From NCBI RefSeq assembly GCF_900215245.1, contig NZ_LT907842.1, positions 6,262,001-6,326,000 on the forward strand: DNA of 64,000 nt, in the 5' to 3' direction. The DNA comes from Pseudomonas fluorescens (GTDB lineage Bacteria > Pseudomonadota > Gammaproteobacteria > Pseudomonadales > Pseudomonadaceae). Made by a program: the position numbers and the translations under genes. Below, one piece after another: positions 1-64,000 of the stretch. Numbering within the stretch: the stretch's first letter is position 1; each line of letters starts with the position of its first letter. The notes under the pieces were generated by a model. That model searched no databases, was not told the DNA's origin, and saw nothing but the letters and a program-made list of their open reading frames with translations.

Positions 1-593
1 AGGCCGTGGCCGCTGTTCAACCATTGCTCCAGCACCACTTGCAGACCGCCTTGCCAGTGAGTGCCCTCCTCACTCCACAGCACGGTTTCAGGCCTTGATG
101 GCCACCAGCGATGCAGCGGTTGCGCCGGGTCTACCGGGCCGAGCAATTGGCTAAAACTCAACGGGTTGGCGGACTGCCAATGCCGCACCTGCTGACGCCC
201 CTGCGCATAAGAATGGCTGGGCTGAATGCGCCATAGCTGCTGGTACAAGGCCTCGGGCTCCAGGTCGTCAGCCAGGGTCACTACCTGCCCGCCGACGGAC
301 TGTGCGGCCAGCGCCAGCAGCAACAGGTTGGGCTCGAAAGCCCCACTGAGGGCCAGCCGCGACTGCGTGCCGAAACCCTGCTGGCGCAGGCCGTCGGCCA
401 GGCGCTCCACATCGCGCAAGGCATCGATCCAGCGCCACGCATACCACTGGCCCTGGCGCTTGTGCCGCAAGGCGGTGTGCAGCGGAGTGATCTGCGCCCA
501 GTGGTGCAGGTGCGCCTGGGCCTTGGGTAATGGGCCAAGCCATTCGGCGGGCCACTCCGGCACCGCCGGGCGTTTGAGTTCGTGCACGCTCAT
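1..593 (-). CDS. AMP-binding (acyl-CoA synthetase-like) protein, 3' end beyond the window
   Basis: About 197 N-terminal residues are visible, starting at the ATG at 593 and running open through the left edge. The visible part has the N-terminal layout of acyl-adenylate-forming enzymes: a 'thy self' stretch (HTALRHKRQGQWYAWRW), then a helix with LADGLRQQGFG, then the hydrophobic LLLLALAAQSVGGQVVTL segment that normally precedes the substrate lobe. The P-loop motif (SGTTG-like) would lie outside the window, so activity cannot be judged. It lies upstream (in the transcriptional sense) of nothing visible and just downstream of the minus-strand sulfur-acquisition genes, separated from them by a REP pair. 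AMP-binding proteins of this sort often accompany branched-chain-type ABC transporters in Pseudomonas; that is inference here. Confidence 0.65.
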   Translation of the reverse strand, partial: MSVHELKRPAVPEWPAEWLGPLPKAQAHLHHWAQITPLHTALRHKRQGQWYAWRWIDALRDVERLADGLRQQGFGTQSRLALSGAFEPNLLLLALAAQSVGGQVVTLADDLEPEALYQQLWRIQPSHSYAQGRQQVRHWQSANPLSFSQLLGPVDPAQPLHRWWPSRPETVLWSEEGTHWQGGLQVVLEQWLNSGHG

Positions 594-669
594 AGGGGTA
601 ATGCTCCTATTGGGTGGTTAAGCGTGCGGTGGTCCGCTGGCTGAATTAGATCAAACAATGAAGATCAAC

Positions 670-761
670 CTGTGGGAGCGGGCTTGCTCGCGAAAGCGCC
701 GGTTCAGTCAACATTGATGTTGAATGTCAGTCCGCATTCGCGAGCAAGCCCGCTCCCACAG
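670..761. repeat. REP pair (inverted)
   Basis: Two arms, 670-694 and 737-761, are inverted copies of the Pseudomonas REP core (GTGGGAGCGGGCTTGCTCGC and its complement), separated by 42 bases. The right arm lies inside the 3' end of the LLM monooxygenase reading frame. Similar pairs occur at 15817, 20651, 25558 and 34264. Confidence 0.9.
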
Positions 762-2142
762 TGGTTTTGTGTGAACCCGACAAATCGCGATAGCCGGCGC
801 CCGGATGGTTCGACGCCAGCCGCGCGCCCTCGCCGAACAGCTTTTCGCGCAAGGTGCCCTGGGCGTATTCGGTCTTGTACACGCCGCGCCTTTGCAACTC
901 CGGCACCAGCCAGTCCACGGCGTCGATAAAGGTTTCGTGGGTCAGTGCGTAGGCCAGGTTGAAGCCGTCCACATCGGTCTCTTCAACCCACTCCTGCAAC
1001 AGGTCGGCCACGGTTTCGGGGCTGCCGACAAACAGCGGGCCAAAGCCGCCAATGCCGACCCAATCGGCCAGTTCGTGCGGGGTCCAGACCTTGTTCGGGT
1101 CCGCTGTGGAGAAGGCTTCCACGGCCGATTGAATCGCATTGGTGTGCACATGCTTGAGCGGCTCATCCGGTTTGAACTGGCTGAAATCAATGCCGGTCCA
1201 GCCGGAGATCAGCGCCATTGCACCTTCGTAACTGACATAGGATTTGTACTCGTCAAACTTGGCTTTCGCCTTGGCGTCGGTCTCAGCGACGATCACCGTC
1301 TGCAAGTTGAAGATCAGGATTTTGTTCGGATCACGTCCCGCCTCAGCGGCGCGGCGGCGAATGTCAGCGACAGTCTTTTTCAGCAGCACCTTGGATGGCG
1401 CGGCGACGAACACGCACTCGGCCTGTTCGGCGGCGAACTGCTTGCCACGGCTGGACGCGCCCGCCTGGTAAAGCACTGGCGTGCGCTGCGGCGATGGCTC
1501 GCAGAGGTGAATACCGGGCACCTGGAAGTGTTTGCCGACGTGGCGGATCTCATGGATTTTGCTCGGGTCGCTGAAAATCCGTCGTTCGCGGTCACGCAGC
1601 ACAGCGCCCTCTTCCCAACTGCCTTCCCAGAGTTTGTAGCAAACTTCCAGGTATTCCTCGGCATAGTCATAACGCGCGTCATGTTCGGTCTGGGCTTTCT
1701 GGCCGAGGTTCTTGGCGCCGCTTTCCAGGTACGACGTGACAATGTTCCAGCCCACGCGGCCCTTGGTCAGGTGATCGAGGGTGGAAAGCCTGCGCGCAAA
1801 CGGATACGGGTGCTCGAAGGACAGCGACGCGGTGAGGCCAAAGCCCAGGTGCTCGGTGACCAATGCCATCGGCGCAATCAGTGACAAAGGATCGTTGACC
1901 GGCACTTGCGCGGCCTGGCGAATCGCCGCGTCACCGTTGCCGTTGTACACGTCATAGATGCCCAGCACGTCGGCGATAAACAGCCCGTCGAACTTGCCGC
2001 GCTCGAGGATTTTCGCCAGGTCGGTCCAATACTCCAGGTCCTTGTACTGCCATGAGCGGTCACGCGGGTGCGCCCACAAGCCGGGGGATTGGTGGCCGAC
2101 ACAGTTCATGTCGAAGGCATTCAAACGGATTTCACGGGACAT
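727..2142 (-). CDS. LLM-class flavin-dependent monooxygenase (NtaA/SnaA/DszA family)
   Basis: A two-component monooxygenase of about 471 residues that uses reduced FMN supplied by a separate reductase. The N-terminus (REIRLNAFDMNCVGHQSPGLW) and the segments GRVGWNIVTSYL, YDYAEEYLEV and LYQAGASSRGKQFA are typical of the NtaA/SnaA/SoxA/DszA branch, whose members oxidise sulfones, nitrilotriacetate or similar compounds. With SfnB upstream, a role in organosulfur use is likely, but the substrate cannot be read from sequence. The ATG at 2142 is preferred to the GTG one codon upstream; it overlaps the preceding stop as TGATG, which implies coupled translation. The last dozen residues (TTVGAGLLANAD) are encoded by a REP element, so the C-terminus looks extended beyond the family's usual end. 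Confidence 0.88.
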   Translation of the reverse strand: MSREIRLNAFDMNCVGHQSPGLWAHPRDRSWQYKDLEYWTDLAKILERGKFDGLFIADVLGIYDVYNGNGDAAIRQAAQVPVNDPLSLIAPMALVTEHLGFGLTASLSFEHPYPFARRLSTLDHLTKGRVGWNIVTSYLESGAKNLGQKAQTEHDARYDYAEEYLEVCYKLWEGSWEEGAVLRDRERRIFSDPSKIHEIRHVGKHFQVPGIHLCEPSPQRTPVLYQAGASSRGKQFAAEQAECVFVAAPSKVLLKKTVADIRRRAAEAGRDPNKILIFNLQTVIVAETDAKAKAKFDEYKSYVSYEGAMALISGWTGIDFSQFKPDEPLKHVHTNAIQSAVEAFSTADPNKVWTPHELADWVGIGGFGPLFVGSPETVADLLQEWVEETDVDGFNLAYALTHETFIDAVDWLVPELQRRGVYKTEYAQGTLREKLFGEGARLASNHPGAGYRDLSGSHKTTVGAGLLANAD

Positions 2143-2504
2143 CACAGCACTCCGTTCAGGTGGTAGTTGCCGACAACCTGGTATTTGCGGCGCAGCGGGT
2201 CGTCGAGGGTCGACGGCAGCACCGTGCGCTGTCCGGTCAGTTCGAATTCAGCAAGGCTGGCGGCAATCAAGGCTTCGGCGGCGGCGATATGCGCTTCCGT
2301 CAAGGCGACGGGGCTGGGGTGGGTTTCGGCGCGGTCGAGCAGCGCAGCAGCCACGTCGATGCGAATTTGCACATCGCCGAAGCGGCTGATCACATAGGGG
2401 TCATCGCTGGCCTGCACAAAGCGTCGGCTGTTCTCCAACAGTTGGCGCGCCTGGTCCAGAGGGTGATTCAGCGCAGGCTTGAGTGCATCGTTGAGTGCGG
2501 TCAT
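2142..2504 (-). CDS. Orphan C-terminal domain of the SfnB/DszC acyl-CoA dehydrogenase-like family
   Basis: 120 residues that align only with the C-terminal four-helix domain of the neighbouring SfnB: QARQLLENSRRFV with QAKTYARQARPWI, DPYVISRFGD with DPFTIAAIGD, and the end KYQVVGNYHLNGVL with KYHLIGNFVLNGV. The N-terminal and beta-barrel domains that bind flavin are absent. It sits 12 bases after sfnB and its stop overlaps the monooxygenase start (TGATG), so it is set in a tightly coupled operon rather than lying as loose debris. It could be a remnant kept for translational coupling, or a small partner protein that completes or regulates an oxidoreductase. Catalysis on its own is unlikely. 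Confidence 0.65.
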   Translation of the reverse strand: MTALNDALKPALNHPLDQARQLLENSRRFVQASDDPYVISRFGDVQIRIDVAAALLDRAETHPSPVALTEAHIAAAEALIAASLAEFELTGQRTVLPSTLDDPLRRKYQVVGNYHLNGVL

Positions 2505-2516
2505 GGGTCAGGCTCC

Positions 2517-3713
2517 TCAGTTCCAGGCGTGGCGTGCAGGCTTCACGCCGTTGAGCACAAAGTTGCCGATCAAGTGGTATTTCCAGCGTGCCGGGTCGTG
2601 CAGCGTGTGGGTGCGTGCGTTGCGCCAGAAGCGGTCGAGGTTGTGCTTGCCCGTGACCGAGCGGGTGCCCGCCAGTTCGAAGAGTTTGCTGCTGGCGAGC
2701 AAAGCGGTTTCAGCCGACAGGACTTTGGCCTGGGCGACCACCAGCGAGGCGTTGGCCACGGTGTCTTCGTTGGGCTCCGCCAGGGCCAGGTCAACCGCCT
2801 TGCCAGCGTTGGCGAGGATGGCTTCGGTGCCGTGCACGCGCCACTCCAGGTCGCCAATGGCGGCAATCGTAAACGGGTCCTGCCAGCCGTGCTCCTGCTG
2901 GCTGTCGATCCACGGGCGTGCCTGGCGCGCATACGTTTTCGCCTGTTCCAGCGCGCCCACGGCGATGCCCGTATCGACGGCCGCCTGGATAATCTGCGAG
3001 ATCGGACCGTTGGCGGTGGGTTGGTCGAAGGCCTGATGGGCCGGGATCACCGCACTGCGTGGCACAACCACGCCATCGAGCGTCACGCCGCCGCTGGCGG
3101 TGGTGCGCTGGCCGAAGCCGTCCCAGCTGTCGACCACCGTGAGGCCCGGCGCATCGCGTTCGACGAAGGCAATGAAGGCCTGGCCGTTTTCGTTGTTGCC
3201 GACGGTGGGCACGAGATGGGCGAACAACGCGCCGGTGCAGTAGAACTTTTCGCCGTTGATTTGCGCGGTGTCGCCGTCGAAACGAATCTGGGTGTCAAAC
3301 GTGCCGGCGTTTTTGCTCTTGGCTTCAGAGAAGGCGTTGCCGAATCGGTAGCCCGCCAGGACCTTGCCGAAGTAGTGACGCTTTTGTTCCTCGCTGGCGG
3401 TTTGCAGGAGGATGTCCACCACGCCCAGGTGATTTTGCGGGATTTGCCCCAAGGACGGGTCGGCGGCGGAGATCACCTTGATCACCTCGGCCACGGTCAC
3501 ATAGGACACCTCGGCGCCACCGTAGGCCTTGGGAATGGTGATACCCCACAGGCCGCTGGCGGAAAACTCTTCAAGTTCGGCGACCGGCAAGCGTCGCTCG
3601 CGGTCGCGCACGCTGGCGTCGACAGCGAAGCGGGCGGCCAACCGAATGGCGACCTCAATCGCTTCGGCATCCGAGCGGATAATATGGGCAGGTTGTTGAG
3701 GATGGGCTGACAT
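2517..3713 (-). CDS. sfnB: SfnB-family sulfur acquisition oxidoreductase
   Basis: 398 residues with the full acyl-CoA dehydrogenase fold used by flavin monooxygenases such as DszC: N-terminal helices (SGLWGITIPKAYGGAEVSY), middle beta domain (GEKFYCTGALFAHLVPT, DSWDGFGQRTTASGGVTLDGV), and C-terminal helical domain ending KYHLIGNFVLNGVK. SfnB proteins are linked to dimethylsulfone and related sulfone use under sulfate limitation, with SfnR and sigma-54. It is the first gene of a minus-strand operon (sfnB, orphan C-domain, LLM monooxygenase). The start at 3713 follows a GGAG-like site, and a sigma-54 promoter lies about 27 bases upstream of it. The exact substrate is inferred from family only. 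Confidence 0.85.
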   Translation of the reverse strand: MSAHPQQPAHIIRSDAEAIEVAIRLAARFAVDASVRDRERRLPVAELEEFSASGLWGITIPKAYGGAEVSYVTVAEVIKVISAADPSLGQIPQNHLGVVDILLQTASEEQKRHYFGKVLAGYRFGNAFSEAKSKNAGTFDTQIRFDGDTAQINGEKFYCTGALFAHLVPTVGNNENGQAFIAFVERDAPGLTVVDSWDGFGQRTTASGGVTLDGVVVPRSAVIPAHQAFDQPTANGPISQIIQAAVDTGIAVGALEQAKTYARQARPWIDSQQEHGWQDPFTIAAIGDLEWRVHGTEAILANAGKAVDLALAEPNEDTVANASLVVAQAKVLSAETALLASSKLFELAGTRSVTGKHNLDRFWRNARTHTLHDPARWKYHLIGNFVLNGVKPARHAWN

Positions 3714-3750
3714 GGGCCGACTCCAGGCTCCGATGGGATACCTGGGTGAT

Positions 3751-3766
3751 TGCAGGAGTCGTGCCT
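3751..3766 (-). promoter_or_regulatory. Sigma-54 (-24/-12) promoter for sfnB operon
   Basis: Read on the minus strand the site is AGGCACGACTCCTGCA. GG and GC are 12 bases apart, as required for RpoN promoters, and the predicted start falls near 3740, about 27 bases before the sfnB start codon. Sigma-54 control with the activator SfnR is known for sfn genes in Pseudomonas; no SfnR gene is in this window. Confidence 0.7.
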
Positions 3767-3867
3767 GAATTTAATCGCCAATAAAATCAGTGAGTTGCTG
3801 GTAAAACACGGCGATAGACCACGCGTCAAACCAGCAAAGTGTCCATCGACTGTTGCCGGGTAAACAG

Positions 3868-4431
3868 TTAGATCACCACGTTACGCACAAAGCGCACGGC
3901 GACCTCACCGTCATTGCGATAGCCGTGGGCCTGGCGGCTGGCGAACATGTAGAACTCGCCAGCGGCGACGTGCTGTTCTACGCCATCGAGAATCAGCGTC
4001 AGGCTGCCTTCGAAGACGAACAGCTGCACGCTCCAGCCTTCCGGGTCTGGCTCGGGGTTGTAACGATCACCGGGTTCCAGGCGCATCTCCCACAATTCCA
4101 CTTCGCGGCGCGCGGTGGCTTTGGCCAGCAATACGGCTTTACTGCCGGGAATGTCACCAGCCCAGGCCAGCTCGTTGATGCGGCTGTGGTCGCCCGCATC
4201 CGGCGCCTGGATCAGGTCGCTGAAGGCCACGTCCAACGCTTCGGCGACACGGTCCAAAGTGGACAGGCTGACGTTTTTCTCGCCCGCCTCGATAGCCACC
4301 AGCATGCGGCGGCTGACCCCGGACTTTTCCGATAGCGCGGTTTGGCTCAAGTCGGCAGCATGCCGCAGACGACGAACGTTCTGGCTGACGTGTTGCAGGA
4401 CCGAAGCCCGTTGTGGATTTTCTTTGTGCAC
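3868..4431 (-). CDS. XRE-family regulator with C-terminal cupin
   Basis: About 188 residues. The N-terminal helix-turn-helix covers VRRLRHAADLSQTALSEKSGVSRRMLVAIEAGEKNVSLSTLDRVAEAL. The C-terminal cupin contains RLEPGDRYNPEPDPEG, FVFEGSLTLILDG and AAGEFYMFASRQAHGYRN, so a small-molecule or metal ligand probably sets DNA binding. I prefer the GTG at 4431 (VHKENPQRAS); the longer frame upstream runs through the promoter region and has no regulator-like sequence. It is divergent from the EamA exporter at 4524, which is therefore its likely target along with itself. Confidence 0.85.
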   Translation of the reverse strand: MHKENPQRASVLQHVSQNVRRLRHAADLSQTALSEKSGVSRRMLVAIEAGEKNVSLSTLDRVAEALDVAFSDLIQAPDAGDHSRINELAWAGDIPGSKAVLLAKATARREVELWEMRLEPGDRYNPEPDPEGWSVQLFVFEGSLTLILDGVEQHVAAGEFYMFASRQAHGYRNDGEVAVRFVRNVVI

Positions 4432-4523
4432 TATATTGCTCAATAGGTAGGTGTGCGCAGTATACTGCCCAGCGTGCGGCGCATTGTGCGGTCCGTGCCT
4501 TTCCCTTGCAAGACCGAGCCGCC

Positions 4524-5453
4524 ATGACCGCCCCGAACGCTTCCACACGTTTCAACCGTTTCAGTAAAGCCGAATGCATCCTGGTGGTGATCACCATGAT
4601 TTGGGGCGGCACGTTTTTGCTCGTGCAACATGCCATGACCGTCAGCGGGCCAATGTTTTTTGTCGGCCTGCGGTTTGCCGCGGCAGCCATCGTGGTGGGT
4701 TTCTTCTCATTGCGCACCCTGCGCGGCCTGACCCTGTTTGAATTGAAAGCCGGCGCCTTCATCGGCACGTCGATCATGTTCGGCTACGGCATGCAAACCA
4801 TCGGGTTACAGACCATTCCGAGCAGCCAATCGGCGTTCATTACTGCGCTGTATGTGCCGTTTGTGCCCCTGTTGCAGTGGTTGGTGCTGGGACGCCGCCC
4901 GGCGCTGATGCCGGCCATCGGCATCATGCTGGCGTTCACCGGGTTGATGCTGCTCACCGGCCCGGCCGGTGCCTCGCTGAACTTCAGCCCCGGCGAAATT
5001 GCCACGTTGATCTGCGCCGTGGCGGTGGCGGCCGAAATCATCCTGATCAGCGCCTTTGCCGGGCAGGTGGATGTGCGTCGGGTAACCGTCGTGCAATTGG
5101 CCACGGCGTCGCTGTTGTCGTTTCTGATGGTGGTGCCGATGGGTGAGGCATTGCCCGGGTTCTCCTGGTTGCTGCTGTTCAGCGCCGTGGGCCTGGGTTT
5201 GACCAGTGCGGTGATCCAGGTCGCGATGAACTGGGCGCAGCAGAGTGTTTCGCCCACCCGTGCCACCCTGATCTATGCCGGTGAGCCGGTGTGGGCAGGC
5301 GTGATCGGGCGGATTGCCGGGGAGCGCTTTCCACCGATTGCGATGGTCGGCGCGGCGTTGATTGTGGCGGCGGTGATTGTCAGTGAGTGGAAGACGAAGG
5401 GGCAGAAGGCACTCGAATTACGCGATGAAAGGGAACAGGAACAGCAAGGGTAA
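4524..5453 (+). CDS. EamA/DMT-family transporter
   Basis: 309 residues starting MTAPNASTRFNRF, with about ten membrane segments in two EamA repeats (first WGGTFLLVQHAM...GPMFFVGLRFAAAAIVV; second ISAFAGQVDVRRVTVVQLATASLLSF). DMT proteins export amino acids, metabolites or drugs; the substrate here is unknown. The ATG at 4524 is preferred because the residues before it read across the divergent promoter. The XRE-cupin gene next door is the obvious candidate regulator. Confidence 0.85.
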   Translation: MTAPNASTRFNRFSKAECILVVITMIWGGTFLLVQHAMTVSGPMFFVGLRFAAAAIVVGFFSLRTLRGLTLFELKAGAFIGTSIMFGYGMQTIGLQTIPSSQSAFITALYVPFVPLLQWLVLGRRPALMPAIGIMLAFTGLMLLTGPAGASLNFSPGEIATLICAVAVAAEIILISAFAGQVDVRRVTVVQLATASLLSFLMVVPMGEALPGFSWLLLFSAVGLGLTSAVIQVAMNWAQQSVSPTRATLIYAGEPVWAGVIGRIAGERFPPIAMVGAALIVAAVIVSEWKTKGQKALELRDEREQEQQG

Positions 5454-5663
5454 GGTCGGACATGCAGGCCGACTGTCAGATTGCCATTACGGGCAAGCCC
5501 GGCGCCCACACAGGAGCGTGGTGCGTTGTTGAAAGGGGCCACCTGAAACAATGCCAAACGGGGGTTTTCGGCCTACCTTGTAGGATCCTGCCACATCTTG
5601 CCGTTTGGTGATCGAGAAAGCGGCACGTATGATGCATCCCAAACTCCCGCAGATTAGAAGCCT

Positions 5664-8585
5664 ATGTCCCTGATAGTTCTACTGCTTCTGCCTTTTATCG
5701 GCAGCTGTCTGGCGGCCTTGCTGCCGCATAATGCACGTAACACCGAATCCCTGCTGGCCGGCCTGGTGGCCTTGGTCGGCACTGTTCAAGTCGCCCTGCT
5801 CTACCCCCAGATCGCCCACGGTGGCGTGATCCGCGAAGAATTCATGTGGTTGCCCAGCCTTGGGCTGAACTTCGTGTTGCGCATGGACGGGTTTGCCTGG
5901 TTGTTCTCGATGCTGGTGCTGGGCATCGGTACGCTGGTGTCGCTGTATGCGCGTTACTACATGTCGCCGGACGACCCGGTGCCGCGTTTCTTCGCATTTT
6001 TCCTGGCTTTTATGGGCGCCATGCTCGGCCTGGTGATTTCCGGCAACCTGATCCAGATCGTATTTTTCTGGGAACTGACCAGCCTGTTCTCGTTCCTGCT
6101 GATCGGCTACTGGCACCACCGCGCCGACGCCAGGCGTGGCGCCTATATGGCCTTGATGGTCACCGGCGCGGGCGGCTTGTGCCTGCTGGCGGGCGTGATG
6201 CTGCTGGGGCATATCGTCGGCAGCTATGACCTGGACCAGGTGCTGGCGGCGGGCGATCAGATTCGTGCGCACTCGCTGTACCCGGTGATGCTGGCTCTGG
6301 TGCTGATCGGCGCCTTGAGCAAAAGCGCCCAGTTCCCCTTCCATTTCTGGCTGCCTCACGCGATGGCGGCACCGACTCCGGTTTCTGCCTACCTGCACTC
6401 GGCGACGATGGTGAAGGCCGGCGTGTTCCTGCTGGCCCGCCTGTGGCCGTCGCTGTCCGGCAGCGAAGAATGGTTCTGGATCGTCGGCGGTGCCGGCGCA
6501 GTCACCCTCCTCCTCGGCGCTTACTGCGCCATGTTTCAGAATGATCTCAAGGGCCTGCTAGCCTATTCCACCATCAGCCACCTCGGGCTGATTACCCTGC
6601 TGCTGGGCCTCAACAGCCCGCTGGCCGCCGTCGCGGCGGTGTTTCATATCCTCAACCACGCTACCTTCAAGGCCTCGCTGTTCATGGCGGCGGGCATCAT
6701 CGACCATGAAAGCGGCACGCGGGATATCCGCAGGCTCAGTGGCCTGGTGCGGCTGATCCCGTTTACCGCGACCCTGGCAATGGTGGCCAGTGCATCCATG
6801 GCCGGCGTGCCGTTGCTCAATGGTTTCCTGTCCAAAGAAATGTTCTTCGCCGAAACCGTGTTCGTGTCATCGACCGCCTGGGTGGAAATCGCCCTGCCGA
6901 TGATCGCGACCATCGCCGGCACCTTCAGCGTGGCCTATGCGCTGCGCTTCACGGTCGATGTGTTCTTCGGCCCGCCCGCAACCGACCTGCCCCACACGCC
7001 CCACGAACCGCCGCGCTGGATGCGCGCACCGGTTGAATTGCTGGTATTCACTTGCCTGCTGGTGGGGATTTTCCCGGCCCAGGTGGTCGGTTCGATCCTC
7101 GCCGCCGCCGCGCTGCCGGTTGTCGGCGGTGAACTGCCCGAATACAGCCTGGCGATCTGGCACGGCTGGAATGCGCCGATGATCATGAGCCTGGTAGCCA
7201 TGTCCGGCGGCGTGGTGCTGTACCTGCTGCTGCGCAAGCAACTCAAGCGTGGCCGCTTCAAATACCCGCCGGTGATCAGCTACTTCAACGGCAAGCGCAT
7301 GTTCGAGCGCTGCCTGGTGGTGATGATGCGCGGCGTGCGCAAGATCGAAAAACGCATCAGCACCAAGCGCCTGCAAACCCAGCTATTCCTGTTGGTATTG
7401 GCGGCGGTGGTGGCAGGTTTGATCCCGATGCTGAACAGCGGGATCAGCTGGGGCGACAGGCCGAAGATCCCCGGTTCCATCGTGTTCGTGACCCTGTGGT
7501 TACTGGCGATTGCCTGTGCACTGGGCGCCGCCTGGCAAGCCAAGTATCACCGGCTGGCAGCCCTGACCATGGTCAGCGTGTGCGGCATGGTCACCTGCGT
7601 CACCTTCGTGTGGTTCTCGGCGCCGGACCTGGCCCTGACGCAACTGGTGGTCGAAGTCGTCACCACCGTGCTGATCCTGCTGGGCCTGCGCTGGCTGCCA
7701 CGGCGGATCGAAGAAGTGTCGCCATTGCCCAGCTCGCTGCGCAAGGCACGCATCCGGCGTCTGCGTGACTTCCTGCTGTCCACCGTGGTGGGCGGCGGCA
7801 TGGCGTTGTTGTCCTACGCAATGCTGACCCGCCAGACGCCCAACGATATCTCCTCGTTCTACCTCAGCCGCGCCCTGCCCGAAGGCGGCGGCAGCAATGT
7901 GGTGAACGTGATGCTGGTGGACTTCCGGGGCTTCGACACCCTGGGCGAAATCACCGTGCTTGGCGCCGTGGCGCTGACCGTCTACGCCCTGCTGCGCCGG
8001 TTCCGTCCTTCGAAAGAAAGCATGCAACTGCCCGCACAACAACGCCAACTGGCGCCGGACGTGGCCACCGACCTGGTCAACCCGCGCCAGGCCAGCGACA
8101 CCGCCCTGGGCTTCATGATGGTGCCGGCGGTGCTGGTGCGCCTGCTGCTGCCGATTGCGCTGGTGGTGTCGTTCTATCTGTTTATGCGCGGCCACAACCA
8201 GCCAGGCGGCGGGTTCGTCGCAGGCCTGGTGATGTCGGTGGCGTTTATCCTGCAATACATGGTGGCCGGCACCCAGTGGGTCGAGGCGCAGATGAGCCTG
8301 CGGCCGATGCGCTGGATGGGCTTTGGCCTGCTCTCGGCGACATTGACCGGGCTCGGCGCGTTGTTTGCCGGGTACCCGTTCCTGACGACCCACACCTGGC
8401 ACTTCAGCCTGCCGGTGCTGGGCGATATCCATATCGCCAGCGCGCTGTTCTTCGACATCGGCGTCTACGCCATGGTCGTCGGTTCGACGCTGTTGATGCT
8501 CACCGCCCTCGGTCACCAATCCGTGCGGGCCCATAAACCGAGCAACCAGGCGAAAGCCGTTGCCGCAACGGAAGGAGCCGCCTGA
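5664..8585 (+). CDS. phaAB: Monovalent cation/H+ antiporter subunit A (fused A and B)
   Basis: 973 residues. The N-terminal two thirds are an NADH-dehydrogenase ND5/NuoL-like proton channel (ELTSLFSFLLIGYWHH, KSAQFPFHFWLPHAMAAPTPVSAYLHSATMVKAG split over TM5-TM8). The C-terminal third contains the MrpB-like domain (VVSFYLFMRGHNQPGGGFVAGLV). The fusion marks a group 2, six-gene Mrp/Pha/Sha antiporter. The complex exports Na+ or K+ in exchange for protons, supporting salt and alkali tolerance. Its stop overlaps the next start by one base (TGATG). Confidence 0.95.
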   Translation: MSLIVLLLLPFIGSCLAALLPHNARNTESLLAGLVALVGTVQVALLYPQIAHGGVIREEFMWLPSLGLNFVLRMDGFAWLFSMLVLGIGTLVSLYARYYMSPDDPVPRFFAFFLAFMGAMLGLVISGNLIQIVFFWELTSLFSFLLIGYWHHRADARRGAYMALMVTGAGGLCLLAGVMLLGHIVGSYDLDQVLAAGDQIRAHSLYPVMLALVLIGALSKSAQFPFHFWLPHAMAAPTPVSAYLHSATMVKAGVFLLARLWPSLSGSEEWFWIVGGAGAVTLLLGAYCAMFQNDLKGLLAYSTISHLGLITLLLGLNSPLAAVAAVFHILNHATFKASLFMAAGIIDHESGTRDIRRLSGLVRLIPFTATLAMVASASMAGVPLLNGFLSKEMFFAETVFVSSTAWVEIALPMIATIAGTFSVAYALRFTVDVFFGPPATDLPHTPHEPPRWMRAPVELLVFTCLLVGIFPAQVVGSILAAAALPVVGGELPEYSLAIWHGWNAPMIMSLVAMSGGVVLYLLLRKQLKRGRFKYPPVISYFNGKRMFERCLVVMMRGVRKIEKRISTKRLQTQLFLLVLAAVVAGLIPMLNSGISWGDRPKIPGSIVFVTLWLLAIACALGAAWQAKYHRLAALTMVSVCGMVTCVTFVWFSAPDLALTQLVVEVVTTVLILLGLRWLPRRIEEVSPLPSSLRKARIRRLRDFLLSTVVGGGMALLSYAMLTRQTPNDISSFYLSRALPEGGGSNVVNVMLVDFRGFDTLGEITVLGAVALTVYALLRRFRPSKESMQLPAQQRQLAPDVATDLVNPRQASDTALGFMMVPAVLVRLLLPIALVVSFYLFMRGHNQPGGGFVAGLVMSVAFILQYMVAGTQWVEAQMSLRPMRWMGFGLLSATLTGLGALFAGYPFLTTHTWHFSLPVLGDIHIASALFFDIGVYAMVVGSTLLMLTALGHQSVRAHKPSNQAKAVAATEGAA

Positions 8586-8929
8586 TGGAAGAAGTCATCG
8601 CAATTGCCATTGGAGTCCTGGCGGCCTCCGGCGTCTGGCTGATCCTGCGGCCACGCACGTTCCAGGTGGTGATGGGCCTGTGCCTGCTGTCGTACGGGGT
8701 CAACCTGTTCATATTCAGCATGGGCAGCCTGTTTATCGGCAAGGAGCCGATCATCAAGGACGGCGTGCCGCAAGACCTGCTCAACTACACCGACCCGCTG
8801 CCTCAGGCGCTGGTGCTGACGGCGATCGTGATCAGCTTCGCCATGACCGCATTGTTCCTGGTGGTGCTGCTGGCTTCCCGGGGCCTGACCGGTACTGACC
8901 ATGTGGACGGCCGGGAGCCCAAGGAATGA
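8585..8929 (+). CDS. phaC: Na+/H+ antiporter subunit C
   Basis: 114 residues, NuoK-like, three membrane segments (VIAIAIGVLAASGVWLIL, FQVVMGLCLLSYGVNLFIFSMG, ALVLTAIVISFAMTALFLVVLL). The PLPQALVLTAIVI stretch is the conserved proton-path region of MrpC/NuoK. Second gene of the pha operon, overlapping the next by four bases. Confidence 0.95.
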   Translation: MEEVIAIAIGVLAASGVWLILRPRTFQVVMGLCLLSYGVNLFIFSMGSLFIGKEPIIKDGVPQDLLNYTDPLPQALVLTAIVISFAMTALFLVVLLASRGLTGTDHVDGREPKE

Positions 8930-10608
8930 ATTGGGTCAACCAAATGATCGTCGCGCCGATCCTGCTGCCACTGCTGACTGCCGCACTGATGCTGATGCTT
9001 GGCGAAAAACGTCGCCCGCTGAAGGCAAAAATCAACCTGTTCTCCAGCATCGTCGGCCTGGGCATTGCCATCCTGCTGCTGTACTGGACGCAACAAGGCG
9101 GCCCCGGCTCGATTGGTGTGTACCTGCCGGGCAACTGGCAGGTGCCGTTCGGCATCGTACTGGTGGTGGACCAACTCTCGGCATTGATGCTGGTGCTCAC
9201 CGGCATCATCGGCGTGAGTGCGCTGCTGTTCGCCATGGCCCGCTGGGACCGTGCCGGCACCAGTTTTCATGCGCTGTTCCAGATTCAGATGATGGGCCTG
9301 TACGGCGCCTTTCTCACCGCGGACTTGTTCAACCTGTTCGTGTTCTTCGAGGTGCTGCTGGCGGCGTCCTACGGCTTGATGTTGCACGGTTCGGGCCGCG
9401 CGCGGGTGTCGTCAGGGCTGCATTACATCGCGATCAACCTGCTGGCGTCGTCGCTGTTTCTGATTGGCGCGGCGATGATCTACGGCGTAACCGGCACGCT
9501 GAACTTCGCTGACCTGGCACTGAAAATCCCGCTGGTGCCGGAGGCGGATCGCGGCCTGTTGCACGCTGGCGCGGCGATTCTGGCGACGGCATTCCTGGCC
9601 AAAGCCGGCATGTGGCCGTTGAATTTCTGGTTGGCGCCCGCCTATTCCTCGGCCAGCGCACCGGTGGCGGCGATGTTTGCGATCATGACCAAGGTCGGCG
9701 TATATACCGTGCTGCGCCTGTGGACCCTGCTGTTTTCCGGCCAGGCCGGTGCTTCGGCGTTGTTTGGCGGCGACTGGCTGGTGTACGGCGGCATGGCGAC
9801 GATTATCTGCGCGGCGCTGGCGATGCTGGCCGCGCAACGGCTGGAGCGCATGGCCAGTTTGAGCATTCTGGTGTCGGCCGGGATCCTGCTGTCGGCCGTG
9901 GGTTTTGCCCAGCCAAGCCTCACCGCCGGCGCGTTGTTCTATCTGGTCAGCTCAACACTGGCCTTGAGCGCGCTGTTCCTGCTGGCTGAGTTGATCGAGC
10001 GCTCGCGTTCGGCCAATGACCTGCCGCTGGATGAAGAAATCGATGCACTGCCCAAGGCCATGGAGTCCCTGCACCCGCGTCCGGGCGTGAACCTGGACGA
10101 TGAGCAGAAAGCCGTGGTCGGCCAGGTGATTCCCTGGACTATGGCCTTTCTCGGTTTGAGCTTTGTCGCTTGCGCGCTGTTGATTATCGGCATGCCGCCG
10201 TTGTCCGGGTTTATCGGCAAACTCAGCTTGTTGAGTGCGCTGGTCAATCCCATGGGCCTGGGCAACGCAGTGGATGAACCGATCCGTCCGGCCGCCTGGG
10301 GCCTGGTGGCGTTGCTGATCCTGTCTGGCCTGGCGTCGCTGATCGCCTTCGCCCGTCTGGGCATCCAGCGTTTCTGGACCCCGGAAGAGCGCCCCTCGCC
10401 GCTGCTGCGTCGTTACGAGTGCATACCGATTTTCTTCCTGCTCGGCCTGAGCATCATTCTGACCTTCAAGGCCGAGCCGTTGATGCGCTACACCCAAGCC
10501 ACCGCCGAGAGCCTGAACAACCCGGAACACTATGTGATGGCGGTGATGGCGACGCGACCGATACCCAGCCCTGAAGCCAAAGCCGCCGCGCTGGAGGTGC
10601 AGCCATGA
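8926..10608 (+). CDS. phaD: Na+/H+ antiporter subunit D
   Basis: 560 residues, NuoM/NuoN-like with about 14 membrane segments. Diagnostic stretches are LFNLFVFFEVLLAASYGLML, FLAKAGMWPLNFWLAPAYSSASAPVAA (with the conserved Lys of the half-channel) and MPPLSGFIGKLSLL. An acidic and charged insertion (DLPLDEEIDALPKAMESL) sits near residues 360-390. It overlaps subunit C and subunit E by four bases each, giving fixed subunit ratios by coupled translation. Confidence 0.95.
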   Translation: MNWVNQMIVAPILLPLLTAALMLMLGEKRRPLKAKINLFSSIVGLGIAILLLYWTQQGGPGSIGVYLPGNWQVPFGIVLVVDQLSALMLVLTGIIGVSALLFAMARWDRAGTSFHALFQIQMMGLYGAFLTADLFNLFVFFEVLLAASYGLMLHGSGRARVSSGLHYIAINLLASSLFLIGAAMIYGVTGTLNFADLALKIPLVPEADRGLLHAGAAILATAFLAKAGMWPLNFWLAPAYSSASAPVAAMFAIMTKVGVYTVLRLWTLLFSGQAGASALFGGDWLVYGGMATIICAALAMLAAQRLERMASLSILVSAGILLSAVGFAQPSLTAGALFYLVSSTLALSALFLLAELIERSRSANDLPLDEEIDALPKAMESLHPRPGVNLDDEQKAVVGQVIPWTMAFLGLSFVACALLIIGMPPLSGFIGKLSLLSALVNPMGLGNAVDEPIRPAAWGLVALLILSGLASLIAFARLGIQRFWTPEERPSPLLRRYECIPIFFLLGLSIILTFKAEPLMRYTQATAESLNNPEHYVMAVMATRPIPSPEAKAAALEVQP

Positions 10609-11093
10609 AGCGTCTGTTTCCGGCCCCGTGGTTGTCGCTGGCATTGTGGGTGTTGTGGCTGGTGTTGAACTTGTCGATCAGCCCCGGCAACCTGTTGCTG
10701 GGCGCGCTGATGGGTTTTCTCGCGCCGCTGCTGATGGCACCGTTGCGCCCCTTGCCGATCCGCATCCGCCGCCCAGGTGTGATCATCCGCCTGTTTTTCC
10801 TGGTGGGTCGCGATGTGATCGCATCCAATCTGCAAGTAGCCTGGGGCGTGTTGGTGTGCGGCTCACGGCCACCGCGCTCGCGCTTTGTGAAAATCCCGCT
10901 GGACCTGCGCGACCCCAACGGCCTGGCCGTGCTGTCGATGATCACCAGTGTCACCCCCGGCACCGTCTGGTCGGAACTGGCGCTGGACCGCAGTATTTTG
11001 CTGATCCACGTGTTCGACCTGAGTGACGAAGCGCAGTTTATCCAGCACTTCAAACACGCCTACGAACGGCCCCTGATGGAGATCTTCGAATGA
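10605..11093 (+). CDS. phaE: Na+/H+ antiporter subunit E
   Basis: 162 residues, MrpE family: two or three N-terminal membrane segments (LSLALWVLWLVLNLSISPGNLLLGALMGFLAPLL split) followed by a cytoplasmic domain with the typical TSVTPGTVWSEL and LLIHVFDL. Needed for assembly and activity of the Mrp complex. ATGA overlaps on both sides. Confidence 0.94.
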   Translation: MKRLFPAPWLSLALWVLWLVLNLSISPGNLLLGALMGFLAPLLMAPLRPLPIRIRRPGVIIRLFFLVGRDVIASNLQVAWGVLVCGSRPPRSRFVKIPLDLRDPNGLAVLSMITSVTPGTVWSELALDRSILLIHVFDLSDEAQFIQHFKHAYERPLMEIFE

Positions 11094-11368
11094 GCGACCT
11101 GCTCTCCAATGCGATCCTGTTCAGCCTGTTCCTGTTTTCCCTGGCAATGGTGCTGACGCTGTTACGCCTGTTCAAAGGCCCCTCCGCACAAGACCGGGTC
11201 CTGGCGCTGGATTATCTGTACATCCTGGCGATGCTGATGATGCTGGTGCTCGGCATTCGCTATGCCAGTGACACCTACTTTGAAGCAGCGCTGCTGATTG
11301 CGCTGTTTGGCTTTGTCGGGTCGTTCGCCCTGGCGAAATTCCTGCTACGTGGCGAGGTGATTGAATGA
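11090..11368 (+). CDS. phaF: Na+/H+ antiporter subunit F
   Basis: 92 residues with three membrane helices and the MrpF signature LLRLFKGPSAQDRVLALD, followed by FGFVGSFALAKFLLRGEV. Small subunit of the pha complex. ATGA overlaps with E and G. Confidence 0.94.
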   Translation: MSDLLSNAILFSLFLFSLAMVLTLLRLFKGPSAQDRVLALDYLYILAMLMMLVLGIRYASDTYFEAALLIALFGFVGSFALAKFLLRGEVIE

Positions 11369-11715
11369 TGCCGTTATGGGTTGAAGTCATCGTGGCGGTG
11401 CTGCTGGTGCTGAGCAGCCTGTTTGCACTGATCGGCGCGATTGGGTTACTGCGCATGAAGGACTTTTTCCAACGCATGCACCCACCCGCACTGGCCTCGA
11501 CGCTGGGCGCGTGGTGTGTGGCGTTGGCGTCGATTATCTACTTTTCGGTGCTCAAGTCCGCGCCGGTGCTGCACGGCTGGTTGATTCCGATTTTGTTGGC
11601 GATCACGGTGCCGGTGACCACCTTGCTGCTGGCGCGTACTGCGCTGTTTAGAAAGCGCATGGCGGGCAATGATGTGCCCACCGAAGTCAGTAGCCGCACA
11701 GAAAAAAGCAGGTAA
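11365..11715 (+). CDS. phaG: Na+/H+ antiporter subunit G
   Basis: 116 residues, MrpG family: three membrane helices with the conserved GAIGLLRMKDFFQRMHPPALASTLG. Last gene of the six-gene operon, ending 44 bases before the convergent SLAC1-like gene. No strong intrinsic terminator is visible in that gap. Confidence 0.94.
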   Translation: MMPLWVEVIVAVLLVLSSLFALIGAIGLLRMKDFFQRMHPPALASTLGAWCVALASIIYFSVLKSAPVLHGWLIPILLAITVPVTTLLLARTALFRKRMAGNDVPTEVSSRTEKSR

Positions 11716-11758
11716 GAGCGAGCCAGCGTGCGCCTGAAAATGCTTGCCAGAGCGCCCG

Positions 11759-12769
11759 TCAGCTTGCGAACAAGCGCCCGTCGAGTGCCATTTTCACCGT
11801 TTTGACGAGCATAACAGCCAATGCAAGCGTCAGGAACACCAACAACCCATAAGCTACCAGGCTTAAAAACAAGCTCTGTTGCGCATCAGCGTACTTCAAC
11901 GCGGCATTGCTCAATGCCGCAATGGGAAAACTGATCGACCACCACACTGGCGAGAAAGGCGCTGCGTTTCGAAACACTTTGAACGCCAACACTACAAACA
12001 GGAACAGGCCAAAGTAAAAAAGAACGCTGGCAAAACGGTCAACAGCACCGAAAACGTTCACATAAGCCAGAAATCCTACGGCAAAAGGCGCCACCATCAC
12101 CATAAGTGAAGGCGTCATGCCCTTGGCCATCGCCGGTTCATGAATCAGCCGGGCGAAAATTCGATTGAACAGCACCACTGCCAATGTGCTGCCCATTGCG
12201 ATGGCGAAGAGGTTGAGTTCGTGAGCCCAGGCCATGGGCATATGGGCCCCGGTCACCGCAATATCCAATGCCGCAACGCCTGGAATCAACCAGGCAGGCA
12301 CGGCCAACTGGGCCTCCCGGCCGCCGCTGAGCAAACGAAAAACCACGACCGCCGCCAGCAACACAGTCAGCCCACTACCGACCGCCCATAACACCTGGCC
12401 CAACAGCGTGCTGTATGACATCGCTATGGCCGAAAGCAGCAGTAACGCAATAGTCACGGTGCCAAAAAAGTTGCCGGTTACCGGATGAGAAAACTCTGCT
12501 TTTACCGCCTCAGGGTGTTTGATCCATTTGCTCGTGTAACCCACCGCTAATAAGACAAACACCAGAGCCGAAAGCATGCCGATGAACTCGGCAAGATTTT
12601 CGCCGAAGATACTGGCCTCACTCAGGCCAGGGCTGGCTAACCGCCACGCCAAGCTCAAGCCGGCAAGCCCCATGACACTGCCAAACAAGTTGATGGGGAG
12701 GTTCTTGATCGAATGTGTACCTTGGCTCGACTCGGCAGGCTTGGCCACCGACAGATTGCTATGACTCAT
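11759..12769 (-). CDS. SLAC1/TehA-family anion channel or transporter
   Basis: 336 residues with ten predicted membrane segments and the TDT (tellurite-resistance/dicarboxylate transporter) pattern: NLPINLFGSVMGLAGLSLAW near the N-terminus and FSPVWWSISFPIAALSNAALKYA late. Family members conduct small anions (chloride, nitrate, sulfite) or give tellurite resistance; which applies here is unknown. It is divergent from a GlxA-family regulator, and three copies of a TTTTCAGCCAA motif lie between them, so that regulator probably controls it. Confidence 0.85.
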   Translation of the reverse strand: MSHSNLSVAKPAESSQGTHSIKNLPINLFGSVMGLAGLSLAWRLASPGLSEASIFGENLAEFIGMLSALVFVLLAVGYTSKWIKHPEAVKAEFSHPVTGNFFGTVTIALLLLSAIAMSYSTLLGQVLWAVGSGLTVLLAAVVVFRLLSGGREAQLAVPAWLIPGVAALDIAVTGAHMPMAWAHELNLFAIAMGSTLAVVLFNRIFARLIHEPAMAKGMTPSLMVMVAPFAVGFLAYVNVFGAVDRFASVLFYFGLFLFVVLAFKVFRNAAPFSPVWWSISFPIAALSNAALKYADAQQSLFLSLVAYGLLVFLTLALAVMLVKTVKMALDGRLFAS

Positions 12770-12780
12770 GATGTACCCAA

Positions 12781-12860
12781 TTGACTGAAAATGACGTAGA
12801 CGCTATTTTCAGCCAATCGAAATATGACAACAATCATCAACTAACGACGTTTTCAGCCAA
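12781..12860. promoter_or_regulatory. Triple TTTTCAGCCAA operator-like repeats
   Basis: An inverted pair (TTGACTGAAAAT at 12781-12792 facing ATTTTCAGCCAA at 12805-12816) is followed by a third, direct copy (TTTTCAGCCAA at 12850-12860) just before the GlxA-type gene. The arrangement fits binding by an AraC-type protein at a shared divergent promoter. The regulator-site link is inference. Confidence 0.6.
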
Positions 12861-12885
12861 ATTCACAGCCTAGACGGGCAACTCG

Positions 12886-13854
12886 ATGAAAATCGCTCTT
12901 CTTGCACCCCCACGTATCCAAATGCTCGACCTCGTCGGACCGACCGATGTATTCGCTGAAGCCGCACGCCAACTGGGTAAACCTCGTACCTACCGAATAG
13001 CGGTGATCGGGGTCCGACCCGGCCCTATCAAGGGTACCAGTGGCTTGCGCGTGGAAACGGATGACTGCATTGAAACCTTCGACGCCCACATCGATACCCT
13101 GCTCATCGCCGGCAGCCCGGCAATCGGCGATATCACCGATAATCTTCGCGTATTGCACTGGGTGCGTCGGCAGGCGGGCAAGGCGCGTCGTGTCGGCTCG
13201 GTGTGCAGCGGTGCCTTCGTACTGGCTGCAGCCGGGCTGCTGGCAGGCCGTAGGGCCACCACCCACTGGAACTCCAGTGCGGCCCTGGCCCGCCAGTACC
13301 CGAACATCCAGGTGGACGCCGATAGCATCTTCATCCGCGATGGCAACCTGTATACCTCAGCGGGCATCACGGCGGGGATGGACCTGGCATTGGCCCTGGT
13401 GGAAGAGGATCACGGTCGGGACCTGGCACTGAGCGTGGCCAGGGAAATGGTGATGTACCTCAAGCGCCCCGGCGGCCAATCGCAGTTCAGTGCCCAATTG
13501 GCAGCCCAGAGCGCCGAGCGCAGCGCGATTCGCGATATACAGCATTACATCATCGAACACTTGGCGACCGACCTCAGCGTGCCACTACTGGCCCGACACA
13601 TGGGCATGAGCGAACGCAATTTCGCCAGGGTATTCAAGGCTGACGCCGGCCAGACCCCAGCCGAATTCGTTGAACGGGCGCGCATCGACGGAGCCCGCCA
13701 ACTGCTCGACAGCGCCGATGTATCCCTCAAGCGTCTGGCCAATCAGGTTGGGTACGCCAATGTGGATGGTTTCAGGCGTGCGTTCGTGCGTCGCCTGGGC
13801 ATTAGCCCCAATGAGTACCGCAAGATCCACGCCCCGCAAAAGAATGCCCAATGA
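12886..13854 (+). CDS. GlxA-family transcriptional regulator (DJ-1/PfpI + AraC)
   Basis: 322 residues. The N-terminal DJ-1/PfpI-like domain (residues about 1-185) includes VGSVCSGAFVLAAAGLLAGR, the nucleophile-elbow region with Cys kept. The C-terminal AraC domain has two helix-turn-helix motifs (LSVPLLARHMGMSERNFARVFK and SLKRLANQVGYANVDGFRRAF, then ISPNEYRK). These proteins sense metabolites through the DJ-1-like domain and activate a neighbouring operon. The divergent SLAC1-like transporter with shared repeats is the likely target. Confidence 0.9.
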   Translation: MKIALLAPPRIQMLDLVGPTDVFAEAARQLGKPRTYRIAVIGVRPGPIKGTSGLRVETDDCIETFDAHIDTLLIAGSPAIGDITDNLRVLHWVRRQAGKARRVGSVCSGAFVLAAAGLLAGRRATTHWNSSAALARQYPNIQVDADSIFIRDGNLYTSAGITAGMDLALALVEEDHGRDLALSVAREMVMYLKRPGGQSQFSAQLAAQSAERSAIRDIQHYIIEHLATDLSVPLLARHMGMSERNFARVFKADAGQTPAEFVERARIDGARQLLDSADVSLKRLANQVGYANVDGFRRAFVRRLGISPNEYRKIHAPQKNAQ

Positions 13855-13878
13855 CTGCTGCATGAGCCCTCCAAAAGG

Positions 13879-14337
13879 TTAGCTAAATGACCTGATATGC
13901 GCAGCGAGTTCAGCCAGCCCCTGATCATCAGCCCGTACCGAATCGTGAGACGATATATACCCCTCATACGTCTCAAAGTACTTATCCACCTTCGAGCTGC
14001 GAGGTTTGAACGCACTGTCCTGCCCCGTTCCGTGCATGGGAAACAGCTTCGCATGCAGATGATCCACGCCATACCCTTCCAGAATCATCCCCGTGCGCGC
14101 CACATCGGGAAACGCCCGGTCAATCTGCAACGCAGTCTTTTTGGCCGCCACAGCCAGATCAGCCAGCACCGAATCCGACTGCGCGAACGCATAACTGCCG
14201 TAGTGCTGCTTGGGGATCACCACACTGAAACCTGGCGTGTTTGGGAAGATCGAAAGGAACGCCATATGGTGGTCGTCTTCCCACAGGATGTGCGCCGGGG
14301 AAGTCTTTTGAACGATGCTGCAGAAAATACAATCCAT
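13879..14337 (-). CDS. HIT-family hydrolase with HxHxK motif
   Basis: 152 residues from the ATG at 14337 (MDCIFCSIV, a usual HIT start); an upstream ATG at 14382 would add 15 residues. CxxC-like DCIFC and GFSVVIPKQHYGSY are typical HIT features. The catalytic motif reads DHLHAKLFPMH: the first two histidines (93 and 95 in this numbering, the second being the usual nucleophile) are kept, while the third position is Lys97. HIT proteins hydrolyse nucleotide phosphoramidates or dinucleoside polyphosphates; the Lys variant occurs in a subgroup and its substrate is unclear. Confidence 0.82.
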   Translation of the reverse strand: MDCIFCSIVQKTSPAHILWEDDHHMAFLSIFPNTPGFSVVIPKQHYGSYAFAQSDSVLADLAVAAKKTALQIDRAFPDVARTGMILEGYGVDHLHAKLFPMHGTGQDSAFKPRSSKVDKYFETYEGYISSHDSVRADDQGLAELAAHIRSFS

Positions 14338-14478
14338 TTGAATCACCGCCAGTTTCGTCTTGGGTTTGGTCGTGGCAACCATCTAAAGCTAGGATGGAAT
14401 GAGCGTCAAACCCTACGGGCATTTTGGGAAATGTCCTAAGACCTGGGTATGCCCGCTGTGCTGAGACAGGAGTTCACC

Positions 14479-15174
14479 ATGGATAAAAACATTATTGTCA
14501 TCGGCGGCGAGTCCAGCGAAGACATGACGCGCATGACCCGCATCGACGAATATATCGTCGCTTCCTCGGGCAAAACCCAGCCCACGGTGCTCTATATCTC
14601 CACCGCCAATGGCGATGACCGTACGAAGATTGCCGACTTCACGCTCAAATACCAAAGCGCCGGCTGCACCGTTGTGCCATTGACGTTTTTCATTCCGCCT
14701 TTTCCAGCCCCGGGTCATGTTGCCGCGCTGTTTGAACAGGCTGACATCATCTATGTGGCCGGCGGCAACACCCGAGCCTTGCTGGCCATCTGGCGTGAAT
14801 TTGACGTGACCGCCCTTTTGAAGCAAGCCCAGGAACACGGCAAAGTGCTTTGCGGCGTCAGTGCCGGCGCCATCTGCTGGTTCGACCACGGGCATTCCGA
14901 CTCAGGGGGCGTATATGCGCTGGTCGACGGACTGGGTTTTCTCCCTGGCGCGCTGTGCCCGCACTTCAGCTCAGAGGCGGGGAGAGAATCTTCGTTTGTT
15001 GAACTGGTTCGACTTAAAAACATACACCCCGCCTACGCGCTGGATGACGGCGTTGCCCTGCATTTCAAGAACGGTGAATACCACGCGACTGTTCATAACT
15101 ACACGACTGGTAGTGCATATGAACTCAGCAGCACTTCGGAGCCCATTGCAAGGAAACGCCCTACAGCTCTTTAG
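14479..15174 (+). CDS. Peptidase S51 (dipeptidase E-like) family protein
   Basis: 231 residues. The start at 14479 is chosen because an ACAGGAG site lies just upstream and family proteins begin IIVIGG. Motifs include YVAGGNTRALL (substrate loop) and CGVSAGAICWF with the nucleophile Ser at residue 128. PepE-type enzymes cleave N-terminal Asp dipeptides; related S51 proteins act as cyanophycinases or have unknown roles. An intrinsic terminator-like hairpin follows about 90 bases downstream, inside the leader of the next gene. Confidence 0.82.
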   Translation: MDKNIIVIGGESSEDMTRMTRIDEYIVASSGKTQPTVLYISTANGDDRTKIADFTLKYQSAGCTVVPLTFFIPPFPAPGHVAALFEQADIIYVAGGNTRALLAIWREFDVTALLKQAQEHGKVLCGVSAGAICWFDHGHSDSGGVYALVDGLGFLPGALCPHFSSEAGRESSFVELVRLKNIHPAYALDDGVALHFKNGEYHATVHNYTTGSAYELSSTSEPIARKRPTAL

Positions 15175-15189
15175 GGTTGCCGCTCAGAA

Positions 15190-15441
15190 AATGGCCGCCT
15201 AATCTTTGGCGGTCGCTGCAAATTCAGCGACCGGGTTTCGCAGCTCGGTTAAACTCTAGACGCACAGCGTCCACCTCAGATAGCGGGCGCTTTTTAATGC
15301 CTGATGTTATGGCGGCTGTGCGCGGGATACCTTCGGGTATGCCGGGTGCTAGAGTCCCGGTCTGCGAACCTGCGTACAGCTGCCACCCAAATATCGTTTC
15401 GCAGCGATGGGTGGTGACTCCAATACTCTAGGAGCTACGCC
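15190..15441 (+). ncRNA. Structured leader of the DUF6124 gene (possible C4-like RNA)
   Basis: The 267-base gap before the DUF6124 gene holds several strong pairings. A 9-bp hairpin (CGGTCGCTG at 15210-15218 with its complement to 15233) competes with a GGCCGCC/GGCGGTC pairing (15193-15199 with 15208-15214). After a terminator-like stem comes a 12-bp closing stem (15311-15322 with 15373-15384) that encloses two hairpins: ATACC-TTCG-GGTAT (15327-15340) and CCGGG/CCCGG (15342-15360). A further hairpin, CCACCCA/TGGGTGG (15383-15414), shares bases with the closing stem, so the two can be alternatives. The layout resembles C4-type antisense RNA, from memory and unverified. Confidence 0.55.
15266..15295 (+). 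terminator. Intrinsic terminator or attenuator in DUF6124 leader
   Basis: AGCGTCC (15266-15272) pairs with GGGCGCT (15285-15291), loop of 12 bases, followed by TTTT. It may end the S51 peptidase transcript or work as an attenuator in the leader. Confidence 0.55.
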
Positions 15442-15777
15442 ATGATTAAAGACAGTCCGAATCCACCGTCAGATTCAACCGCATTTCACACTGCCGCTCA
15501 TCGAGCGATCAATCACTACCTGAACCCGTCTGAAAAACCAGAGCCATCTGCTGAGGATCAGGGTTTGTTTACCGTACGTGAAGGATTAGACGTCGAGACG
15601 CTGCTGGTCAACGCGTCGGAGGATCTTGCGTCGGTTCAAGCGCTGGCAAGCCATTTGGCTTTTGAGGTAGACGGCAATCCGCGCAGCGTGGTGCTTGGAA
15701 TTTGCCGGATGCTGGAGGGAATCCAGTTGATGGTGGAAAAAACACTAAGCCTCAATTCCAGCCAAACCCAGGGATAA
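15442..15777 (+). CDS. DUF6124 family protein
   Basis: 111 residues, soluble, no signal peptide. The family pattern is clear: HTAAHRAINHYL near the N-terminus, FTVREGLDVETLLVNASEDLASVQALASHLAFEVDG in the middle and SVVLGICRMLEGIQLMVEKTL at the C-terminus, the last forming amphipathic helices. Function is unknown; the family is common in Pseudomonas with several copies per genome (a second is at 46807). AGGAG lies 10 bases before the ATG. Its long structured leader suggests post-transcriptional control. Confidence 0.85.
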   Translation: MIKDSPNPPSDSTAFHTAAHRAINHYLNPSEKPEPSAEDQGLFTVREGLDVETLLVNASEDLASVQALASHLAFEVDGNPRSVVLGICRMLEGIQLMVEKTLSLNSSQTQG

Positions 15778-15816
15778 ATCCAACAACAGCGGGCATGCAG
15801 GGCGGGCACGGTAAAA

Positions 15817-15906
15817 TGTGGGAGCGGGCTTGCTCGCGAAGACGGAGTGTCAGTTGATACATCTTTAACTGATCCACCGCATTCGCGAGCAAGCCCGCTC
15901 CCACAT
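15817..15906. repeat. REP pair (inverted)
   Basis: Arms at 15817-15840 and 15882-15905 carry the GAGCGGGCTTGCTCGCGAA core and its complement. Lies in the convergent gap between the DUF6124 gene and cysS. Confidence 0.9.
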
Positions 15907-15940
15907 TTGGGTTGAGTAGGTCGCTGAAATAACACCGGCT

Positions 15941-15975
15941 AAAAAAAACACCCCGAACCAGTCGGGGCGTTTTTA
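15941..15975. terminator. Bidirectional intrinsic terminator
   Basis: CGCCCCGA-ctggt-TCGGGGTG stem with a T tract on the cysS (minus) side and a shorter one on the plus side. It ends cysS and probably the DUF6124 transcript as well. Confidence 0.8.
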
Positions 15976-15990
15976 TTCAGGGTTTACCGA

Positions 15991-17379
<1,389 letters not shown>

Positions 17380-17400
17380 GACATATCCCTTAAGACTTGA

Positions 17401-19101
17401 TCACTGGCCCCACGAATCACGCAAGGTCACGGTACGGTTGAATACCGGAGCACCGGGTTTCGAGTCCTTGATATCCGCGCAGAAGTAACCTTCGCGCTCG
17501 AACTGGAAACGGTCTTCCGGCTGTGCGTCGCCAAGCGATGGCTCAGCACGACAACCTGTAAGCACTTGCAGCGAGTCAGGGTTGATGTTGTCCAGGAAGC
17601 TGGCGCTGTCTTCGGCCTTCTCCGGGTTCGGCGATCGGAACAGACGATCGTACAGACGCACTTCGCACTCGATGCTGGCAGCGGCCGGCACCCAGTGGAT
17701 CACGCCCTTGACCTTACGGCCTTCAGGGTTCTTGCCGAGTGTTTCCGGATCGTACGAGCAGCGCAGTTCGACGATGTTGCCTTCGGCGTCCTTGATTGCT
17801 TCGTCGGCGCGGATCACGTAGCTGCCACGCAGGCGCACTTCGCCGTTCGGCTCCAGGCGCTTGTAACCCTTCGGCGGCTCTTCCATGAAGTCGTCACGGT
17901 CGATGTAGATTTCGCGCGCGAACGGCAGCTTGCGCACGCCCAGCTCTTCTTTCTGCGGGTGACGCGGCAGCTCAAGGTGGTCGACCTTGTCTTCCGGGTA
18001 GTTGGTGATCACGACTTTCAACGGACGCAGCACGCACATGGCGCGCGGCGCGTTCGCGTCCAGATCCTGACGGATGCTGAACTCAAGCATGCCGTAATCG
18101 ACCACACCGTCAGAACGGTTGGTGCCGACCATGTCGCAGAAATTGCGGATCGACGCCGGGGTGTAGCCACGACGACGGAAACCCGAGAGCGTCGACATGC
18201 GCGGGTCGTCCCAGCCATGCACGTGCTTTTCATCGACCAGTTGCTTGAGCTTGCGCTTGCTGGTGATGGTGTAGTTCAGGTTCAGGCGGCTGAATTCGTA
18301 CTGACGCGGGTGCGCCGGCACCGGCAGGCTGTCCAGGAACCATTCGTACAGAGGGCGATGGCTTTCGAACTCCAGGGTGCAGATGGAGTGGGTGATGCCT
18401 TCGATGGCGTCCGACTGACCGTGGGTGAAGTCGTAGTTGGGGTAGATGCACCACTTGTCACCGGTCTGGTGGTGATGGGCATGGCGAATGCGGTACATGA
18501 TCGGGTCGCGCAGGTTCATGTTCGGCGAGGCCATGTCGATCTTGGCGCGCAGCACGCGGGCGCCGTCCGGGAACTCACCGGCGCGCATGCGGTTGAACCA
18601 GTCGAGGTTCTCTTCGACCGAACGGTCGCGGAACGGGCTGTTCTTGCCCGGCTCGGTCAGGCTGCCACGGTATTCCTTGGCTTGCTCGGGGGTCAGGTCG
18701 TCAACGTAGGCCTTGCCGGCCTTGATCAACTCGACGGCCCAGTCGAACAGCTGGTCGAAATACTTGGATGCATAGCGCACTTCACCGGACCATTCGAAGC
18801 CCAGCCACTTGATGTCGCTTTCGATGGCGTCGATGTATTCCTGGTCTTCCTTGGCCGGGTTGGTGTCGTCGAAACGCAGGTGCGTAACGCCACCGAACTC
18901 CTGAGCCAGGCCGAAGTTCACACAAATCGACTTGGCATGACCGATGTGCAGGTAGCCGTTGGGCTCTGGCGGGAAGCGGGTGACGATCTGCGTATGCTTG
19001 CCCGAATCCAGGTCCGCCTGGATGATCGGGCGCAGGAAATTGACCGGGACGGCAGGTCCGGCCTTGGAATTCGAGGTAGGGTCGACAGTGGGCTTGCTCA
19101 T
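17401..19101 (-). CDS. glnS: Glutaminyl-tRNA synthetase
   Basis: 566 residues from the ATG at 19101 ([10 protein letters not shown]); the open frame runs 33 codons further upstream but that part lies in the promoter region. Class I motifs are [24 protein letters not shown] and [10 protein letters not shown] (KMSKS loop), with the anticodon-binding beta-barrels after residue 340. First gene of the glnS-cysS pair and divergent from ppiB. Confidence 0.97.
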
Positions 19102-19360
19102 AGGATCCTTGAACAGACAGGTTCGTGGCCAGGTGGGGCCAGATAAAACAAAGGGCTCATAATAGCCGAAGCAGTCAAGACACTGACAGGCTGGGACCAA
19201 AAACTGCTGTTTAATTCCGCTTTTAATGACCGGGGCGATAAAAAACCACCTCGAAATTCCCGCTGGGCACGCTAAACTGCGCGCCTTGGCCCTCGTTTAG
19301 CCAGACAGGTAAGACGCCCCGGCGTCCAAACCCACGAATTCCCTGAAAAGAGTAGTGAAC

Positions 19361-19864
19361 ATGACTCAAGTCAAACTGACCACCAACCACGGTGACATCG
19401 TCATCGAGCTGAACGCCGAGAAAGCGCCGAACACCGTCGCCAACTTCATCGAATACGTGAATGCTGGCCACTACGATGGCACCGTTTTCCACCGTGTCAT
19501 CGGCAACTTCATGGTCCAGGGCGGTGGTTTCGAGCCAGGCATGAAAGAAAAGAAAGACAAGCGCCCAAGCATCCAGAACGAAGCAGACAACGGCCTCTCC
19601 AACGACAAGTACACCGTCGCCATGGCCCGTACCATGGAGCCGCATTCAGCCTCCGCGCAGTTCTTCATCAACGTCGCCGACAACGCCTTCCTGAACCACA
19701 GCGGCAAGAACGTGCAGGGTTGGGGTTACGCGGTATTCGGTAAAGTGACCGAAGGCCAGGACGTCGTCGACAAGATCAAAGGCGTGCAAACCACCGGTAA
19801 AGCCGGTCACCAGGATGTTCCGGTAGAAGACGTGATCGTCGAGAAAGCCGAGATCGTTGGGTGA
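19361..19864 (+). CDS. ppiB: Peptidyl-prolyl cis-trans isomerase B (cyclophilin)
   Basis: 167 residues, cytoplasmic cyclophilin without signal peptide. Active-site stretches [15 protein letters not shown] and [14 protein letters not shown] carry the catalytic Arg and Gln/Phe residues. I use the ATG at 19361 rather than the GTG two codons upstream. Its stop overlaps the GTG start of lpxH (GTGA), so the two are translationally coupled. Confidence 0.95.
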
Positions 19865-20610
19865 TATTGCTGATTTCAGATTTACATCTGGAAGAGGAGC
19901 GCCCGGACATTACCCGGGCGTTTCTGGATTTGCTCCACGGTCGCGCCCGTGGCGCCCAGGCGTTGTACATTCTGGGGGACTTCTTTGAAGCCTGGGTTGG
20001 CGACGATGGAATGACACCTTTCCAGCGTTCGATTTGCGCGGCGCTGCGTGAGCTGAGCGACAGCGGCACCCCGATTTTTATCATGCATGGCAACCGGGAC
20101 TTCCTGATCGGCAAGGCATTCTGCACAGCGGCAGGCGCCACCTTGCTCAAGGACCCCAGTGTCGTGCAGTTCTATGGCGAACCTGTGCTGTTGATGCACG
20201 GCGACAGCCTGTGCACCCGCGACGTCGGCTATATGAAGCTGCGGCGCATCCTGCGCAATCCGATTGTGCTGTTTATCCTGCGTCACTTGCCCTTGCGTAC
20301 CCGGCACAAGCTGGCGCGCAAACTGCGCAGCGAGAGCAGCGCCCAGGTCCGCATGAAAGCCAACGACATAGTCGATGTGACGCCCGCGGAAGTGCCGCAG
20401 GTGATGCAGCAATTCGGCGTGCGCACCCTGGTCCACGGCCATACGCACCGCCCGGCCATTCATAAGTTGCAGATTGGTGACCAGGCGGCCAAGCGCATTG
20501 TGCTGGGGGATTGGGACAAGCAGGGTTGGGCATTGCAGGTGGATGAGCAAGGGTTTCAGCTGGCGGCGTTTGACTTCGTCAATCCGCAACTGGCGTTGCC
20601 CGGCGCCTGA
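19861..20610 (+). CDS. lpxH: UDP-2,3-diacylglucosamine diphosphatase
   Basis: 249 residues, GTG start. Calcineurin-like metallophosphoesterase with [34 protein letters not shown] and [10 protein letters not shown] metal-binding motifs in order. It removes UMP from UDP-2,3-diacylglucosamine to give lipid X in lipid A synthesis on the inner face of the membrane. Confidence 0.95.
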
Positions 20611-20650
20611 CCTCCCGACACCACCGATCTCTTGTGAAAAGAGAGCCAAA

Positions 20651-20740
20651 TGTGGGAGCGGGCTTGCTCGCGAAGGCGGTGTGCCAGTCAACACAGATAC
20701 TGACTGAACCACCGCCTTCGCGAGCAAGCCCGCTCCCACA
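20651..20740. repeat. REP pair (inverted)
   Basis: Arms at 20651-20674 and 20717-20740, same core as the other REP pairs, between convergent lpxH and the efflux operon. Confidence 0.9.
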
Positions 20741-20766
20741 CTTGATTGCATTCCAACCTTTACAGA

Positions 20767-22296
20767 TCAGTGGCCGGAAGCCTCCGGCCCCGCCTTCGCC
20801 GCAAACGGCGGTTTCGCCAGCCATACAATCACGATCAAGCCCATGAACATCCACCCCAGCAACGTGAAGTAATCCACGGTGGACATCATGTACGCCTGGC
20901 TGGTGAGGATCTGGTCCAACTGCGCATACGCCTTATGCCCTGCCCCGCCAAGCGCCTGCAGCGCATCACGGGTCGCCGAGTCATAGGTGGTCATGTTCTC
21001 GCTCATGTACGCATGGTGCTGATCCGCGCGGCGAATCCAGATCCAGGTGGTCAGCGATGCGGCAAAACTGCCGCCCAGGGTCCGCAGGAACGTCGCAAGG
21101 CCCGCGCCATCGGCGATTTGCGCCGGCGGCAAATCGGACATCAAGATGCTCAAGGTCGGCATAAAGAACAGCGCAACACCGATACCCATGAACAGTTGCA
21201 CCAGGGCGATGTGCTGGAAGTCCACCTCATTGGTGAAGCCCGCTCGCATAAAGCAGCTCAAACCAATCGCCAGAAATGCCAGGCCGGCCAGCAAGCGCAG
21301 GTCGAACTTGTGCGCGTATTTACCCACAAACGGCGACATCAGCACCGGCAGAATCCCGATCGGCGCCACCGCCAGGCCTGCCCACGTGGCGGTGTAGCCC
21401 ATCTGGGTTTGCAGCCATTGGGGCAGGATCAGGTTGATCCCGAAGAACCCCGCATACCCCAGCACCAGCACAATCGTGCCGATGCGGAAGTTGCGGTAGG
21501 CAAACAACCGCAGGTTGACCACCGGGTGCTTGTCGGTCAGTTCCCAGATGACGAACACCGCCAGGGCGACGGCCGAGATCGCCGCGCCGATGAGGATGAA
21601 GTTGGACTCGAACCAGTCCAGGTCGTTGCCTTTGTCGAGGATGATCTGCAAAGCGCCGACACCGACGATCAAACTCAGCAAGCCGACGTAATCCATCGGC
21701 TGGTAGCTGGTGACCACCGGCCGTTTCTTCAGTTGCGAACGCACCACCATCACCGCAAAGATGCCGATGGGCACGTTGATAAAGAAGATCCAGGGCCAGC
21801 TGTAGCTGTCAGTGATCCAGCCGCCGAGAATCGGCCCGGCAATCGGCGCCACCACCGTGACCATCGCCAATAACGCCAGGGCCATGCCGCGCCTGGCCGG
21901 CGGGTAGACCGCAATCAGCAAGGTCTGGGTCATCGGGTACAACGGCCCCGCGACCAGGCCTTGCAAGACCCGAAAGCCAATCAGCTCGGGCATCGACGTG
22001 GAGATACCACACAGGAACGACGCCAGCACAAAGAGGATGGTCGCCCACAAAAACAGCTTCACCTCGCCAAAGCGCCGGCTCAGCCAACCGGTGAGCGGCA
22101 AGGCAATCGCGTTGCTCACTGCAAACGACGTGATCACCCAGGTGCCCTGCTCCGAACTCACCCCAAGGTTGCCGGAGATGGTCGGCAGCGCCACGTTGGC
22201 GATGGTGGTGTCGAGCACCTGCATAAAGGTCGCCAGCGACAGGCCAATAGTGGCCATCAACAGGCTGGGTGGCGTGAAGGAGGCGTTATTGCTCAT
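20767..22296 (-). CDS. DHA2-family MFS efflux permease, EmrB-like
   Basis: 509 residues with 14 predicted membrane segments. Signatures of EmrB/QacA proteins: QVLDTTIANVALPTISGNLG near TM1, GWLSRRFGEVKLFLWA, FRVLQGLVAGPLYPMTQTLL, and VAPIAGPILGGWITDSYSWPWIFFINVPIG split over TM5-6. It works with the upstream HlyD-like adaptor and outer-membrane factor as a tripartite pump driven by protons. Overlaps the adaptor stop by one base. Confidence 0.93.
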   Translation of the reverse strand: MSNNASFTPPSLLMATIGLSLATFMQVLDTTIANVALPTISGNLGVSSEQGTWVITSFAVSNAIALPLTGWLSRRFGEVKLFLWATILFVLASFLCGISTSMPELIGFRVLQGLVAGPLYPMTQTLLIAVYPPARRGMALALLAMVTVVAPIAGPILGGWITDSYSWPWIFFINVPIGIFAVMVVRSQLKKRPVVTSYQPMDYVGLLSLIVGVGALQIILDKGNDLDWFESNFILIGAAISAVALAVFVIWELTDKHPVVNLRLFAYRNFRIGTIVLVLGYAGFFGINLILPQWLQTQMGYTATWAGLAVAPIGILPVLMSPFVGKYAHKFDLRLLAGLAFLAIGLSCFMRAGFTNEVDFQHIALVQLFMGIGVALFFMPTLSILMSDLPPAQIADGAGLATFLRTLGGSFAASLTTWIWIRRADQHHAYMSENMTTYDSATRDALQALGGAGHKAYAQLDQILTSQAYMMSTVDYFTLLGWMFMGLIVIVWLAKPPFAAKAGPEASGH

Positions 22297-23492
22297 CAGC
22301 GTTGCACAGCCTTGGGTGCGGCGAGGCTGTTGTCATGGATCAATTGGGTGATCATGGCATCGGCTTCGGCCAGTTGGCGGTCATACACGTTGGTGGTGAA
22401 CGAAGCCTTTTGCGGCGCCTGCTGCGCCAGTACCGGGCCGCTCGTATCGTGCAGGTCCACATTGACCACGGTGCTCAGGCCCACCCGCAATGGGTGTTGG
22501 GCCAGCTCTTCGGCGTTGATATGGATACGCACCGGCACCCGCTGCACGATCTTGATCCAGTTACCGGTGGCGTTTTGCGCCGGCAGCAGGGCAAACGCGC
22601 TGCCGGTACCGGCGCCCAGGCTGTCCACGGTGCCGCTGAACTTCACGTCACTGCCGTAGATGTCGGACTCAATATCCACCGGCTGACCAATACGCATATC
22701 GCGCAGTTGGGTTTCCTTGAAGTTGGCGTCGATCCACAGTTGGTTCAGCGGGATTACCGCCATCAACGCAGTCCCCGGCTGCACACGCTGGCCCAGTTGC
22801 ACGGTGCGCTTGGCAACGTAGCCGGTGACGGGGGCGATCAAGGTGCTGCGAGCGTTGGTCAGGTAAGCCTGACGCAACTGCGCGGCGGCGGCCTGCACGT
22901 CCGGGTGGGACGAAATCACCGTGTCATCCACCAGCGCGCTGCTGGTCTTGAACTGTTGCTGCACGTTGGCCAGGGCGTTTTGCGCCGAGATCAGGTCGTC
23001 ACGCGCATGGGACAGTTCTTCCTGGGAAATCGCGCCGCCAGCGGCCAGATTCTTACGACGGTTGTAGTTGTCCTGGGCCTTTTGCACGTTGGCCTGCTGG
23101 GCCAGCACTTGGGCTTTCATGCCGTCGACGTTGCTGTAGAGGCCACGCACCTGACGTACGGTGCGCGCCAGGTTGGCCTGGGCACTTTGCAGGCCGACAG
23201 CGGCGTCATTCGGGTCAAAATTGATCAGCACCTGGCCCTCGTGGACCAGGTCGCCGTCGTCGGCGCCGATACTGACGACCGTGCCGGTGACCAGCGGAGT
23301 GATTTCCACCACGTTGCCGTTCACATAGGCGTCGTCGGTGCTTTCGTTGAAACGCCCGTAGAACTCATACCAGCCCCACACGCCCAGCACGCCGAGGATG
23401 ACGATCAGCGCCAGGCCGATCAGCATGACTTTGCGTTTGCGTGGGTTGTTATCCGGTTTTTCAGTGACGTTGTTGCTGTCGGCAGTGGCCAT
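22296..23492 (-). CDS. HlyD/EmrA-family periplasmic adaptor
   Basis: 398 residues: cytoplasmic N-terminus, one membrane anchor (VMLIGLALIVILGVLGVWGWYEF), then biotinyl-lipoyl domain (STDDAYVNGNVVEITPLVTG), alpha-helical hairpin (about residues 100-200) and beta-barrel (IAPVTGYVAKRTVQLGQRV). Links the EmrB-like permease to the outer-membrane factor. Middle gene of the marR-controlled operon, 15 bases after the outer-membrane factor gene. Confidence 0.93.
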   Translation of the reverse strand: MATADSNNVTEKPDNNPRKRKVMLIGLALIVILGVLGVWGWYEFYGRFNESTDDAYVNGNVVEITPLVTGTVVSIGADDGDLVHEGQVLINFDPNDAAVGLQSAQANLARTVRQVRGLYSNVDGMKAQVLAQQANVQKAQDNYNRRKNLAAGGAISQEELSHARDDLISAQNALANVQQQFKTSSALVDDTVISSHPDVQAAAAQLRQAYLTNARSTLIAPVTGYVAKRTVQLGQRVQPGTALMAVIPLNQLWIDANFKETQLRDMRIGQPVDIESDIYGSDVKFSGTVDSLGAGTGSAFALLPAQNATGNWIKIVQRVPVRIHINAEELAQHPLRVGLSTVVNVDLHDTSGPVLAQQAPQKASFTTNVYDRQLAEADAMITQLIHDNSLAAPKAVQR

Positions 23493-23507
23493 GACAAATA
23501 CCTCAAA

Positions 23508-24959
23508 TTATTCCGTGCGTGTGGCTGGGGTGGTCGCGGCCACGTTGTCGGCGTTGTATCCGCCACCCAGGGCCTGCATCAATTGAATCGAAAGATCGAT
23601 TTGCGCAGCATTCAGGGTCGCCAGCTGACGCTGGGCCTGCAGCAATTGCTGCTCGATGCTGAGCACATCCAGGTAATTACCGATGCCTGAGCTGTAACGC
23701 TGAACGCCGGTGTCGTAAGACTGCTGGGCAATGTCCGCGGCATGTTGCTGTGCCTGGATCTGCCGCCCGGTTTCGCGCAACTGCATCAGGGTGTTACCGA
23801 TATCGCCCAAGGCTTGCACCAGGGTTTTGTTGTACTGAGCCACCGCCAGGTCGTAATCGGCGTCGCGGGCATCCAGGTCGGCACGCAAGCGGCCACCGTC
23901 AAAGATCGGCAACGAGATCGTCGGCGCAATGCTGAAGAAACGACTGGCTGAACCAAACATCGCATCCCCCAACAACGACTCGGCGCCGGCGCTCGCGCTC
24001 AGGTTGAGGTTGGGATAGAAACGGGTTTTGCTCGCGGCCACGTTTTTGCTGGCCGCCTCCACCCGCCAACGCGCGGCGATCAAATCGGGACGGCGCCCCA
24101 CCAATTCGGCCGGCAATACCGCAGGCACGGCAACGACGCTGGGCTTCAACACGTTCGGCCGCACCAGCTCATTGCCACGGTCCGGGCCTTTGCCGAGCAA
24201 CACGGCGAGGGCGATCTTGGCGCTTTGCAGTTGTTTTTCCGCATCGATCAGTTGCGACTGGGCGCTGGCTTCCAGGCTTTCGGTCTGCTGGTACTGGTAC
24301 TGGCTGTCGATGCCGGAGCTGAGACGGCGCTTGCTCAGGTCGAGCATCTGGCGGGTACGCTTGAGGTCGTCATTGGCCAGGTCACGCACGATATGGGCCT
24401 GGCCCAGGTCGCTGTAGGCTTTGGCCACGTTGGCGGCCAAGGTCAGGCGTGCGGCTTGCTGATCGACTTCGGCGGCACGCGCCTGGCCCAGGGCGGCTTC
24501 CCAGGCGGCGCGCTGGCCACCCCAGAGGTCGAAGTTGTAATTGAAGCTGGCGCCAATATTACGCACGGTGGCGTAGGCATCGCCCTCGCCGCGCGGGTCC
24601 TGGTCTTTGGCCAGGCGCGAACGGCTCACGCCGGCGCTGGCATCCAGGGTCGGCATACGTGCGGCGTCGGCGGCATAGGCAGCGGCTTGCGCCTGGTGGG
24701 CACGGGCGCTGGCGACTTGCATGTCGGGGCTGTTTTGCAGGGCTTCATGGATCAAGCCGTCGAGCTGTGGGTCGCCCAGGCTTTTCCACCAATCGGCACG
24801 CGGCCATGCGGCAGTCGACAGGGTCACGCCGCTGAGGGATTTGCCGGTTTGCAAGGTGTTGGCATCGAGGCGCTGGCCTTGGGTGTCGAGGCCGCTGAAG
24901 TTGGCGCAACCGGCCATGCTCATCGCCACCAGCACCAGGCTAAGTGCACGTGTGTTCAT
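23508..24959 (-). CDS. Outer membrane efflux lipoprotein (NodT/OprM family)
   Basis: 483 residues. The signal peptide ends in a lipobox (SMAGC), giving an acylated Cys at about residue 18. Two OEP repeats follow (ALQNSPDMQVASARAHQAQA..., and RRPDLIAARWRVEAASKNVAASKTRFYPNLNLSA split over both halves). Forms the trimeric channel-tunnel for the EmrAB-like pump. Start overlaps the marR stop by four bases. Confidence 0.92.
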   Translation of the reverse strand: MNTRALSLVLVAMSMAGCANFSGLDTQGQRLDANTLQTGKSLSGVTLSTAAWPRADWWKSLGDPQLDGLIHEALQNSPDMQVASARAHQAQAAAYAADAARMPTLDASAGVSRSRLAKDQDPRGEGDAYATVRNIGASFNYNFDLWGGQRAAWEAALGQARAAEVDQQAARLTLAANVAKAYSDLGQAHIVRDLANDDLKRTRQMLDLSKRRLSSGIDSQYQYQQTESLEASAQSQLIDAEKQLQSAKIALAVLLGKGPDRGNELVRPNVLKPSVVAVPAVLPAELVGRRPDLIAARWRVEAASKNVAASKTRFYPNLNLSASAGAESLLGDAMFGSASRFFSIAPTISLPIFDGGRLRADLDARDADYDLAVAQYNKTLVQALGDIGNTLMQLRETGRQIQAQQHAADIAQQSYDTGVQRYSSGIGNYLDVLSIEQQLLQAQRQLATLNAAQIDLSIQLMQALGGGYNADNVAATTPATRTE

Positions 24960-25429
24960 TTATTACCTACCCGCTGGATGACAATGGCGTCACCGGCAGC
25001 TACCAGAATTTTCGTGAGGATGGCTTCCAGGGTCTGCAACTCACCGGGCTCGAGGGCGCCGGCCAGTTCATTCATTGACTGGGCGCCGATGTGCGGAAGC
25101 ATGTCGGCCAGGCGCTGGCCGTCTTCGGTGAGCACCAATTGCACTTGGCGCCGGTCCTGTTCGGAACGCTTGCGCGCCAGCAGGCCCTTTTGCTCCAGGC
25201 GATCGAGCATGCGGGTCATGGAACCGCTGTCCAGCGACAAGTTGCGGCACAGCTCCGCCGGCGTATCCACGTCAAACTGGGCAATGATGATCAACACCTT
25301 GAACTGCGCGGCCGTCACGCCGTGAGGTTCCATGTGGGTGTCGATAATGCGGTCCTTGAGCAGCGCAGCCCGGCCCAGCAACAAGCCGAGGTGGCAGTTG
25401 CGAAAGCTGTCAGGGGTGAAGTGGGTCAT
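24956..25429 (-). CDS. MarR-family repressor of the efflux operon
   Basis: 157 residues with the winged-helix core DTPAELCRNLSLDSGSMTRMLDRLEQKGLLARKRSEQDRRQVQLVLTEDG (split as recognition helix and wing). First gene of the operon marR, outer-membrane factor, adaptor, permease. Two copies of a 14-base palindrome sit just upstream, as expected for autorepression relieved by a pump substrate. Confidence 0.93.
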   Translation of the reverse strand: MTHFTPDSFRNCHLGLLLGRAALLKDRIIDTHMEPHGVTAAQFKVLIIIAQFDVDTPAELCRNLSLDSGSMTRMLDRLEQKGLLARKRSEQDRRQVQLVLTEDGQRLADMLPHIGAQSMNELAGALEPGELQTLEAILTKILVAAGDAIVIQRVGNK

Positions 25430-25445
25430 CGAAAGTCACCTTATT

Positions 25446-25492
25446 ACTGCCTAGGCAGTGAATGTATGACAAGATGTTACTGCTTAGGCAGC
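25446..25492. promoter_or_regulatory. Tandem MarR operators
   Basis: A perfect palindrome ACTGCCTAGGCAGT (25446-25459) and a near-copy ACTGCTTAGGCAGC (25479-25492), each followed by GAATGT, lie 17 bases upstream of the marR start. Their centres are 33 bases apart, three helical turns, so two dimers would sit on the same DNA face. Confidence 0.8.
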
Positions 25493-25557
25493 GAATGTCA
25501 AATGGAATTATTAGCTTGCTTGCTAATTTCACGACACGTGGGCGGTCACGCACACAA

Positions 25558-25648
25558 ATGTGGGAGCGGGCTCGCCTGCGATAGCGGTGTGTCAGTCACC
25601 GAATCATCGACTGATGGACCGCTATCGCAGGCAAGCCCGCTCCCACAT
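25558..25648. repeat. REP pair, variant core
   Basis: Inverted arms with ATGTGGGAGCGGGCTCGCCT at the left and its near-complement ending at 25648. The core is GCTCGCCTGCGATAGCGG rather than the GCTTGCTCGCGAA type seen elsewhere in the window. Located between the efflux promoter region and tamB. Confidence 0.85.
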
Positions 25649-25667
25649 TGTTTACCCAGTACGGGGT

Positions 25668-28600
25668 TTAGAAATCCCGCTTGTAGAAGATATCCAACGA
25701 GCTGGCCACGCCACTGGCCACTTCCAGGTACACCTTCTTGCTCAACAAATAGCGCAAGGCAATGGTGCTGGCCGGCTCGAACACGCCTACCCCGTAACGC
25801 AGGCTGAGTTTTTCGGTGATCTTGCCGCTGGCCACCACGGCGGTGGTGTTGCCACTGCCTTGGGTATCGAGGTCGAAGTCCTGGATGCCCAGCTTGTTGG
25901 CAATATCGGAGGTCACCCCGGCGCTGCCCATCAAGCCCAGGCCCAGGGCGGCTTCGGCGAGCATGTTGTTGTCTTCACCGGTGTTGTTACGCGAACGTCC
26001 CAGCACCAGGTACGACAACGCATCCTCCTGAGGCATGGCCGGTTCGGAGAAAATCTGCGTGGTCGGCTGCTCCGCGCTGCCGCTCAGACGAATCCCGGCC
26101 GTGACGGTTCTGGAGGGTTCGGTAACGACACGCACCGCTTCGATATCCAGGAACGGTTGATCCAGCGGCCCGGCGAACAACAGGCGCGCACGGCGCACGT
26201 TGAGCCGCTGGCCGTAGGCGCGGTAGCGGCCGTCGTTGAGCCACAGCTCGCCACGGGTGTCCATGTTGTCGCCGATGTGCACGTGGCCCTGCACTTTGGC
26301 CGTCAGGCCAAAGCCCGCGAAGTTAAGCTGGTCTTCGCCCACTTCCACGTCGATATCCATGGCCATCGCCATGGGCGGCTTGCCCTCTTCGGTCTGGTTA
26401 CCGACGATCAGCGTGTCATCCGAGACCTTGACCGTCGACGGCGGCAGTTCACGCACGGTGATGTCGCCGCGCGGAATGTGCACCTTACCGGCAATCGCCA
26501 ACTTGTCGTTTTTGAGGCTGATCTTCAGGTCGGGCGCCACTTCCAGCGTGGCATAAGGCTCTACCGTCACCGGCAGTTGCGAGCCTTGCAGGCGCAGATC
26601 CACCGCCAGAGCCTGGCCCCAGTCGATCTCCCCCTTGAGGCTACCCTGCCCGGCTTTGCCACTGTGCCAGGCGCCGTTCAACTGCACGCTTTCGCCGGCA
26701 ATCAACGCCTGTATGTTCAAGCCTTCAAGGCTGATCGGTAATTCCGGCCCAGCGATTTCCCCGCCGACGAGGTTCACGTTGCCATTGACCTGCGGCGCCA
26801 GCAAACCACCGGAGATGCGGCCGGTGCCGTTAAGCTTGCCGGTGAGCTTTTCCACCATTGGCACAAACGGGCGCGCCACGGCGAGGTCCAGACCGTTGAG
26901 GCTGAAATTACCGGTAATCGGCTTGTTCTTGGGCAGTGGATTGATCTGCGCCTGCAACAGCAATTCACCGAGCTTGCCGCCGCGAAAGTTGAGCTGGGTG
27001 TCGATGCGCTTGGGGTTGAGGGTGGTTTCCAGCTTCAAGGTGTCGTAAGGAAAATCCAGCCACTGGTCCTTGTCTTTCACGCGCAACGTGCCGCCGCTGG
27101 CGTCCACCGCCACCACGCCTTTAGGCCCGCTGGCGGGCAGGTCGAGCTGCACATCGGCGTTGAGCTTGCCCTGCCAGGCGAAATCTTTAGGCAAGAAGGC
27201 CGCCAGGCTGTCGATCGGAAATTGCTTGAGGTGGTAACGCAACTTCGGCTCAGGCAGCAGCCGCTGATCTTCGCCGCACAAGCTGGCAGGACCCGACACC
27301 CAACAATGCGCCGCAAAAGTCAGCTTGCCGTCGGCCAGGCGCTCGATCTTGGCCGGGGCCTGCAGTTTCCAGTCCTGGCCGCCGGCTTGCACATCGCCGC
27401 TGGCGAGGCGCCCGCGCCAGTTGCCTTTGTCGAGATTGCCGTCCAACGCCAGGGCCAGTTTGAGCAGCGGCCCCGCTAAATCCAGCTGGACCTTTTGGCC
27501 CTTGATATCGCCTTGGGCACTGGCGGTCAGGGTGCCAAGCTGGGTATCGCCGGCTTGGATGCCAGTGCCCTTGAGGTCGATCTTCGCGCGCTGGGCGTTA
27601 TCGAGTGTTGCGTCAAGGTTGAGGTTTTGCAGGTGATTATCGGCGAAGGCCAATTGCTGACCTTTAAGGTCGAGCTTGCCTTGGGGGGCCTGCAACGTCC
27701 CGGCCACATCGACGCGCCCATTGAGTTGCCCACGCAACTGCGGCCACAGCTGGGCCAGGCGCGCCAGTTTGATATCGATCTGCCCGGCCAGGCGTTGTTG
27801 CAGGCTACCGCTGCCGTTGATGCGGTTATCGCCCAGGCGAATATCCAGGTTGGCGAGGGTCCATTGCGCGCCCGCGCCTTCGGCGTTGGCTGCCAGCACG
27901 GCGGTTTGGCCGCGCAAACGGCCCTTGAGGTCGAGGTCGGCGTTCAGCTTGAGCTGTTCATGCTTGAACTCGCCTTTACTGCGCAGCGGCCCGGCCAAGG
28001 TGCCAGGCAACTCCGCCACCCAGTACGCCGGGTTCAACGCCGACAGGTCCAGGGCGGTGTCCCAGGCAATGCCGTCGGCGAATTGCAGGTTCAGGTGGCC
28101 TTCGGCCTTGCCTTGGCCGGCGGTCACTTTCAGCTCGGGCAGGAAGACCTGCTTGAGGTCGCCACTGAACGGCGTCACCACATTGAATGTACCGGCCGGG
28201 CCGTCGAGGTCGGCCTTGAGGTTGCCGAGGTAGTTGCCATCTTTATAGGCGATCTCGCCATTGAGGGTGCGCAACGCGACCTGCGGCTCATCGATCAAGG
28301 GGTAGAGGCGGTGCCAGGGGAAATCCCGCCAGTCGATCCTGGCGTCGGCGCTGAAGCCTTGTTGCCAGTCCAGATTGGCGCTGAGCTCGAGGCTTTGCTT
28401 TTCGTCGCCATAGAGGTTCAGTTTTGAAATCTGCGCGCCCTTGGCATCGACCCGGCCTAACAACAACAAGGTCACCGGGCTTTTCTCAGCCGGCAGTGAC
28501 GCGCTCCCTGATAGCATAAAACCGTTACTGAGATCGCCCTTCGCCATGAGCACCAGCTGATTGAACTGCAAGGTATCGGGCAACGCTGCATCCGGCTTGA

Positions 28601-29357
28601 AAGCATCGGCTTTAATCAACAATTGCCCCGCCAAGTTTTCCGCCAGCGGTTGCAACTCGGCGATAAGTTTACCGGCCAAGTAGCCACTGCTATCCCCTTC
28701 AAGCTTGAGGGTCTTGAGCAGGTCGCCGTCCACCTTGAGGGCCACCTTCCACGGTGCGCCGCCGGGTGCGTAAGGCAGGCTCAGGTTGCCGGTGGCATTC
28801 AGCGGCCAATTGCCGGTGGGTTGCAGCGCACCGGCGAGGTCCAGCACCAGGCCGTCGCGCTGCAAATGCACCGAGTCGATCTGCATACCGGCAGCCGTCC
28901 AGTGCGCCGCCAATTGCAGGCCCTTTAACTCTTCGCTGCCATTAAACAGCAGGCTGCCGACGCGCACGTCGCCCAACTGGATCGCTACCGGCAGTTTCAA
29001 CTGCGGCAATTGGATCGGCCCGCGGCTACTTTCCTCTGTGCTGGGTGGAAACTGCAGGCTGACCTGCTCCACGTCCAGTTGATCAATGCACAAGGTCATG
29101 CGCAGCAGGCACGCCGGCGACCAGTCAAACTTCGCAGCGTTGAGTTCGACCCGGCTGGCGTCCTGCTGCCACAGCAGGTGATCGGCACGCCATTGGCCAC
29201 CCAAATGGCCCTGGAAATTGTCCACCGTCAAACCCGGCACTTGGTTCAAGACCCAGCGGCTGCCCGCCTGGGTACCGAGCACGGTCCACAGCGCCACCAA
29301 CACTAAGGCGAGGACGCCCACGAGGGTTAGCCCCGCTATTTTCACACCACGCATCAC
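25668..29357 (-). CDS. tamB: Translocation and assembly module inner-membrane protein TamB
   Basis: 1229 residues. An N-terminal membrane anchor (VKIAGLTLVGVLALVLVALWTVLG) is followed by a very long repetitive beta-rich region (AsmA/TamB-like groove) and a conserved C-terminal DUF490 domain with EDALSYLVLGRS, GSAGVTSDIANKLG and YLLSKKVYLEVASG. With TamA it spans the periplasm and helps insert outer-membrane proteins and move phospholipids. Overlaps tamA by four bases. Confidence 0.95.
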   Translation of the reverse strand: MMRGVKIAGLTLVGVLALVLVALWTVLGTQAGSRWVLNQVPGLTVDNFQGHLGGQWRADHLLWQQDASRVELNAAKFDWSPACLLRMTLCIDQLDVEQVSLQFPPSTEESSRGPIQLPQLKLPVAIQLGDVRVGSLLFNGSEELKGLQLAAHWTAAGMQIDSVHLQRDGLVLDLAGALQPTGNWPLNATGNLSLPYAPGGAPWKVALKVDGDLLKTLKLEGDSSGYLAGKLIAELQPLAENLAGQLLIKADAFKPDAALPDTLQFNQLVLMAKGDLSNGFMLSGSASLPAEKSPVTLLLLGRVDAKGAQISKLNLYGDEKQSLELSANLDWQQGFSADARIDWRDFPWHRLYPLIDEPQVALRTLNGEIAYKDGNYLGNLKADLDGPAGTFNVVTPFSGDLKQVFLPELKVTAGQGKAEGHLNLQFADGIAWDTALDLSALNPAYWVAELPGTLAGPLRSKGEFKHEQLKLNADLDLKGRLRGQTAVLAANAEGAGAQWTLANLDIRLGDNRINGSGSLQQRLAGQIDIKLARLAQLWPQLRGQLNGRVDVAGTLQAPQGKLDLKGQQLAFADNHLQNLNLDATLDNAQRAKIDLKGTGIQAGDTQLGTLTASAQGDIKGQKVQLDLAGPLLKLALALDGNLDKGNWRGRLASGDVQAGGQDWKLQAPAKIERLADGKLTFAAHCWVSGPASLCGEDQRLLPEPKLRYHLKQFPIDSLAAFLPKDFAWQGKLNADVQLDLPASGPKGVVAVDASGGTLRVKDKDQWLDFPYDTLKLETTLNPKRIDTQLNFRGGKLGELLLQAQINPLPKNKPITGNFSLNGLDLAVARPFVPMVEKLTGKLNGTGRISGGLLAPQVNGNVNLVGGEIAGPELPISLEGLNIQALIAGESVQLNGAWHSGKAGQGSLKGEIDWGQALAVDLRLQGSQLPVTVEPYATLEVAPDLKISLKNDKLAIAGKVHIPRGDITVRELPPSTVKVSDDTLIVGNQTEEGKPPMAMAMDIDVEVGEDQLNFAGFGLTAKVQGHVHIGDNMDTRGELWLNDGRYRAYGQRLNVRRARLLFAGPLDQPFLDIEAVRVVTEPSRTVTAGIRLSGSAEQPTTQIFSEPAMPQEDALSYLVLGRSRNNTGEDNNMLAEAALGLGLMGSAGVTSDIANKLGIQDFDLDTQGSGNTTAVVASGKITEKLSLRYGVGVFEPASTIALRYLLSKKVYLEVASGVASSLDIFYKRDF

Positions 29358-31081
29358 AGCTCAGGCCCCATGGAAAAGTGCAAACGAATACCGCCCGGGT
29401 CTTCCAGGGCATGGGCCAGGTCGAGGCGAATCGGCCCAACGGGCGAGACCCACCGGACGCCCACGCCGACACCGGTTTTCAGGCTGGGCATTTCCAGGGT
29501 ATTAAAGGAGTTGCCCTGGTCGATAAAGGTCGCGATCCGCCATTTTTCCGCGATTGAATATTGATATTCAGCGCTCAACGCCACCATGTAGCGCCCGCCA
29601 ATGCGGTCACCACGGTCGTTTTCCGGCGAAAGCGTCTGGTACTCATAGCCCCGCACGCTCTGGTCACCACCGGCAAAAAAGCGCAACGACGGCGGCACGG
29701 ACTGGTAGCCATTGGTGGCGCTGCCGCCGAACTGCGCACGGCCGAGGAACCGGTGGTTATCCCACAAAGTAGTCAGGCCTTTGATCGTGGCAGTGCCGTA
29801 AAGCAGGTTGGTGTCGGAGCCGAGGCCTTCCTTGGCGACCTTGGCGTCGAACATCAGGCGATAGCCATTGTGCGGATCGATGCGGTTGTCGCTGCGCAGG
29901 TAGGAATAATTGATCCCCGGCATCACCAGGTTACTCAGGCCCGAGTCATTGCCCAGGCGATATTCCTCGCGCTGGTATTTGAGCGAGATCACCCGGGTCC
30001 AGCCGCTGGGCAGTTTGCTGTGCCATTCAGGGCCAAGGGTGAGCAATTTACTCAGGGTGTCGGTGTTGGCCAGCTCCTCGTTCTGATAGCCACCGGCGAA
30101 GCGCAATTTGTCGGTCAACGGTGGGTCCAGTGGAATGTCGTACCACAGCCCGACGTTCTGCCGCGGCGCCGACAGTTCGGCTTCCCAACCATAGCTGTGG
30201 CCCTGAGGGTTGACCCAGTGGCGGGTCCAGTTGGCCTTGCCACGCGGGCCGACGTCGGTGGAGTAACCGAGGCCCAGGCCCATGGTGCGTGGCTTGCGGG
30301 TTTCCAGTTGCACGGCCACCGGGATTACGTCATTGGCCGAGGCGGCGGGCGTGGCGTCGACGCGCACGCCTTCGAAGAAGCCACTCGATTGCAGGTTCTG
30401 ATTGAGTTCAGCGATCAGTTCAGAGTCGTAAGGCGTGCCACTTTTGAACGGCACCATGCGTTGCAACAGGTCTTCATCAAACGGCGTATCGCCGGTAAAG
30501 CTGACGTTCCCCATGGTGTAGCGCGGGCCACTGTCGTACACGAGTTCGATATCGGCGACGCCGGCTTTGGGGTCAACGATGAGTTTCTGGCGGGTAAAGC
30601 GCCCGCTGAAAAAGCCGTAGCGCGAGGCCTGGTTCTGGATCAGACGCTTGGCGTCTTCATAATGGCCGTGGTTGAGCACGGCGCCGGAGGTGAGGTCGCT
30701 GCCGTCGGGCACGCGAAAAGCCTTGAGGCTCGCGGCCTGGCCGTCGACACGAATGGTCACGTTGCGCAAATGCACCGGTTCGCCAGGGTCGATGGTGAGG
30801 ATCAGGCGCGGGTTTTTACCGCCCTTTACGTCACTGCTGATCAGCGGCTGATAGAAGCCCAGAGCCTGCGCCGCTTTGCGGGCCTGCTCTTCGGCGCCAC
30901 GGCTGAACCGCAGCAAGGCTTCTTCATCGCGATCGCCTACCCCGCCGATATAGCCTTCGATGTTGGCTTTCAACGCGTCGTTTGAAGGCTTGATCCGCAC
31001 GTCCAATTCGCTTTGCGCCAATGCGCCGCAGCTTGTGAACAGCAGAATCAAGCCGCTGGTAAATCTTCCTGGGAGCTTCAT
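29354..31081 (-). CDS. tamA: Translocation and assembly module outer-membrane protein TamA
   Basis: 575 residues from the ATG at 31081; the frame is open further upstream but only from here is there a signal peptide (MKLPGRFTSGLILLFTSCGALAQ). Three POTRA domains occupy about residues 25-265, then a 16-strand Omp85 barrel with the RFFAGGDQSVRGYEYQ conserved loop and a C-terminal GIRLHFSMGPEL strand. Partner of TamB, encoded directly downstream. Confidence 0.95.
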   Translation of the reverse strand: MKLPGRFTSGLILLFTSCGALAQSELDVRIKPSNDALKANIEGYIGGVGDRDEEALLRFSRGAEEQARKAAQALGFYQPLISSDVKGGKNPRLILTIDPGEPVHLRNVTIRVDGQAASLKAFRVPDGSDLTSGAVLNHGHYEDAKRLIQNQASRYGFFSGRFTRQKLIVDPKAGVADIELVYDSGPRYTMGNVSFTGDTPFDEDLLQRMVPFKSGTPYDSELIAELNQNLQSSGFFEGVRVDATPAASANDVIPVAVQLETRKPRTMGLGLGYSTDVGPRGKANWTRHWVNPQGHSYGWEAELSAPRQNVGLWYDIPLDPPLTDKLRFAGGYQNEELANTDTLSKLLTLGPEWHSKLPSGWTRVISLKYQREEYRLGNDSGLSNLVMPGINYSYLRSDNRIDPHNGYRLMFDAKVAKEGLGSDTNLLYGTATIKGLTTLWDNHRFLGRAQFGGSATNGYQSVPPSLRFFAGGDQSVRGYEYQTLSPENDRGDRIGGRYMVALSAEYQYSIAEKWRIATFIDQGNSFNTLEMPSLKTGVGVGVRWVSPVGPIRLDLAHALEDPGGIRLHFSMGPEL

Positions 31082-31145
31082 AGGCGGGGATGCTACACGA
31101 GCTGGGGAGACACTTTGAACCCGGAATTGTCTGAATAATTCTGTC

Positions 31146-31796
31146 TCAAACCTTTGCAGCCTGTAACGACTGAGGGTTCGGATGGAAAAACACATGCTCC
31201 AGGATGGGACCGACGGCCACTTCACCGATCTCTTCATAGCCCTGGCGTTTGTAGAAATCCAGGTAGCGCGAATCGCCAGTGTCGAGCACGACGCCTGATG
31301 AGTGCGGGTCATCCGCGCACCAGTTGTGCACAGCTTCCAGCAGCTGCTCGCCGTAATGCTGGCCTTGGAATTGCGGGTGAATGCCCAACAGCGGTAGCAC
31401 ATGTACCGACTCGCTGGGCAGGCACGCCAGCACTGCGTAATGGTATTCCAAGTAACGCCGAGTACCGCGCACCCCCGTGCTCAGCCACATCCGCAATTGC
31501 CAGGCCCAGCTCTCGGTGATGCCCAGGCGCCGCTGCGGTGGCGCGATCAGCGCGATACCGATCAACCGGTCGTTGACGAACAGCCCGATGGCGGGAAGTT
31601 TCTGAAAAAAGTGCTGCTTGACCAGTTCGCGCACGGTGGCCCGCACCCGCTGTTCATAACCCGAACGCTCGGCTTCAAAGATATAGGCGAAGGTCGGCTC
31701 ATGCCGATAAGCCTGGTACAGCAGGGAACGCGCCTCGCGGGAATAGCCGCTGTTGAGCAGGCGAATTTCAGCGATGGCAGTCGAAGTGTCAGGCAT
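31146..31796 (-). CDS. GNAT-family N-acetyltransferase
   Basis: 216 residues from the ATG at 31796 (MPDTSTAIAEIRLL). The acetyl-CoA site is LLGIHPQFQGQHYGEQLLEAV (the Q/RxxGxG/A loop is QGQHYG), followed by VVLDTGDSRYLDFYKRQGYEEIGE, usual for the fold. Substrate unknown. It lies 64 bases upstream of tamA on the same strand and may be cotranscribed. Confidence 0.85.
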   Translation of the reverse strand: MPDTSTAIAEIRLLNSGYSREARSLLYQAYRHEPTFAYIFEAERSGYEQRVRATVRELVKQHFFQKLPAIGLFVNDRLIGIALIAPPQRRLGITESWAWQLRMWLSTGVRGTRRYLEYHYAVLACLPSESVHVLPLLGIHPQFQGQHYGEQLLEAVHNWCADDPHSSGVVLDTGDSRYLDFYKRQGYEEIGEVAVGPILEHVFFHPNPQSLQAAKV

Positions 31797-31965
31797 ACAG
31801 TCAATCTCCCTGGGCGCCATTCAAAAGATGGCGTTCTTATGGGTACGAACCTACGCAGCACCAGTCGTTCCCAGACATTAGCAGTGCATGCGCCCTACCG
31901 CCACGCTGGCCCCCGTCCGACTTGTCGGCTAGCATCGGCTTTTTTGCCAGACTGGACTGCCGACC

Positions 31966-32778
31966 ATGAAAATCGTCTCCTTCAATATCAACGGGCTGCG
32001 GGCCCGCCCTCATCAGCTGGCGGCGCTGATTGAAAAGCATCAACCCGACGTGATTGGCCTGCAGGAAACCAAGGTCCACGATGACCAGTTCCCGTTGGCC
32101 GAAGTGCAGGCACTGGGCTACCACGTGTACTACCACGGCCAAAAAGGCCACTACGGTGTGGCCCTGCTCTCGCGCAAAGAAGCGTTGAGCGTGCACAAAG
32201 GGTTTGCCAGTGATGAAGAAGACGCCCAGCGCCGCTTTATCTGGGGCACCTTCGCCGATGAGAACGGCAACCCCGTGACCGTCATGAATGGCTACTTCCC
32301 CCAGGGCGAAAGCCGTGACCACCCCACCAAGTTCCCGGCCAAGCAGCGCTTCTACGCAGACTTGCAGCAGCTGCTGGAAAGCCAGTTCAGCAATGACCAG
32401 GCGCTGGTGGTGATGGGCGACGTGAACATTTCCCCGGAAGACTGCGACATCGGCATCGGCGCCGACAATGCCAAGCGCTGGCTGAAAACCGGCAAGTGCA
32501 GCTTCTTGCCGGAAGAACGCGAGTGGATGGCGCGCTTGAAGAACTGGGGCCTGGTCGACAGCTTCCGTCACTTGAACCCGGACGTGACCGACCGCTTCAG
32601 TTGGTTCGACTACCGCAGCCGTGGCTTCGAGGATGAGCCCAAGCGTGGGCTGCGCATTGACGTGATCATGGCGTCCCACGGCTTGCTGTCACGGGTCAAG
32701 GATGCCGGGGTGGATTACGATTTGCGCGGTTTGGAAAAGCCATCGGACCATGCGCCGATCTGGTTGGAACTGAGCTGA
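31966..32778 (+). CDS. xthA: Exodeoxyribonuclease III
   Basis: 270 residues, EEP nuclease family. Motifs in order: [19 protein letters not shown] with the metal-binding Glu, [24 protein letters not shown], and the C-terminal [12 protein letters not shown] with catalytic His. Repairs AP sites and 3'-blocked ends. Single gene with its own strong terminator. Confidence 0.95.
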
Positions 32779-32790
32779 CACCCTGTTCAG

Positions 32791-32823
32791 TGAGGGCGCT
32801 GACTGGCCAGCGCCCTCATTTTG
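32791..32823 (+). terminator. Intrinsic terminator after xthA
   Basis: An 11-12 bp stem TGAGGGCGCTG...CAGCGCCCTCA followed by TTTT, 12 bases after the xthA stop. Confidence 0.85.
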
Positions 32824-32903
32824 ATCAGCGCCGCCCCGTCATATTTATGCAACCTGCCTGACTTAATCTGGCGGCACTCCCTTTGGCTTAAGAAGGTGCC
32901 GGC

Positions 32904-34232
32904 ATGATGCTGCGCGTTCTGCTCCTGTTACTGCTGCCGCTTTACGCTGTCGCCGCTGCCCTGCCCGTTCCCGACCAAGGCCCCGCATTGCGCATCCAGG
33001 GCTCCAATACCATTGGTGCGGCCTTGGGGCCCGCGTTGGTCAAGGGTTTGATGGAGCACCAGGGCTTGCAGGCGGTGCACGCCGAGCCCGGCGAAGGCGC
33101 CAACGAACAACGGGTGATCGGCAAGACGCGTCAGGGCAAGAGCGTGATTATCGAGGTGGCCGCCCATGGCTCCAGCACCGGGTTCAGCGCGCTTAAAAAC
33201 GCCAGCGCCGACCTTGCGGCGTCTTCGCGCCCGATCAAGGACAGCGAACTGGTCGACCTTGAACCCCTGGGCGACCTGAAAAGCCCCGAGGCCGAGCAAG
33301 TGATCGCCATTGACGGCCTGGCAATCATCCTGCATCCGCAAAACCCGCTGACGACCTTGAACACCGCGCAACTGGCGCAGATCTTCAACGGCGAAGTCAG
33401 CACCTGGGAGGCGCTGGGCGGCACCGGCGGTGCCATTCATTTATATGCACGGGATGATCAATCCGGCACCTACGACACCTTTAAGGAACTGGTGCTACGC
33501 CTGCGCGGTAAGCCTCTCGCCGCGTCCGCCCAGCGCTTCGAGTCCAGTGAAGGGTTGTCCGACGCGGTCAGCCATGACCCACACGGCATCGGGTTCATCG
33601 GCCTGCCTTACGTACGCCAGGCCAAAGCCGTGGCGATTGTCGATGGTGACTCACAACCCATGCCGGCGCTGACCAGCCTGATTGCCACCGAGGATTACCC
33701 GCTGTCACGCCGCCTGTATTTCTACTGGCCGCCAGCTAACCGCAACCCTTGGGCCAAGGCATTGGTGGACTTTACCCAGAGCAGCAAAGGCCAGGCGATT
33801 GTGGCTACCAACGGTTTTATCGCGCAGCAAGTACAGGCGATTGGCGTGGCGCCACGTGACTCAATGCCCGACGGCTATCAGGCCATCGCCCGTGACGCCC
33901 AGCGTTTGACGGTGAATTTTCGTTTCGAGGAAGGCAGTGCCAGCCTGGACAACAAGGCTCGCCAGGATTTGCAGCGGGTGGTGGCGTATATCCGCAGTCA
34001 CGGCAAGCTCGACCGGCACGTGACACTGGTGGGGTTTGGTGATGCCAAGAATGACCCGCAGCGCGCGGCACTCTTGTCAAAATTGCGGGCGATGGCGGTG
34101 CGCCGGGAACTGGTCAAAAGCGGCGTGGTGCTGCGCGACATTCGCGGGTTCGGCGCGCAGATGCCGGTGGCAGCGAATACCGCGGATGAAGGCCGGATCA
34201 AGAATCGGCGGGTGGAGGTTTGGGTGTACTGA
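32904..34232 (+). CDS. PstS-like substrate-binding protein fused to OmpA C-terminal domain
   Basis: 442 residues. Signal peptide (MMLRVLLLLLLPLYAVAAA), then a periplasmic phosphate-binding-like domain with IQGSNTIGAALGPAL, DLAASSRPIKDSEL and ARDDQSGTYDTF, then from about residue 325 an OmpA/MotB peptidoglycan-binding domain (VNFRFEEGSASLDNKARQDLQRV, LVGFGDAKNDPQ, KNRRVEVWVY). The binding domain would thus be tethered to the cell wall. No ABC transporter genes flank it, so uptake is not its obvious role; scavenging, sensing or envelope integrity are possible. Two adjacent ATGs (32904, 32907) could serve as start. Confidence 0.88.
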   Translation: MMLRVLLLLLLPLYAVAAALPVPDQGPALRIQGSNTIGAALGPALVKGLMEHQGLQAVHAEPGEGANEQRVIGKTRQGKSVIIEVAAHGSSTGFSALKNASADLAASSRPIKDSELVDLEPLGDLKSPEAEQVIAIDGLAIILHPQNPLTTLNTAQLAQIFNGEVSTWEALGGTGGAIHLYARDDQSGTYDTFKELVLRLRGKPLAASAQRFESSEGLSDAVSHDPHGIGFIGLPYVRQAKAVAIVDGDSQPMPALTSLIATEDYPLSRRLYFYWPPANRNPWAKALVDFTQSSKGQAIVATNGFIAQQVQAIGVAPRDSMPDGYQAIARDAQRLTVNFRFEEGSASLDNKARQDLQRVVAYIRSHGKLDRHVTLVGFGDAKNDPQRAALLSKLRAMAVRRELVKSGVVLRDIRGFGAQMPVAANTADEGRIKNRRVEVWVY

Positions 34233-34263
34233 ACCTTGCGTGCTGTGGGGTAAACACCGGCCT

Positions 34264-34348
34264 CTTCGCGGGCGAGCCCGCGCCCACATGCGACCTCATT
34301 CCCATGCTGGAAGTCAGTCAATTGTGGGAGCGGGCTTGCCCGCGATAC
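34264..34348. repeat. REP pair, opposite orientation
   Basis: A right-type arm (CTTCGCGGGCGAGCCCGCGC, 34266 on) comes first and a left-type arm (TGTGGGAGCGGGCTTGCCCG, 34323 on) second, the reverse order of the other pairs. Between convergent genes. Confidence 0.75.
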
Positions 34349-34361
34349 GGGCAGCGCGGTG

Positions 34362-35591
34362 TTACTGCCCGCCGCGCATCAGCTCTTTAGGCACATATTT
34401 GCCGAGCTCGAACTTGCCGATCGCCGCGCGGTGCACTTCATCCGGGCCGTCGGCCAGGCGCAAGGTGCGTTGCATCGCATACATGTAGGCCAGCGGGAAG
34501 TCGTTGGAAACCCCGGCGCCGCCGTGGATCTGGATCGCGCGGTCGATCACCTTGAGCGCCACGTTCGGCGCGACCACTTTGATCTGCGCGATTTCGCTTT
34601 TCGCTACTTTGTTGCCGACGGTGTCCATCATGTACGCCGCCTTCAAGGTCAGCAGGCGCGCCATGTCGATTTCCATCCGCGAGTCGGCGATCTTGTCGAT
34701 GTTGCCGCCCAAGCGTGCCAGCGGCTTGCCGAACGCGGTACGGCTGACGGAGCGTTTGCACATCAGTTCCAGCGCACGCTCGGCCATGCCGACGGAGCGC
34801 ATGCAGTGGTGAATACGGCCGGGGCCGAGACGACCCTGGGCAATCTCAAAGCCGCGACCTTCACCGAGCAATACGTTTTCGTACGGCACACGCACGTTGT
34901 CGAACAGCACTTCGGCGTGGCCGTGGGGCGCGTCGTCGTAACCGAACACCGGCAGCGGGCGCACGATCTTCACGCCGGGGGTGTCCACCGGCACGAGGAT
35001 CATCGAATGCTGCTGGTGACGCGGCGCATCCGGGTTGCTCAGGCCCATGAAGATCAGGATCTTGCAGCGCGGGTCGCAGGCGCCGGAGGTCCACCACTTC
35101 TTGCCGTTGATTACCCACTCATCGCCCTGGCGTTCGGCGCGGGCGGCCATGTTGGTGGCGTCCGAGGACGCTACGTCCGGCTCGGTCATGGCGAACGCCG
35201 AGCGGATCTCGCCGCGCAACAGCGGTTCGAGCCAACGTTGTTTCTGTTCAGCGTTGGCGTAGCGCACCAGCACTTCCATGTTGCCGGTGTCGGGTGCGGA
35301 GCAGTTGAACGGCTCCGGGCCCAGCAACGAGCGGCCCATGATCTCGGCCAGCGGCGCGTATTCGAGGTTGGTCAGGCCGGCGCCCAGTTCGGATTCCGGC
35401 AGGAACAGGTTCCACAGGCCTTCGGCTTTAGCCTTGGCTTTCAGCTCCTCCATGATCGCGGTGGGCTGCCAGCGGTCACCTTCGCTGACCTGGCGTTCAA
35501 ACACCGGCTCGGCCGGGTAAACGTACGTGTCCATGAACGCGGTGACGCGTTCACGCAGTTCCTGAACCTTGGGCGAATAGGCGAAATCCAT
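34362..35591 (-). CDS. Acyl-CoA dehydrogenase
   Basis: 409 residues with the family's three domains: N-terminal helices ([21 protein letters not shown]), FAD-binding middle region ([37 protein letters not shown]) and C-terminal domain ([19 protein letters not shown]). It belongs to the longer ACAD10/11-like group with [14 protein letters not shown] and [18 protein letters not shown]. Substrate chain type unknown. Divergent LysR gene at 35756 is the probable regulator. Confidence 0.9.
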
Positions 35592-35755
35592 GAGCAGCTC
35601 CCTTCTCTGAGAGGTTGTTTAGGTCATGCAAACGATGCTAGAACAGCGTTGATAATTTACCTAGCCTATTCTCGGCGTGTATTAACATTCATCACCGATA
35701 TATGATCGGCGTATGAGCCCTTAATAAATCGCCACCTAACAATAAGAGCAACGAC

Positions 35756-36691
35756 ATGAATCTGAGCAAGGTCGATCTCAACCTCTTTATCGTCTTCGAC
35801 GCGATCTACACCGAAGCCAACCTGACTCGCGCCGGGCAGATTGTCGGCATCACCCAGCCGGCGGTGTCCAATGCCCTGGCGCGCCTGCGTGAGACGTTCA
35901 ACGACCCGCTGTTCGTACGCACCGCCCAAGGCATGGTGCCCACGCCGATGGCGCAGAACATCATCGGCCCGGTGCGCAACGCGTTGTCGCTGCTGCGGGT
36001 GTCGGTGCAGGAAAGCCGGATTTTCAACCCGCAACAGGCGGCCAAGACCTATCGCATCAGCATGACCGACCTCACCGAGGCAGTGATTCTGCCGTTGCTG
36101 TTCCAGCGCCTGCGCCGCCTGGCGCCGACCGTGGTGATCGAAAGTTTCCTCTCCAAACGCCGTGAAACCACCAAGGAGCTGGCCGCCGGCCGCCTGGATT
36201 TTGCCGTGGACGCGCCGCTCAACACCGACCCGCAAGTGCGTCATGTCAAGCTCATGGAAGACCGCTACGTGTGCGCCATGCGCAAGGGCCATCCCATGGC
36301 CAGCAAGGACAAATTCAGCCTGGATGACTACCTGTCACTGACCCATATCCATATCTCCAGCCGCCGTAACGGCTTGGGCCATGTCGACCTGGCGTTGGGC
36401 AAAATGGGTATCCAGCGCAAGATCGCCCTGCGTTCCCAGCATTACCTGATGGCCTCGCAAGTGCTGCAGCAGACCGACATGGTGATGACCGTGCCCGAGC
36501 GCTTCGCTCGCCGCCATGAACTGCACTGGTTCAACCTGCCGGTTCACGACGTGCCACCGGTCGAAACCCACCTGTACTGGCACGAGAGCACCGACCAGGA
36601 CCCGGCCAACCGCTGGATGCGTGAGCAGATGATCGAGTTGTGCCAACAGGTGACGGCGCATGAGAAGAAGCTCGATGGCAAGCCAGCCTGA
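35756..36691 (+). CDS. LysR-family transcriptional regulator
   Basis: 311 residues. HTH at residues about 5-60 (LNLFIVFDAIYTEANLTRAGQIVGITQPAVSNALARLR with a conserved start), typical of the PA2206/NodD/LeuO-like branch (NDPLFVRTAQGMVPTPMA). The effector domain follows with SFLSKRRETTKELAAGRLDFAVDAPL. Divergent from the acyl-CoA dehydrogenase, which it likely controls together with itself. Confidence 0.9.
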   Translation: MNLSKVDLNLFIVFDAIYTEANLTRAGQIVGITQPAVSNALARLRETFNDPLFVRTAQGMVPTPMAQNIIGPVRNALSLLRVSVQESRIFNPQQAAKTYRISMTDLTEAVILPLLFQRLRRLAPTVVIESFLSKRRETTKELAAGRLDFAVDAPLNTDPQVRHVKLMEDRYVCAMRKGHPMASKDKFSLDDYLSLTHIHISSRRNGLGHVDLALGKMGIQRKIALRSQHYLMASQVLQQTDMVMTVPERFARRHELHWFNLPVHDVPPVETHLYWHESTDQDPANRWMREQMIELCQQVTAHEKKLDGKPA

Positions 36692-36733
36692 CAGTCGCAG
36701 GGGGCTTGCTTGCGCTGGGCTGCGCGGCAGCGC

Positions 36734-36749
36734 TTGACGTTTACGTCAA
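36734..36749. promoter_or_regulatory. LiuR box upstream of liuR
   Basis: TTGACGT-TT-ACGTCAA, a perfect 7-bp inverted repeat with a 2-base spacer, 41 bases before the liuR start. The same half-sites recur at 40396 and 40440 before the other leucine genes. Confidence 0.85.
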
Positions 36750-36790
36750 CGTGCCATTAGCTTAGCGCCAAGACCTTCTTGAGCGCCCCC

Positions 36791-37183
36791 ATGAGCACGA
36801 CCTACAGCATCTCCGACCTCGCCCGCGAGCTTGACATTACTACCCGCGCCATTCGTTTCTATGAAGAACAGGGCCTGCTGGCTCCTGAACGTCGGGGCCA
36901 GGAGCGCATCTACTCGGCGCGGGACAAGGTCAGCCTCAAGCTGATCCTGCGCGGCAAACGCATCGGCTTCTCCCTGGCCGAATGCCGCGAGCTGATCGAA
37001 CTCTACGACCCCACCAGCGGCAACCACATCCAGCTCAACAGCATGCTCGCCAAGATCGCCGAGCGCCGCGAACAGCTTGAGCAACAGTTGCTGGATATCG
37101 AACAGATGAAACTGGAACTGGACACCGCCGAAGAGCGTTGCACCCAGGCCCTGGCGCAGACCATGAGCCAGGTTGGCCAATAA
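36791..37183 (+). CDS. liuR: MerR-family regulator LiuR
   Basis: 130 residues from the ATG at 36791; the frame could begin at a TTG four codons earlier. N-terminal MerR HTH ([38 protein letters not shown] in two parts), then [25 protein letters not shown] and a coiled-coil dimerisation helix. It matches LiuR, which in gammaproteobacteria senses branched-chain acyl-CoA intermediates and controls leucine/isovalerate catabolism. Directly followed by liuE. Confidence 0.9.
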
Positions 37184-37199
37184 CCAGAAGGTAGCTGCC

Positions 37200-38099
37200 A
37201 TGTCCCTCCCCTCACACGTACGCCTGGTGGAAGTCGGCCCGCGCGACGGATTACAGAACGAAGCCCAGCCCATCAGCGTGGCCGACAAAGTCCAATTGGT
37301 GGATGCCCTCAGCGCTGCGGGCTTGAGCTACATCGAGGTCGGCAGTTTTGTGTCGCCCAAATGGGTGCCGCAGATGGCCGGCTCCGCTGAGGTGTTTGCG
37401 CAGATACAGCGCAAGCCCGGCGTGACCTACGGTGCGCTCGCACCGAACCTGCGTGGGTTTGAAGATGCGTTGGCCGCAGGCGTGAAGGAGGTGGCGGTGT
37501 TCGCGGCCGCTTCCGAGGCGTTTTCACAGCGCAATATCAACTGCTCGATCAGCGAAAGCCTGGAGCGCTTTGCGCCGATCATGGCGGCGGCCAAGCAGCA
37601 CGGCATCAGCGTGCGCGGCTATGTGTCGTGTGTGTTGGGTTGCCCTTACGAAGGTGAAGTCGCCCCGGCACAGGTCGCGGCGGTCGCGCGCGAGTTGTAT
37701 GCCATGGGCTGCTATGAGGTTTCCCTGGGCGACACCATCGGCACCGGCACGGCGGGCGCTACGCGGCAGCTGTTTGACGTGGTCGGCGCGCAGGTGCCAC
37801 GGGACAAACTGGCGGGGCACTTCCATGACACGTACGGCCAGGCCATCGCCAATATCTACGCCAGCCTGCTGGAGGGCATAACCGTGTTCGATAGCTCTAT
37901 TGCGGGCCTCGGCGGCTGCCCCTACGCCAAGGGCGCCAGCGGTAACGTCGCTACCGAGGATGTGGTGTACCTGCTCAACGGCCTGGGTATCGACACCGGC
38001 GTCGACTTGCAGGCGTTGATTCATGCGGGCCTGCAGATCAGCCAGGTTCTGGGTCGCCCTACCGGCTCGCGTGTGGCGAAGGCCCGAACAGCCGGTTGA
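37200..38099 (+). CDS. liuE: Hydroxymethylglutaryl-CoA lyase
   Basis: 299 residues (also called mvaB). Start at the ATG at 37200 after AGAAGG. Motifs: [12 protein letters not shown] with catalytic Arg and Asp, [45 protein letters not shown], and the catalytic-Cys loop [22 protein letters not shown] in two blocks. Splits HMG-CoA into acetyl-CoA and acetoacetate, the last leucine step. Cotranscribed with liuR. CrcY lies immediately downstream. Confidence 0.95.
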
Positions 38100-38118
38100 G
38101 TAGCTTAGCCGTGACAAT

Positions 38119-38247
38119 GTGTTACCGCACCACTACACATCGAGTAACACGGGAACATATTTTGTCTTATTTGCCGTAGGCCATTTCCCACCAAAAAAAC
38201 AAGTACTTGATTTTAAAGGGATTTAAAAAGTTGGCACGCCTTCTGCT
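38119..38247 (+). promoter_or_regulatory. CbrB-type activator site and sigma-54 promoter for crcY
   Basis: An inverted repeat GTGTTAC...GTAACAC (38119-38150, 18 bases between the TGTTAC and GTAACA halves) lies about 85 bases upstream of a -24/-12 element, TGGCACGCCTTCTGCT (38232-38247). GG and GC are 12 bases apart. CbrB with RpoN is the known activator of Crc RNAs; the exact spacing rule for CbrB should be compared. Confidence 0.8.
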
Positions 38248-38257
38248 ATGTCTATTG

Positions 38258-38633
38258 CATAACAAGAATAAAAAGCGCCAAACCTAATAAAAATAAGACG
38301 AAACGACTCTGACATAACAAAAACAACACGGCAGAGACGCAGCTAACAGATTTTTTTGGAGAAGATGTGCTTCGCAGGGTTCGGCGTGCCGAAACTCGCA
38401 ACCGGTTAGAGAAAAATAAAACTACCTCAGGTAGCTACCCACTGGTTGGATCGATGACGAAGAAGCAGATCAGCGCTCAAAAAAATACGTTTGCTCTTGA
38501 CCCCGATTGGGGGTCGCCAAAAACAGCGGTAAAGGGTAACGGTTGCCAAAAACAACAATAGACCGCCCCTCAATAATAAAAAAAGAGCACGCAACGACAA
38601 ATTAAAGGGGACCTTCGGGTCCCCTTTGTGCTT
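38258..38633 (+). ncRNA. crcY: CrcY small RNA (Crc/Hfq-titrating)
   Basis: About 376 bases from the predicted sigma-54 start to a strong terminator, of the size of CrcZ/CrcY. It is studded with A-rich Hfq/Crc motifs: AACAAGAATAAAAA (38261), AATAAAAATAAGA (38286), AACAAAAACAACA (38316), GAAAAATAAAAC (38411), CTCAAAAAAATAC (38478), CCAAAAACAACAATA (38547) and CAATAATAAAAAAAG (38571), plus weaker ones. An internal GACCCC/GGGGTC hairpin lies at 38500-38516. In P. putida crcY lies next to mvaB (from memory), which matches the liuE neighbour here and picks CrcY over CrcZ or CrcX. It relieves carbon catabolite repression by sequestering Hfq-Crc. Confidence 0.9.
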
Positions 38634-38634
38634 T
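38604..38634 (+). terminator. CrcY terminator
   Basis: AAAGGGGACC-TTCG-GGTCCCCTTT, a 10-bp stem with a UUCG tetraloop, followed by TGTGCTTT. Confidence 0.85.
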
Positions 38635-38672
38635 GCGGGATTCGACCAATCCGGGTGTGACGCCGATCAACA

Positions 38673-38702
38673 TTGTGGCAGCGGGCTTGCTCGCTGCCAC
38701 AA
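38673..38702. repeat. Single REP-like hairpin
   Basis: TTGTGGCAGCG-ggcttgct-CGCTGCCACAA, perfect 11-bp arms, between the CrcY terminator and the end of the acyl-CoA ligase gene. It may serve as a terminator for the minus-strand gene. Confidence 0.75.
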
Positions 38703-38715
38703 TGGCCTCATGTGG

Positions 38716-40353
38716 CTAGTTGGATTGGCTTCGCAGCTCCTCGATTGAAATTTCGCGCATGCGAAACTTCTGGATCTTGCCGGTTACCGTCATCGGAAAC
38801 TCGTCCACAAACTTAAAGTGTTTGGGCGTCTTGAAGTGCGCAATGCGGCCCTCGCACCAGGTTTGCAGCTCCAGTTCGTTGGCCACATGACCAGGATGGA
38901 GCTTGACCCACGCCACGATCTCTTCACCGTAACGCACATCCGGGATGCCGATGATTTGCACATCCGCCACCGCCGGGTGGGTGAAGAAAAACTCCTCCAG
39001 CTCACGCGGGTAAACGTTTTCACCGCCGCGAATGATCATGTCCTTATTACGCCCGGCGATGCACACGTAGCCGTGCGCGTCCATGCTCGCCAGGTCGCCG
39101 GTGTGCATCCAGCCCGCGTCATCGATGGCGTCACGGGTGCCATCGGGATTGTTCCAGTAGCCGAGCATCACGCTGTAGCCCCGGGTGCACAATTCGCCGA
39201 TCTCACCGCGTGCGACCGTGTTGCCAGCCATGTCGATGATCTTGTTTTCCAGTTGCGGCTGGGTGCGACCGACGGTGGTGACACGGCGTTCAAGGTCGTC
39301 ATTGGCGCCGGTCTGCAATGACACCGGGCTGGTTTCGGTCATGCCGTAGGCAATCTGCACCTCACCCATGTGCAGCTCGCTGATGACGCGGCGCATGACC
39401 TCGATGGGGCATGTGGCGCCGGCCATGATGCCGGTGCGCAGGGCCGACAGGTCGAACTCGCCCCGGCGCGGGTGATCGAGCAACGCGATGAACATCGTCG
39501 GCACCCCGTAGAGGCCAGTGGCGCGCTCTTCGGCGACGGCAGTCAGCGTCAGCAGCGGGTCGAAGCCGTCATTGGGGTAGATCATGGTGGTGCCATGGGT
39601 GATGCAACCAAGGTTGCCCATGACCATACCGAAGCAGTGATACAACGGCACCGGGATCACCAGACGATCCTGCGCCGTGAGGCCCAGGCTTTCACCGACC
39701 ATGTAACCATTGTTGAGGATGTTGTGGTGACTGAGGGTGGCCCCCTTGGGGAAGCCGGTGGTGCCGGAGGTGTACTGGATGTTGACGGCTTGATCAAAGT
39801 GCAGGCTGGCCTGGCGGCTGTGCAGTTGTTCGGGCGGGACGCCTGCGCCGAGGGCCGACAATTGTGACCAGGGCAGGAATCCCGCAGGCGGGCTGGGGTC
39901 GAGGCTGATAAGGCCACGCAGCTCGGGCTTCAGTTCTTGCAGCATCGCGTGGTAATCGGAGCGCTTGAACGACCCGGCACACACCAGCCACTGGCAACCG
40001 GATTGCTTGAGGACGTACGCCAATTCGCTGCTGCGATAGGCCGGGTTGATATTCACCAGAATCACCCCGAGCTTGGCGCTGGCGATTTGGCTGATACACC
40101 ACTCGGCGCAATTGGGGGCCCAGATACCCAGACGGTCACCGGTTTGCATACCCAAGGCCAGGAACGCACGGGCGTGCAGCTCAACGGCCTCGGCCAACTG
40201 TCGCCAGGTGTAGCGACGCTGCTGATGGCGCACCACCAGCGCTTCGCCATCGGGGTACTGCGAGACCGTAGCGTCGAAGGCTTGGCCGATTGTCATGGCC
40301 AGCAACGGTTTGTCCTGAGCGCCACGGCTGTAGCTCTGATTCGGTTGATCCAT
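38716..40353 (-). CDS. Acyl-CoA ligase (AMP-binding) of the leucine locus
   Basis: 545 residues from the ATG at 40353 ([11 protein letters not shown]); an upstream extension reads through the LiuR boxes and is rejected. ANL motifs: [54 protein letters not shown] (in two parts) and [21 protein letters not shown], ending [12 protein letters not shown] with the catalytic Lys. The divergent LiuR boxes point to a role feeding branched-chain or medium-chain acids (for example isovalerate or acetoacetate) into the pathway; the substrate is inferred from context only. Confidence 0.88.
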
Positions 40354-40395
40354 AACGACCCCTTTTGTCTTTTTTGTAAGGTGGACGGCGGTTGC

Positions 40396-40453
40396 TTGAC
40401 GTAAACGTAAACTACGATTGACAGCCTCGCAACGCAAGCTTACGTTAACGTAA
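40396..40453. promoter_or_regulatory. Paired LiuR boxes between ligase and liuA
   Basis: TTGACGT-AA-ACGTAAA (40396-40411) and TTACGT-TA-ACGTAA (40440-40453; palindromic) have centres about 43 bases apart, one near each of the two divergent promoters. They share half-sites with the box before liuR. Confidence 0.85.
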
Positions 40454-40518
40454 AGGTGAGCAACCTCCCCCGGCGCTCAACCCACACAAAAACAATGCTC
40501 ACATTAAGGTGCCTGTCC

Positions 40519-41682
40519 ATGAGTTACCCGTCCCTGAACTTCGCCCTCGGCGAAACCATCGACATGCTGCGCGATCAGGTGCAGTCCTTCGTGGCCAAGG
40601 AAATCGCTCCCCGCGCGGCACAGATCGACATCGACAACCTGTTCCCCGCCGATATGTGGCGCAAGTTCGGCGACATGGGCCTGCTGGGTATCACCGTGCC
40701 GGAAGAGTACGGCGGCGCGGGCCTGGGCTACCTGGCCCACGTGGTGGCCATGGAAGAGATCAGCCGCGGTTCCGCGTCGGTTGCGCTGTCCTACGGCGCC
40801 CACTCCAACCTGTGTGTGAACCAGATCAACCGCAACGGCAATCACGCGCAGAAACTCAACTATCTACCTCAATTGATCAGCGGCGAGCATGTCGGCGCCC
40901 TGGCCATGAGCGAGCCGAACGCCGGCTCCGACGTGGTTTCGATGAAGCTACGCGCCGACAAACGCGGCGACCGTTACGTCCTCAACGGCAGCAAGACCTG
41001 GATCACCAACGGCCCCGACGCCACGACTTACGTGATCTACGCCAAGACTGACCTGGAAAAAGGCGCCCATGGCATCACGGCGTTCATCGTCGAGCGCGAC
41101 TGGAAAGGCTTCAGCCGTAGCAACAAGTTCGACAAGCTCGGCATGCGCGGCTCCAACACCTGCGAGCTGTTTTTCGATGACGTTGAGGTGCCCGAAGAAA
41201 ACATCCTCGGCACGCTCAATGGTGGCGTGAAAGTGTTGATGAGCGGCCTGGACTACGAACGCGTGGTGTTGTCCGGCGGCCCCACCGGGATCATGCAAGC
41301 CTGTATGGACCTGATCGTGCCCTATATCCACGACCGCAAACAGTTCGGCCAGAGCATCGGCGAGTTCCAACTGATCCAGGGCAAGGTGGCTGACATGTAC
41401 ACCCAGCTCAACGCCAGCCGCGCTTACCTCTACGCGGTGGCCCAGGCCTGCGAGCGTGGCGAAACCACGCGCAAGGATGCGGCCGGGGTGATTCTTTACA
41501 GCGCCGAACGCGCCACGCAAATGGCCCTCGACGCAATCCAGATTCTCGGCGGCAACGGCTACATCAACGAATTCCCCGCCGGGCGACTGCTGCGAGACGC
41601 CAAGCTGTACGAGATTGGCGCCGGCACCAGTGAGATTCGCCGGATGTTGATCGGCCGCGAACTGTTTAACGAAACCCGCTGA
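40519..41682 (+). CDS. liuA: Isovaleryl-CoA dehydrogenase
   Basis: 387 residues from the ATG at 40519 ([18 protein letters not shown]); residues upstream in the frame come from the operator region. Acyl-CoA dehydrogenase motifs [16 protein letters not shown] and the C-terminal [32 protein letters not shown] (two parts). The Glu in [11 protein letters not shown] lies at the position of the isovaleryl-specific catalytic base. First gene of liuABCD; oxidises isovaleryl-CoA to 3-methylcrotonyl-CoA. Confidence 0.95.
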
Positions 41683-41693
41683 CGGAGCGCGCC

Positions 41694-43301
41694 ATGGCCA
41701 CCCTGCACACCCAGCTCAACCCGCGCTCGGCGGAGTTTGCCGCCAACAGCGCAGCGATGCGCCACCAGGTCGACGCCCTTCACACCCTGCTCGCCCACGT
41801 GCAACAAGGCGGCGGCGCAAAAGCCCAGGAGCGGCACACCTCACGCGGCAAGCTGCTACCTCGCGAGCGAATCAACCGCCTGCTCGATCCTGGCTCGCCG
41901 TTCCTTGAACTCAGCCAACTGGCTGCTCATCAGGTGTACGGCGAAGACGTACCCGCCGCCGGCGTGATTGCCGGGATCGGCCGCGTAGAAGGCGTCGAAT
42001 GCATGATCGTCGCCAACGACGCCACGGTAAAAGGCGGCTCGTACTACCCGCTCACGGTAAAAAAACACCTGCGCGCCCAGACCATCGCCGAGCAAAATCG
42101 CCTGCCGTGCATCTACCTGGTGGATTCCGGCGGCGCCAACCTGCCCCGTCAGGACGAAGTGTTCCCCGACCGCGAACACTTTGGGCGCATCTTCTTCAAC
42201 CAAGCCAACATGAGCGCCCAGGGCATCCCGCAGATCGCCGTGGTGATGGGCTCGTGCACCGCCGGCGGCGCGTATGTGCCGGCGATGGCCGACGAAGCGA
42301 TCATGGTGCGCCAGCAAGCGACGATCTTCCTCGCCGGGCCGCCACTGGTCAAAGCGGCGACCGGAGAAGTGGTCAGCGCCGAAGACCTGGGCGGTGCCGA
42401 TGTGCACTGCAAGATCTCCGGTGTCGCCGACCACTATGCCGACAGTGATGAACACGCCCTGGCCCTTGCGCGGCGCAGCGTGGCCAACCTTAACTGGCGC
42501 AAACAGGGCGAGCTGTTACAACGCCCGCCGGTGGCGCCGCTGTACGGCGGCGAAGAGCTCTATGGCGTAATTCCGGCCGATGCCAAGCAACCGTTTGATG
42601 TGCGCGAAGTGATTGCGCGCCTGGTGGACGGCTCGGTGTTCGATGAGTTCAAGGCGCTGTTCGGCACCACCTTGGTCTGCGGCTTTGCCCACCTTCACGG
42701 CTACCCGATTGCGATCCTCGCCAATAACGGGATTCTGTTTGCCGAAGCGGCACAAAAAGGTGCGCACTTTATTGAACTGGCCTGCCAGCGCGGGACTCCC
42801 CTGCTGTTCCTGCAAAACATCACCGGCTTTATGGTCGGCCAAAAGTACGAAGCCGGCGGCATCGCCAAACATGGCGCCAAGCTGGTCACCGCCGTGGCCT
42901 GCGCCAAGGTGCCGAAGTTTACGGTGATCATCGGCGGCAGCTTTGGTGCCGGCAACTATGGCATGTGCGGCCGCGCCTACGACCCGCGGTTTCTGTGGAT
43001 GTGGCCGAACGCGCGCATCGGCGTAATGGGCGCCGAACAAGCGGCCGGCGTATTGGTCCAGGTCAAGCGTGAACAGGCCGAACGTGCTGGCGTCGGGTTC
43101 AGCGCCGAGGAAGAAGCCGCCATCCAGCAGCCGATCCTCGACCAGTACGAAACCCAGGGCCACCCGTACTACTCCAGCGCACGCCTGTGGGATGACGGTG
43201 TGATTGACCCGTTGCAGACCCGTGACGTGCTGGCGCTGGCCTTGTCCGCTGCGCTGAATGCCCCCATCGAGCCGAGCCGCTTCGGCGTGTTCCGCATGTA
43301 A
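41694..43301 (+). CDS. liuB: Methylcrotonoyl-CoA carboxylase beta subunit
   Basis: 535 residues, carboxyltransferase with N- and C-terminal crotonase-like halves: [35 protein letters not shown], then [20 protein letters not shown] and [20 protein letters not shown]. Takes the carboxyl group from biotin on LiuD to 3-methylcrotonyl-CoA. 11 bases after liuA. Confidence 0.95.
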
Positions 43302-43315
43302 ATGGAGCTGTACCC

Positions 43316-44122
43316 ATGAGCGATTTCAACACCCTCGAACTGATCACCGACAGCCGTGGCTTTGCCACGCTGTGGCTCAGTCGTGAAGCCAAGAACAACG
43401 CGTTCAACGCCGAGATGATCCGCGAACTGATCATTGCCCTGGACCAGGTGCAGGGTGATTCGTCGCTGCGTTTCCTGGTGCTGCGTGGACGCGGCAAACA
43501 TTTCAGCGCCGGTGCTGACCTGGCCTGGATGCAGCAATCTGCCGAGCTGGACTATCACACCAACCTTGACGACGCGCGCGAACTGGCCGAACTGATGTAC
43601 AACCTGGCCAAGCTGAAAATCCCGACGCTGGCGGTGGTACAAGGCGCGGCCTACGGCGGCGCACTGGGCTTGATCAGTTGCTGCGACATGGCGATTGGCG
43701 CCGATGACGCGCAGTTCTGCCTGTCGGAAGTGCGCATCGGCCTCGCACCGGCGGTAATCAGCCCGTTCGTGGTGCAGGCCATCGGCGAGCGTGCGGCGCG
43801 CCGCTATGCGCTGACGGCCGAGCGGTTTGGTGGTCAGCAGGCACGGCATATCGGCTTGTTGGCGGAAAGTTACCCGGTGGGCGAACTGGACCAGCACGTA
43901 GAACAGTGGGTCGCCAATCTGCTGCTTAACAGCCCGGCCGCCATGCGCGCCAGCAAGGATTTGTTGCGTGAAGTCGGTAACGGCGCACTCACCCCGGCCT
44001 TGCGTCGTTACTGCGAAAATGCGATTGCGCGGATCCGCGTCAGCGCCGAGGGTCAGGAAGGCTTGCGGTCCTTCCTGCAAAAACGCTCGCCCAGCTGGCA
44101 AGTGCAGGAGCCCCGTTCATGA
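43316..44122 (+). CDS. liuC: Methylglutaconyl-CoA hydratase
   Basis: 268 residues, crotonase fold: RGRGKHFSAGADLAWMQ oxyanion region, GAAYGGALGLISCCDMAIG, and LSEVRIGLAPAVISPFV carrying the second catalytic Glu. Makes HMG-CoA from 3-methylglutaconyl-CoA, the substrate of LiuE. 14 bases after liuB and overlapping liuD by four. Confidence 0.93.
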   Translation: MSDFNTLELITDSRGFATLWLSREAKNNAFNAEMIRELIIALDQVQGDSSLRFLVLRGRGKHFSAGADLAWMQQSAELDYHTNLDDARELAELMYNLAKLKIPTLAVVQGAAYGGALGLISCCDMAIGADDAQFCLSEVRIGLAPAVISPFVVQAIGERAARRYALTAERFGGQQARHIGLLAESYPVGELDQHVEQWVANLLLNSPAAMRASKDLLREVGNGALTPALRRYCENAIARIRVSAEGQEGLRSFLQKRSPSWQVQEPRS

Positions 44123-46044
44123 GCACACTGACCACCGTGCTGGTGGCCAACCGTGGCGAGATTGCTTGCAGAGTGATGCGCACAGCCAAGGCCATGGGCC
44201 TGACCACCGTGGCGGTACACAGCGCCACGGACCGCGATGCGCGGCATAGCCGCGAAGCGGATATTCGTGTCGACCTGGGGGGTAGCAAGGCCACCGACAG
44301 CTACCTGCAAATCGACAAGCTGATCGCCGCCGCCCAGGCCAGCGGCGCCCAGGCGATCCATCCGGGGTATGGTTTCCTGTCGGAAAATGCCGGGTTTGCC
44401 CGTGCAATTGAAGCGGCGGGTTTGATCTTCCTCGGCCCGCCCGCCTCGGCCATTGACGCCATGGGCAGCAAATCGGCAGCCAAGGCATTGATGGAAAAGG
44501 CCGGCGTGCCGCTGGTGCCGGGTTATCACGGCGACGCCCAGGACCTGGAAACCTTTCGCGACGCCTGTGAACGTATCGGTTATCCGGTGTTGCTCAAGGC
44601 CACGGCGGGCGGCGGCGGCAAAGGCATGAAAGTGGTCGAGGAAGTCAGCCAACTGGCCGAAGCCCTGGCGTCGGCCCAGCGCGAAGCGCTTTCATCCTTC
44701 GGCAACGGGCAGATGCTGGTGGAAAAATACCTGCTCAAGCCACGCCATGTGGAAATCCAGGTGTTTGCCGATCAGCACGGCCACTGCCTGTACCTCAATG
44801 AACGCGACTGCTCGATTCAACGTCGTCACCAAAAAGTCGTGGAGGAAGCGCCGGCGCCGGGCCTGGGGGTTGAACAGCGCAAAGCGATGGGCGAAGCCGC
44901 GGTGCGCGCGGCCCAGGCGATCGGCTACGTGGGCGCGGGGACCGTGGAGTTCTTGCTGGACGCCCGCGGCGAATTTTTCTTTATGGAGATGAACACGCGA
45001 TTGCAAGTGGAGCACCCGGTGACCGAGGCAATTACCGGCCTCGACCTGGTGGCCTGGCAGATTCGTGTCGCTCAGGGTGAGCCACTGCCGATCACTCAAG
45101 CCCAGGTGCCGTTGATCGGTCATGCGATTGAAGTGCGCTTGTATGCCGAGGACCCGGCCAATGATTTCCTGCCGGCCACCGGGCGCCTTGCGCTGTACCG
45201 CGAATCTGCGCCGGGGCCGGGCCGTCGGGTGGACAGCGGCGTAGAACAAGGCGATAGCGTTTCCCCCTTCTACGACCCGATGCTCGGCAAACTGATTGCC
45301 TGGGGCGAAGACCGGGAACAGGCGCGTCTGCGCTTGTTGAGCATGCTGGATGAGTTCGCCGTGGGCGGGCTGAAGACCAACCTCGGCTTCCTGCGGCGCA
45401 TCATCGGCCACCCGGCATTTGCGGCAGCCGAATTGGATACCGGGTTTATTCCGCGCTATCAGGACGAGCTGCTGCCCGTGGCCGGCACCTTGAGCGATGA
45501 ATTCTGGCAGGCAGCGGGCTCGGCGTTTATGCAGAGTTTGCCGGCCGGTGACGGGCCTTGGGCGGATACACGCGGGTTTCGCGCGGGGTTACCGGCCGAG
45601 GTTTCGCTGCACCTGAGCTGCAATGGGCAAGATCAATGGGTCAGGCTGTGCGGGAACTCGCCGCAGTTGCAAGGCGATCAGCTACTGGTCGAACACAACG
45701 GCGTACGCCGCGCTCATCTGGCGGTGCGTGACGAAGGCTCTGTGTACTTGCGCTGGAACGGTGAGATGCACGCCGTCACGCTGTTTGACCCGATTGCGGC
45801 GGTCGAGGCCAACCAGTCTCATCAGGGTGGCCTCACCGCGCCGATGAATGGCAGCATCGTGCGGGTGCTGGTGGAGGTCGGACAACGCGTGGAAGCCGGA
45901 ACCCAACTGGTGGTATTGGAGGCGATGAAGATGGAGCACAGCATCCGCGCGCCGCAAACCGGCGTGGTCAAGGCGCTGTATTGCCAGGAAGGCGAAATGG
46001 TTGCCGAAGGCAGTGCCTTGGTGGAGCTGGAAACGGCGGACTAG
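44119..46044 (+). CDS. liuD: Methylcrotonoyl-CoA carboxylase alpha (biotin) subunit
   Basis: 641 residues. Biotin carboxylase region (VLVANRGEIACRVMRTAKAMG, ATAGGGGKGMKVV, FMEMNTRLQVEHPVTE), a central BT-like segment, and a C-terminal biotinyl domain with the carrier Lys in VLEAMKMEHSI. Carboxylates biotin with ATP and bicarbonate. Its stop overlaps that of the convergent S24 repressor (shared CTAG, 46041-46044). Confidence 0.96.
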   Translation: MSTLTTVLVANRGEIACRVMRTAKAMGLTTVAVHSATDRDARHSREADIRVDLGGSKATDSYLQIDKLIAAAQASGAQAIHPGYGFLSENAGFARAIEAAGLIFLGPPASAIDAMGSKSAAKALMEKAGVPLVPGYHGDAQDLETFRDACERIGYPVLLKATAGGGGKGMKVVEEVSQLAEALASAQREALSSFGNGQMLVEKYLLKPRHVEIQVFADQHGHCLYLNERDCSIQRRHQKVVEEAPAPGLGVEQRKAMGEAAVRAAQAIGYVGAGTVEFLLDARGEFFFMEMNTRLQVEHPVTEAITGLDLVAWQIRVAQGEPLPITQAQVPLIGHAIEVRLYAEDPANDFLPATGRLALYRESAPGPGRRVDSGVEQGDSVSPFYDPMLGKLIAWGEDREQARLRLLSMLDEFAVGGLKTNLGFLRRIIGHPAFAAAELDTGFIPRYQDELLPVAGTLSDEFWQAAGSAFMQSLPAGDGPWADTRGFRAGLPAEVSLHLSCNGQDQWVRLCGNSPQLQGDQLLVEHNGVRRAHLAVRDEGSVYLRWNGEMHAVTLFDPIAAVEANQSHQGGLTAPMNGSIVRVLVEVGQRVEAGTQLVVLEAMKMEHSIRAPQTGVVKALYCQEGEMVAEGSALVELETAD

Positions 46045-46676
46045 AACTTCGCAGTGGCTTGCACGACGACCCCAAGAATTCGGCAATCGCCGGTGAACCG
46101 TAATTTGGGGTAAGTCGGGTTGAGCGGCACCAGGTAAAGCTGGCCGCTCTCTTCCATCAACTGGCGAAAGGTCGCCTGGGTGCTGTCGGCCCATTGCGCG
46201 ACTACCAGTTTACCGGGTTCGGCATCAATGGCCGGGTCCACCAGGATCAGCATGCCTGCGCCGATGCTCAGCCCGCTGGGGGCGGTCATGGCGTCTCCTG
46301 TCACGGGCAGCCAGAAGGCATCACCCCGGGCGTGGTAATCGGTTAATTCGAACCGTGCCGGGCCGTAGGTCGGGCGTTCTTCACGCACTTCACAGACGCC
46401 CTTCCAGTCGCTGACCGGGTAGCGAAAATACGGGTTGTAGTGTTTTGCCAAAGCCGGCGCTGCATGGGCTCTCTCACGAATTTCCAGCGCGACTTCCAGG
46501 TCGCCCAGCCCTAGCTCGGCGAGTACCCGGTTCATGTCCGCCAGGCTCGGCACACGACGTTTGTTGAGCCAATGCCCAACGCCGCCCTGGGACATGCCCA
46601 AGCGTTCGGCCAACTCGTCCTGCGTGACCTTGCGGTCTTTCATGTTGGCTTTGACCAACGCTATCCAGTTATCCAT
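46041..46676 (-). CDS. XRE/S24-type repressor lacking the Ser-Lys dyad
   Basis: 211 residues from the ATG at 46676 (MDNWIALVKANMKDRK). HTH at about residues 15-50 (KVTQDELAERLGMSQGGVGHWLNKRRVPS), then a LexA/CI-like C-terminal domain. In self-cleaving repressors the nucleophile Ser sits in a G[DMN]SM motif; here it reads GDAM (Ala129). The general base Lys expected in the T-x-K-x-L stretch reads TFRQL (Arg171). It is therefore probably not RecA-cleavable and would repress by other cues. A perfect palindrome in the divergent promoter is a likely operator; the DUF6124 gene beyond it may be a target. Confidence 0.85.
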   Translation of the reverse strand: MDNWIALVKANMKDRKVTQDELAERLGMSQGGVGHWLNKRRVPSLADMNRVLAELGLGDLEVALEIRERAHAAPALAKHYNPYFRYPVSDWKGVCEVREERPTYGPARFELTDYHARGDAFWLPVTGDAMTAPSGLSIGAGMLILVDPAIDAEPGKLVVAQWADSTQATFRQLMEESGQLYLVPLNPTYPKLRFTGDCRILGVVVQATAKF

Positions 46677-46745
46677 GGGGCGTGACGATACGTTGCGTGT
46701 TCGCCACGACAATAAACAGTTTGTAGTAATCCATCAAATGACATA

Positions 46746-46760
46746 AATACGATTCGTATT
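46746..46760. promoter_or_regulatory. Palindromic operator AATACGA-T-TCGTATT
   Basis: A perfect 7-bp inverted repeat with one central base, between the S24-type repressor and the DUF6124 gene, in an AT-rich stretch. The size and symmetry fit a Cro/CI-like dimer site. Link to the repressor is inferred from position. Confidence 0.65.
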
Positions 46761-46806
46761 AATATCAGGTGCAGGTTTTCGACATTCACTCAGAGTAACC
46801 GCCCTC

Positions 46807-47157
46807 ATGACGACCAGCCCCAATCACCAGCCTGGCGCAATTGAATCCGACGAACTATTGCTCATGCGCAACAGCGGCGCCGCCAAGCGCGCACTCGATT
46901 TTTACTTGAAAGTGGATGTGTCGGCGCCGATCACGGACGCGCCGTTCTTCGACATCAAGCCCGGCATCAGCCATGAGGACGCACTGGTGCACGCGTCGGA
47001 TCTGTTACGCAGCGCGGCAGCGGCAGCCTATGAATCGGCCAGCAGCCGTCAGGGCAATCAACGGGACCTGGCGTTTTCGGTGGTGTATTTGATAGATATG
47101 GCGAAGGCGATGGTGGAGCAGACGTTGCACGTGCCTGCGGCTCAAGCCAGCGCATGA
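46807..47157 (+). CDS. DUF6124 family protein (second copy)
   Basis: 116 residues, related to the protein at 15442: GAAKRALDFYLK near the N-terminus, FDIKPGISHEDALVHASDLLRSAAAAAYESAS in the middle and LAFSVVYLIDMAKAMVEQTLHV at the end. No function is known. It lacks the long structured leader of the first copy and instead shares a short divergent promoter with the S24-type repressor. Confidence 0.8.
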   Translation: MTTSPNHQPGAIESDELLLMRNSGAAKRALDFYLKVDVSAPITDAPFFDIKPGISHEDALVHASDLLRSAAAAAYESASSRQGNQRDLAFSVVYLIDMAKAMVEQTLHVPAAQASA

Positions 47158-47200
47158 CGGGCACGAAAGAAAAATATTTCTATCCGACGGATAAAAACAT

Positions 47201-47228
47201 TTGACTTGCAAATGATAATGATTACTAT
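47201..47228 (+). promoter_or_regulatory. prrF promoter with Fur box
   Basis: -35 TTGACT (47201-47206), 16-base spacer, -10 TACTAT (47223-47228). A Fur-box-like sequence AAATGATAATGATTACTAT overlaps the spacer and -10, so Fe-Fur would block transcription. Confidence 0.85.
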
Positions 47229-47234
47229 TGGACC

Positions 47235-47350
47235 CAGCTGATCGCGAGATCAGTCGATAGACCAAGAGACCTTAGGTCGGACTCTTGGAATATCTCCTCA
47301 TCAGGCTAATCACGGTTTTTGACCCGGCTCTTTGGCCGGGTCTTTTTTTT
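47235..47350 (+). ncRNA. prrF: PrrF iron-responsive small RNA
   Basis: About 115 bases. A 5' hairpin CTGATC-GCGA-GATCAG (47238-47253) is followed by the highly conserved single-stranded core ATATCTCCTCATCAGGCTAA (from 47290) and a Rho-independent terminator GACCCGGC/GCCGGGTC plus eight T residues (47321-47350). PrrF represses iron-containing and non-essential iron-using proteins when iron is scarce. Only one copy is present here, not the tandem pair seen in P. aeruginosa. Confidence 0.93.
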
Positions 47351-47479
47351 GCCAGTTTCCCTGGCTTGGCTTCAGGCTAATGAAGACTGTGTGTTGCTTG
47401 ATGGCGCGCATGGTAGCAAAAGACCATTGCCAAAACAAAGTCGAGCGGCCGCTCTGGCCCGGATCTTTGCGAAATAGCG

Positions 47480-47498
47480 CTTGAGAATCAATCTCATA
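47480..47498. promoter_or_regulatory. Second Fur-box-like site
   Basis: CTTGAGAATCAATCTCATA; its complement matches 15 of 19 positions of the common Pseudomonas Fur site (AATGAGAATGATTCTCATT, from memory). No convincing gene start is near except the M14 carboxypeptidase 126 bases downstream. A 6-bp palindrome ATGCAA/TTGCAT lies at 47542-47558. The rest of 47351-47623 shows nothing coding. Confidence 0.45.
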
Positions 47499-47623
47499 GA
47501 TTCTAAGCTGCTGTTGCGTCAAGGATGACGCCCCCTCCCCCATGCAACAATTTTGCATCAAGATTTCGTCCGACTCCTGTGTAAGATATCCGCCACAACA
47601 ATCATACTCAGGCAGCCCAGACT

Positions 47624-48775
47624 ATGACCGTGGCCTTGACCTCCATCAAGATCAGCACCGACTTCGACAGCGGCAACATCCAGGTCCTGGATGCCAGCGA
47701 CGCGTACCACCTGTTGCTGGCGATCAAACCCGATACCCGCAGCGCGCATTTCCAATGGTTCCACTTCAAGGCCGAAGGTATGCACGTGGGCCACACCCAC
47801 ACTTTCCGCTTGAGCAACGCCAGCCAGTCGTCCTACAAAAACGCCTGGAGCGGCTATAACGCCGTGGCGTCCTACGACCATATCAACTGGTTCCGCGTGC
47901 CCACGCGCTTTGATGGCGAAACGCTGCACATCAGTTTGGAAACCTGCGAGAAACACGCGTGGATCGCTTACTTCGAACCCTACAGCCGTGAACGTCATGA
48001 CTGGCTGATCGAGCAGGCGTTGAATCGCGCTGGCACCCAATTGCTCGCTACCGGCAAAAGTGCCGAGGGCCGCGACATCCAACTGCTGCGTCGCGGCAAA
48101 GGTGGCGAAGGCCGGCGCAATGTCTGGATCATCGCCCAGCAACACCCCGGCGAACACATGGCCGAATGGTTCATGGAAGGGGTTATCGAACGCCTGCAAC
48201 AGGACGGTGACACCGAGCTGAAAAAACTCCTGTCCGTCGCCGACCTGTACCTTATTCCGAACATGAACCCTGACGGCGCGTTCCATGGCCACTTGCGCAC
48301 CAACGCGATGGGCCAGGACCTGAACCGTGCCTGGCAGAACGCCAGCCAGGAGATCAGCCCGGAAGTGCTGTTCGCCCAGCAACAGATGGAAAAATACGGC
48401 GTCGACCTGTTCCTCGATATCCACGGCGACGAGGAAATCCCCTACGTGTTCACCGCCGGCTGCGAAGGCAACCCCGGTTACACCCCGCGTATCGAGGCGC
48501 TGGAAAAACACTTCCGCAGCCACTTGAGCGCCCTGACCCGCGACTTCCAGACCACTCACGGTTACACCCGTGACCTGCCGGGCGAAGCCAACATGACGCT
48601 GGCCTGCAATGCGGTCGGTGAACGGTATGACTGCCTGTCACTGACCCTGGAGATGCCCTTCAAGGACAACGACGACGCGCCCAACCCGAAGACCGGTTGG
48701 TCAGGTGAACGCTCCAAACAGCTGGGCAAGGACGTATTGAGCACCGTGGCCGACATCGTCACCGTGCTACGCTAA
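47624..48775 (+). CDS. M14-family zinc carboxypeptidase (cytosolic CCP-like)
   Basis: 383 residues, no signal peptide. An N-terminal beta-rich domain (about 1-130, FQWFHFKAEGMHVGHTHTF) precedes the peptidase domain with QQHPGEHMAEW (zinc HxxE), NMNPDGAFHGHLRTN, FLDIHGDEEIPYVF (third zinc His) and LTLEMPFKDN with the catalytic Glu. This layout matches cytosolic carboxypeptidases of the CCP/Nna1 type. Bacterial substrate unknown. Confidence 0.9.
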   Translation: MTVALTSIKISTDFDSGNIQVLDASDAYHLLLAIKPDTRSAHFQWFHFKAEGMHVGHTHTFRLSNASQSSYKNAWSGYNAVASYDHINWFRVPTRFDGETLHISLETCEKHAWIAYFEPYSRERHDWLIEQALNRAGTQLLATGKSAEGRDIQLLRRGKGGEGRRNVWIIAQQHPGEHMAEWFMEGVIERLQQDGDTELKKLLSVADLYLIPNMNPDGAFHGHLRTNAMGQDLNRAWQNASQEISPEVLFAQQQMEKYGVDLFLDIHGDEEIPYVFTAGCEGNPGYTPRIEALEKHFRSHLSALTRDFQTTHGYTRDLPGEANMTLACNAVGERYDCLSLTLEMPFKDNDDAPNPKTGWSGERSKQLGKDVLSTVADIVTVLR

Positions 48776-48792
48776 CCCCGCTGCCCCCGGCA

Positions 48793-49332
48793 TCAGTCCT
48801 TGGTGCCGGTCATGCTTTGCAGCACACCGTCGCGACGAATCAGCCCGTGGAACAGCGCCGCCGCCAGGTGCAGCAGCACCGTCAAGAACAATAGATAGGC
48901 GAGATAGCCATGGGCTTTGCGCAACAGCGCAAACAACGGCGCATTGGCGCCCATCAGCGCCGGCAGTTGCACCGAACTGCTGAGCATCACCGGGTCACCC
49001 GCCGCCGAAATCATCGCCCAGCCCAGCACCGGCAGCACCAGCATCAATGCGTACAGCAGCACATGCGAAGCCTTGGCGGCCAGCACTTGCCATAACGGCA
49101 AATCGACCGGTAGCGGCGGTTGCCGGGTGGAAAAGCGCACCACCAAGCGCACGATCACCAACGCCAGAATCGCGATACCCAGCGGCTTGTGCAGGTGAAT
49201 CAGCCACTCATGGCGCTCCGACACCGACGCGGCCATACCCGCGCCGATAAACAACATGGCGATGATCATCAGTGCCATGAGCCAATGCAGCAGGCGGGCC
49301 AGCGGCGCGAAAAACCGTGGTTGAACATTCAT
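48793..49332 (-). CDS. Cytochrome b (b561 family)
   Basis: 179 residues, four membrane helices with histidines for two hemes (ARLLHWLMALMII in TM1, WLIHLHKPLGIAILALVIVR in TM2, HGYLAYLLFLTVLLHLAAALFHGLIRRD in TM4, split). It overlaps the catalase gene by four bases. In this pair the cytochrome probably passes quinol electrons to the membrane-anchored catalase-like peroxidase. Confidence 0.9.
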   Translation of the reverse strand: MNVQPRFFAPLARLLHWLMALMIIAMLFIGAGMAASVSERHEWLIHLHKPLGIAILALVIVRLVVRFSTRQPPLPVDLPLWQVLAAKASHVLLYALMLVLPVLGWAMISAAGDPVMLSSSVQLPALMGANAPLFALLRKAHGYLAYLLFLTVLLHLAAALFHGLIRRDGVLQSMTGTKD

Positions 49333-50411
49333 GGCTTCGACTCCAGAGGGGCGCTGTGCAAGGGGCTGACTTCACCGGCGCGGCGCAGGTACGAACTGGC
49401 ATAAGCAGCCGAACGTGCGGCCAGCAGCGGGTCGTTGGAGGCTTGGATACCGCTGGGCAAAATCAGCGGGTCAAAGTTGATATCACGGCAATCACCGTCC
49501 GCTTGCGGCTGGCTGCTTTGCAGGACCAGCGAGCCGGCGTTGAGTACCTTGTGTTCGCCGGCCCAGGGTTTGCTCGCATCGTCCAAGGGGTCGCCGGGGT
49601 TGGCCAGGGTCATATTCAACTGCCAGCGCAACGGGCCCGACGCAAGGCGCTGCACCAGGTCTTTTTCCAGGAAATCGCTGCCCGACGGCGCGGTATCACC
49701 CGGCGCATCCTGGCTCTGTGGCACAACGCCCCAACGTACCGCCTGGCGCTTGCCGTCGGCGCCCACCAGGTAAAACGTATTGATGCCGTTATAGGTTTCA
49801 GTCGCGTAACTTGCCGATGGCCTGGCGGTCTTTACCCATGCCAGGAACGGCGCTGCCTCCGGGTGCGCGGCAAAAAACGCCGGCATGCTCGCCGGGTTCG
49901 GCTTGCCGGTCGCCGGGTCTGGCGCACCGGCCTTGAGCATCTGGTAGAACGCCTCAGGCGTGCCGACCGGGAACACCGGCATGCTGTTCATCCCCGTGCG
50001 CCATTGCTGGCCGTTGGCCTGGCTGAATTGCAGCGCGAAGCTGCGGATCGGCACACTGCTGTCCGGCGCATAGGGGTTGCCGCTGGGCAAGGCAAATCGA
50101 CCAATCACCGGGGTTTTAGCCGCGCTGAACACCTGTGCGCTGGAGTACCCGCGCGCCTCTGTACTGCTCTCGAAGTAACCGGCTACACACACGCCCTTGG
50201 CATGGTTACGCCGGAAGCCCGGGTGCACACCGTTATTGGCTTCCAGAGCATTGACCAGGGTTTTGGGGCGCAGGCGCTGTGGGTCAAGCGTGCCGTTGAC
50301 GTAGGCAAACGCCCCAGCAACAACGGCAACCACGGCACCGATACCGGCGAGCCGCGCGATCAGGCTCGCGGTACTCAAGGGAGGACGGGGCGGTGATGAG
50401 TGATCTACCAT
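49329..50411 (-). CDS. Membrane-anchored catalase-family peroxidase (SrpA-like)
   Basis: 360 residues from the ATG at 50411 (MVDHSSPPRP). One N-terminal membrane anchor (ARLAGIGAVVAVVAGAFAYVNG) then a minimal catalase core: distal His in FRRNHAKGVCVAGYF, PIRSFALQF, and the heme-ligand-like RSAAYASSYLRR (R-x-x-x-Y) near the C-terminus. It lacks the large wrapping and flavodoxin-like domains of full catalases. Preceded by an ECF-type promoter identical in layout to that of the sigma gene at 54436. Confidence 0.9.
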   Translation of the reverse strand: MVDHSSPPRPPLSTASLIARLAGIGAVVAVVAGAFAYVNGTLDPQRLRPKTLVNALEANNGVHPGFRRNHAKGVCVAGYFESSTEARGYSSAQVFSAAKTPVIGRFALPSGNPYAPDSSVPIRSFALQFSQANGQQWRTGMNSMPVFPVGTPEAFYQMLKAGAPDPATGKPNPASMPAFFAAHPEAAPFLAWVKTARPSASYATETYNGINTFYLVGADGKRQAVRWGVVPQSQDAPGDTAPSGSDFLEKDLVQRLASGPLRWQLNMTLANPGDPLDDASKPWAGEHKVLNAGSLVLQSSQPQADGDCRDINFDPLILPSGIQASNDPLLAARSAAYASSYLRRAGEVSPLHSAPLESKP

Positions 50412-50451
50412 GAAGAACTCCAGGGCGCATGGCCGCAAGGAAAATGAACTA

Positions 50452-50480
50452 TGAGACGAACCTCACATAGGTCTATTCCC
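50452..50480 (-). promoter_or_regulatory. ECF-sigma promoter of the catalase-cytochrome b operon
   Basis: On the minus strand: GGGAATA (from 50480), 15 bases, CGTCTCA (to 50452), about 40 bases before the catalase start. The GGAATA-N15-CGTCT pattern recurs upstream of the ECF sigma gene with the same spacing. Confidence 0.82.
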
Positions 50481-50532
50481 TTTTCACTGTAGTTTTTTTC
50501 TGAACAGATACGCCGCCGAGTCGATTTTCCTT

Positions 50533-51297
50533 CTACGTGGGGTTAAACACTGCCGGACGTTTGCAGAGAAACGCCTGCATCCCCTCCTGCTGATCAGGCG
50601 TGGCAAACAGGCCATGAAACAGCCGACGCTCCACACGCACGCCGTCGTGCAAGCCCACCTCAAGGGATTGTTCAACGGCCTCTCGCGCCGCCCGGGTGGC
50701 TGTCCGGGAGAACCCGGCAATCTGCGCAGCCACTGCCAATGTCTGCTCCATCAGAATTGCCGCCGGGAACACACGGGACACCAACCCAGCTTGATCGGCC
50801 TCTTGGGCAGTCATTGGCCGACCAGTCAACACCAGGTCCATGGCCTTGGCCTTACCGATCAGCCCTGTCAACCGCTGGGTCGCCCCCATCCCCGGAATCA
50901 CACCCAACTTGATTTCCGGCTGCGCAAAGGTCGCCGTATCGGTGGCGAAAATCATGTCGCACATCAGCGCGAGTTCACAGCCACCGCCAAATGCGTAACC
51001 CGCTACTGCGGCGATCGTTGGCGTGCGCAGACGCGTAAAGGCTTCCCAGCCGACGAAGTAATCCTCGTTGAGCATGTCCAGGTAAGACTTGCCGCTCATC
51101 TCTTTGATATCGGCCCCTGCAGCGAAATAGTCCGCACTGCCGGTGATGACAAAACAGCCGACCTGAGGGTCACGATCCAAAGCATCCAGGCTGCTGACCA
51201 ACTCCGTCATCAGCGCCGAATTCAGCGCATTCTTGACGTGCGGACGGTTGAGCCTGACCAGGACTACCCGACCATGACGTTCCACTAATACGTGCAT
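50533..51297 (-). CDS. Enoyl-CoA hydratase/isomerase family protein
   Basis: 254 residues. The ATG at 51297 follows a strong GAGGAGG site. Both catalytic Glu regions are kept: AGYAFGGGCELALMCDMIF and FAQPEIKLGVIPGMGATQRL, so true hydratase activity is plausible. Oxyanion loop SADYFAAGADIKEM. It is last of a three-gene minus-strand cassette with the membrane reductase and adenylation enzyme upstream (gap 42 bases). Substrate unknown. Confidence 0.88.
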   Translation of the reverse strand: MHVLVERHGRVVLVRLNRPHVKNALNSALMTELVSSLDALDRDPQVGCFVITGSADYFAAGADIKEMSGKSYLDMLNEDYFVGWEAFTRLRTPTIAAVAGYAFGGGCELALMCDMIFATDTATFAQPEIKLGVIPGMGATQRLTGLIGKAKAMDLVLTGRPMTAQEADQAGLVSRVFPAAILMEQTLAVAAQIAGFSRTATRAAREAVEQSLEVGLHDGVRVERRLFHGLFATPDQQEGMQAFLCKRPAVFNPT

Positions 51298-51339
51298 AAA
51301 CACCTCCTCTGATTGATGTTGTCACCCACTGACGCGACC

Positions 51340-52638
51340 TCAGGAATCCCAGATCGCGCCATAAGCGGGTATGCCTCGCGCTTCCATCTCGTGCACCACA
51401 CGCTGAGTCAAGGCCTGGTTTGCAATACAGATCACGGCTTCTGCACCTACGGTTTGCACCGAGCCATAAGCCAGTTGCACCAAGTCCGGTTTACCGCGCT
51501 CGTCGGTGTCCCAGATCAATGCGCCGGGCTGGGCGCGCAGGATTTCGTCGACCAACTCATCGCCGTAGGTCTTCCTCGGGCTGCGGGTAGACCAGATCAA
51601 CTGGATCGGCACCTGAGCTGCAAGCAAATGCGGCATGACCGGCCCGATGCCGCTCCCGGTGGCGATATACACCACTGACTTGAACAGGGTTTCCACATTG
51701 GCAACGCCAGCCGTAGTGATGCCCTTGACCCATACGTGGCTGGGCAAGTCCTCAATGAAACGCCCGGTCCAATCTCCGGCTCTGGAAATGATCAGGCGAA
51801 ACCCCGCTTCGCCTGGCGCAGGAATATTCGCAAATGAGTGCCACTCCAGCAGTGGGTTTCGGCTGATCGCGGTGGATGAACCTGCGAAAGGCGTGGTGTG
51901 GCTGAAACGGGTAAGGACCGCATGCGTCGAAGGCCTCGTTTGTTTAATGGCCACCTTACGCAGACGCAACCAAGGCGACGCAATACTCAGCGTCAGCAGC
52001 ACCAGCACCCAGAACGACCCACTGTGCGACAAGGGCGTTGAGGCTTCGATGGACGCCAGTAACGTCAGCCCCCAGAACAGCAGCAGTGCGCCCCAACCGG
52101 CGAACCGATGGACCCGCTCGAAGCCATTGTGAAACCGGCCACGAATCCAGGGCAGCGCCATGACCACGATCAACATCAACAGGCCGAGCAGCACGCTGCT
52201 GAGCCACAACCAGGCTGACGAAACGCTGCCGGGCTGCTGCAGATGGCGCGCGACCTGAACACCGACCATGGCCGCAAACCAGCCGGTAGCCGCCACCGCT
52301 GCGCCACTGTGCAGCCCCCCAAAGTGGTAGACCTTGGCCGCGCTGCGCCGCACACGTAGCGGCCATGCGAGCGGAACGCGGGTCGCCAGCCAGAACAGTG
52401 CGTTGATCAGATATTGCTGGCGAATCAGAATGGCAACCGACAGGTTGATCAACACCATGCCCGAGAGCGTTTCAACTGTGATGGTGTGAACGTCGACAAC
52501 CATCAGCACACACGCTGCGTTACCCAGCAGCACCACTGCCATCAGGCGGTTGTAGTAAGAAAACATCGGCAGTGACGTCCAGCGGCGCCATAACGCCGGC
52601 TTGGGCGGTACGACAGTACGGGTCAGCGCATCAATCAT
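51340..52638 (-). CDS. TmpA-like integral membrane flavoprotein oxidoreductase
   Basis: 432 residues. Six or so membrane helices (first at about 32-50, last at 208-223) carry histidines in HFGGLH (105-110) and ERVHRF (174-179). A cytosolic ferredoxin-reductase-like module follows, with EWHSFANIP (265-273, flavin-binding HPFT-like), GEAGFRLII, and IATGSGIGPV (325-334), the NAD(P)-binding loop. It resembles the fungal TmpA/TmpB membrane reductase family and, more distantly, ferric reductases. Start overlaps the adenylation enzyme's stop by 8 bases, so the two are coupled. Function in bacteria not known to me. Confidence 0.75.
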   Translation of the reverse strand: MIDALTRTVVPPKPALWRRWTSLPMFSYYNRLMAVVLLGNAACVLMVVDVHTITVETLSGMVLINLSVAILIRQQYLINALFWLATRVPLAWPLRVRRSAAKVYHFGGLHSGAAVAATGWFAAMVGVQVARHLQQPGSVSSAWLWLSSVLLGLLMLIVVMALPWIRGRFHNGFERVHRFAGWGALLLFWGLTLLASIEASTPLSHSGSFWVLVLLTLSIASPWLRLRKVAIKQTRPSTHAVLTRFSHTTPFAGSSTAISRNPLLEWHSFANIPAPGEAGFRLIISRAGDWTGRFIEDLPSHVWVKGITTAGVANVETLFKSVVYIATGSGIGPVMPHLLAAQVPIQLIWSTRSPRKTYGDELVDEILRAQPGALIWDTDERGKPDLVQLAYGSVQTVGAEAVICIANQALTQRVVHEMEARGIPAYGAIWDS

Positions 52639-54238
52639 GAGCGGCCTCCTCAGTCGCGAGCGCCAACCTTGCCACGTGCCTCTCCCGAGCCCGTTGCAGT
52701 AACACTGCCTTGTCGATTTTGCCCCTGGCGGTCAGTGGAAAATGCTCCATCGCGTAGATGGACGACGGCACACAGTAGTAGGCCAGGCGCTGCTGGCATT
52801 GGGCTCGGCAAGACTCGACGTCAGCACTGGCAGGCGAGACAAAAGCGACTAGATTGCGGCTGTCCAGTTTCAATGTGACAGCCCGTGTGCAGCCATCGCC
52901 AGCCTCCAGGGCCGTGGACACGGCATCCAATTCCACACGAAACCCGCGAACCTTTACCTGATCATCGACGCGCCCCAAGTGTTCAAGTTGCCCTTCGTCC
53001 GTCCAGCGCCCCAAGTCCCGTGTACGAAACATCATGGCATCACCGCCTATAAAGGGGTCCGGGCGGTAGCGCTCTTGGGTCAGTGCAGGATTGTTCAAGT
53101 AACCGGCCGTTACCCCTGCGCCGCCGGCCCACATTTCACCGGTTTCACCCAGCTCACACGCGCGGCCGTGTTCGTCGAGCACATACACGGTGTTATTCGG
53201 TGTCGGCTTGCCGATGGTCAATAGGGTGCCAGGCACATGCCGGTGCAAGGTATTGACGATGGTGGTTTCAGTGGGGCCGCAGCCGTTGTAGAACGTGCAG
53301 TGCTCGGCCCAATGCTCGGCAAGCGCCTGGGAGCAGGGCTCGCCCGCCACCGCAACAGTCTTGAGGTCAGGGCACTGTTCAGGGTCAAGGCTCGCCAATA
53401 TCGAGGGTGTTGCGATTAACACGTGGCACTGTGCAGCGGTTTGCGCAATGTCTTTACCACGAATCAACAAGGTCGCTCCATGCGCCAGACAACCGAGTAT
53501 TTCCCAGGCCGCCATATCAAAACCGATATTGAGGATCTGCCCCACGTTGCACCCCGGTGCCATGCCCATCCGCCCTGGCTGCGTCAGCAGGATGTTGCAC
53601 ACATTGCGGTGACTGACACAGACGCCGTTGGGCCGTCCGGTCGTGCCAGAGGTGAACAGCACGAAACACAGGTCATCGGTGTCGGCAGCGGCGAACGCCT
53701 GACGGTTGTCCTCGGTGATCCAGGGTGTTTCGGCCAGAAACGTGTCCAGGCTCAGGCAGCGATGGGCCGAAGCGGCCGGTATGCAATCGGTCAGGTTCGA
53801 CAGGGTCAGAATCACTGGGCTGGTCAACGACTCCAGCACCATGCTCAGTTGCAGCGTCGGTACGATTCTGACGTCTTGAGGAACATACGCGGCGCCGACC
53901 TTCAACACCGCCAAAAGCCCCACCAGCATGGGAATCGAACGCTCGACGAACAGTCCCACCGTATCGCCGCGTTTCACGCCCAACTCAATCAAGTGCACCG
54001 CCAAGCGATTGGCTTGACGGTTGAGTTGTTCATAGCTGATACGCTGGCCCGCCCACACTGCAGCAATCGCTTGCGGTGACAGCGCCGCTTGAAACTCGAT
54101 AGCGTGGTGCACACTGTCGTAGGCAGCCTTGGTCGACAGGCCGCACCCCCACTGCTCAAACACGACTTGCTGAGCGGCAGGCAAGTGAGCCAATGCAGTT
54201 CGGAAAAATAAACGTTTATCGGTCGGAGAACATGTCAT
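52631..54238 (-). CDS. Stand-alone NRPS-type adenylation enzyme
   Basis: 535 residues holding one adenylation domain and nothing else. Core motifs: A3 LFTSGTTGRPNG (194-205), A4 region FDMAAWE (240-246), A5 NGCGPTET (318-325), A7 FRTRDLGRW (404-412), A8 GRVDDQVKVRGFRVEL (422-437) and A10 PLTARGKIDK (501-510). The Asp in A4 is the residue that binds the alpha-amino group in NRPS domains, so an amino acid substrate is likely. No carrier, condensation or reductase domain is attached or nearby. First gene of the cassette. Confidence 0.85.
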   Translation of the reverse strand: MTCSPTDKRLFFRTALAHLPAAQQVVFEQWGCGLSTKAAYDSVHHAIEFQAALSPQAIAAVWAGQRISYEQLNRQANRLAVHLIELGVKRGDTVGLFVERSIPMLVGLLAVLKVGAAYVPQDVRIVPTLQLSMVLESLTSPVILTLSNLTDCIPAASAHRCLSLDTFLAETPWITEDNRQAFAAADTDDLCFVLFTSGTTGRPNGVCVSHRNVCNILLTQPGRMGMAPGCNVGQILNIGFDMAAWEILGCLAHGATLLIRGKDIAQTAAQCHVLIATPSILASLDPEQCPDLKTVAVAGEPCSQALAEHWAEHCTFYNGCGPTETTIVNTLHRHVPGTLLTIGKPTPNNTVYVLDEHGRACELGETGEMWAGGAGVTAGYLNNPALTQERYRPDPFIGGDAMMFRTRDLGRWTDEGQLEHLGRVDDQVKVRGFRVELDAVSTALEAGDGCTRAVTLKLDSRNLVAFVSPASADVESCRAQCQQRLAYYCVPSSIYAMEHFPLTARGKIDKAVLLQRARERHVARLALATEEAAHD

Positions 54239-54256
54239 GCATACACCCTCATCAGT

Positions 54257-54284
54257 TAACCGCCGAAGTTGTTCCCGGCGGTTA
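54257..54284. promoter_or_regulatory. Hairpin upstream of the adenylation gene
   Basis: TAACCGCCG and its complement CGGCGGTTA (9 bp, loop 10), 19 bases upstream of the adenylation gene start. No T tract, so an operator or leader hairpin is more likely than a terminator. Confidence 0.45.
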
Positions 54285-54379
54285 CGACGATTGATTGAGG
54301 TGTGGGAGCTGTATTACAGCCCCTTCTGCATTGCAGATGATCCCTAGTTAGAACCTAAAAATTTCCCACAGCCATTGAT

Positions 54380-54406
54380 GGAATAACTCACGCTGGCTGG
54401 CGTCTT
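54380..54406 (+). promoter_or_regulatory. ECF-sigma autoregulatory promoter
   Basis: GGAATA (54380-54385), 15 bases, CGTCTT (54401-54406), 30 bases upstream of the sigma gene. Same signature and spacing as the catalase promoter. Confidence 0.8.
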
Positions 54407-54435
54407 CCTCTGCAAAACCGATCAGAATCGCAGCC

Positions 54436-54942
54436 ATGCATGAACTCGACGAACAGTTACGTGAACTCATCCCCAGAATGCGGCGGTTTGCCGTGTCACT
54501 GACGCGTAACGCCAGCAGCGCCGACGATCTGGTGCAGTCGACCCTGGAACGGGCGATCATCAGTTGGGCCGATAAACGCCTCGAAGGCGACCTTCGCGCC
54601 TGGCTGTTCTCGATCCTCTACCGGCAGTTCCTCGATACCCACCGCCGCAGTCGGCGCTATGCACGCATGCTCGAATTCTTCACCGGCCGTGACGACGCGC
54701 AGCCCTCGGTGGAGCGCACCGTGATCGCCCAATCGACCCTGCAAGCCTTCGACCGACTCACCGCCGAACAACGCGCCCTGCTGCTGTGGGTGTCGGTCGA
54801 AGGCTTAAGCTACAAGGAAGTTGCCGATATTCTGAAGGTGCCTGTGGGCACCGTTATGTCGCGCCTGTCCCGGGCGCGCCAAGCCTTGCGTCAACTCAGC
54901 GATGGCGAAATTACCAGCCCTTCCCTGCGGATACTCAAATGA
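54436..54942 (+). CDS. ECF-type RNA polymerase sigma factor
   Basis: 168 residues with regions 2 (FAVSLTRNASSADDLVQSTLERA, FSILYRQFLDTHRR) and 4 (RALLLWVSVEGLSYKEVADILKVPVGTVMSRLSRAR). ATGA overlap with the anti-sigma gene. The same promoter signature before this gene and before the catalase operon suggests it drives both, probably as an oxidative or envelope stress response. Confidence 0.93.
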   Translation: MHELDEQLRELIPRMRRFAVSLTRNASSADDLVQSTLERAIISWADKRLEGDLRAWLFSILYRQFLDTHRRSRRYARMLEFFTGRDDAQPSVERTVIAQSTLQAFDRLTAEQRALLLWVSVEGLSYKEVADILKVPVGTVMSRLSRARQALRQLSDGEITSPSLRILK

Positions 54943-55676
54943 TCAGCCTGCCCCCCAGCGAACGCGATTTGCATGCCTACGTCGACCACCAACTGTTGGA
55001 GAGCGACCGCCGCGTGCTTGAAACCTACCTGGCGGCCCATCCCGACGTCGCCGCTCAGGTACAGGCGTGGCAGCAGGATGCGCACTTGCTGCGTGCGTCA
55101 CTGAGCGGTGCCTTGCAACAACCGGCCAACCCCGACCTGGACCCGGCACTGATTCGCCAACGGATCAAGCATCAGTCCCGTCGCCACTTCGCCACCGCCG
55201 CCGTGTTGCTGATCGCCGTCAGCCTCGGCGGCGTGGCGGGTTGGCATGCGCGCGAAGCCACTCAACCGCCGATGTTGCCGATGGCCGATGCCATGCAGGC
55301 TTACCGCCTGTTTGCCCAGGACGGCATCATGCCCGCCGACTACACGACGCAGGATGGCGGCAGCATGCAGGCTTGGCTGGACCGTTATTTCAACCAGGCG
55401 CATCGCCTGCCGGACTTGAGCCCGTCCGGTTTCAAACCGGTGAGCGGGCGCCTGCTCACCACGGACCAAGGCGCGGCAGCCATGGTGCTGTACGAAGACC
55501 CGACAGGTCGCCGTATCAGCTTCTATATCCGTCCGCCGGGCCCGGACAACGGTTTCCTGCCCCGTGGCAGCCGCAGCGCCGATGGTTTGCAAGCCGAGTA
55601 CTGGTCCGGCGCCGGGTACAACTATGCGATGGTCAGCCCGGTGGATCAGCCCTCCACACCGATGTTGAAGTTCTAG
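54939..55676 (+). CDS. Anti-sigma factor (membrane)
   Basis: 245 residues from the ATG at 54939. The N-terminal cytoplasmic part (SERDLHAYVDHQLLESDRRVLETYLAAHPDV) matches the sigma-binding helices of class anti-sigma proteins. It has no HxxxCxxC zinc motif. One membrane helix spans about 84-102 (FATAAVLLIAVSLGGVAGWH), followed by a 140-residue periplasmic domain with two conserved-looking blocks (SGFKPVSGRLLTTDQGAA, RRISFYIRPPG). Its stop overlaps that of the convergent Csu tip gene (CTAG). Confidence 0.88.
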   Translation: MISLPPSERDLHAYVDHQLLESDRRVLETYLAAHPDVAAQVQAWQQDAHLLRASLSGALQQPANPDLDPALIRQRIKHQSRRHFATAAVLLIAVSLGGVAGWHAREATQPPMLPMADAMQAYRLFAQDGIMPADYTTQDGGSMQAWLDRYFNQAHRLPDLSPSGFKPVSGRLLTTDQGAAAMVLYEDPTGRRISFYIRPPGPDNGFLPRGSRSADGLQAEYWSGAGYNYAMVSPVDQPSTPMLKF

Positions 55677-56668
55677 AAACCCACGTCCAGGACCACGTTG
55701 TCGAGATAAGTGCCGCCCGGCGGGGTGGCCTGGTCGGTGTAGATTTTCGCGTTGTAGTTGAATACCTGGCTGCCGGTGCCCAAGCCGTTGCCCGGGTTGA
55801 TCTCCGCCGAGGCGCTGGCTCGCCGCGCCGCGCCCACGCTACCCCAGCGGGTGGAGCCCGCCCCCTGGAAGATGTCATAGGCAAGCACATTACTGCCGGA
55901 CACCATCTGCCGACGGCCGCCCACGCTGACCGGGTTCTGCCCATCACTGAGCCCGACGGTATACGCACTGCCCTTGGTGCAGGCAATACTGGCCTGCCCG
56001 GTGACTGTGGCGAAGGCACTGACCACCGGGGCACTGCCGAATGCGATCGGTGGAGTGGTGATCTGGCAGTCATTGACCACGGTCATGCTGACGTTCAGCG
56101 TGGTCGTGCCGCTGTTGATCTCGCGGCCCAGGCATACCCCGCCAATGCCAATGCCCGAGCAATAATTCCAGTTCCAGAAAACGCTCAGGGTCTCGCTGTA
56201 CACACCCGCCGCCACGTTGCTGCCAAGCGTGGTGGCAAAGTACAGCGGCACTACTTTTGTGCCGGGCCCAAAGACCAGCCCCAGGGACGCGGCGATGCCG
56301 CCACTGCCGCCAAAATCGAACGCAGTACCACGTGTCATTGGAAACGACGGGGTGTTGTTGGCGTAGATCGTATAGTTGATGACATCTCCGGTCGGCCCGA
56401 CCAGGCCGCCCTGTGACGAACCGGTGATGGTCGCGTAGAAATGGTCGCTGGAAGTCAATACCGACAGCACCGCCGGGGTACAACTCAAGCCGGCGTTGGT
56501 GGTTGAGCTGGGCTGGGAGGTGGTACGCACGGTCATCGAACTCACCGACGTGCCAAAGCTGGCGGGCACGGTGGCGACCACCGAGCACACCGCCTGCACC
56601 GGCATCGACACCCCCAGGCTTGATAACAGCAGCCACACCAACAGCCATTCCTTGACCCGCACACACAC
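55673..56668 (-). CDS. Csu-type tip adhesin (two spore coat U domains)
   Basis: 331 residues with a signal peptide (VWLLLSSLGVSMPVQA). The N-terminal half resembles a receptor-like lectin domain and the C-terminal half is a typical spore coat U subunit with NDCQITTPPIAFGSAP and YLDNVVLDVGF at the end. Position at the 3' end of the operon and double length match CsuE, the pilus tip subunit. Last gene of a seven-gene operon. Confidence 0.85.
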   Translation of the reverse strand: MCVRVKEWLLVWLLLSSLGVSMPVQAVCSVVATVPASFGTSVSSMTVRTTSQPSSTTNAGLSCTPAVLSVLTSSDHFYATITGSSQGGLVGPTGDVINYTIYANNTPSFPMTRGTAFDFGGSGGIAASLGLVFGPGTKVVPLYFATTLGSNVAAGVYSETLSVFWNWNYCSGIGIGGVCLGREINSGTTTLNVSMTVVNDCQITTPPIAFGSAPVVSAFATVTGQASIACTKGSAYTVGLSDGQNPVSVGGRRQMVSGSNVLAYDIFQGAGSTRWGSVGAARRASASAEINPGNGLGTGSQVFNYNAKIYTDQATPPGGTYLDNVVLDVGF

Positions 56669-56678
56669 ACTCCTTATG

Positions 56679-59072
56679 TCATTGGCACACCAATGGCCCG
56701 ATCAGCGGCACCTGCGCTTGCGTGGTATCCAGCTCGAATGTTGCCTGGCAGGTCTGGCCGTCACCGACGCTGACTTGCAATGTGTTATGGGCCGCCAGGT
56801 TTTCCAGGTACACCAGGCCGTCCCAGCCCACCACCGCCAGGGCACCGCTTTGCTCATGGCGTACCTGGCTGCCCAGGGGCAGTTCCTGATGCCGGGCATC
56901 GATCAGCGTGATGCTCGCTGCGAGCACCCGGCGCAGCGGGAACTCAAGCAAATAGCCGCTGCCCCGGCGCACGGCAACCCGTTGCTCCACATTCGGCACT
57001 TGTACGTTGGACGGCAGGTTCAACGGGTCGATCTCATATTTGGCGCGGTAGTAGGCGCTGGTCCACGGCACCAACAGGTGGCCGTGGCGGTCGGTTTCGC
57101 CGACCACCTGATTTTCGTAGCGCACCGGCACGCCCCCTACGCCATCCGTGCTCACCACCACAAACGCATCGTTGACGCGGTTGGCGGCGAACACTTGATT
57201 GTCCATCCATACCAGCGAGCCGGTAGCGTCTGCCCAGCGTGTTTGCGCATCGCTGCTGCCATACACGCCCGCCTGCAACTGCACCGACTGCAGGCGCCAG
57301 GTCAGGTCAGCCTGACGATAGGCCGGCCCATCGCCGCTGGCGTAACCCAGGTTGAAGCCCACGCCCCCCTCGACAGGCACCGCACGGCTGTAATTGACCC
57401 GCTGCTGGCTTTGCCCGGTTTTACTGCGCTCTGTGCCCAGGCTAAGACTGCCGTAGACGTCGAAGGGCACCACCACTTGGGCCTGCACCGCCCAGCTGCT
57501 GTCACCGACTTCATGGTTGGCGGACAGGTAAAAACTGCTGTTGCGCCACAGCGACTTGCTCCAGGTCATGTTCACCAGGCGGGTGCGAGAGTTGTCGGCC
57601 GCCTGCACATCAAAATAGCCCACGCCCAGGCTGCCGAACTCGTTGAGGTTAACGCTCAGAGTCGCCTGCTGGCTGCGCTTGCTGAGGCTGGCGTAGGGGG
57701 TGTCGATCAGGCTCAGGTCAGCATATTGATCGCGGCGCTCCACGCGCTGATACGACAGGCTGTAACGCGGGTTGCTGTAGTGGTAGCCCAGGCTCAATTG
57801 CTGCCCGGTGCGGCCGTCATACCGGCTTTGGCTGATAGCCGTGTTGAGCACGCCGAGATTGCCGACGCGCAGGTTGCCGCCCACACCGCCCAGGGTCAGG
57901 TCATTGGAGGCTTCGGCGTGGCTTTCCAGGGTAACCGTGTCCGACAGCCCGTAACGAAAGGTGCCGCTGGCCACGCCGGGGCCGTAGCCGAAATCGCGCA
58001 GGGTGTAATCGCGGCGCAGGTTACCGGCTGCCACTGAGAAGTCTGACAAGCCCTTTTGCAACAGGGTGCTGGTGACATAGAACGGCACCGTGGTCGAGAC
58101 CTGTCGCCCCAGCGTATCTGTAGTGACTACCACTGCCTCCCCGGCGCCGTTGATAAACGGCACATTGGTGAGGGTGTAGGGGCCGGGCTGAAGATCGGCG
58201 CTGCTGGATTTATAACCGTTGATAAACAGGTCCACCGACGACGGTACGGCCGCCTCCCCGGCAAACTGCGGCAACGGGTAGGTGACCAGGTCCGGGCGCA
58301 CCCCGAAGTCCCGCGACACTTGCACGCCGCCCAGGCGCACCGAGCTGCTCCACGGCAAGGCAGCGCTGATGACGTCGCCCGCTTCATAGGTCAACAAGCG
58401 CTCATCGTCGGAGAATCGCCAGGTGGTGTCATAGCGCCGATAGCCATTGTCCAGGCTGCTGCCGACGGTCTCCCGGCCAAGGGTGGTGCGGTACTGGCCG
58501 GTATTGGACAAGGTGCCCCAGGTATCGAACAGCCTGACTTCGTTGAAGATGCCGAGGTAGGTGCCCGCGTCATCCGTATCGTTGAGGTAAGCATCGTAGT
58601 TGAGCAACGCGCCAAAACTGGTGAGTGCCTGGGTACGCGGGTAATTGTCACGACTGCCGATAAACTGCTCCGGCAACCAGGCGGGTGGCACCGTGAGTAT
58701 CAGCCGCTGGCCCTGGCTGTCGTAATCGGTGTGCAGGCCAGGCAGACGTTCCAGCGCCACTTCGACGGGGACCTCACCCGGCAGTTTCATGCCGACTTCC
58801 TGCAACACCGACGCCGGTAAAAACAGCTGCCCAGCGCGCTGATTGACGGCGACCACGCGGCCGGTGTCCCGCTGATTGACCACCAACTCCAGGAATAACT
58901 GTGCATCGGCAACAGCCTCCATACTGCTCGGCGGGGGCGGCAACGGCGCGGCCGCGCCCAGCGGCGCAAGCACCAGCCCGGACAAGCCACTGACCACCCA
59001 CACCGATCGCCATAGACAACGAGCCCTATCGAGGCTCACCAAGGCTTTGTGTCCATCAATGGACATCTCCAT
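56679..59072 (-). CDS. Csu-type outer-membrane usher
   Basis: 797 residues. Signal-like N-terminus, a plug-bearing barrel (GYRRYDTTWRFSDDERLLTYEAGD, VSRDFGVRPDLVTYPLPQFAGEAAVPSSVDLF in parts) and C-terminal domains (VPNVEQRVAVRRGSGYLLEFPLRR). It forms the secretion pore for archaic chaperone-usher pili; shorter than FimD, as Csu ushers usually are. Alternative start two codons in, at 59066. Confidence 0.92.
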   Translation of the reverse strand: MEMSIDGHKALVSLDRARCLWRSVWVVSGLSGLVLAPLGAAAPLPPPPSSMEAVADAQLFLELVVNQRDTGRVVAVNQRAGQLFLPASVLQEVGMKLPGEVPVEVALERLPGLHTDYDSQGQRLILTVPPAWLPEQFIGSRDNYPRTQALTSFGALLNYDAYLNDTDDAGTYLGIFNEVRLFDTWGTLSNTGQYRTTLGRETVGSSLDNGYRRYDTTWRFSDDERLLTYEAGDVISAALPWSSSVRLGGVQVSRDFGVRPDLVTYPLPQFAGEAAVPSSVDLFINGYKSSSADLQPGPYTLTNVPFINGAGEAVVVTTDTLGRQVSTTVPFYVTSTLLQKGLSDFSVAAGNLRRDYTLRDFGYGPGVASGTFRYGLSDTVTLESHAEASNDLTLGGVGGNLRVGNLGVLNTAISQSRYDGRTGQQLSLGYHYSNPRYSLSYQRVERRDQYADLSLIDTPYASLSKRSQQATLSVNLNEFGSLGVGYFDVQAADNSRTRLVNMTWSKSLWRNSSFYLSANHEVGDSSWAVQAQVVVPFDVYGSLSLGTERSKTGQSQQRVNYSRAVPVEGGVGFNLGYASGDGPAYRQADLTWRLQSVQLQAGVYGSSDAQTRWADATGSLVWMDNQVFAANRVNDAFVVVSTDGVGGVPVRYENQVVGETDRHGHLLVPWTSAYYRAKYEIDPLNLPSNVQVPNVEQRVAVRRGSGYLLEFPLRRVLAASITLIDARHQELPLGSQVRHEQSGALAVVGWDGLVYLENLAAHNTLQVSVGDGQTCQATFELDTTQAQVPLIGPLVCQ

Positions 59073-59114
59073 CCGTTAACACAACGGGCTGATCCTTGCC
59101 CGACAAGCAGTGTT

Positions 59115-59900
59115 TTATCGCCCCGGCGCAAGGCTCTCCAATTGCGTTGCACCATTGACGCGTACCTGCAGCGGCTGATCGGCCGGCAGTCCAGCCGGTA
59201 CTGGCCAGCGCATGGTCGCACCCGGCAGTACATACCCCATCAAGCCTTCCACCAGCGGACGAGGTTGGCCGCCCTGCTTGAATGTGGCATCGGTCAAGCG
59301 CGCGTGCACGGCACCCTGGTTGCGCATTTCGACGTAGTTGCGCCCGCCCACGGTGACTTTTTTCCAGCTCAAGTCCGGCTTGCCCGCGCTCTTGGGGTCA
59401 CGGTCGCGTGTGCCGTCAACCTTGCTCCAAAGGCCGGGGCCATAAGAGAACAAGGGCACCGAATAACGCATTTGGAAACGGATCGCAGCGGCAGTCTTGC
59501 CATCCGCAGGCGCCGGTGGAGGCGTCGCCGAAGGGATCTCATCGATGATGATGCGATAGGCCAGCTCCTGGCCCGGTGGCACTTGTTTGGTACGGGTCAG
59601 GCGCACCAACTGCTTCTGGCCCGGTTCGATTTTCGCCACCGGCGGGCTGCCGATCACGTCGCGCTGGTTCTGGTACTGCTCATCGAAGCCGCTCTGGGAC
59701 CAGGCAAACACGCGGATTTGCAGGTTGGCGGTTTCCGTGCCGCGATTTTCCAGCCACAGTGCGCTGGCCTGTTGATCGGCCTCCAGCACCGGATCAATCG
59801 GCCAGATCAGCACTGAACTGGCCGCCTGGGCCTGCCCCGCCGCCAACCCCAACAACCCGCTCAAACCCGCTGCCCACCAGTGCCGGGACGCTGCATACAT
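59115..59900 (-). CDS. Csu-type periplasmic pilus chaperone
   Basis: 261 residues with signal peptide ending AAGQAQA. PapD-like two-domain fold: ALWLENRGTETANLQIRVFAW, KIEPGQKQLVRLTRT and MRYSVPLFSYGP. It donates a strand to complete subunits before delivery to the usher encoded 42 bases downstream. Confidence 0.9.
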   Translation of the reverse strand: MYAASRHWWAAGLSGLLGLAAGQAQAASSVLIWPIDPVLEADQQASALWLENRGTETANLQIRVFAWSQSGFDEQYQNQRDVIGSPPVAKIEPGQKQLVRLTRTKQVPPGQELAYRIIIDEIPSATPPPAPADGKTAAAIRFQMRYSVPLFSYGPGLWSKVDGTRDRDPKSAGKPDLSWKKVTVGGRNYVEMRNQGAVHARLTDATFKQGGQPRPLVEGLMGYVLPGATMRWPVPAGLPADQPLQVRVNGATQLESLAPGR

Positions 59901-59927
59901 AAGTCTTACTCCTCATTGCCAATCGCT

Positions 59928-60425
59928 TTACCACGACAGTTGCACCTGCAATGTGTCGCTGTACGTCCCCCCAGGCTGATTACCCGGTAACTGCACTCGC
60001 CCATAAATTGGCAAGGTAATATTCGCGGCGTTGCTGTAAGCCACGCTGACGCTTTGGCTGATCCCAAGGCTCTGGCTGAAGGCCGCGTCGCGAAACAGCT
60101 GATAGCCAACCTGCGCACTGCCGCTATTGAGCTGCAGGCGGCGGCCGCTGTTGTTATGCAAACCGCCATCAACCGTCATATTCAGCGCAACCCCCGGGGT
60201 ACATTGCAGGGTCACGCCACCGGTAAGCGCGACGGTCGCCGTGCTGGTTGCCAGTGCCGAATACGTGCCGAAGGCCAGGCTGCCGTAATTGGCGCCACCG
60301 CCGACCACCAGGCAGCCGGGGGTGATGGTCGCGCTGACCTGGAACGACTGGCTCGTTACCGCCTGCAGCGACACCGGCATTCCCCAGCCGATGCACACCG
60401 CCAACGCCCACGCTGCACGGCTCAT
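59928..60425 (-). CDS. Spore coat U domain pilus subunit (4)
   Basis: 165 residues, signal peptide to SLQA then FQVSATITPGCLVVGGG (the paired-Cys start of SCPU subunits) and the C-terminal strand GGTYSDTLQVQLSW. Minor subunit or adaptor of the Csu pilus. Fourth gene of the operon. Confidence 0.85.
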   Translation of the reverse strand: MSRAAWALAVCIGWGMPVSLQAVTSQSFQVSATITPGCLVVGGGANYGSLAFGTYSALATSTATVALTGGVTLQCTPGVALNMTVDGGLHNNSGRRLQLNSGSAQVGYQLFRDAAFSQSLGISQSVSVAYSNAANITLPIYGRVQLPGNQPGGTYSDTLQVQLSW

Positions 60426-60430
60426 GGCTC

Positions 60431-60979
60431 TCAGAACGTCAGGGTCACGTTAACCGTGTCGGTGTAAGTACCGGCCGGCAGCCCCGCCTTGCCATTGGCT
60501 TTGCCGTAAATATTCACGGCTTGAGCCACACCGGTACTGGGCGCCAGGTTGATCACCCCACCGATTGCCAGCAAATTCGAATGGCCACTGTCGGTATACA
60601 GATCGTAGGGCACGTAATTGGCGACGCCGTCATACAGTGCGCGCGCGCCGCCCGTGGACTTGCCGTCATTGGCGCCGGCAGACACCGTCAATGTCGGCGT
60701 GGTACCCGCCGAGCACAGAATCGACAACGCCCCGCCGCCTCCGCCCAACACCTGGCCATCGGCTTCGGTGAACAGGCTATTGGCCGTACCGAAGTTCAAG
60801 TTACCGAAGCTCATCCCGCCGGTGGCCGCCGCGCCATTGACCTGGCAGCTGCTGGTCAGCACCAGGGTCGCGCTCACGGTGCCGGCCACGGTCGCCGCCT
60901 GCGCGCCCGACACCCACACCAGCGCTATTAATGGAAAAACGGCTTTCGATACGAGTGCATGCATGATCTTCATCCTCAT
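60431..60979 (-). CDS. Spore coat U domain pilus subunit (3), CsuA/B-like
   Basis: 182 residues. Signal peptide ends SGAQA; then VSATLVLTSSCQVNG, GNLNFGTANSLFTE and C-terminal YTDTVNVTLTF. Closest of the four to the main rod subunit CsuA/B by its Gly-rich loop (GGGGGALSILCSAG) and by length. Fits the rod subunit, although in Acinetobacter the rod gene is first in the operon. Start codon could be any of three Met near the N-terminus. Confidence 0.85.
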   Translation of the reverse strand: MRMKIMHALVSKAVFPLIALVWVSGAQAATVAGTVSATLVLTSSCQVNGAAATGGMSFGNLNFGTANSLFTEADGQVLGGGGGALSILCSAGTTPTLTVSAGANDGKSTGGARALYDGVANYVPYDLYTDSGHSNLLAIGGVINLAPSTGVAQAVNIYGKANGKAGLPAGTYTDTVNVTLTF

Positions 60980-60982
60980 GGT

Positions 60983-61525
60983 TTACCAATCCAGAGTCAC
61001 CGTCAGGGTGTCTGTGTAGATGCCGGCCGGTAGGGCCCTGGTATTCGCCACCACCGAGCCGAATACCGGGATCGGTACTTGTGTGCCCTTGGCCACGACG
61101 AAATTGTGTTGCTGGCCGATGCTGTAGGCGATGTGGCCTAGCGCGTCAGCGGACAGCCGATACGGAATGGTGTAGCGCCCGTTGCTCAGGCGTCGCGTGG
61201 TGCCGTCACCGTGGGCACCGCCGTCAATGGTCACCGTGAAGCTGCTGACCACCGAGGGGTTGCACGACACCGACACCGGGGCACTGGCGCCGTCAGTCAC
61301 CCCGGCGCCCAATGGGTTGCTCCATGTCGGGCCCTGGCTACCGAAGTCGAGCAATGCACCGCCGCCCGAAGGGCTGACCGGTGCGCCCTCAACGCCTTTG
61401 CTTACCTGGCAACTGGCAGTGATCACCAGGCGTGCGTGGATCTGCCCGGTGACTGCCGCCTGGGCGTCGTCGGCCAGCAGCAACAGGCCGCCCATCGCCA
61501 CGAGGGCCCAGCCCCGGCTTACCAT
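60983..61525 (-). CDS. Spore coat U domain pilus subunit (2)
   Basis: 180 residues; signal peptide ending ADDAQA, then IHARLVITASCQVSKG and C-terminal YTDTLTVTLDW. Overlaps the first subunit gene by seven bases, four bases from the third, hence coupled expression. Confidence 0.85.
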   Translation of the reverse strand: MVSRGWALVAMGGLLLLADDAQAAVTGQIHARLVITASCQVSKGVEGAPVSPSGGGALLDFGSQGPTWSNPLGAGVTDGASAPVSVSCNPSVVSSFTVTIDGGAHGDGTTRRLSNGRYTIPYRLSADALGHIAYSIGQQHNFVVAKGTQVPIPVFGSVVANTRALPAGIYTDTLTVTLDW

Positions 61526-62046
61526 GTGACCGTGACCTTGAGCAGGTCGGTGTAGCGACCGACGGCGGGGATGTCCTTGAGCGGTTCAATGCGCCCGTAC
61601 AACGGCAGATCGACACTGCCGGAGTCCGGCACGCGACCGCTCAGGGGCTCATTCACGGGCAAGGGGATACGCCGCGCGGCGTCGGCGTAGAGTCGGTAAG
61701 CGATGGGTGGGGTGGAGGGTGTGGCGGTGGTCAGGTAGCGCACTTCGCCCGTGCCGCCATGCAGGCCGCCATCCACGCGCACTTGGTAAGGTGTATCAGG
61801 GTTGCATTCCAGGCGCGGTTGGCGCTGGCTGATCAGCGCCGCACTGAGCGGGCCGGCCGCGTCGTCCAGACGCGGGCCGCTGCCGAAATCCAGTACGCCA
61901 AGTTGCTCGATGCCAGCACTGCGGGTGGTGCCCACCAGCTGACAACCGCGCTGCACTTCAATGCGCACCTCAACCTGAAGTTGCGCAGCGTGCAACGTGT
62001 TACAGAGCATGGCGCCCATTACTGCCAATACTGCTCGTCCCTTCAC
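61519..62046 (-). CDS. Spore coat U domain pilus subunit (1)
   Basis: 175 residues; signal peptide ending NTLHA, then VEVRIEVQRGCQLVGTT and C-terminal YTDLLKVTVTW. It is the most diverged of the small subunits and starts the operon. The promoter must lie within 62047-62234, shared with divergent zapE; I see no clear motif there. Confidence 0.85.
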   Translation of the reverse strand: MKGRAVLAVMGAMLCNTLHAAQLQVEVRIEVQRGCQLVGTTRSAGIEQLGVLDFGSGPRLDDAAGPLSAALISQRQPRLECNPDTPYQVRVDGGLHGGTGEVRYLTTATPSTPPIAYRLYADAARRIPLPVNEPLSGRVPDSGSVDLPLYGRIEPLKDIPAVGRYTDLLKVTVTW

Positions 62047-62234
62047 AGCCCCAATTCCTTATACAGGGGTGACAACTTTGTATGAGGTTAGCCATTTAAC
62101 GATAAACCGCCAGTTCGGTCAGGTTTTGCCGCCATCCATGCCTTTTCGAGATAGCTGCCGGCGCCCTTCTCTATTGGTCAAATCACGCCGAGCGCCCTAA
62201 AGTGAGGGACCACAGAAATACAGAGTGAATCGCA

Positions 62235-63329
62235 TTGGCTGTGCTTTCCTTGATTCAGCGTCTGCTCGGTAACAAAACGGCTACCCCGGACGCGTCCCCG
62301 ATCGCGCGTTTTTTTCAGACGAAGGCCGAGCAGCAGGGCTATACCCTCAGTGCCGGCCAAACCCGGGCAATCACTGCCCTCGCTCGCGAAACCCAGCACC
62401 TGCTCACCGGGCGCCCCACCCGCAGCCTTTACTTGTATGGCCCGGTGGGGCGTGGCAAAAGCTGGCTGCTGGATGGCTTTTTCCAGGCACTGCCGATTGC
62501 CGAGAAGCAGCGCGTGCACTTCCACACGTTTTTTGCCCGCCTGCACCGAGGCATGTTCAAGCACCGTGAGCATGACGACGCCCTGGCCGCCACCCTGAAT
62601 GAGCTGCTGGCGGGTTGCCGGGTGATGTGTTTCGACGAATTCCACGTCCACGACATCGGCGATGCCATGCTCATCAGCCGGTTGTTCAAAGCGTTGTTCC
62701 AGCGCGGCGTGCTGGTGCTGGTGACCTCCAACTATGCGCCCGAAGGGTTGCTGCCCAACCCGCTGTACCACGAGCGGTTCAAGCCGGTGATTGACCTGAT
62801 CGCCGCGCGTATGGCGGTGTTGGAGGTCAGCTCGCCCGAGGACTTTCGCAGCTTGCCCCAGGCCCATACCGAACAGCGCTTTACCGGCGGCCAGTATGTA
62901 TGGCCGGGTACCACCGACCAGCGTGAAGCGCTCGGGTTGCCCGCCACACAGGGCCCGGCACACGCCCTGACGGTCGGCAACCGCCAGCTGGTTTGCCGCG
63001 GCCATCAGGCGCGCACCATCGTGTTCACCTTCAATGACCTGTGCGAACAGCTCACAGCCGTCATGGATTACCTGCTGCTATGCGTGGACTTCGACCACTG
63101 GGTGATCGATGGCCTGCCGCCACTGGCCGAGTGTCCCATTGCTGTGCAGCAGCGTTTTATCAACTTGGTAGACGTGCTCTACGACCAGGACAAACGCCTG
63201 ACCCTGATCGGCCAACAGCCGTTGACCGCGTCTCTGGAAGGCCAGGCCATCGACCTCGCCCGCACTGCCAGCCGCCTGAACCAATTGCAAACCGTCTGCC
63301 CGCAACGTGCGCCCGACCCGGTATCATGA
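62235..63329 (+). CDS. zapE: Cell division protein ZapE (AFG1-like ATPase)
   Basis: 364 residues, TTG start. Walker A LYGPVGRGKSWLLD, Walker B RVMCFDEFHVHD, sensor VTSNYAPEGLLPNPLYHERF. Acts at the septum on FtsZ in late division. The window also holds a shorter C-terminal region (after about 330) than some family members. Followed at 39 bases by the leucine-rich-repeat gene. Confidence 0.9.
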   Translation: MAVLSLIQRLLGNKTATPDASPIARFFQTKAEQQGYTLSAGQTRAITALARETQHLLTGRPTRSLYLYGPVGRGKSWLLDGFFQALPIAEKQRVHFHTFFARLHRGMFKHREHDDALAATLNELLAGCRVMCFDEFHVHDIGDAMLISRLFKALFQRGVLVLVTSNYAPEGLLPNPLYHERFKPVIDLIAARMAVLEVSSPEDFRSLPQAHTEQRFTGGQYVWPGTTDQREALGLPATQGPAHALTVGNRQLVCRGHQARTIVFTFNDLCEQLTAVMDYLLLCVDFDHWVIDGLPPLAECPIAVQQRFINLVDVLYDQDKRLTLIGQQPLTASLEGQAIDLARTASRLNQLQTVCPQRAPDPVS

Positions 63330-63368
63330 GCGCCTTTTACCGCCTATTGCCGAGTGACCGCGCCGTTC

Positions 63369-64000
63369 ATGAATACCCTCGACCAACTCAAGACTGGCCA
63401 ATTGGCCGGTACCAAGCGTCTGGACCTGTCCTGCGGGCTGACCGAATTCCCGCAAGAGATCTTCGAGCTGGCCGACACCCTGGAAATCCTCAACCTCACG
63501 GGTAACGCCCTGAGCAGCCTGCCGGACGACCTGCATCGCCTGTCGCACTTGCGGGTGCTGTTCTGTTCGGACAACGCCTTTACCGCGCTGCCCGAATGCC
63601 TGGGCCAGTGCGCCCAGTTAAGCATGATCGGCTTCAAGGCCAACCAGATCAGCCATGTACCCGCCGCCGCGCTGCCGCCGCAGCTACGCTGGCTGATCCT
63701 CACCGACAACTGCATCAGCCAACTGCCCAGCGAATTGGGCGAGCGGCCGTTGCTGCAGAAACTGATGCTGGCCGGCAACCATCTGGAGCACCTGCCGGAG
63801 AGCCTGGCCAACTGCAAAAACCTGGAGCTGATCCGCATCGCCTCCAACCGTCTGACCCAACTGCCGGAATGGCTGCTGACGCTGCCGAGCCTGACGTGGC
63901 TGGCCTATGCCGGTAACCCGGTGGAAATGGCCGTGGACGTGGCCGCTGATGACGTGACGCCGAACATTCCCTGGTCAGAACTGGACCTGGGCGAAGTGCT
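63369..64000 (+). CDS. Leucine-rich-repeat protein, probable LRR protein kinase (partial)
   Basis: About 210 residues are visible, open at the right edge. Six or more LRR units follow the pattern LxxLxLxxNxLxxLP (LEILNLTGNALSSLPDDL, LRVLFCSDNAFTALPECL, LRWLILTDNCISQLPSEL, LQKLMLAGNHLEHLPESL, LELIRIASNRLTQLPEWL). In Pseudomonas such N-terminal LRR blocks are often joined to a C-terminal Ser/Thr-kinase-like domain; the kinase part would lie beyond the window and is inferred. Confidence 0.8.
   Translation, partial: MNTLDQLKTGQLAGTKRLDLSCGLTEFPQEIFELADTLEILNLTGNALSSLPDDLHRLSHLRVLFCSDNAFTALPECLGQCAQLSMIGFKANQISHVPAAALPPQLRWLILTDNCISQLPSELGERPLLQKLMLAGNHLEHLPESLANCKNLELIRIASNRLTQLPEWLLTLPSLTWLAYAGNPVEMAVDVAADDVTPNIPWSELDLGEV

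Follow-up and report, generated by a model that had tools for sequence, protein, structure and literature searches.

The adenylation enzyme (A), membrane flavoprotein (M), and crotonase (E) encoded in tandem on the minus strand of the window, the whole 64,000-nucleotide stretch of Pseudomonas fluorescens DNA analyzed here, almost certainly form a conserved functional unit (A-M-E). The best explanation of the data, to which we assign a probability of roughly 40%, is that A-M-E corresponds in bacteria to the TmpB/TmpL/NPS12 system of fungi and serves an alanine-based pathway; as part of the same reading, the cassette would be a horizontally mobile, small three-enzyme pathway. In fungi, the TmpA/TmpB/TmpL family has been associated with signaling for conidiation, with redox balance, and with virulence, and a bacterial cassette with an A enzyme that probably takes L-alanine would offer a genetically simple system with a named starting substrate for the chemistry.

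A is a stand-alone NRPS-type amino acid adenylation enzyme of 535 amino acids (positions 52631–54238, minus strand; PF00501 and TIGR01733 above cut-off). M is a TmpA/TmpB-like membrane flavoprotein of 432 amino acids (51340–52638, minus strand) with a predicted NADPH-oxidase (NOX) fold, comprising a transmembrane (TM) bundle and a FAD/NAD(P) module. E (50533–51303, minus strand; PF00378) is a crotonase whose sequence indicates the short-chain enoyl-CoA hydratase type. The first-pass annotation of this DNA described an 8-base overlap between A and M, a crotonase following after 42 bases, and a three-gene cassette. The overlap was confirmed at 52631–52638 (minus strand), with the ATG of M lying within the 3′ end of A. 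The open reading frame of E from a GTG encodes 256 amino acids; its likely start is the ATG at 51297, preceded by AGGAGG, and the 42-base gap holds with this start. That the three genes form a unit was borne out by a survey of 74 related loci spanning Pseudomonadota, Actinomycetota, Bacteroidota, and Bdellovibrionota. A lies immediately upstream of M in 73 of them (72 by a script rule, plus L044, in which A is interrupted by a frameshift), and automatic gene calls put the overlap at 4 bases for 43 loci and at 8 bases for 12. E lies downstream of M in 63/74 loci, and 59 of these E sequences align over >200 residues. Natural A-M fusions are present in both bacteria and fungi, and L055 combines such a fusion with E. 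A and M are separate genes in L053. Evolutionary distances of A and M co-vary (r = 0.94 over 56 loci; 0/1,000 permutations as high) and the correlations with E are lower (A-E, 0.80; M-E, 0.83), all of them being fed in part by shared species history. Several loci occur in both locus collections as the same assemblies, so the collections are not independent. The probability that the genes are chance neighbors or an annotation artifact is negligible. Nothing was found in favor of this idea beyond a patchy distribution (17 strong matches among 199 Pseudomonas genomes and 1/274 in a class-wide sample), and it is refuted by the survey, in which homologs are not scattered independently but keep their order over four phyla, undergo fusion, and retain intact active sites.

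The assignment of A as an NRPS-type adenylation domain rests on TIGR01733 (score, 326.9 bits; cut-off, 317.4), and the A4 Asp noted in the first pass (residue 241) is present, as is the A10 Lys (residue 507). The substrate-pocket region (D241, M242, W245, I275, A296, A298, G319, I327, and V328; 53255–53518, minus strand) and the pocket Lys K507 (52718–52720, minus strand) give the code DMWIAAGIVK, read by alignment to the PheA segment of GrsA. The code is almost invariant across phyla, with an average identity of 84.8% over 683 A pairs; identity over the whole of A averages 54.9%. In per-position counts covering 69 split and 93 fused homologs, the pocket Asp (Asp235) was found in 68/69 split and 93/93 fused proteins, and the pocket Lys (Lys517) in 69/69 and 86/93, the remaining seven being gaps. 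A closely similar code, DMWIAAAIVK, is found in Sare0718 from Salinispora arenicola, also a stand-alone A protein; the purified enzyme activated in vitro only L-Ala among 20 amino acids, with a Km of 0.116 mM (PMC3360062). The amino acids tested were the 20 proteinogenic ones only, and the authors note that the in vivo substrate may differ (PMC3360062). The reported neighbors of Sare0718, an enoyl-CoA hydratase and a hypothetical protein, fit A-M-E, and from the matching gene order we infer that Sare0717 is an M protein (PMC3360062). The P. fluorescens cassette therefore carries the Sare0718-type signature, namely the code DMWIAAxI(V/I)K with M and E as neighbors. Taken with the pocket sequence, these data make L-alanine or a close analog the probable substrate of A.

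No carrier protein was found near A, in agreement with the first-pass annotation: PF00550 has no match within the window, its 25 matches in the genome all lying elsewhere, and scanning A, M, E, and the 93 fusions for a single carrier-type motif gave no hit. Stand-alone carriers may nevertheless be encoded elsewhere in the genome. The cassette does not contain the T domain with A that characterizes an NRPS module. A could instead load a stand-alone or NRPS carrier in trans, making the cassette a decorated loading module in which M and E modify carrier-bound alanine. The genomic PF00550 matches, which include three in small open reading frames (87, 87, and 121 amino acids), are consistent with this proposal, as are the PPTase genes that adjoin A in L142 and, as reported, sare0718 (PMC3360062); however, it is made unlikely by the carrier-free window and proteins, and by the finding that no carrier recurs beside the cassette across phyla in 40 non-Pseudomonas loci. 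The gene order in L142, PPTase-A-M-E, is the order reported for S. arenicola, and the presence of a PPTase there suggests that a carrier protein may be involved.

M was modeled with six long helices, read as TM, followed by the FAD/NAD(P) module, in line with the first-pass description of TM helices and paired His joined to an NAD(P)/flavin module. The model adopts a NOX fold over residues 13–430 at 10–19% identity to NOX2, SpNOX, NOX5, and DUOX. The FAD/NAD(P) module contains the motifs EWHSFAN (H267), SRAGDWT, and GSGIGP (residues 328–333) at 51640–51840 (minus strand), and a His/Glu cluster (H105, H110, H170, E174, and H177; 52108–52326, minus strand) is located where TM3 and TM5 are predicted to end on the cytosolic side. 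The His pairs are H105/H110 and H170/H177, and their spacing differs from the two-heme arrangement of NOX; H177 is likely an inner-heme ligand. On the outer side, His was absent from TM5 position 190 in all homologs aligned there (0/309) and present at the adjacent position 191 in 23/311, in a register that rests on weak profile alignments of M to DUOX1 and NOX2. His occurs at TM3 position 124, presumably the outer-heme position given the NOX2 spacing, in 2/309 homologs. His in both outer-heme stretches together was found in 0/315 homologs, and M was rejected as a two-heme NOX on the grounds that the outer-heme pairs are missing. A Pfam search of M returned no family, Ferric_reduct (PF01794) included, even at E values up to 10 (for P0121, the PF01794 match had an E value of 1.8 and was below cut-off), and the missing PF01794 match ruled out an ordinary ferric reductase. 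Rather than falling in a ferric reductase clade, M is related to fungal TmpA/TmpB, sharing 46% identity with a fungal A-M fusion.

The conservation of the His/Glu cluster bears on a further possibility, that H105, H110, H170, and E174 bind a non-heme metal and that M resembles a desaturase with a built-in reductase, oxygenating or desaturating the activated substrate or a lipid. H170 and E174 are present in 315/315 homologs, H105 in 314, and H110 in 312, compared with 291 for H177 (missing in 24); the three homologs without H110 are also without H177, as if the heme pair were dispensable while H105 and H170 stay. Set against these patterns, the modeled fold is NOX-like with its His close to the NOX inner-heme site, and no solved relative has such a metal site, so we give this proposal little credence. 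Similarly improbable is the view that M functions as an NADPH oxidase or as a ferric reductase in a unit that makes or senses reactive oxygen, with A and E as passengers. The full NOX fold of the model, the placement of the Pseudomonas cassette in an ECF sigma factor/catalase locus, and the upset redox balance of two fungi upon TmpL loss (PMC2766074) would agree with it. However, outer-heme His pairs are lacking in the homologs, A is coupled to M in nearly every locus, and the ECF promoters flank the cassette, with neither directed into it from upstream in the loci scanned; moreover, the TmpB authors report that neither H2O2 nor menadione sensitivity was seen in tmpB mutants (PMC4804170). In the preferred reading, M has a NOX fold that seems to have been turned from exporting superoxide to serving biosynthesis.

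The relationship to the fungal proteins was assessed with a fusion from Neofusicoccum parvum (P0236), to which A is 42% identical over 512 columns and M 46% over 428 columns. The likeness to TmpA/TmpB described in the first pass holds because of these identities. Its description of a split bacterial version stands for this locus but not for bacteria as a whole, where fused A-M proteins also exist; because A and M are two genes here, the cassette is by architecture a split relative and not a TmpB ortholog. TmpB of Aspergillus nidulans resembles the cassette in joining an NRPS-type A domain to a TmpA-like membrane oxidoreductase with no carrier or condensation domain described, and its pocket shares D, W, I, G, and K with that of A (PMC4804170). 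It differs in being one fused protein of 989 amino acids, required for normal conidiation, and its authors propose a hydrophobic amino acid, whereas L-alanine is the best-supported substrate for the cassette (PMC4804170). In fungi, too, the unit includes a crotonase, as indicated by an enoyl-CoA hydratase gene adjoining tmpB in several Aspergilli (PMC4804170). TmpL/ChNPS12 also has an A domain, six TM helices, and a FAD/NAD(P) domain (PMC2766074, PMC2823734); bound flavin was shown for this domain of TmpL, and its named NAD(P) motif is the GSGIGP of M (PMC2766074). The TmpL study stated that orthologs occur only in filamentous fungi (PMC2766074), a claim corrected by the relatives found here in many bacteria. 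Bacterial stand-alone A domains from Hahella and Salinispora were placed in the NPS12 group in 2010, in an account whose relevant part makes no mention of adjoining membrane and crotonase genes (PMC2823734). Likewise, the relevant part of the Sare0718 report terms the neighbor hypothetical and draws no link to TmpA/TmpB (PMC3360062). Literature searches found no later study of Sare0718 and none linking the bacterial cassette, fungal TmpB/TmpL, and Sare0718. The first-pass remark that no bacterial pathway is described thus agrees with the literature searched as far as the pathway goes, but a bacterial enzyme of the A type that activates L-alanine (PMC3360062) and the NPS12 placement of bacterial stand-alone A domains (PMC2823734) had been published. 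The Verticillium ANN cluster was considered as a relative and rejected, as the part of it described has an ACP domain and hence a different architecture.

E carries both hydratase Glu residues (Glu110 and Glu130), as do 60/60 cassette E proteins. Downstream of M, E is missing from 11/74 loci, of which L072 stops at the end of its contig, and four more loci have only a fragment of it; because of these absences, E may be accessory. Their pattern bears on an alternative in which A and M alone form an amino acid reductase, converting alanyl-AMP or the thioester to alaninal or alaninol, possibly dimerizing to alkylpyrazines, with E as an optional tailoring or housekeeping enzyme. A-M is retained where E is lost (L007, L009–L013, L047, L049, and L059), and fusions unite A and M but not E. 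Conversely, E is found in most loci (63/74), and M has an FNR-type module similar to those of electron-transfer reductases and NOX; known reductase domains that release aminoacyl aldehydes are of the short-chain dehydrogenase type, unlike this module. We therefore regard a two-component reductase as unlikely. In the alanine-based pathway that we favor, A would first activate L-alanine or a close small analog as the aminoacyl-adenylate, as seen in vitro for the Salinispora enzyme. Without a carrier protein, the aminoacyl group would then pass to CoA or directly to M, with CoA as acceptor slightly disfavored by the odds. The modeled fold suggests that M, with His ligands on the inner side only, would give electrons at the cytosolic membrane face and not across the membrane, and could act on the activated alanine, or on a lipid-side acceptor to which it is attached, by reduction or by O2-dependent modification. 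Finally, E, judging from its active site, would hydrate or dehydrate an α,β-unsaturated short-chain thioester to yield a small C3-type product. The exact order of the last two steps is doubtful, and the analogy with the fungal genes suggests that the pathway may yield a diffusible signal. The model of an A-M fusion had a pTM of 0.55, with the mutual facing of A and M not fixed; therefore, no docking of A and M is claimed. A broader proposal, tentative and somewhat less probable than the pathway itself, is a carrier-free, cross-kingdom route from activated L-alanine to a small diffusible molecule via a half-wired NADPH oxidase, in which the NOX fold of M, devoid of the outer heme, would deliver electrons to membrane-associated biosynthesis and not to outside O2. 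The enzymes would be split or fused in bacteria, fungi would have acquired or would share the fused TmpB/TmpL form, and on this view the signal made by the fungi would derive from alanine.

The surroundings of the cassette were surveyed in 40 non-Pseudomonas loci (502 neighbor genes, called by our own script), and neither a carrier nor any other enzyme family recurred beside it across phyla. Candidates for a fourth cassette enzyme were rejected, the neighbors being lineage-restricted or scattered members of large families (ABC ATPases in nine loci, SDRs in three). In Pseudomonas, the cassette sits inside an older sigma factor/catalase locus, between two divergent ECF-type promoters predicted from sequence. 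An ECF sigma factor gene (54436–54942, plus strand) is divergent from A; a catalase-like gene (49329–50438, minus strand; PF00199) downstream of E and a cytochrome b561 gene (48793–49332, minus strand) belong to the older locus outside the cassette. No sigma-70 promoter was found upstream of A. Membership of the cassette in the ECF sigma regulon was rejected, given that both promoters lie outside it in the loci scanned; read-through is possible. One promoter, GGAATAA-N14-CGTCT (54380–54405, plus strand), points toward the sigma factor gene and is in the same place in four other cassette loci and five empty loci scanned. The other, GGAATAG-N14-CGTCT (50454–50479, minus strand), is situated in the interval separating E from the catalase-like gene, is directed at the latter, and was found in 3/3 other cassette loci and 4/5 empty loci scanned. 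Both promoters occur together in 4/5 empty loci scanned, and the catalase-like gene adjoins the sigma factor gene in 21/21 cassette-less loci.

The cassette comprises three genes on the minus strand, encoding an adenylation enzyme (A; 52631-54238), a TmpA/TmpB-like membrane flavoprotein (M; 51340-52638), and a crotonase (E; 50533-51303). The open reading frames lie where the first-pass annotation had placed them, and their coordinates reproduced the 8-base overlap it gave for A and M and, with the E start taken as the ATG at 51297, the 42-base gap between M and E. The adenylation enzyme A is of the NRPS type (PF00501; TIGR01733, 326.9 bits against a cut-off of 317.4), and E is a crotonase, with short-chain enoyl-CoA hydratases nearest. 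Profile searches with M returned no Pfam or NCBIfam family match; its relatives in a protein search were tagged PF26733, and modeling showed a predicted NADPH oxidase (NOX) fold. One carrier-type motif was sought in A, M, and E and was absent from all three, and the 25 PF00550 matches in the genome all lie outside the window.

A species-level genome scan with short exact peptide patterns, which is biased toward relatives keeping those peptides, identified 74 loci with M. Pseudomonas accounts for 34, and the others belong to Burkholderiaceae, alphaproteobacteria, one Oceanospirillaceae, Actinomycetota, Bacteroidota, and Bdellovibrionota. A is immediately 5' of M in 72/74 loci by the script rule, or 73/74 counting the frameshifted A of L044; the sole locus without A is that of Mycobacterium barrassiae (L070). 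By automatic gene calls, A and M overlap by 4 bases in 43/74 loci and by 8 bases in 12/74, and one locus (L055) encodes an A-M fusion. E is immediately 3' of M in 63/74 loci, as a fragment in four of these (L020, L050, and L058, plus L065, at the end of a contig); L007, L009-L013, L047, L049, L059, L070, and L072 (contig end) do not have it in this position. For the 56 loci in which all three genes occur and E is full length, pairwise distances correlated at 0.94 (A-M), 0.80 (A-E), and 0.83 (M-E), values partly fed by common descent, and 0/1000 label permutations matched the observed correlation for each pair. A separate family search found M in 25/200 genomes; 14 of these regions were examined, with A, M, and E together in 12 and M without A or E in two (L143, L144). 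In Crossiella (L059, 9906-14957), the genes after A-M, which lacks E here, encode aldehyde- and alcohol-dehydrogenase-like proteins, an AMP ligase, and a divergent crotonase, and together resemble an aromatic-acid degradation set (names assigned by eye; crotonase by Pfam). In ten alphaproteobacterial loci (L030, L035, L036, L041, L044, L048, L056, L058, L061, L072), a divergent DUF6502 and DUF5666 gene pair lies upstream of the cassette; four Bdellovibrionota loci (L063, L064, L069, L071) have a divergent LysR-type regulator.

The ten substrate-pocket positions of A, read by alignment to the GrsA PheA segment, are DMWIAAGIVK. This code was compared in 69 homologues with separate A and M genes and a sufficiently long A alignment, and in 93 fusions. 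Position 235 is D (68/69 split, 93/93 fused), 236 is M (68/69, 92/93), 239 is W (69/69, 93/93), 278 is I or V (69/69, 93/93), 299 is A (68/69, 87/93), 301 is A (69/69, 92/93), 330 is I (69/69, 93/93), 331 is V or I (69/69, 92/93), and 517 is K (69/69, 86/93 with seven gaps); position 322 is variable, chiefly G, A, S, or C. For A pairs less than 60% identical overall (n = 683), mean identity was 54.9% overall versus 84.8% in the pocket code. The Salinispora arenicola stand-alone enzyme Sare0718, of the same type as A, is reported to activate L-alanine, and its neighbors are described as an enoyl-CoA hydratase, a hypothetical protein, and a phosphopantetheinyl transferase (PPTase) (PMC3360062). 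Locus L142 has this published order: a PPTase (confirmed by Pfam) directly upstream of A (548 aa, code DMWIAASIVK), M, and E; a PPTase beside the cassette was seen in no other locus inspected. Given the nearly constant pocket code, the Sare0718 data, and the matching gene order in L142, the substrate of A is probably L-alanine or a close analogue (roughly two chances in three). Against this, the Sare0718 authors caution that another substrate may be used in vivo (PMC3360062), and the TmpB study suggests a hydrophobic amino acid (PMC4804170).

A joined A+M query scored on its M part retrieved 815 proteins, and 93/240 proteins collected from two protein searches exceed 850 aa; among the matches listed (the best 120 of 815), proteins of this length combine PF00501 with PF26733. 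Aquimarina, a Pantoea record, and the fungus Neofusicoccum parvum are among the named sources; the N. parvum protein (P0236) is 42% identical to A over 512 columns and 46% identical to M over 428. In an M tree of 69 rows, rooted at the midpoint only and giving no direction of transfer, P0236, P0239 (Dactylellina), and P0238 form one fully supported group amid proteobacterial rows. The A-M fusions, the P0236 match, and this placement bear out the likeness to fungal TmpA/TmpB proposed in the first-pass annotation. In a separate clade (P0207, P0218, P0219, P0225), a cyclic-nucleotide-binding domain (PF00027) is fused to M and A is lacking; the M. barrassiae M, with no adjacent A and with Arg at position 105, falls inside this clade. 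In Aspergillus nidulans, an enoyl-CoA hydratase gene is reported to adjoin tmpB and to be kept across several Aspergilli, so the functions of A, M, and E are co-located in fungi too (PMC4804170). TmpL orthologues are stated in one report to be limited to filamentous fungi (PMC2766074), a range that the bacterial loci found here contradict; a 2010 phylogeny is described as already placing stand-alone A domains of Hahella and Salinispora within the NPS12 group (PMC2823734). A literature search covering few subscription journals found no paper uniting the fungal family, Sare0718, and the bacterial cassette. The individual parts were already known; the assembled picture and the loss of the outer haem from M are, to our knowledge, apparently new.

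All 60 E proteins compared, among them Bdellovibrionota sequences just 32-38% identical to E of the window, retain the two hydratase glutamates and the GGG(C/L)E oxyanion-hole region; by these residues, E is therefore predicted to be equipped to hydrate an enoyl thioester. Alongside the gene order, A-M fusions, pocket code, modeled NOX fold of M, and intact crotonase site established here, and the L-alanine activation reported for a Salinispora enzyme of this type, a pathway can be proposed in which CoA would be the acceptor of activated alanine, M would act on the activated alanine, E would act on a C3-type enoyl thioester, and the product may be diffusible. The strongest objection to a strict three-step pathway is that a Pseudomonas group has lost E while keeping A and M.

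The cassette is flanked by an ECF sigma/anti-sigma pair on one side and by the catalase-like and cytochrome b561 genes on the other in 31/34 Pseudomonas loci; only the catalase side is seen in L003 and L016, and neither side in L049. Nine of 30 catalase-like gene loci examined carry the cassette; in each of the other 21, which lack it, the sigma and catalase-like genes face each other directly. Two divergent GGAATAN-N14-CGTCN motifs separate these genes in 4/5 empty loci scanned (L080 has the sigma-ward motif only). Where the cassette is present (the window and those cassette loci that were scanned), A-M-E separates the two ECF-type motifs, one being next to the sigma gene and the other next to the catalase-like gene. 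Because the motifs flank A-M-E in cassette loci and pair up in empty loci, the cassette was either inserted between two predicted ECF-type promoters or lost from there, and is downstream of neither. M was found in 17/199 sampled Pseudomonas genomes at E <1e-138 (one further match at 9.5e-4) and in 1/274 genomes of a class-wide sample, a patchy spread that fits horizontal transfer.

The flanking genes in the window (48793-50438 and 54436-55676), with the ECF sigma/anti-sigma pair facing the catalase-like and cytochrome b561 genes and two divergent ECF-type promoters, form a compact stress locus widespread in the genus; catalase-like matches occurred in 183/199 Pseudomonas genomes at E <=0.001, many being other paralogues. 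The sigma-A intergenic region (54239-54435) contains CTGTAAT within the near-palindrome CTGTAATACAG. CTGTAAT precedes the A match by 79-85 nt in 13/31 Pseudomonas loci, lies farther upstream in nine, and is absent from nine; it could possibly be an operator or a -10 element. By eye, a row of chaperone-usher-like genes occupies 55673-62046 on the minus strand (usher-like, 56679-59072; chaperone-like, 59115-59900; several small secreted proteins), and a biotin-dependent carboxylase alpha-subunit-like gene lies near the cassette at 44119-46044.
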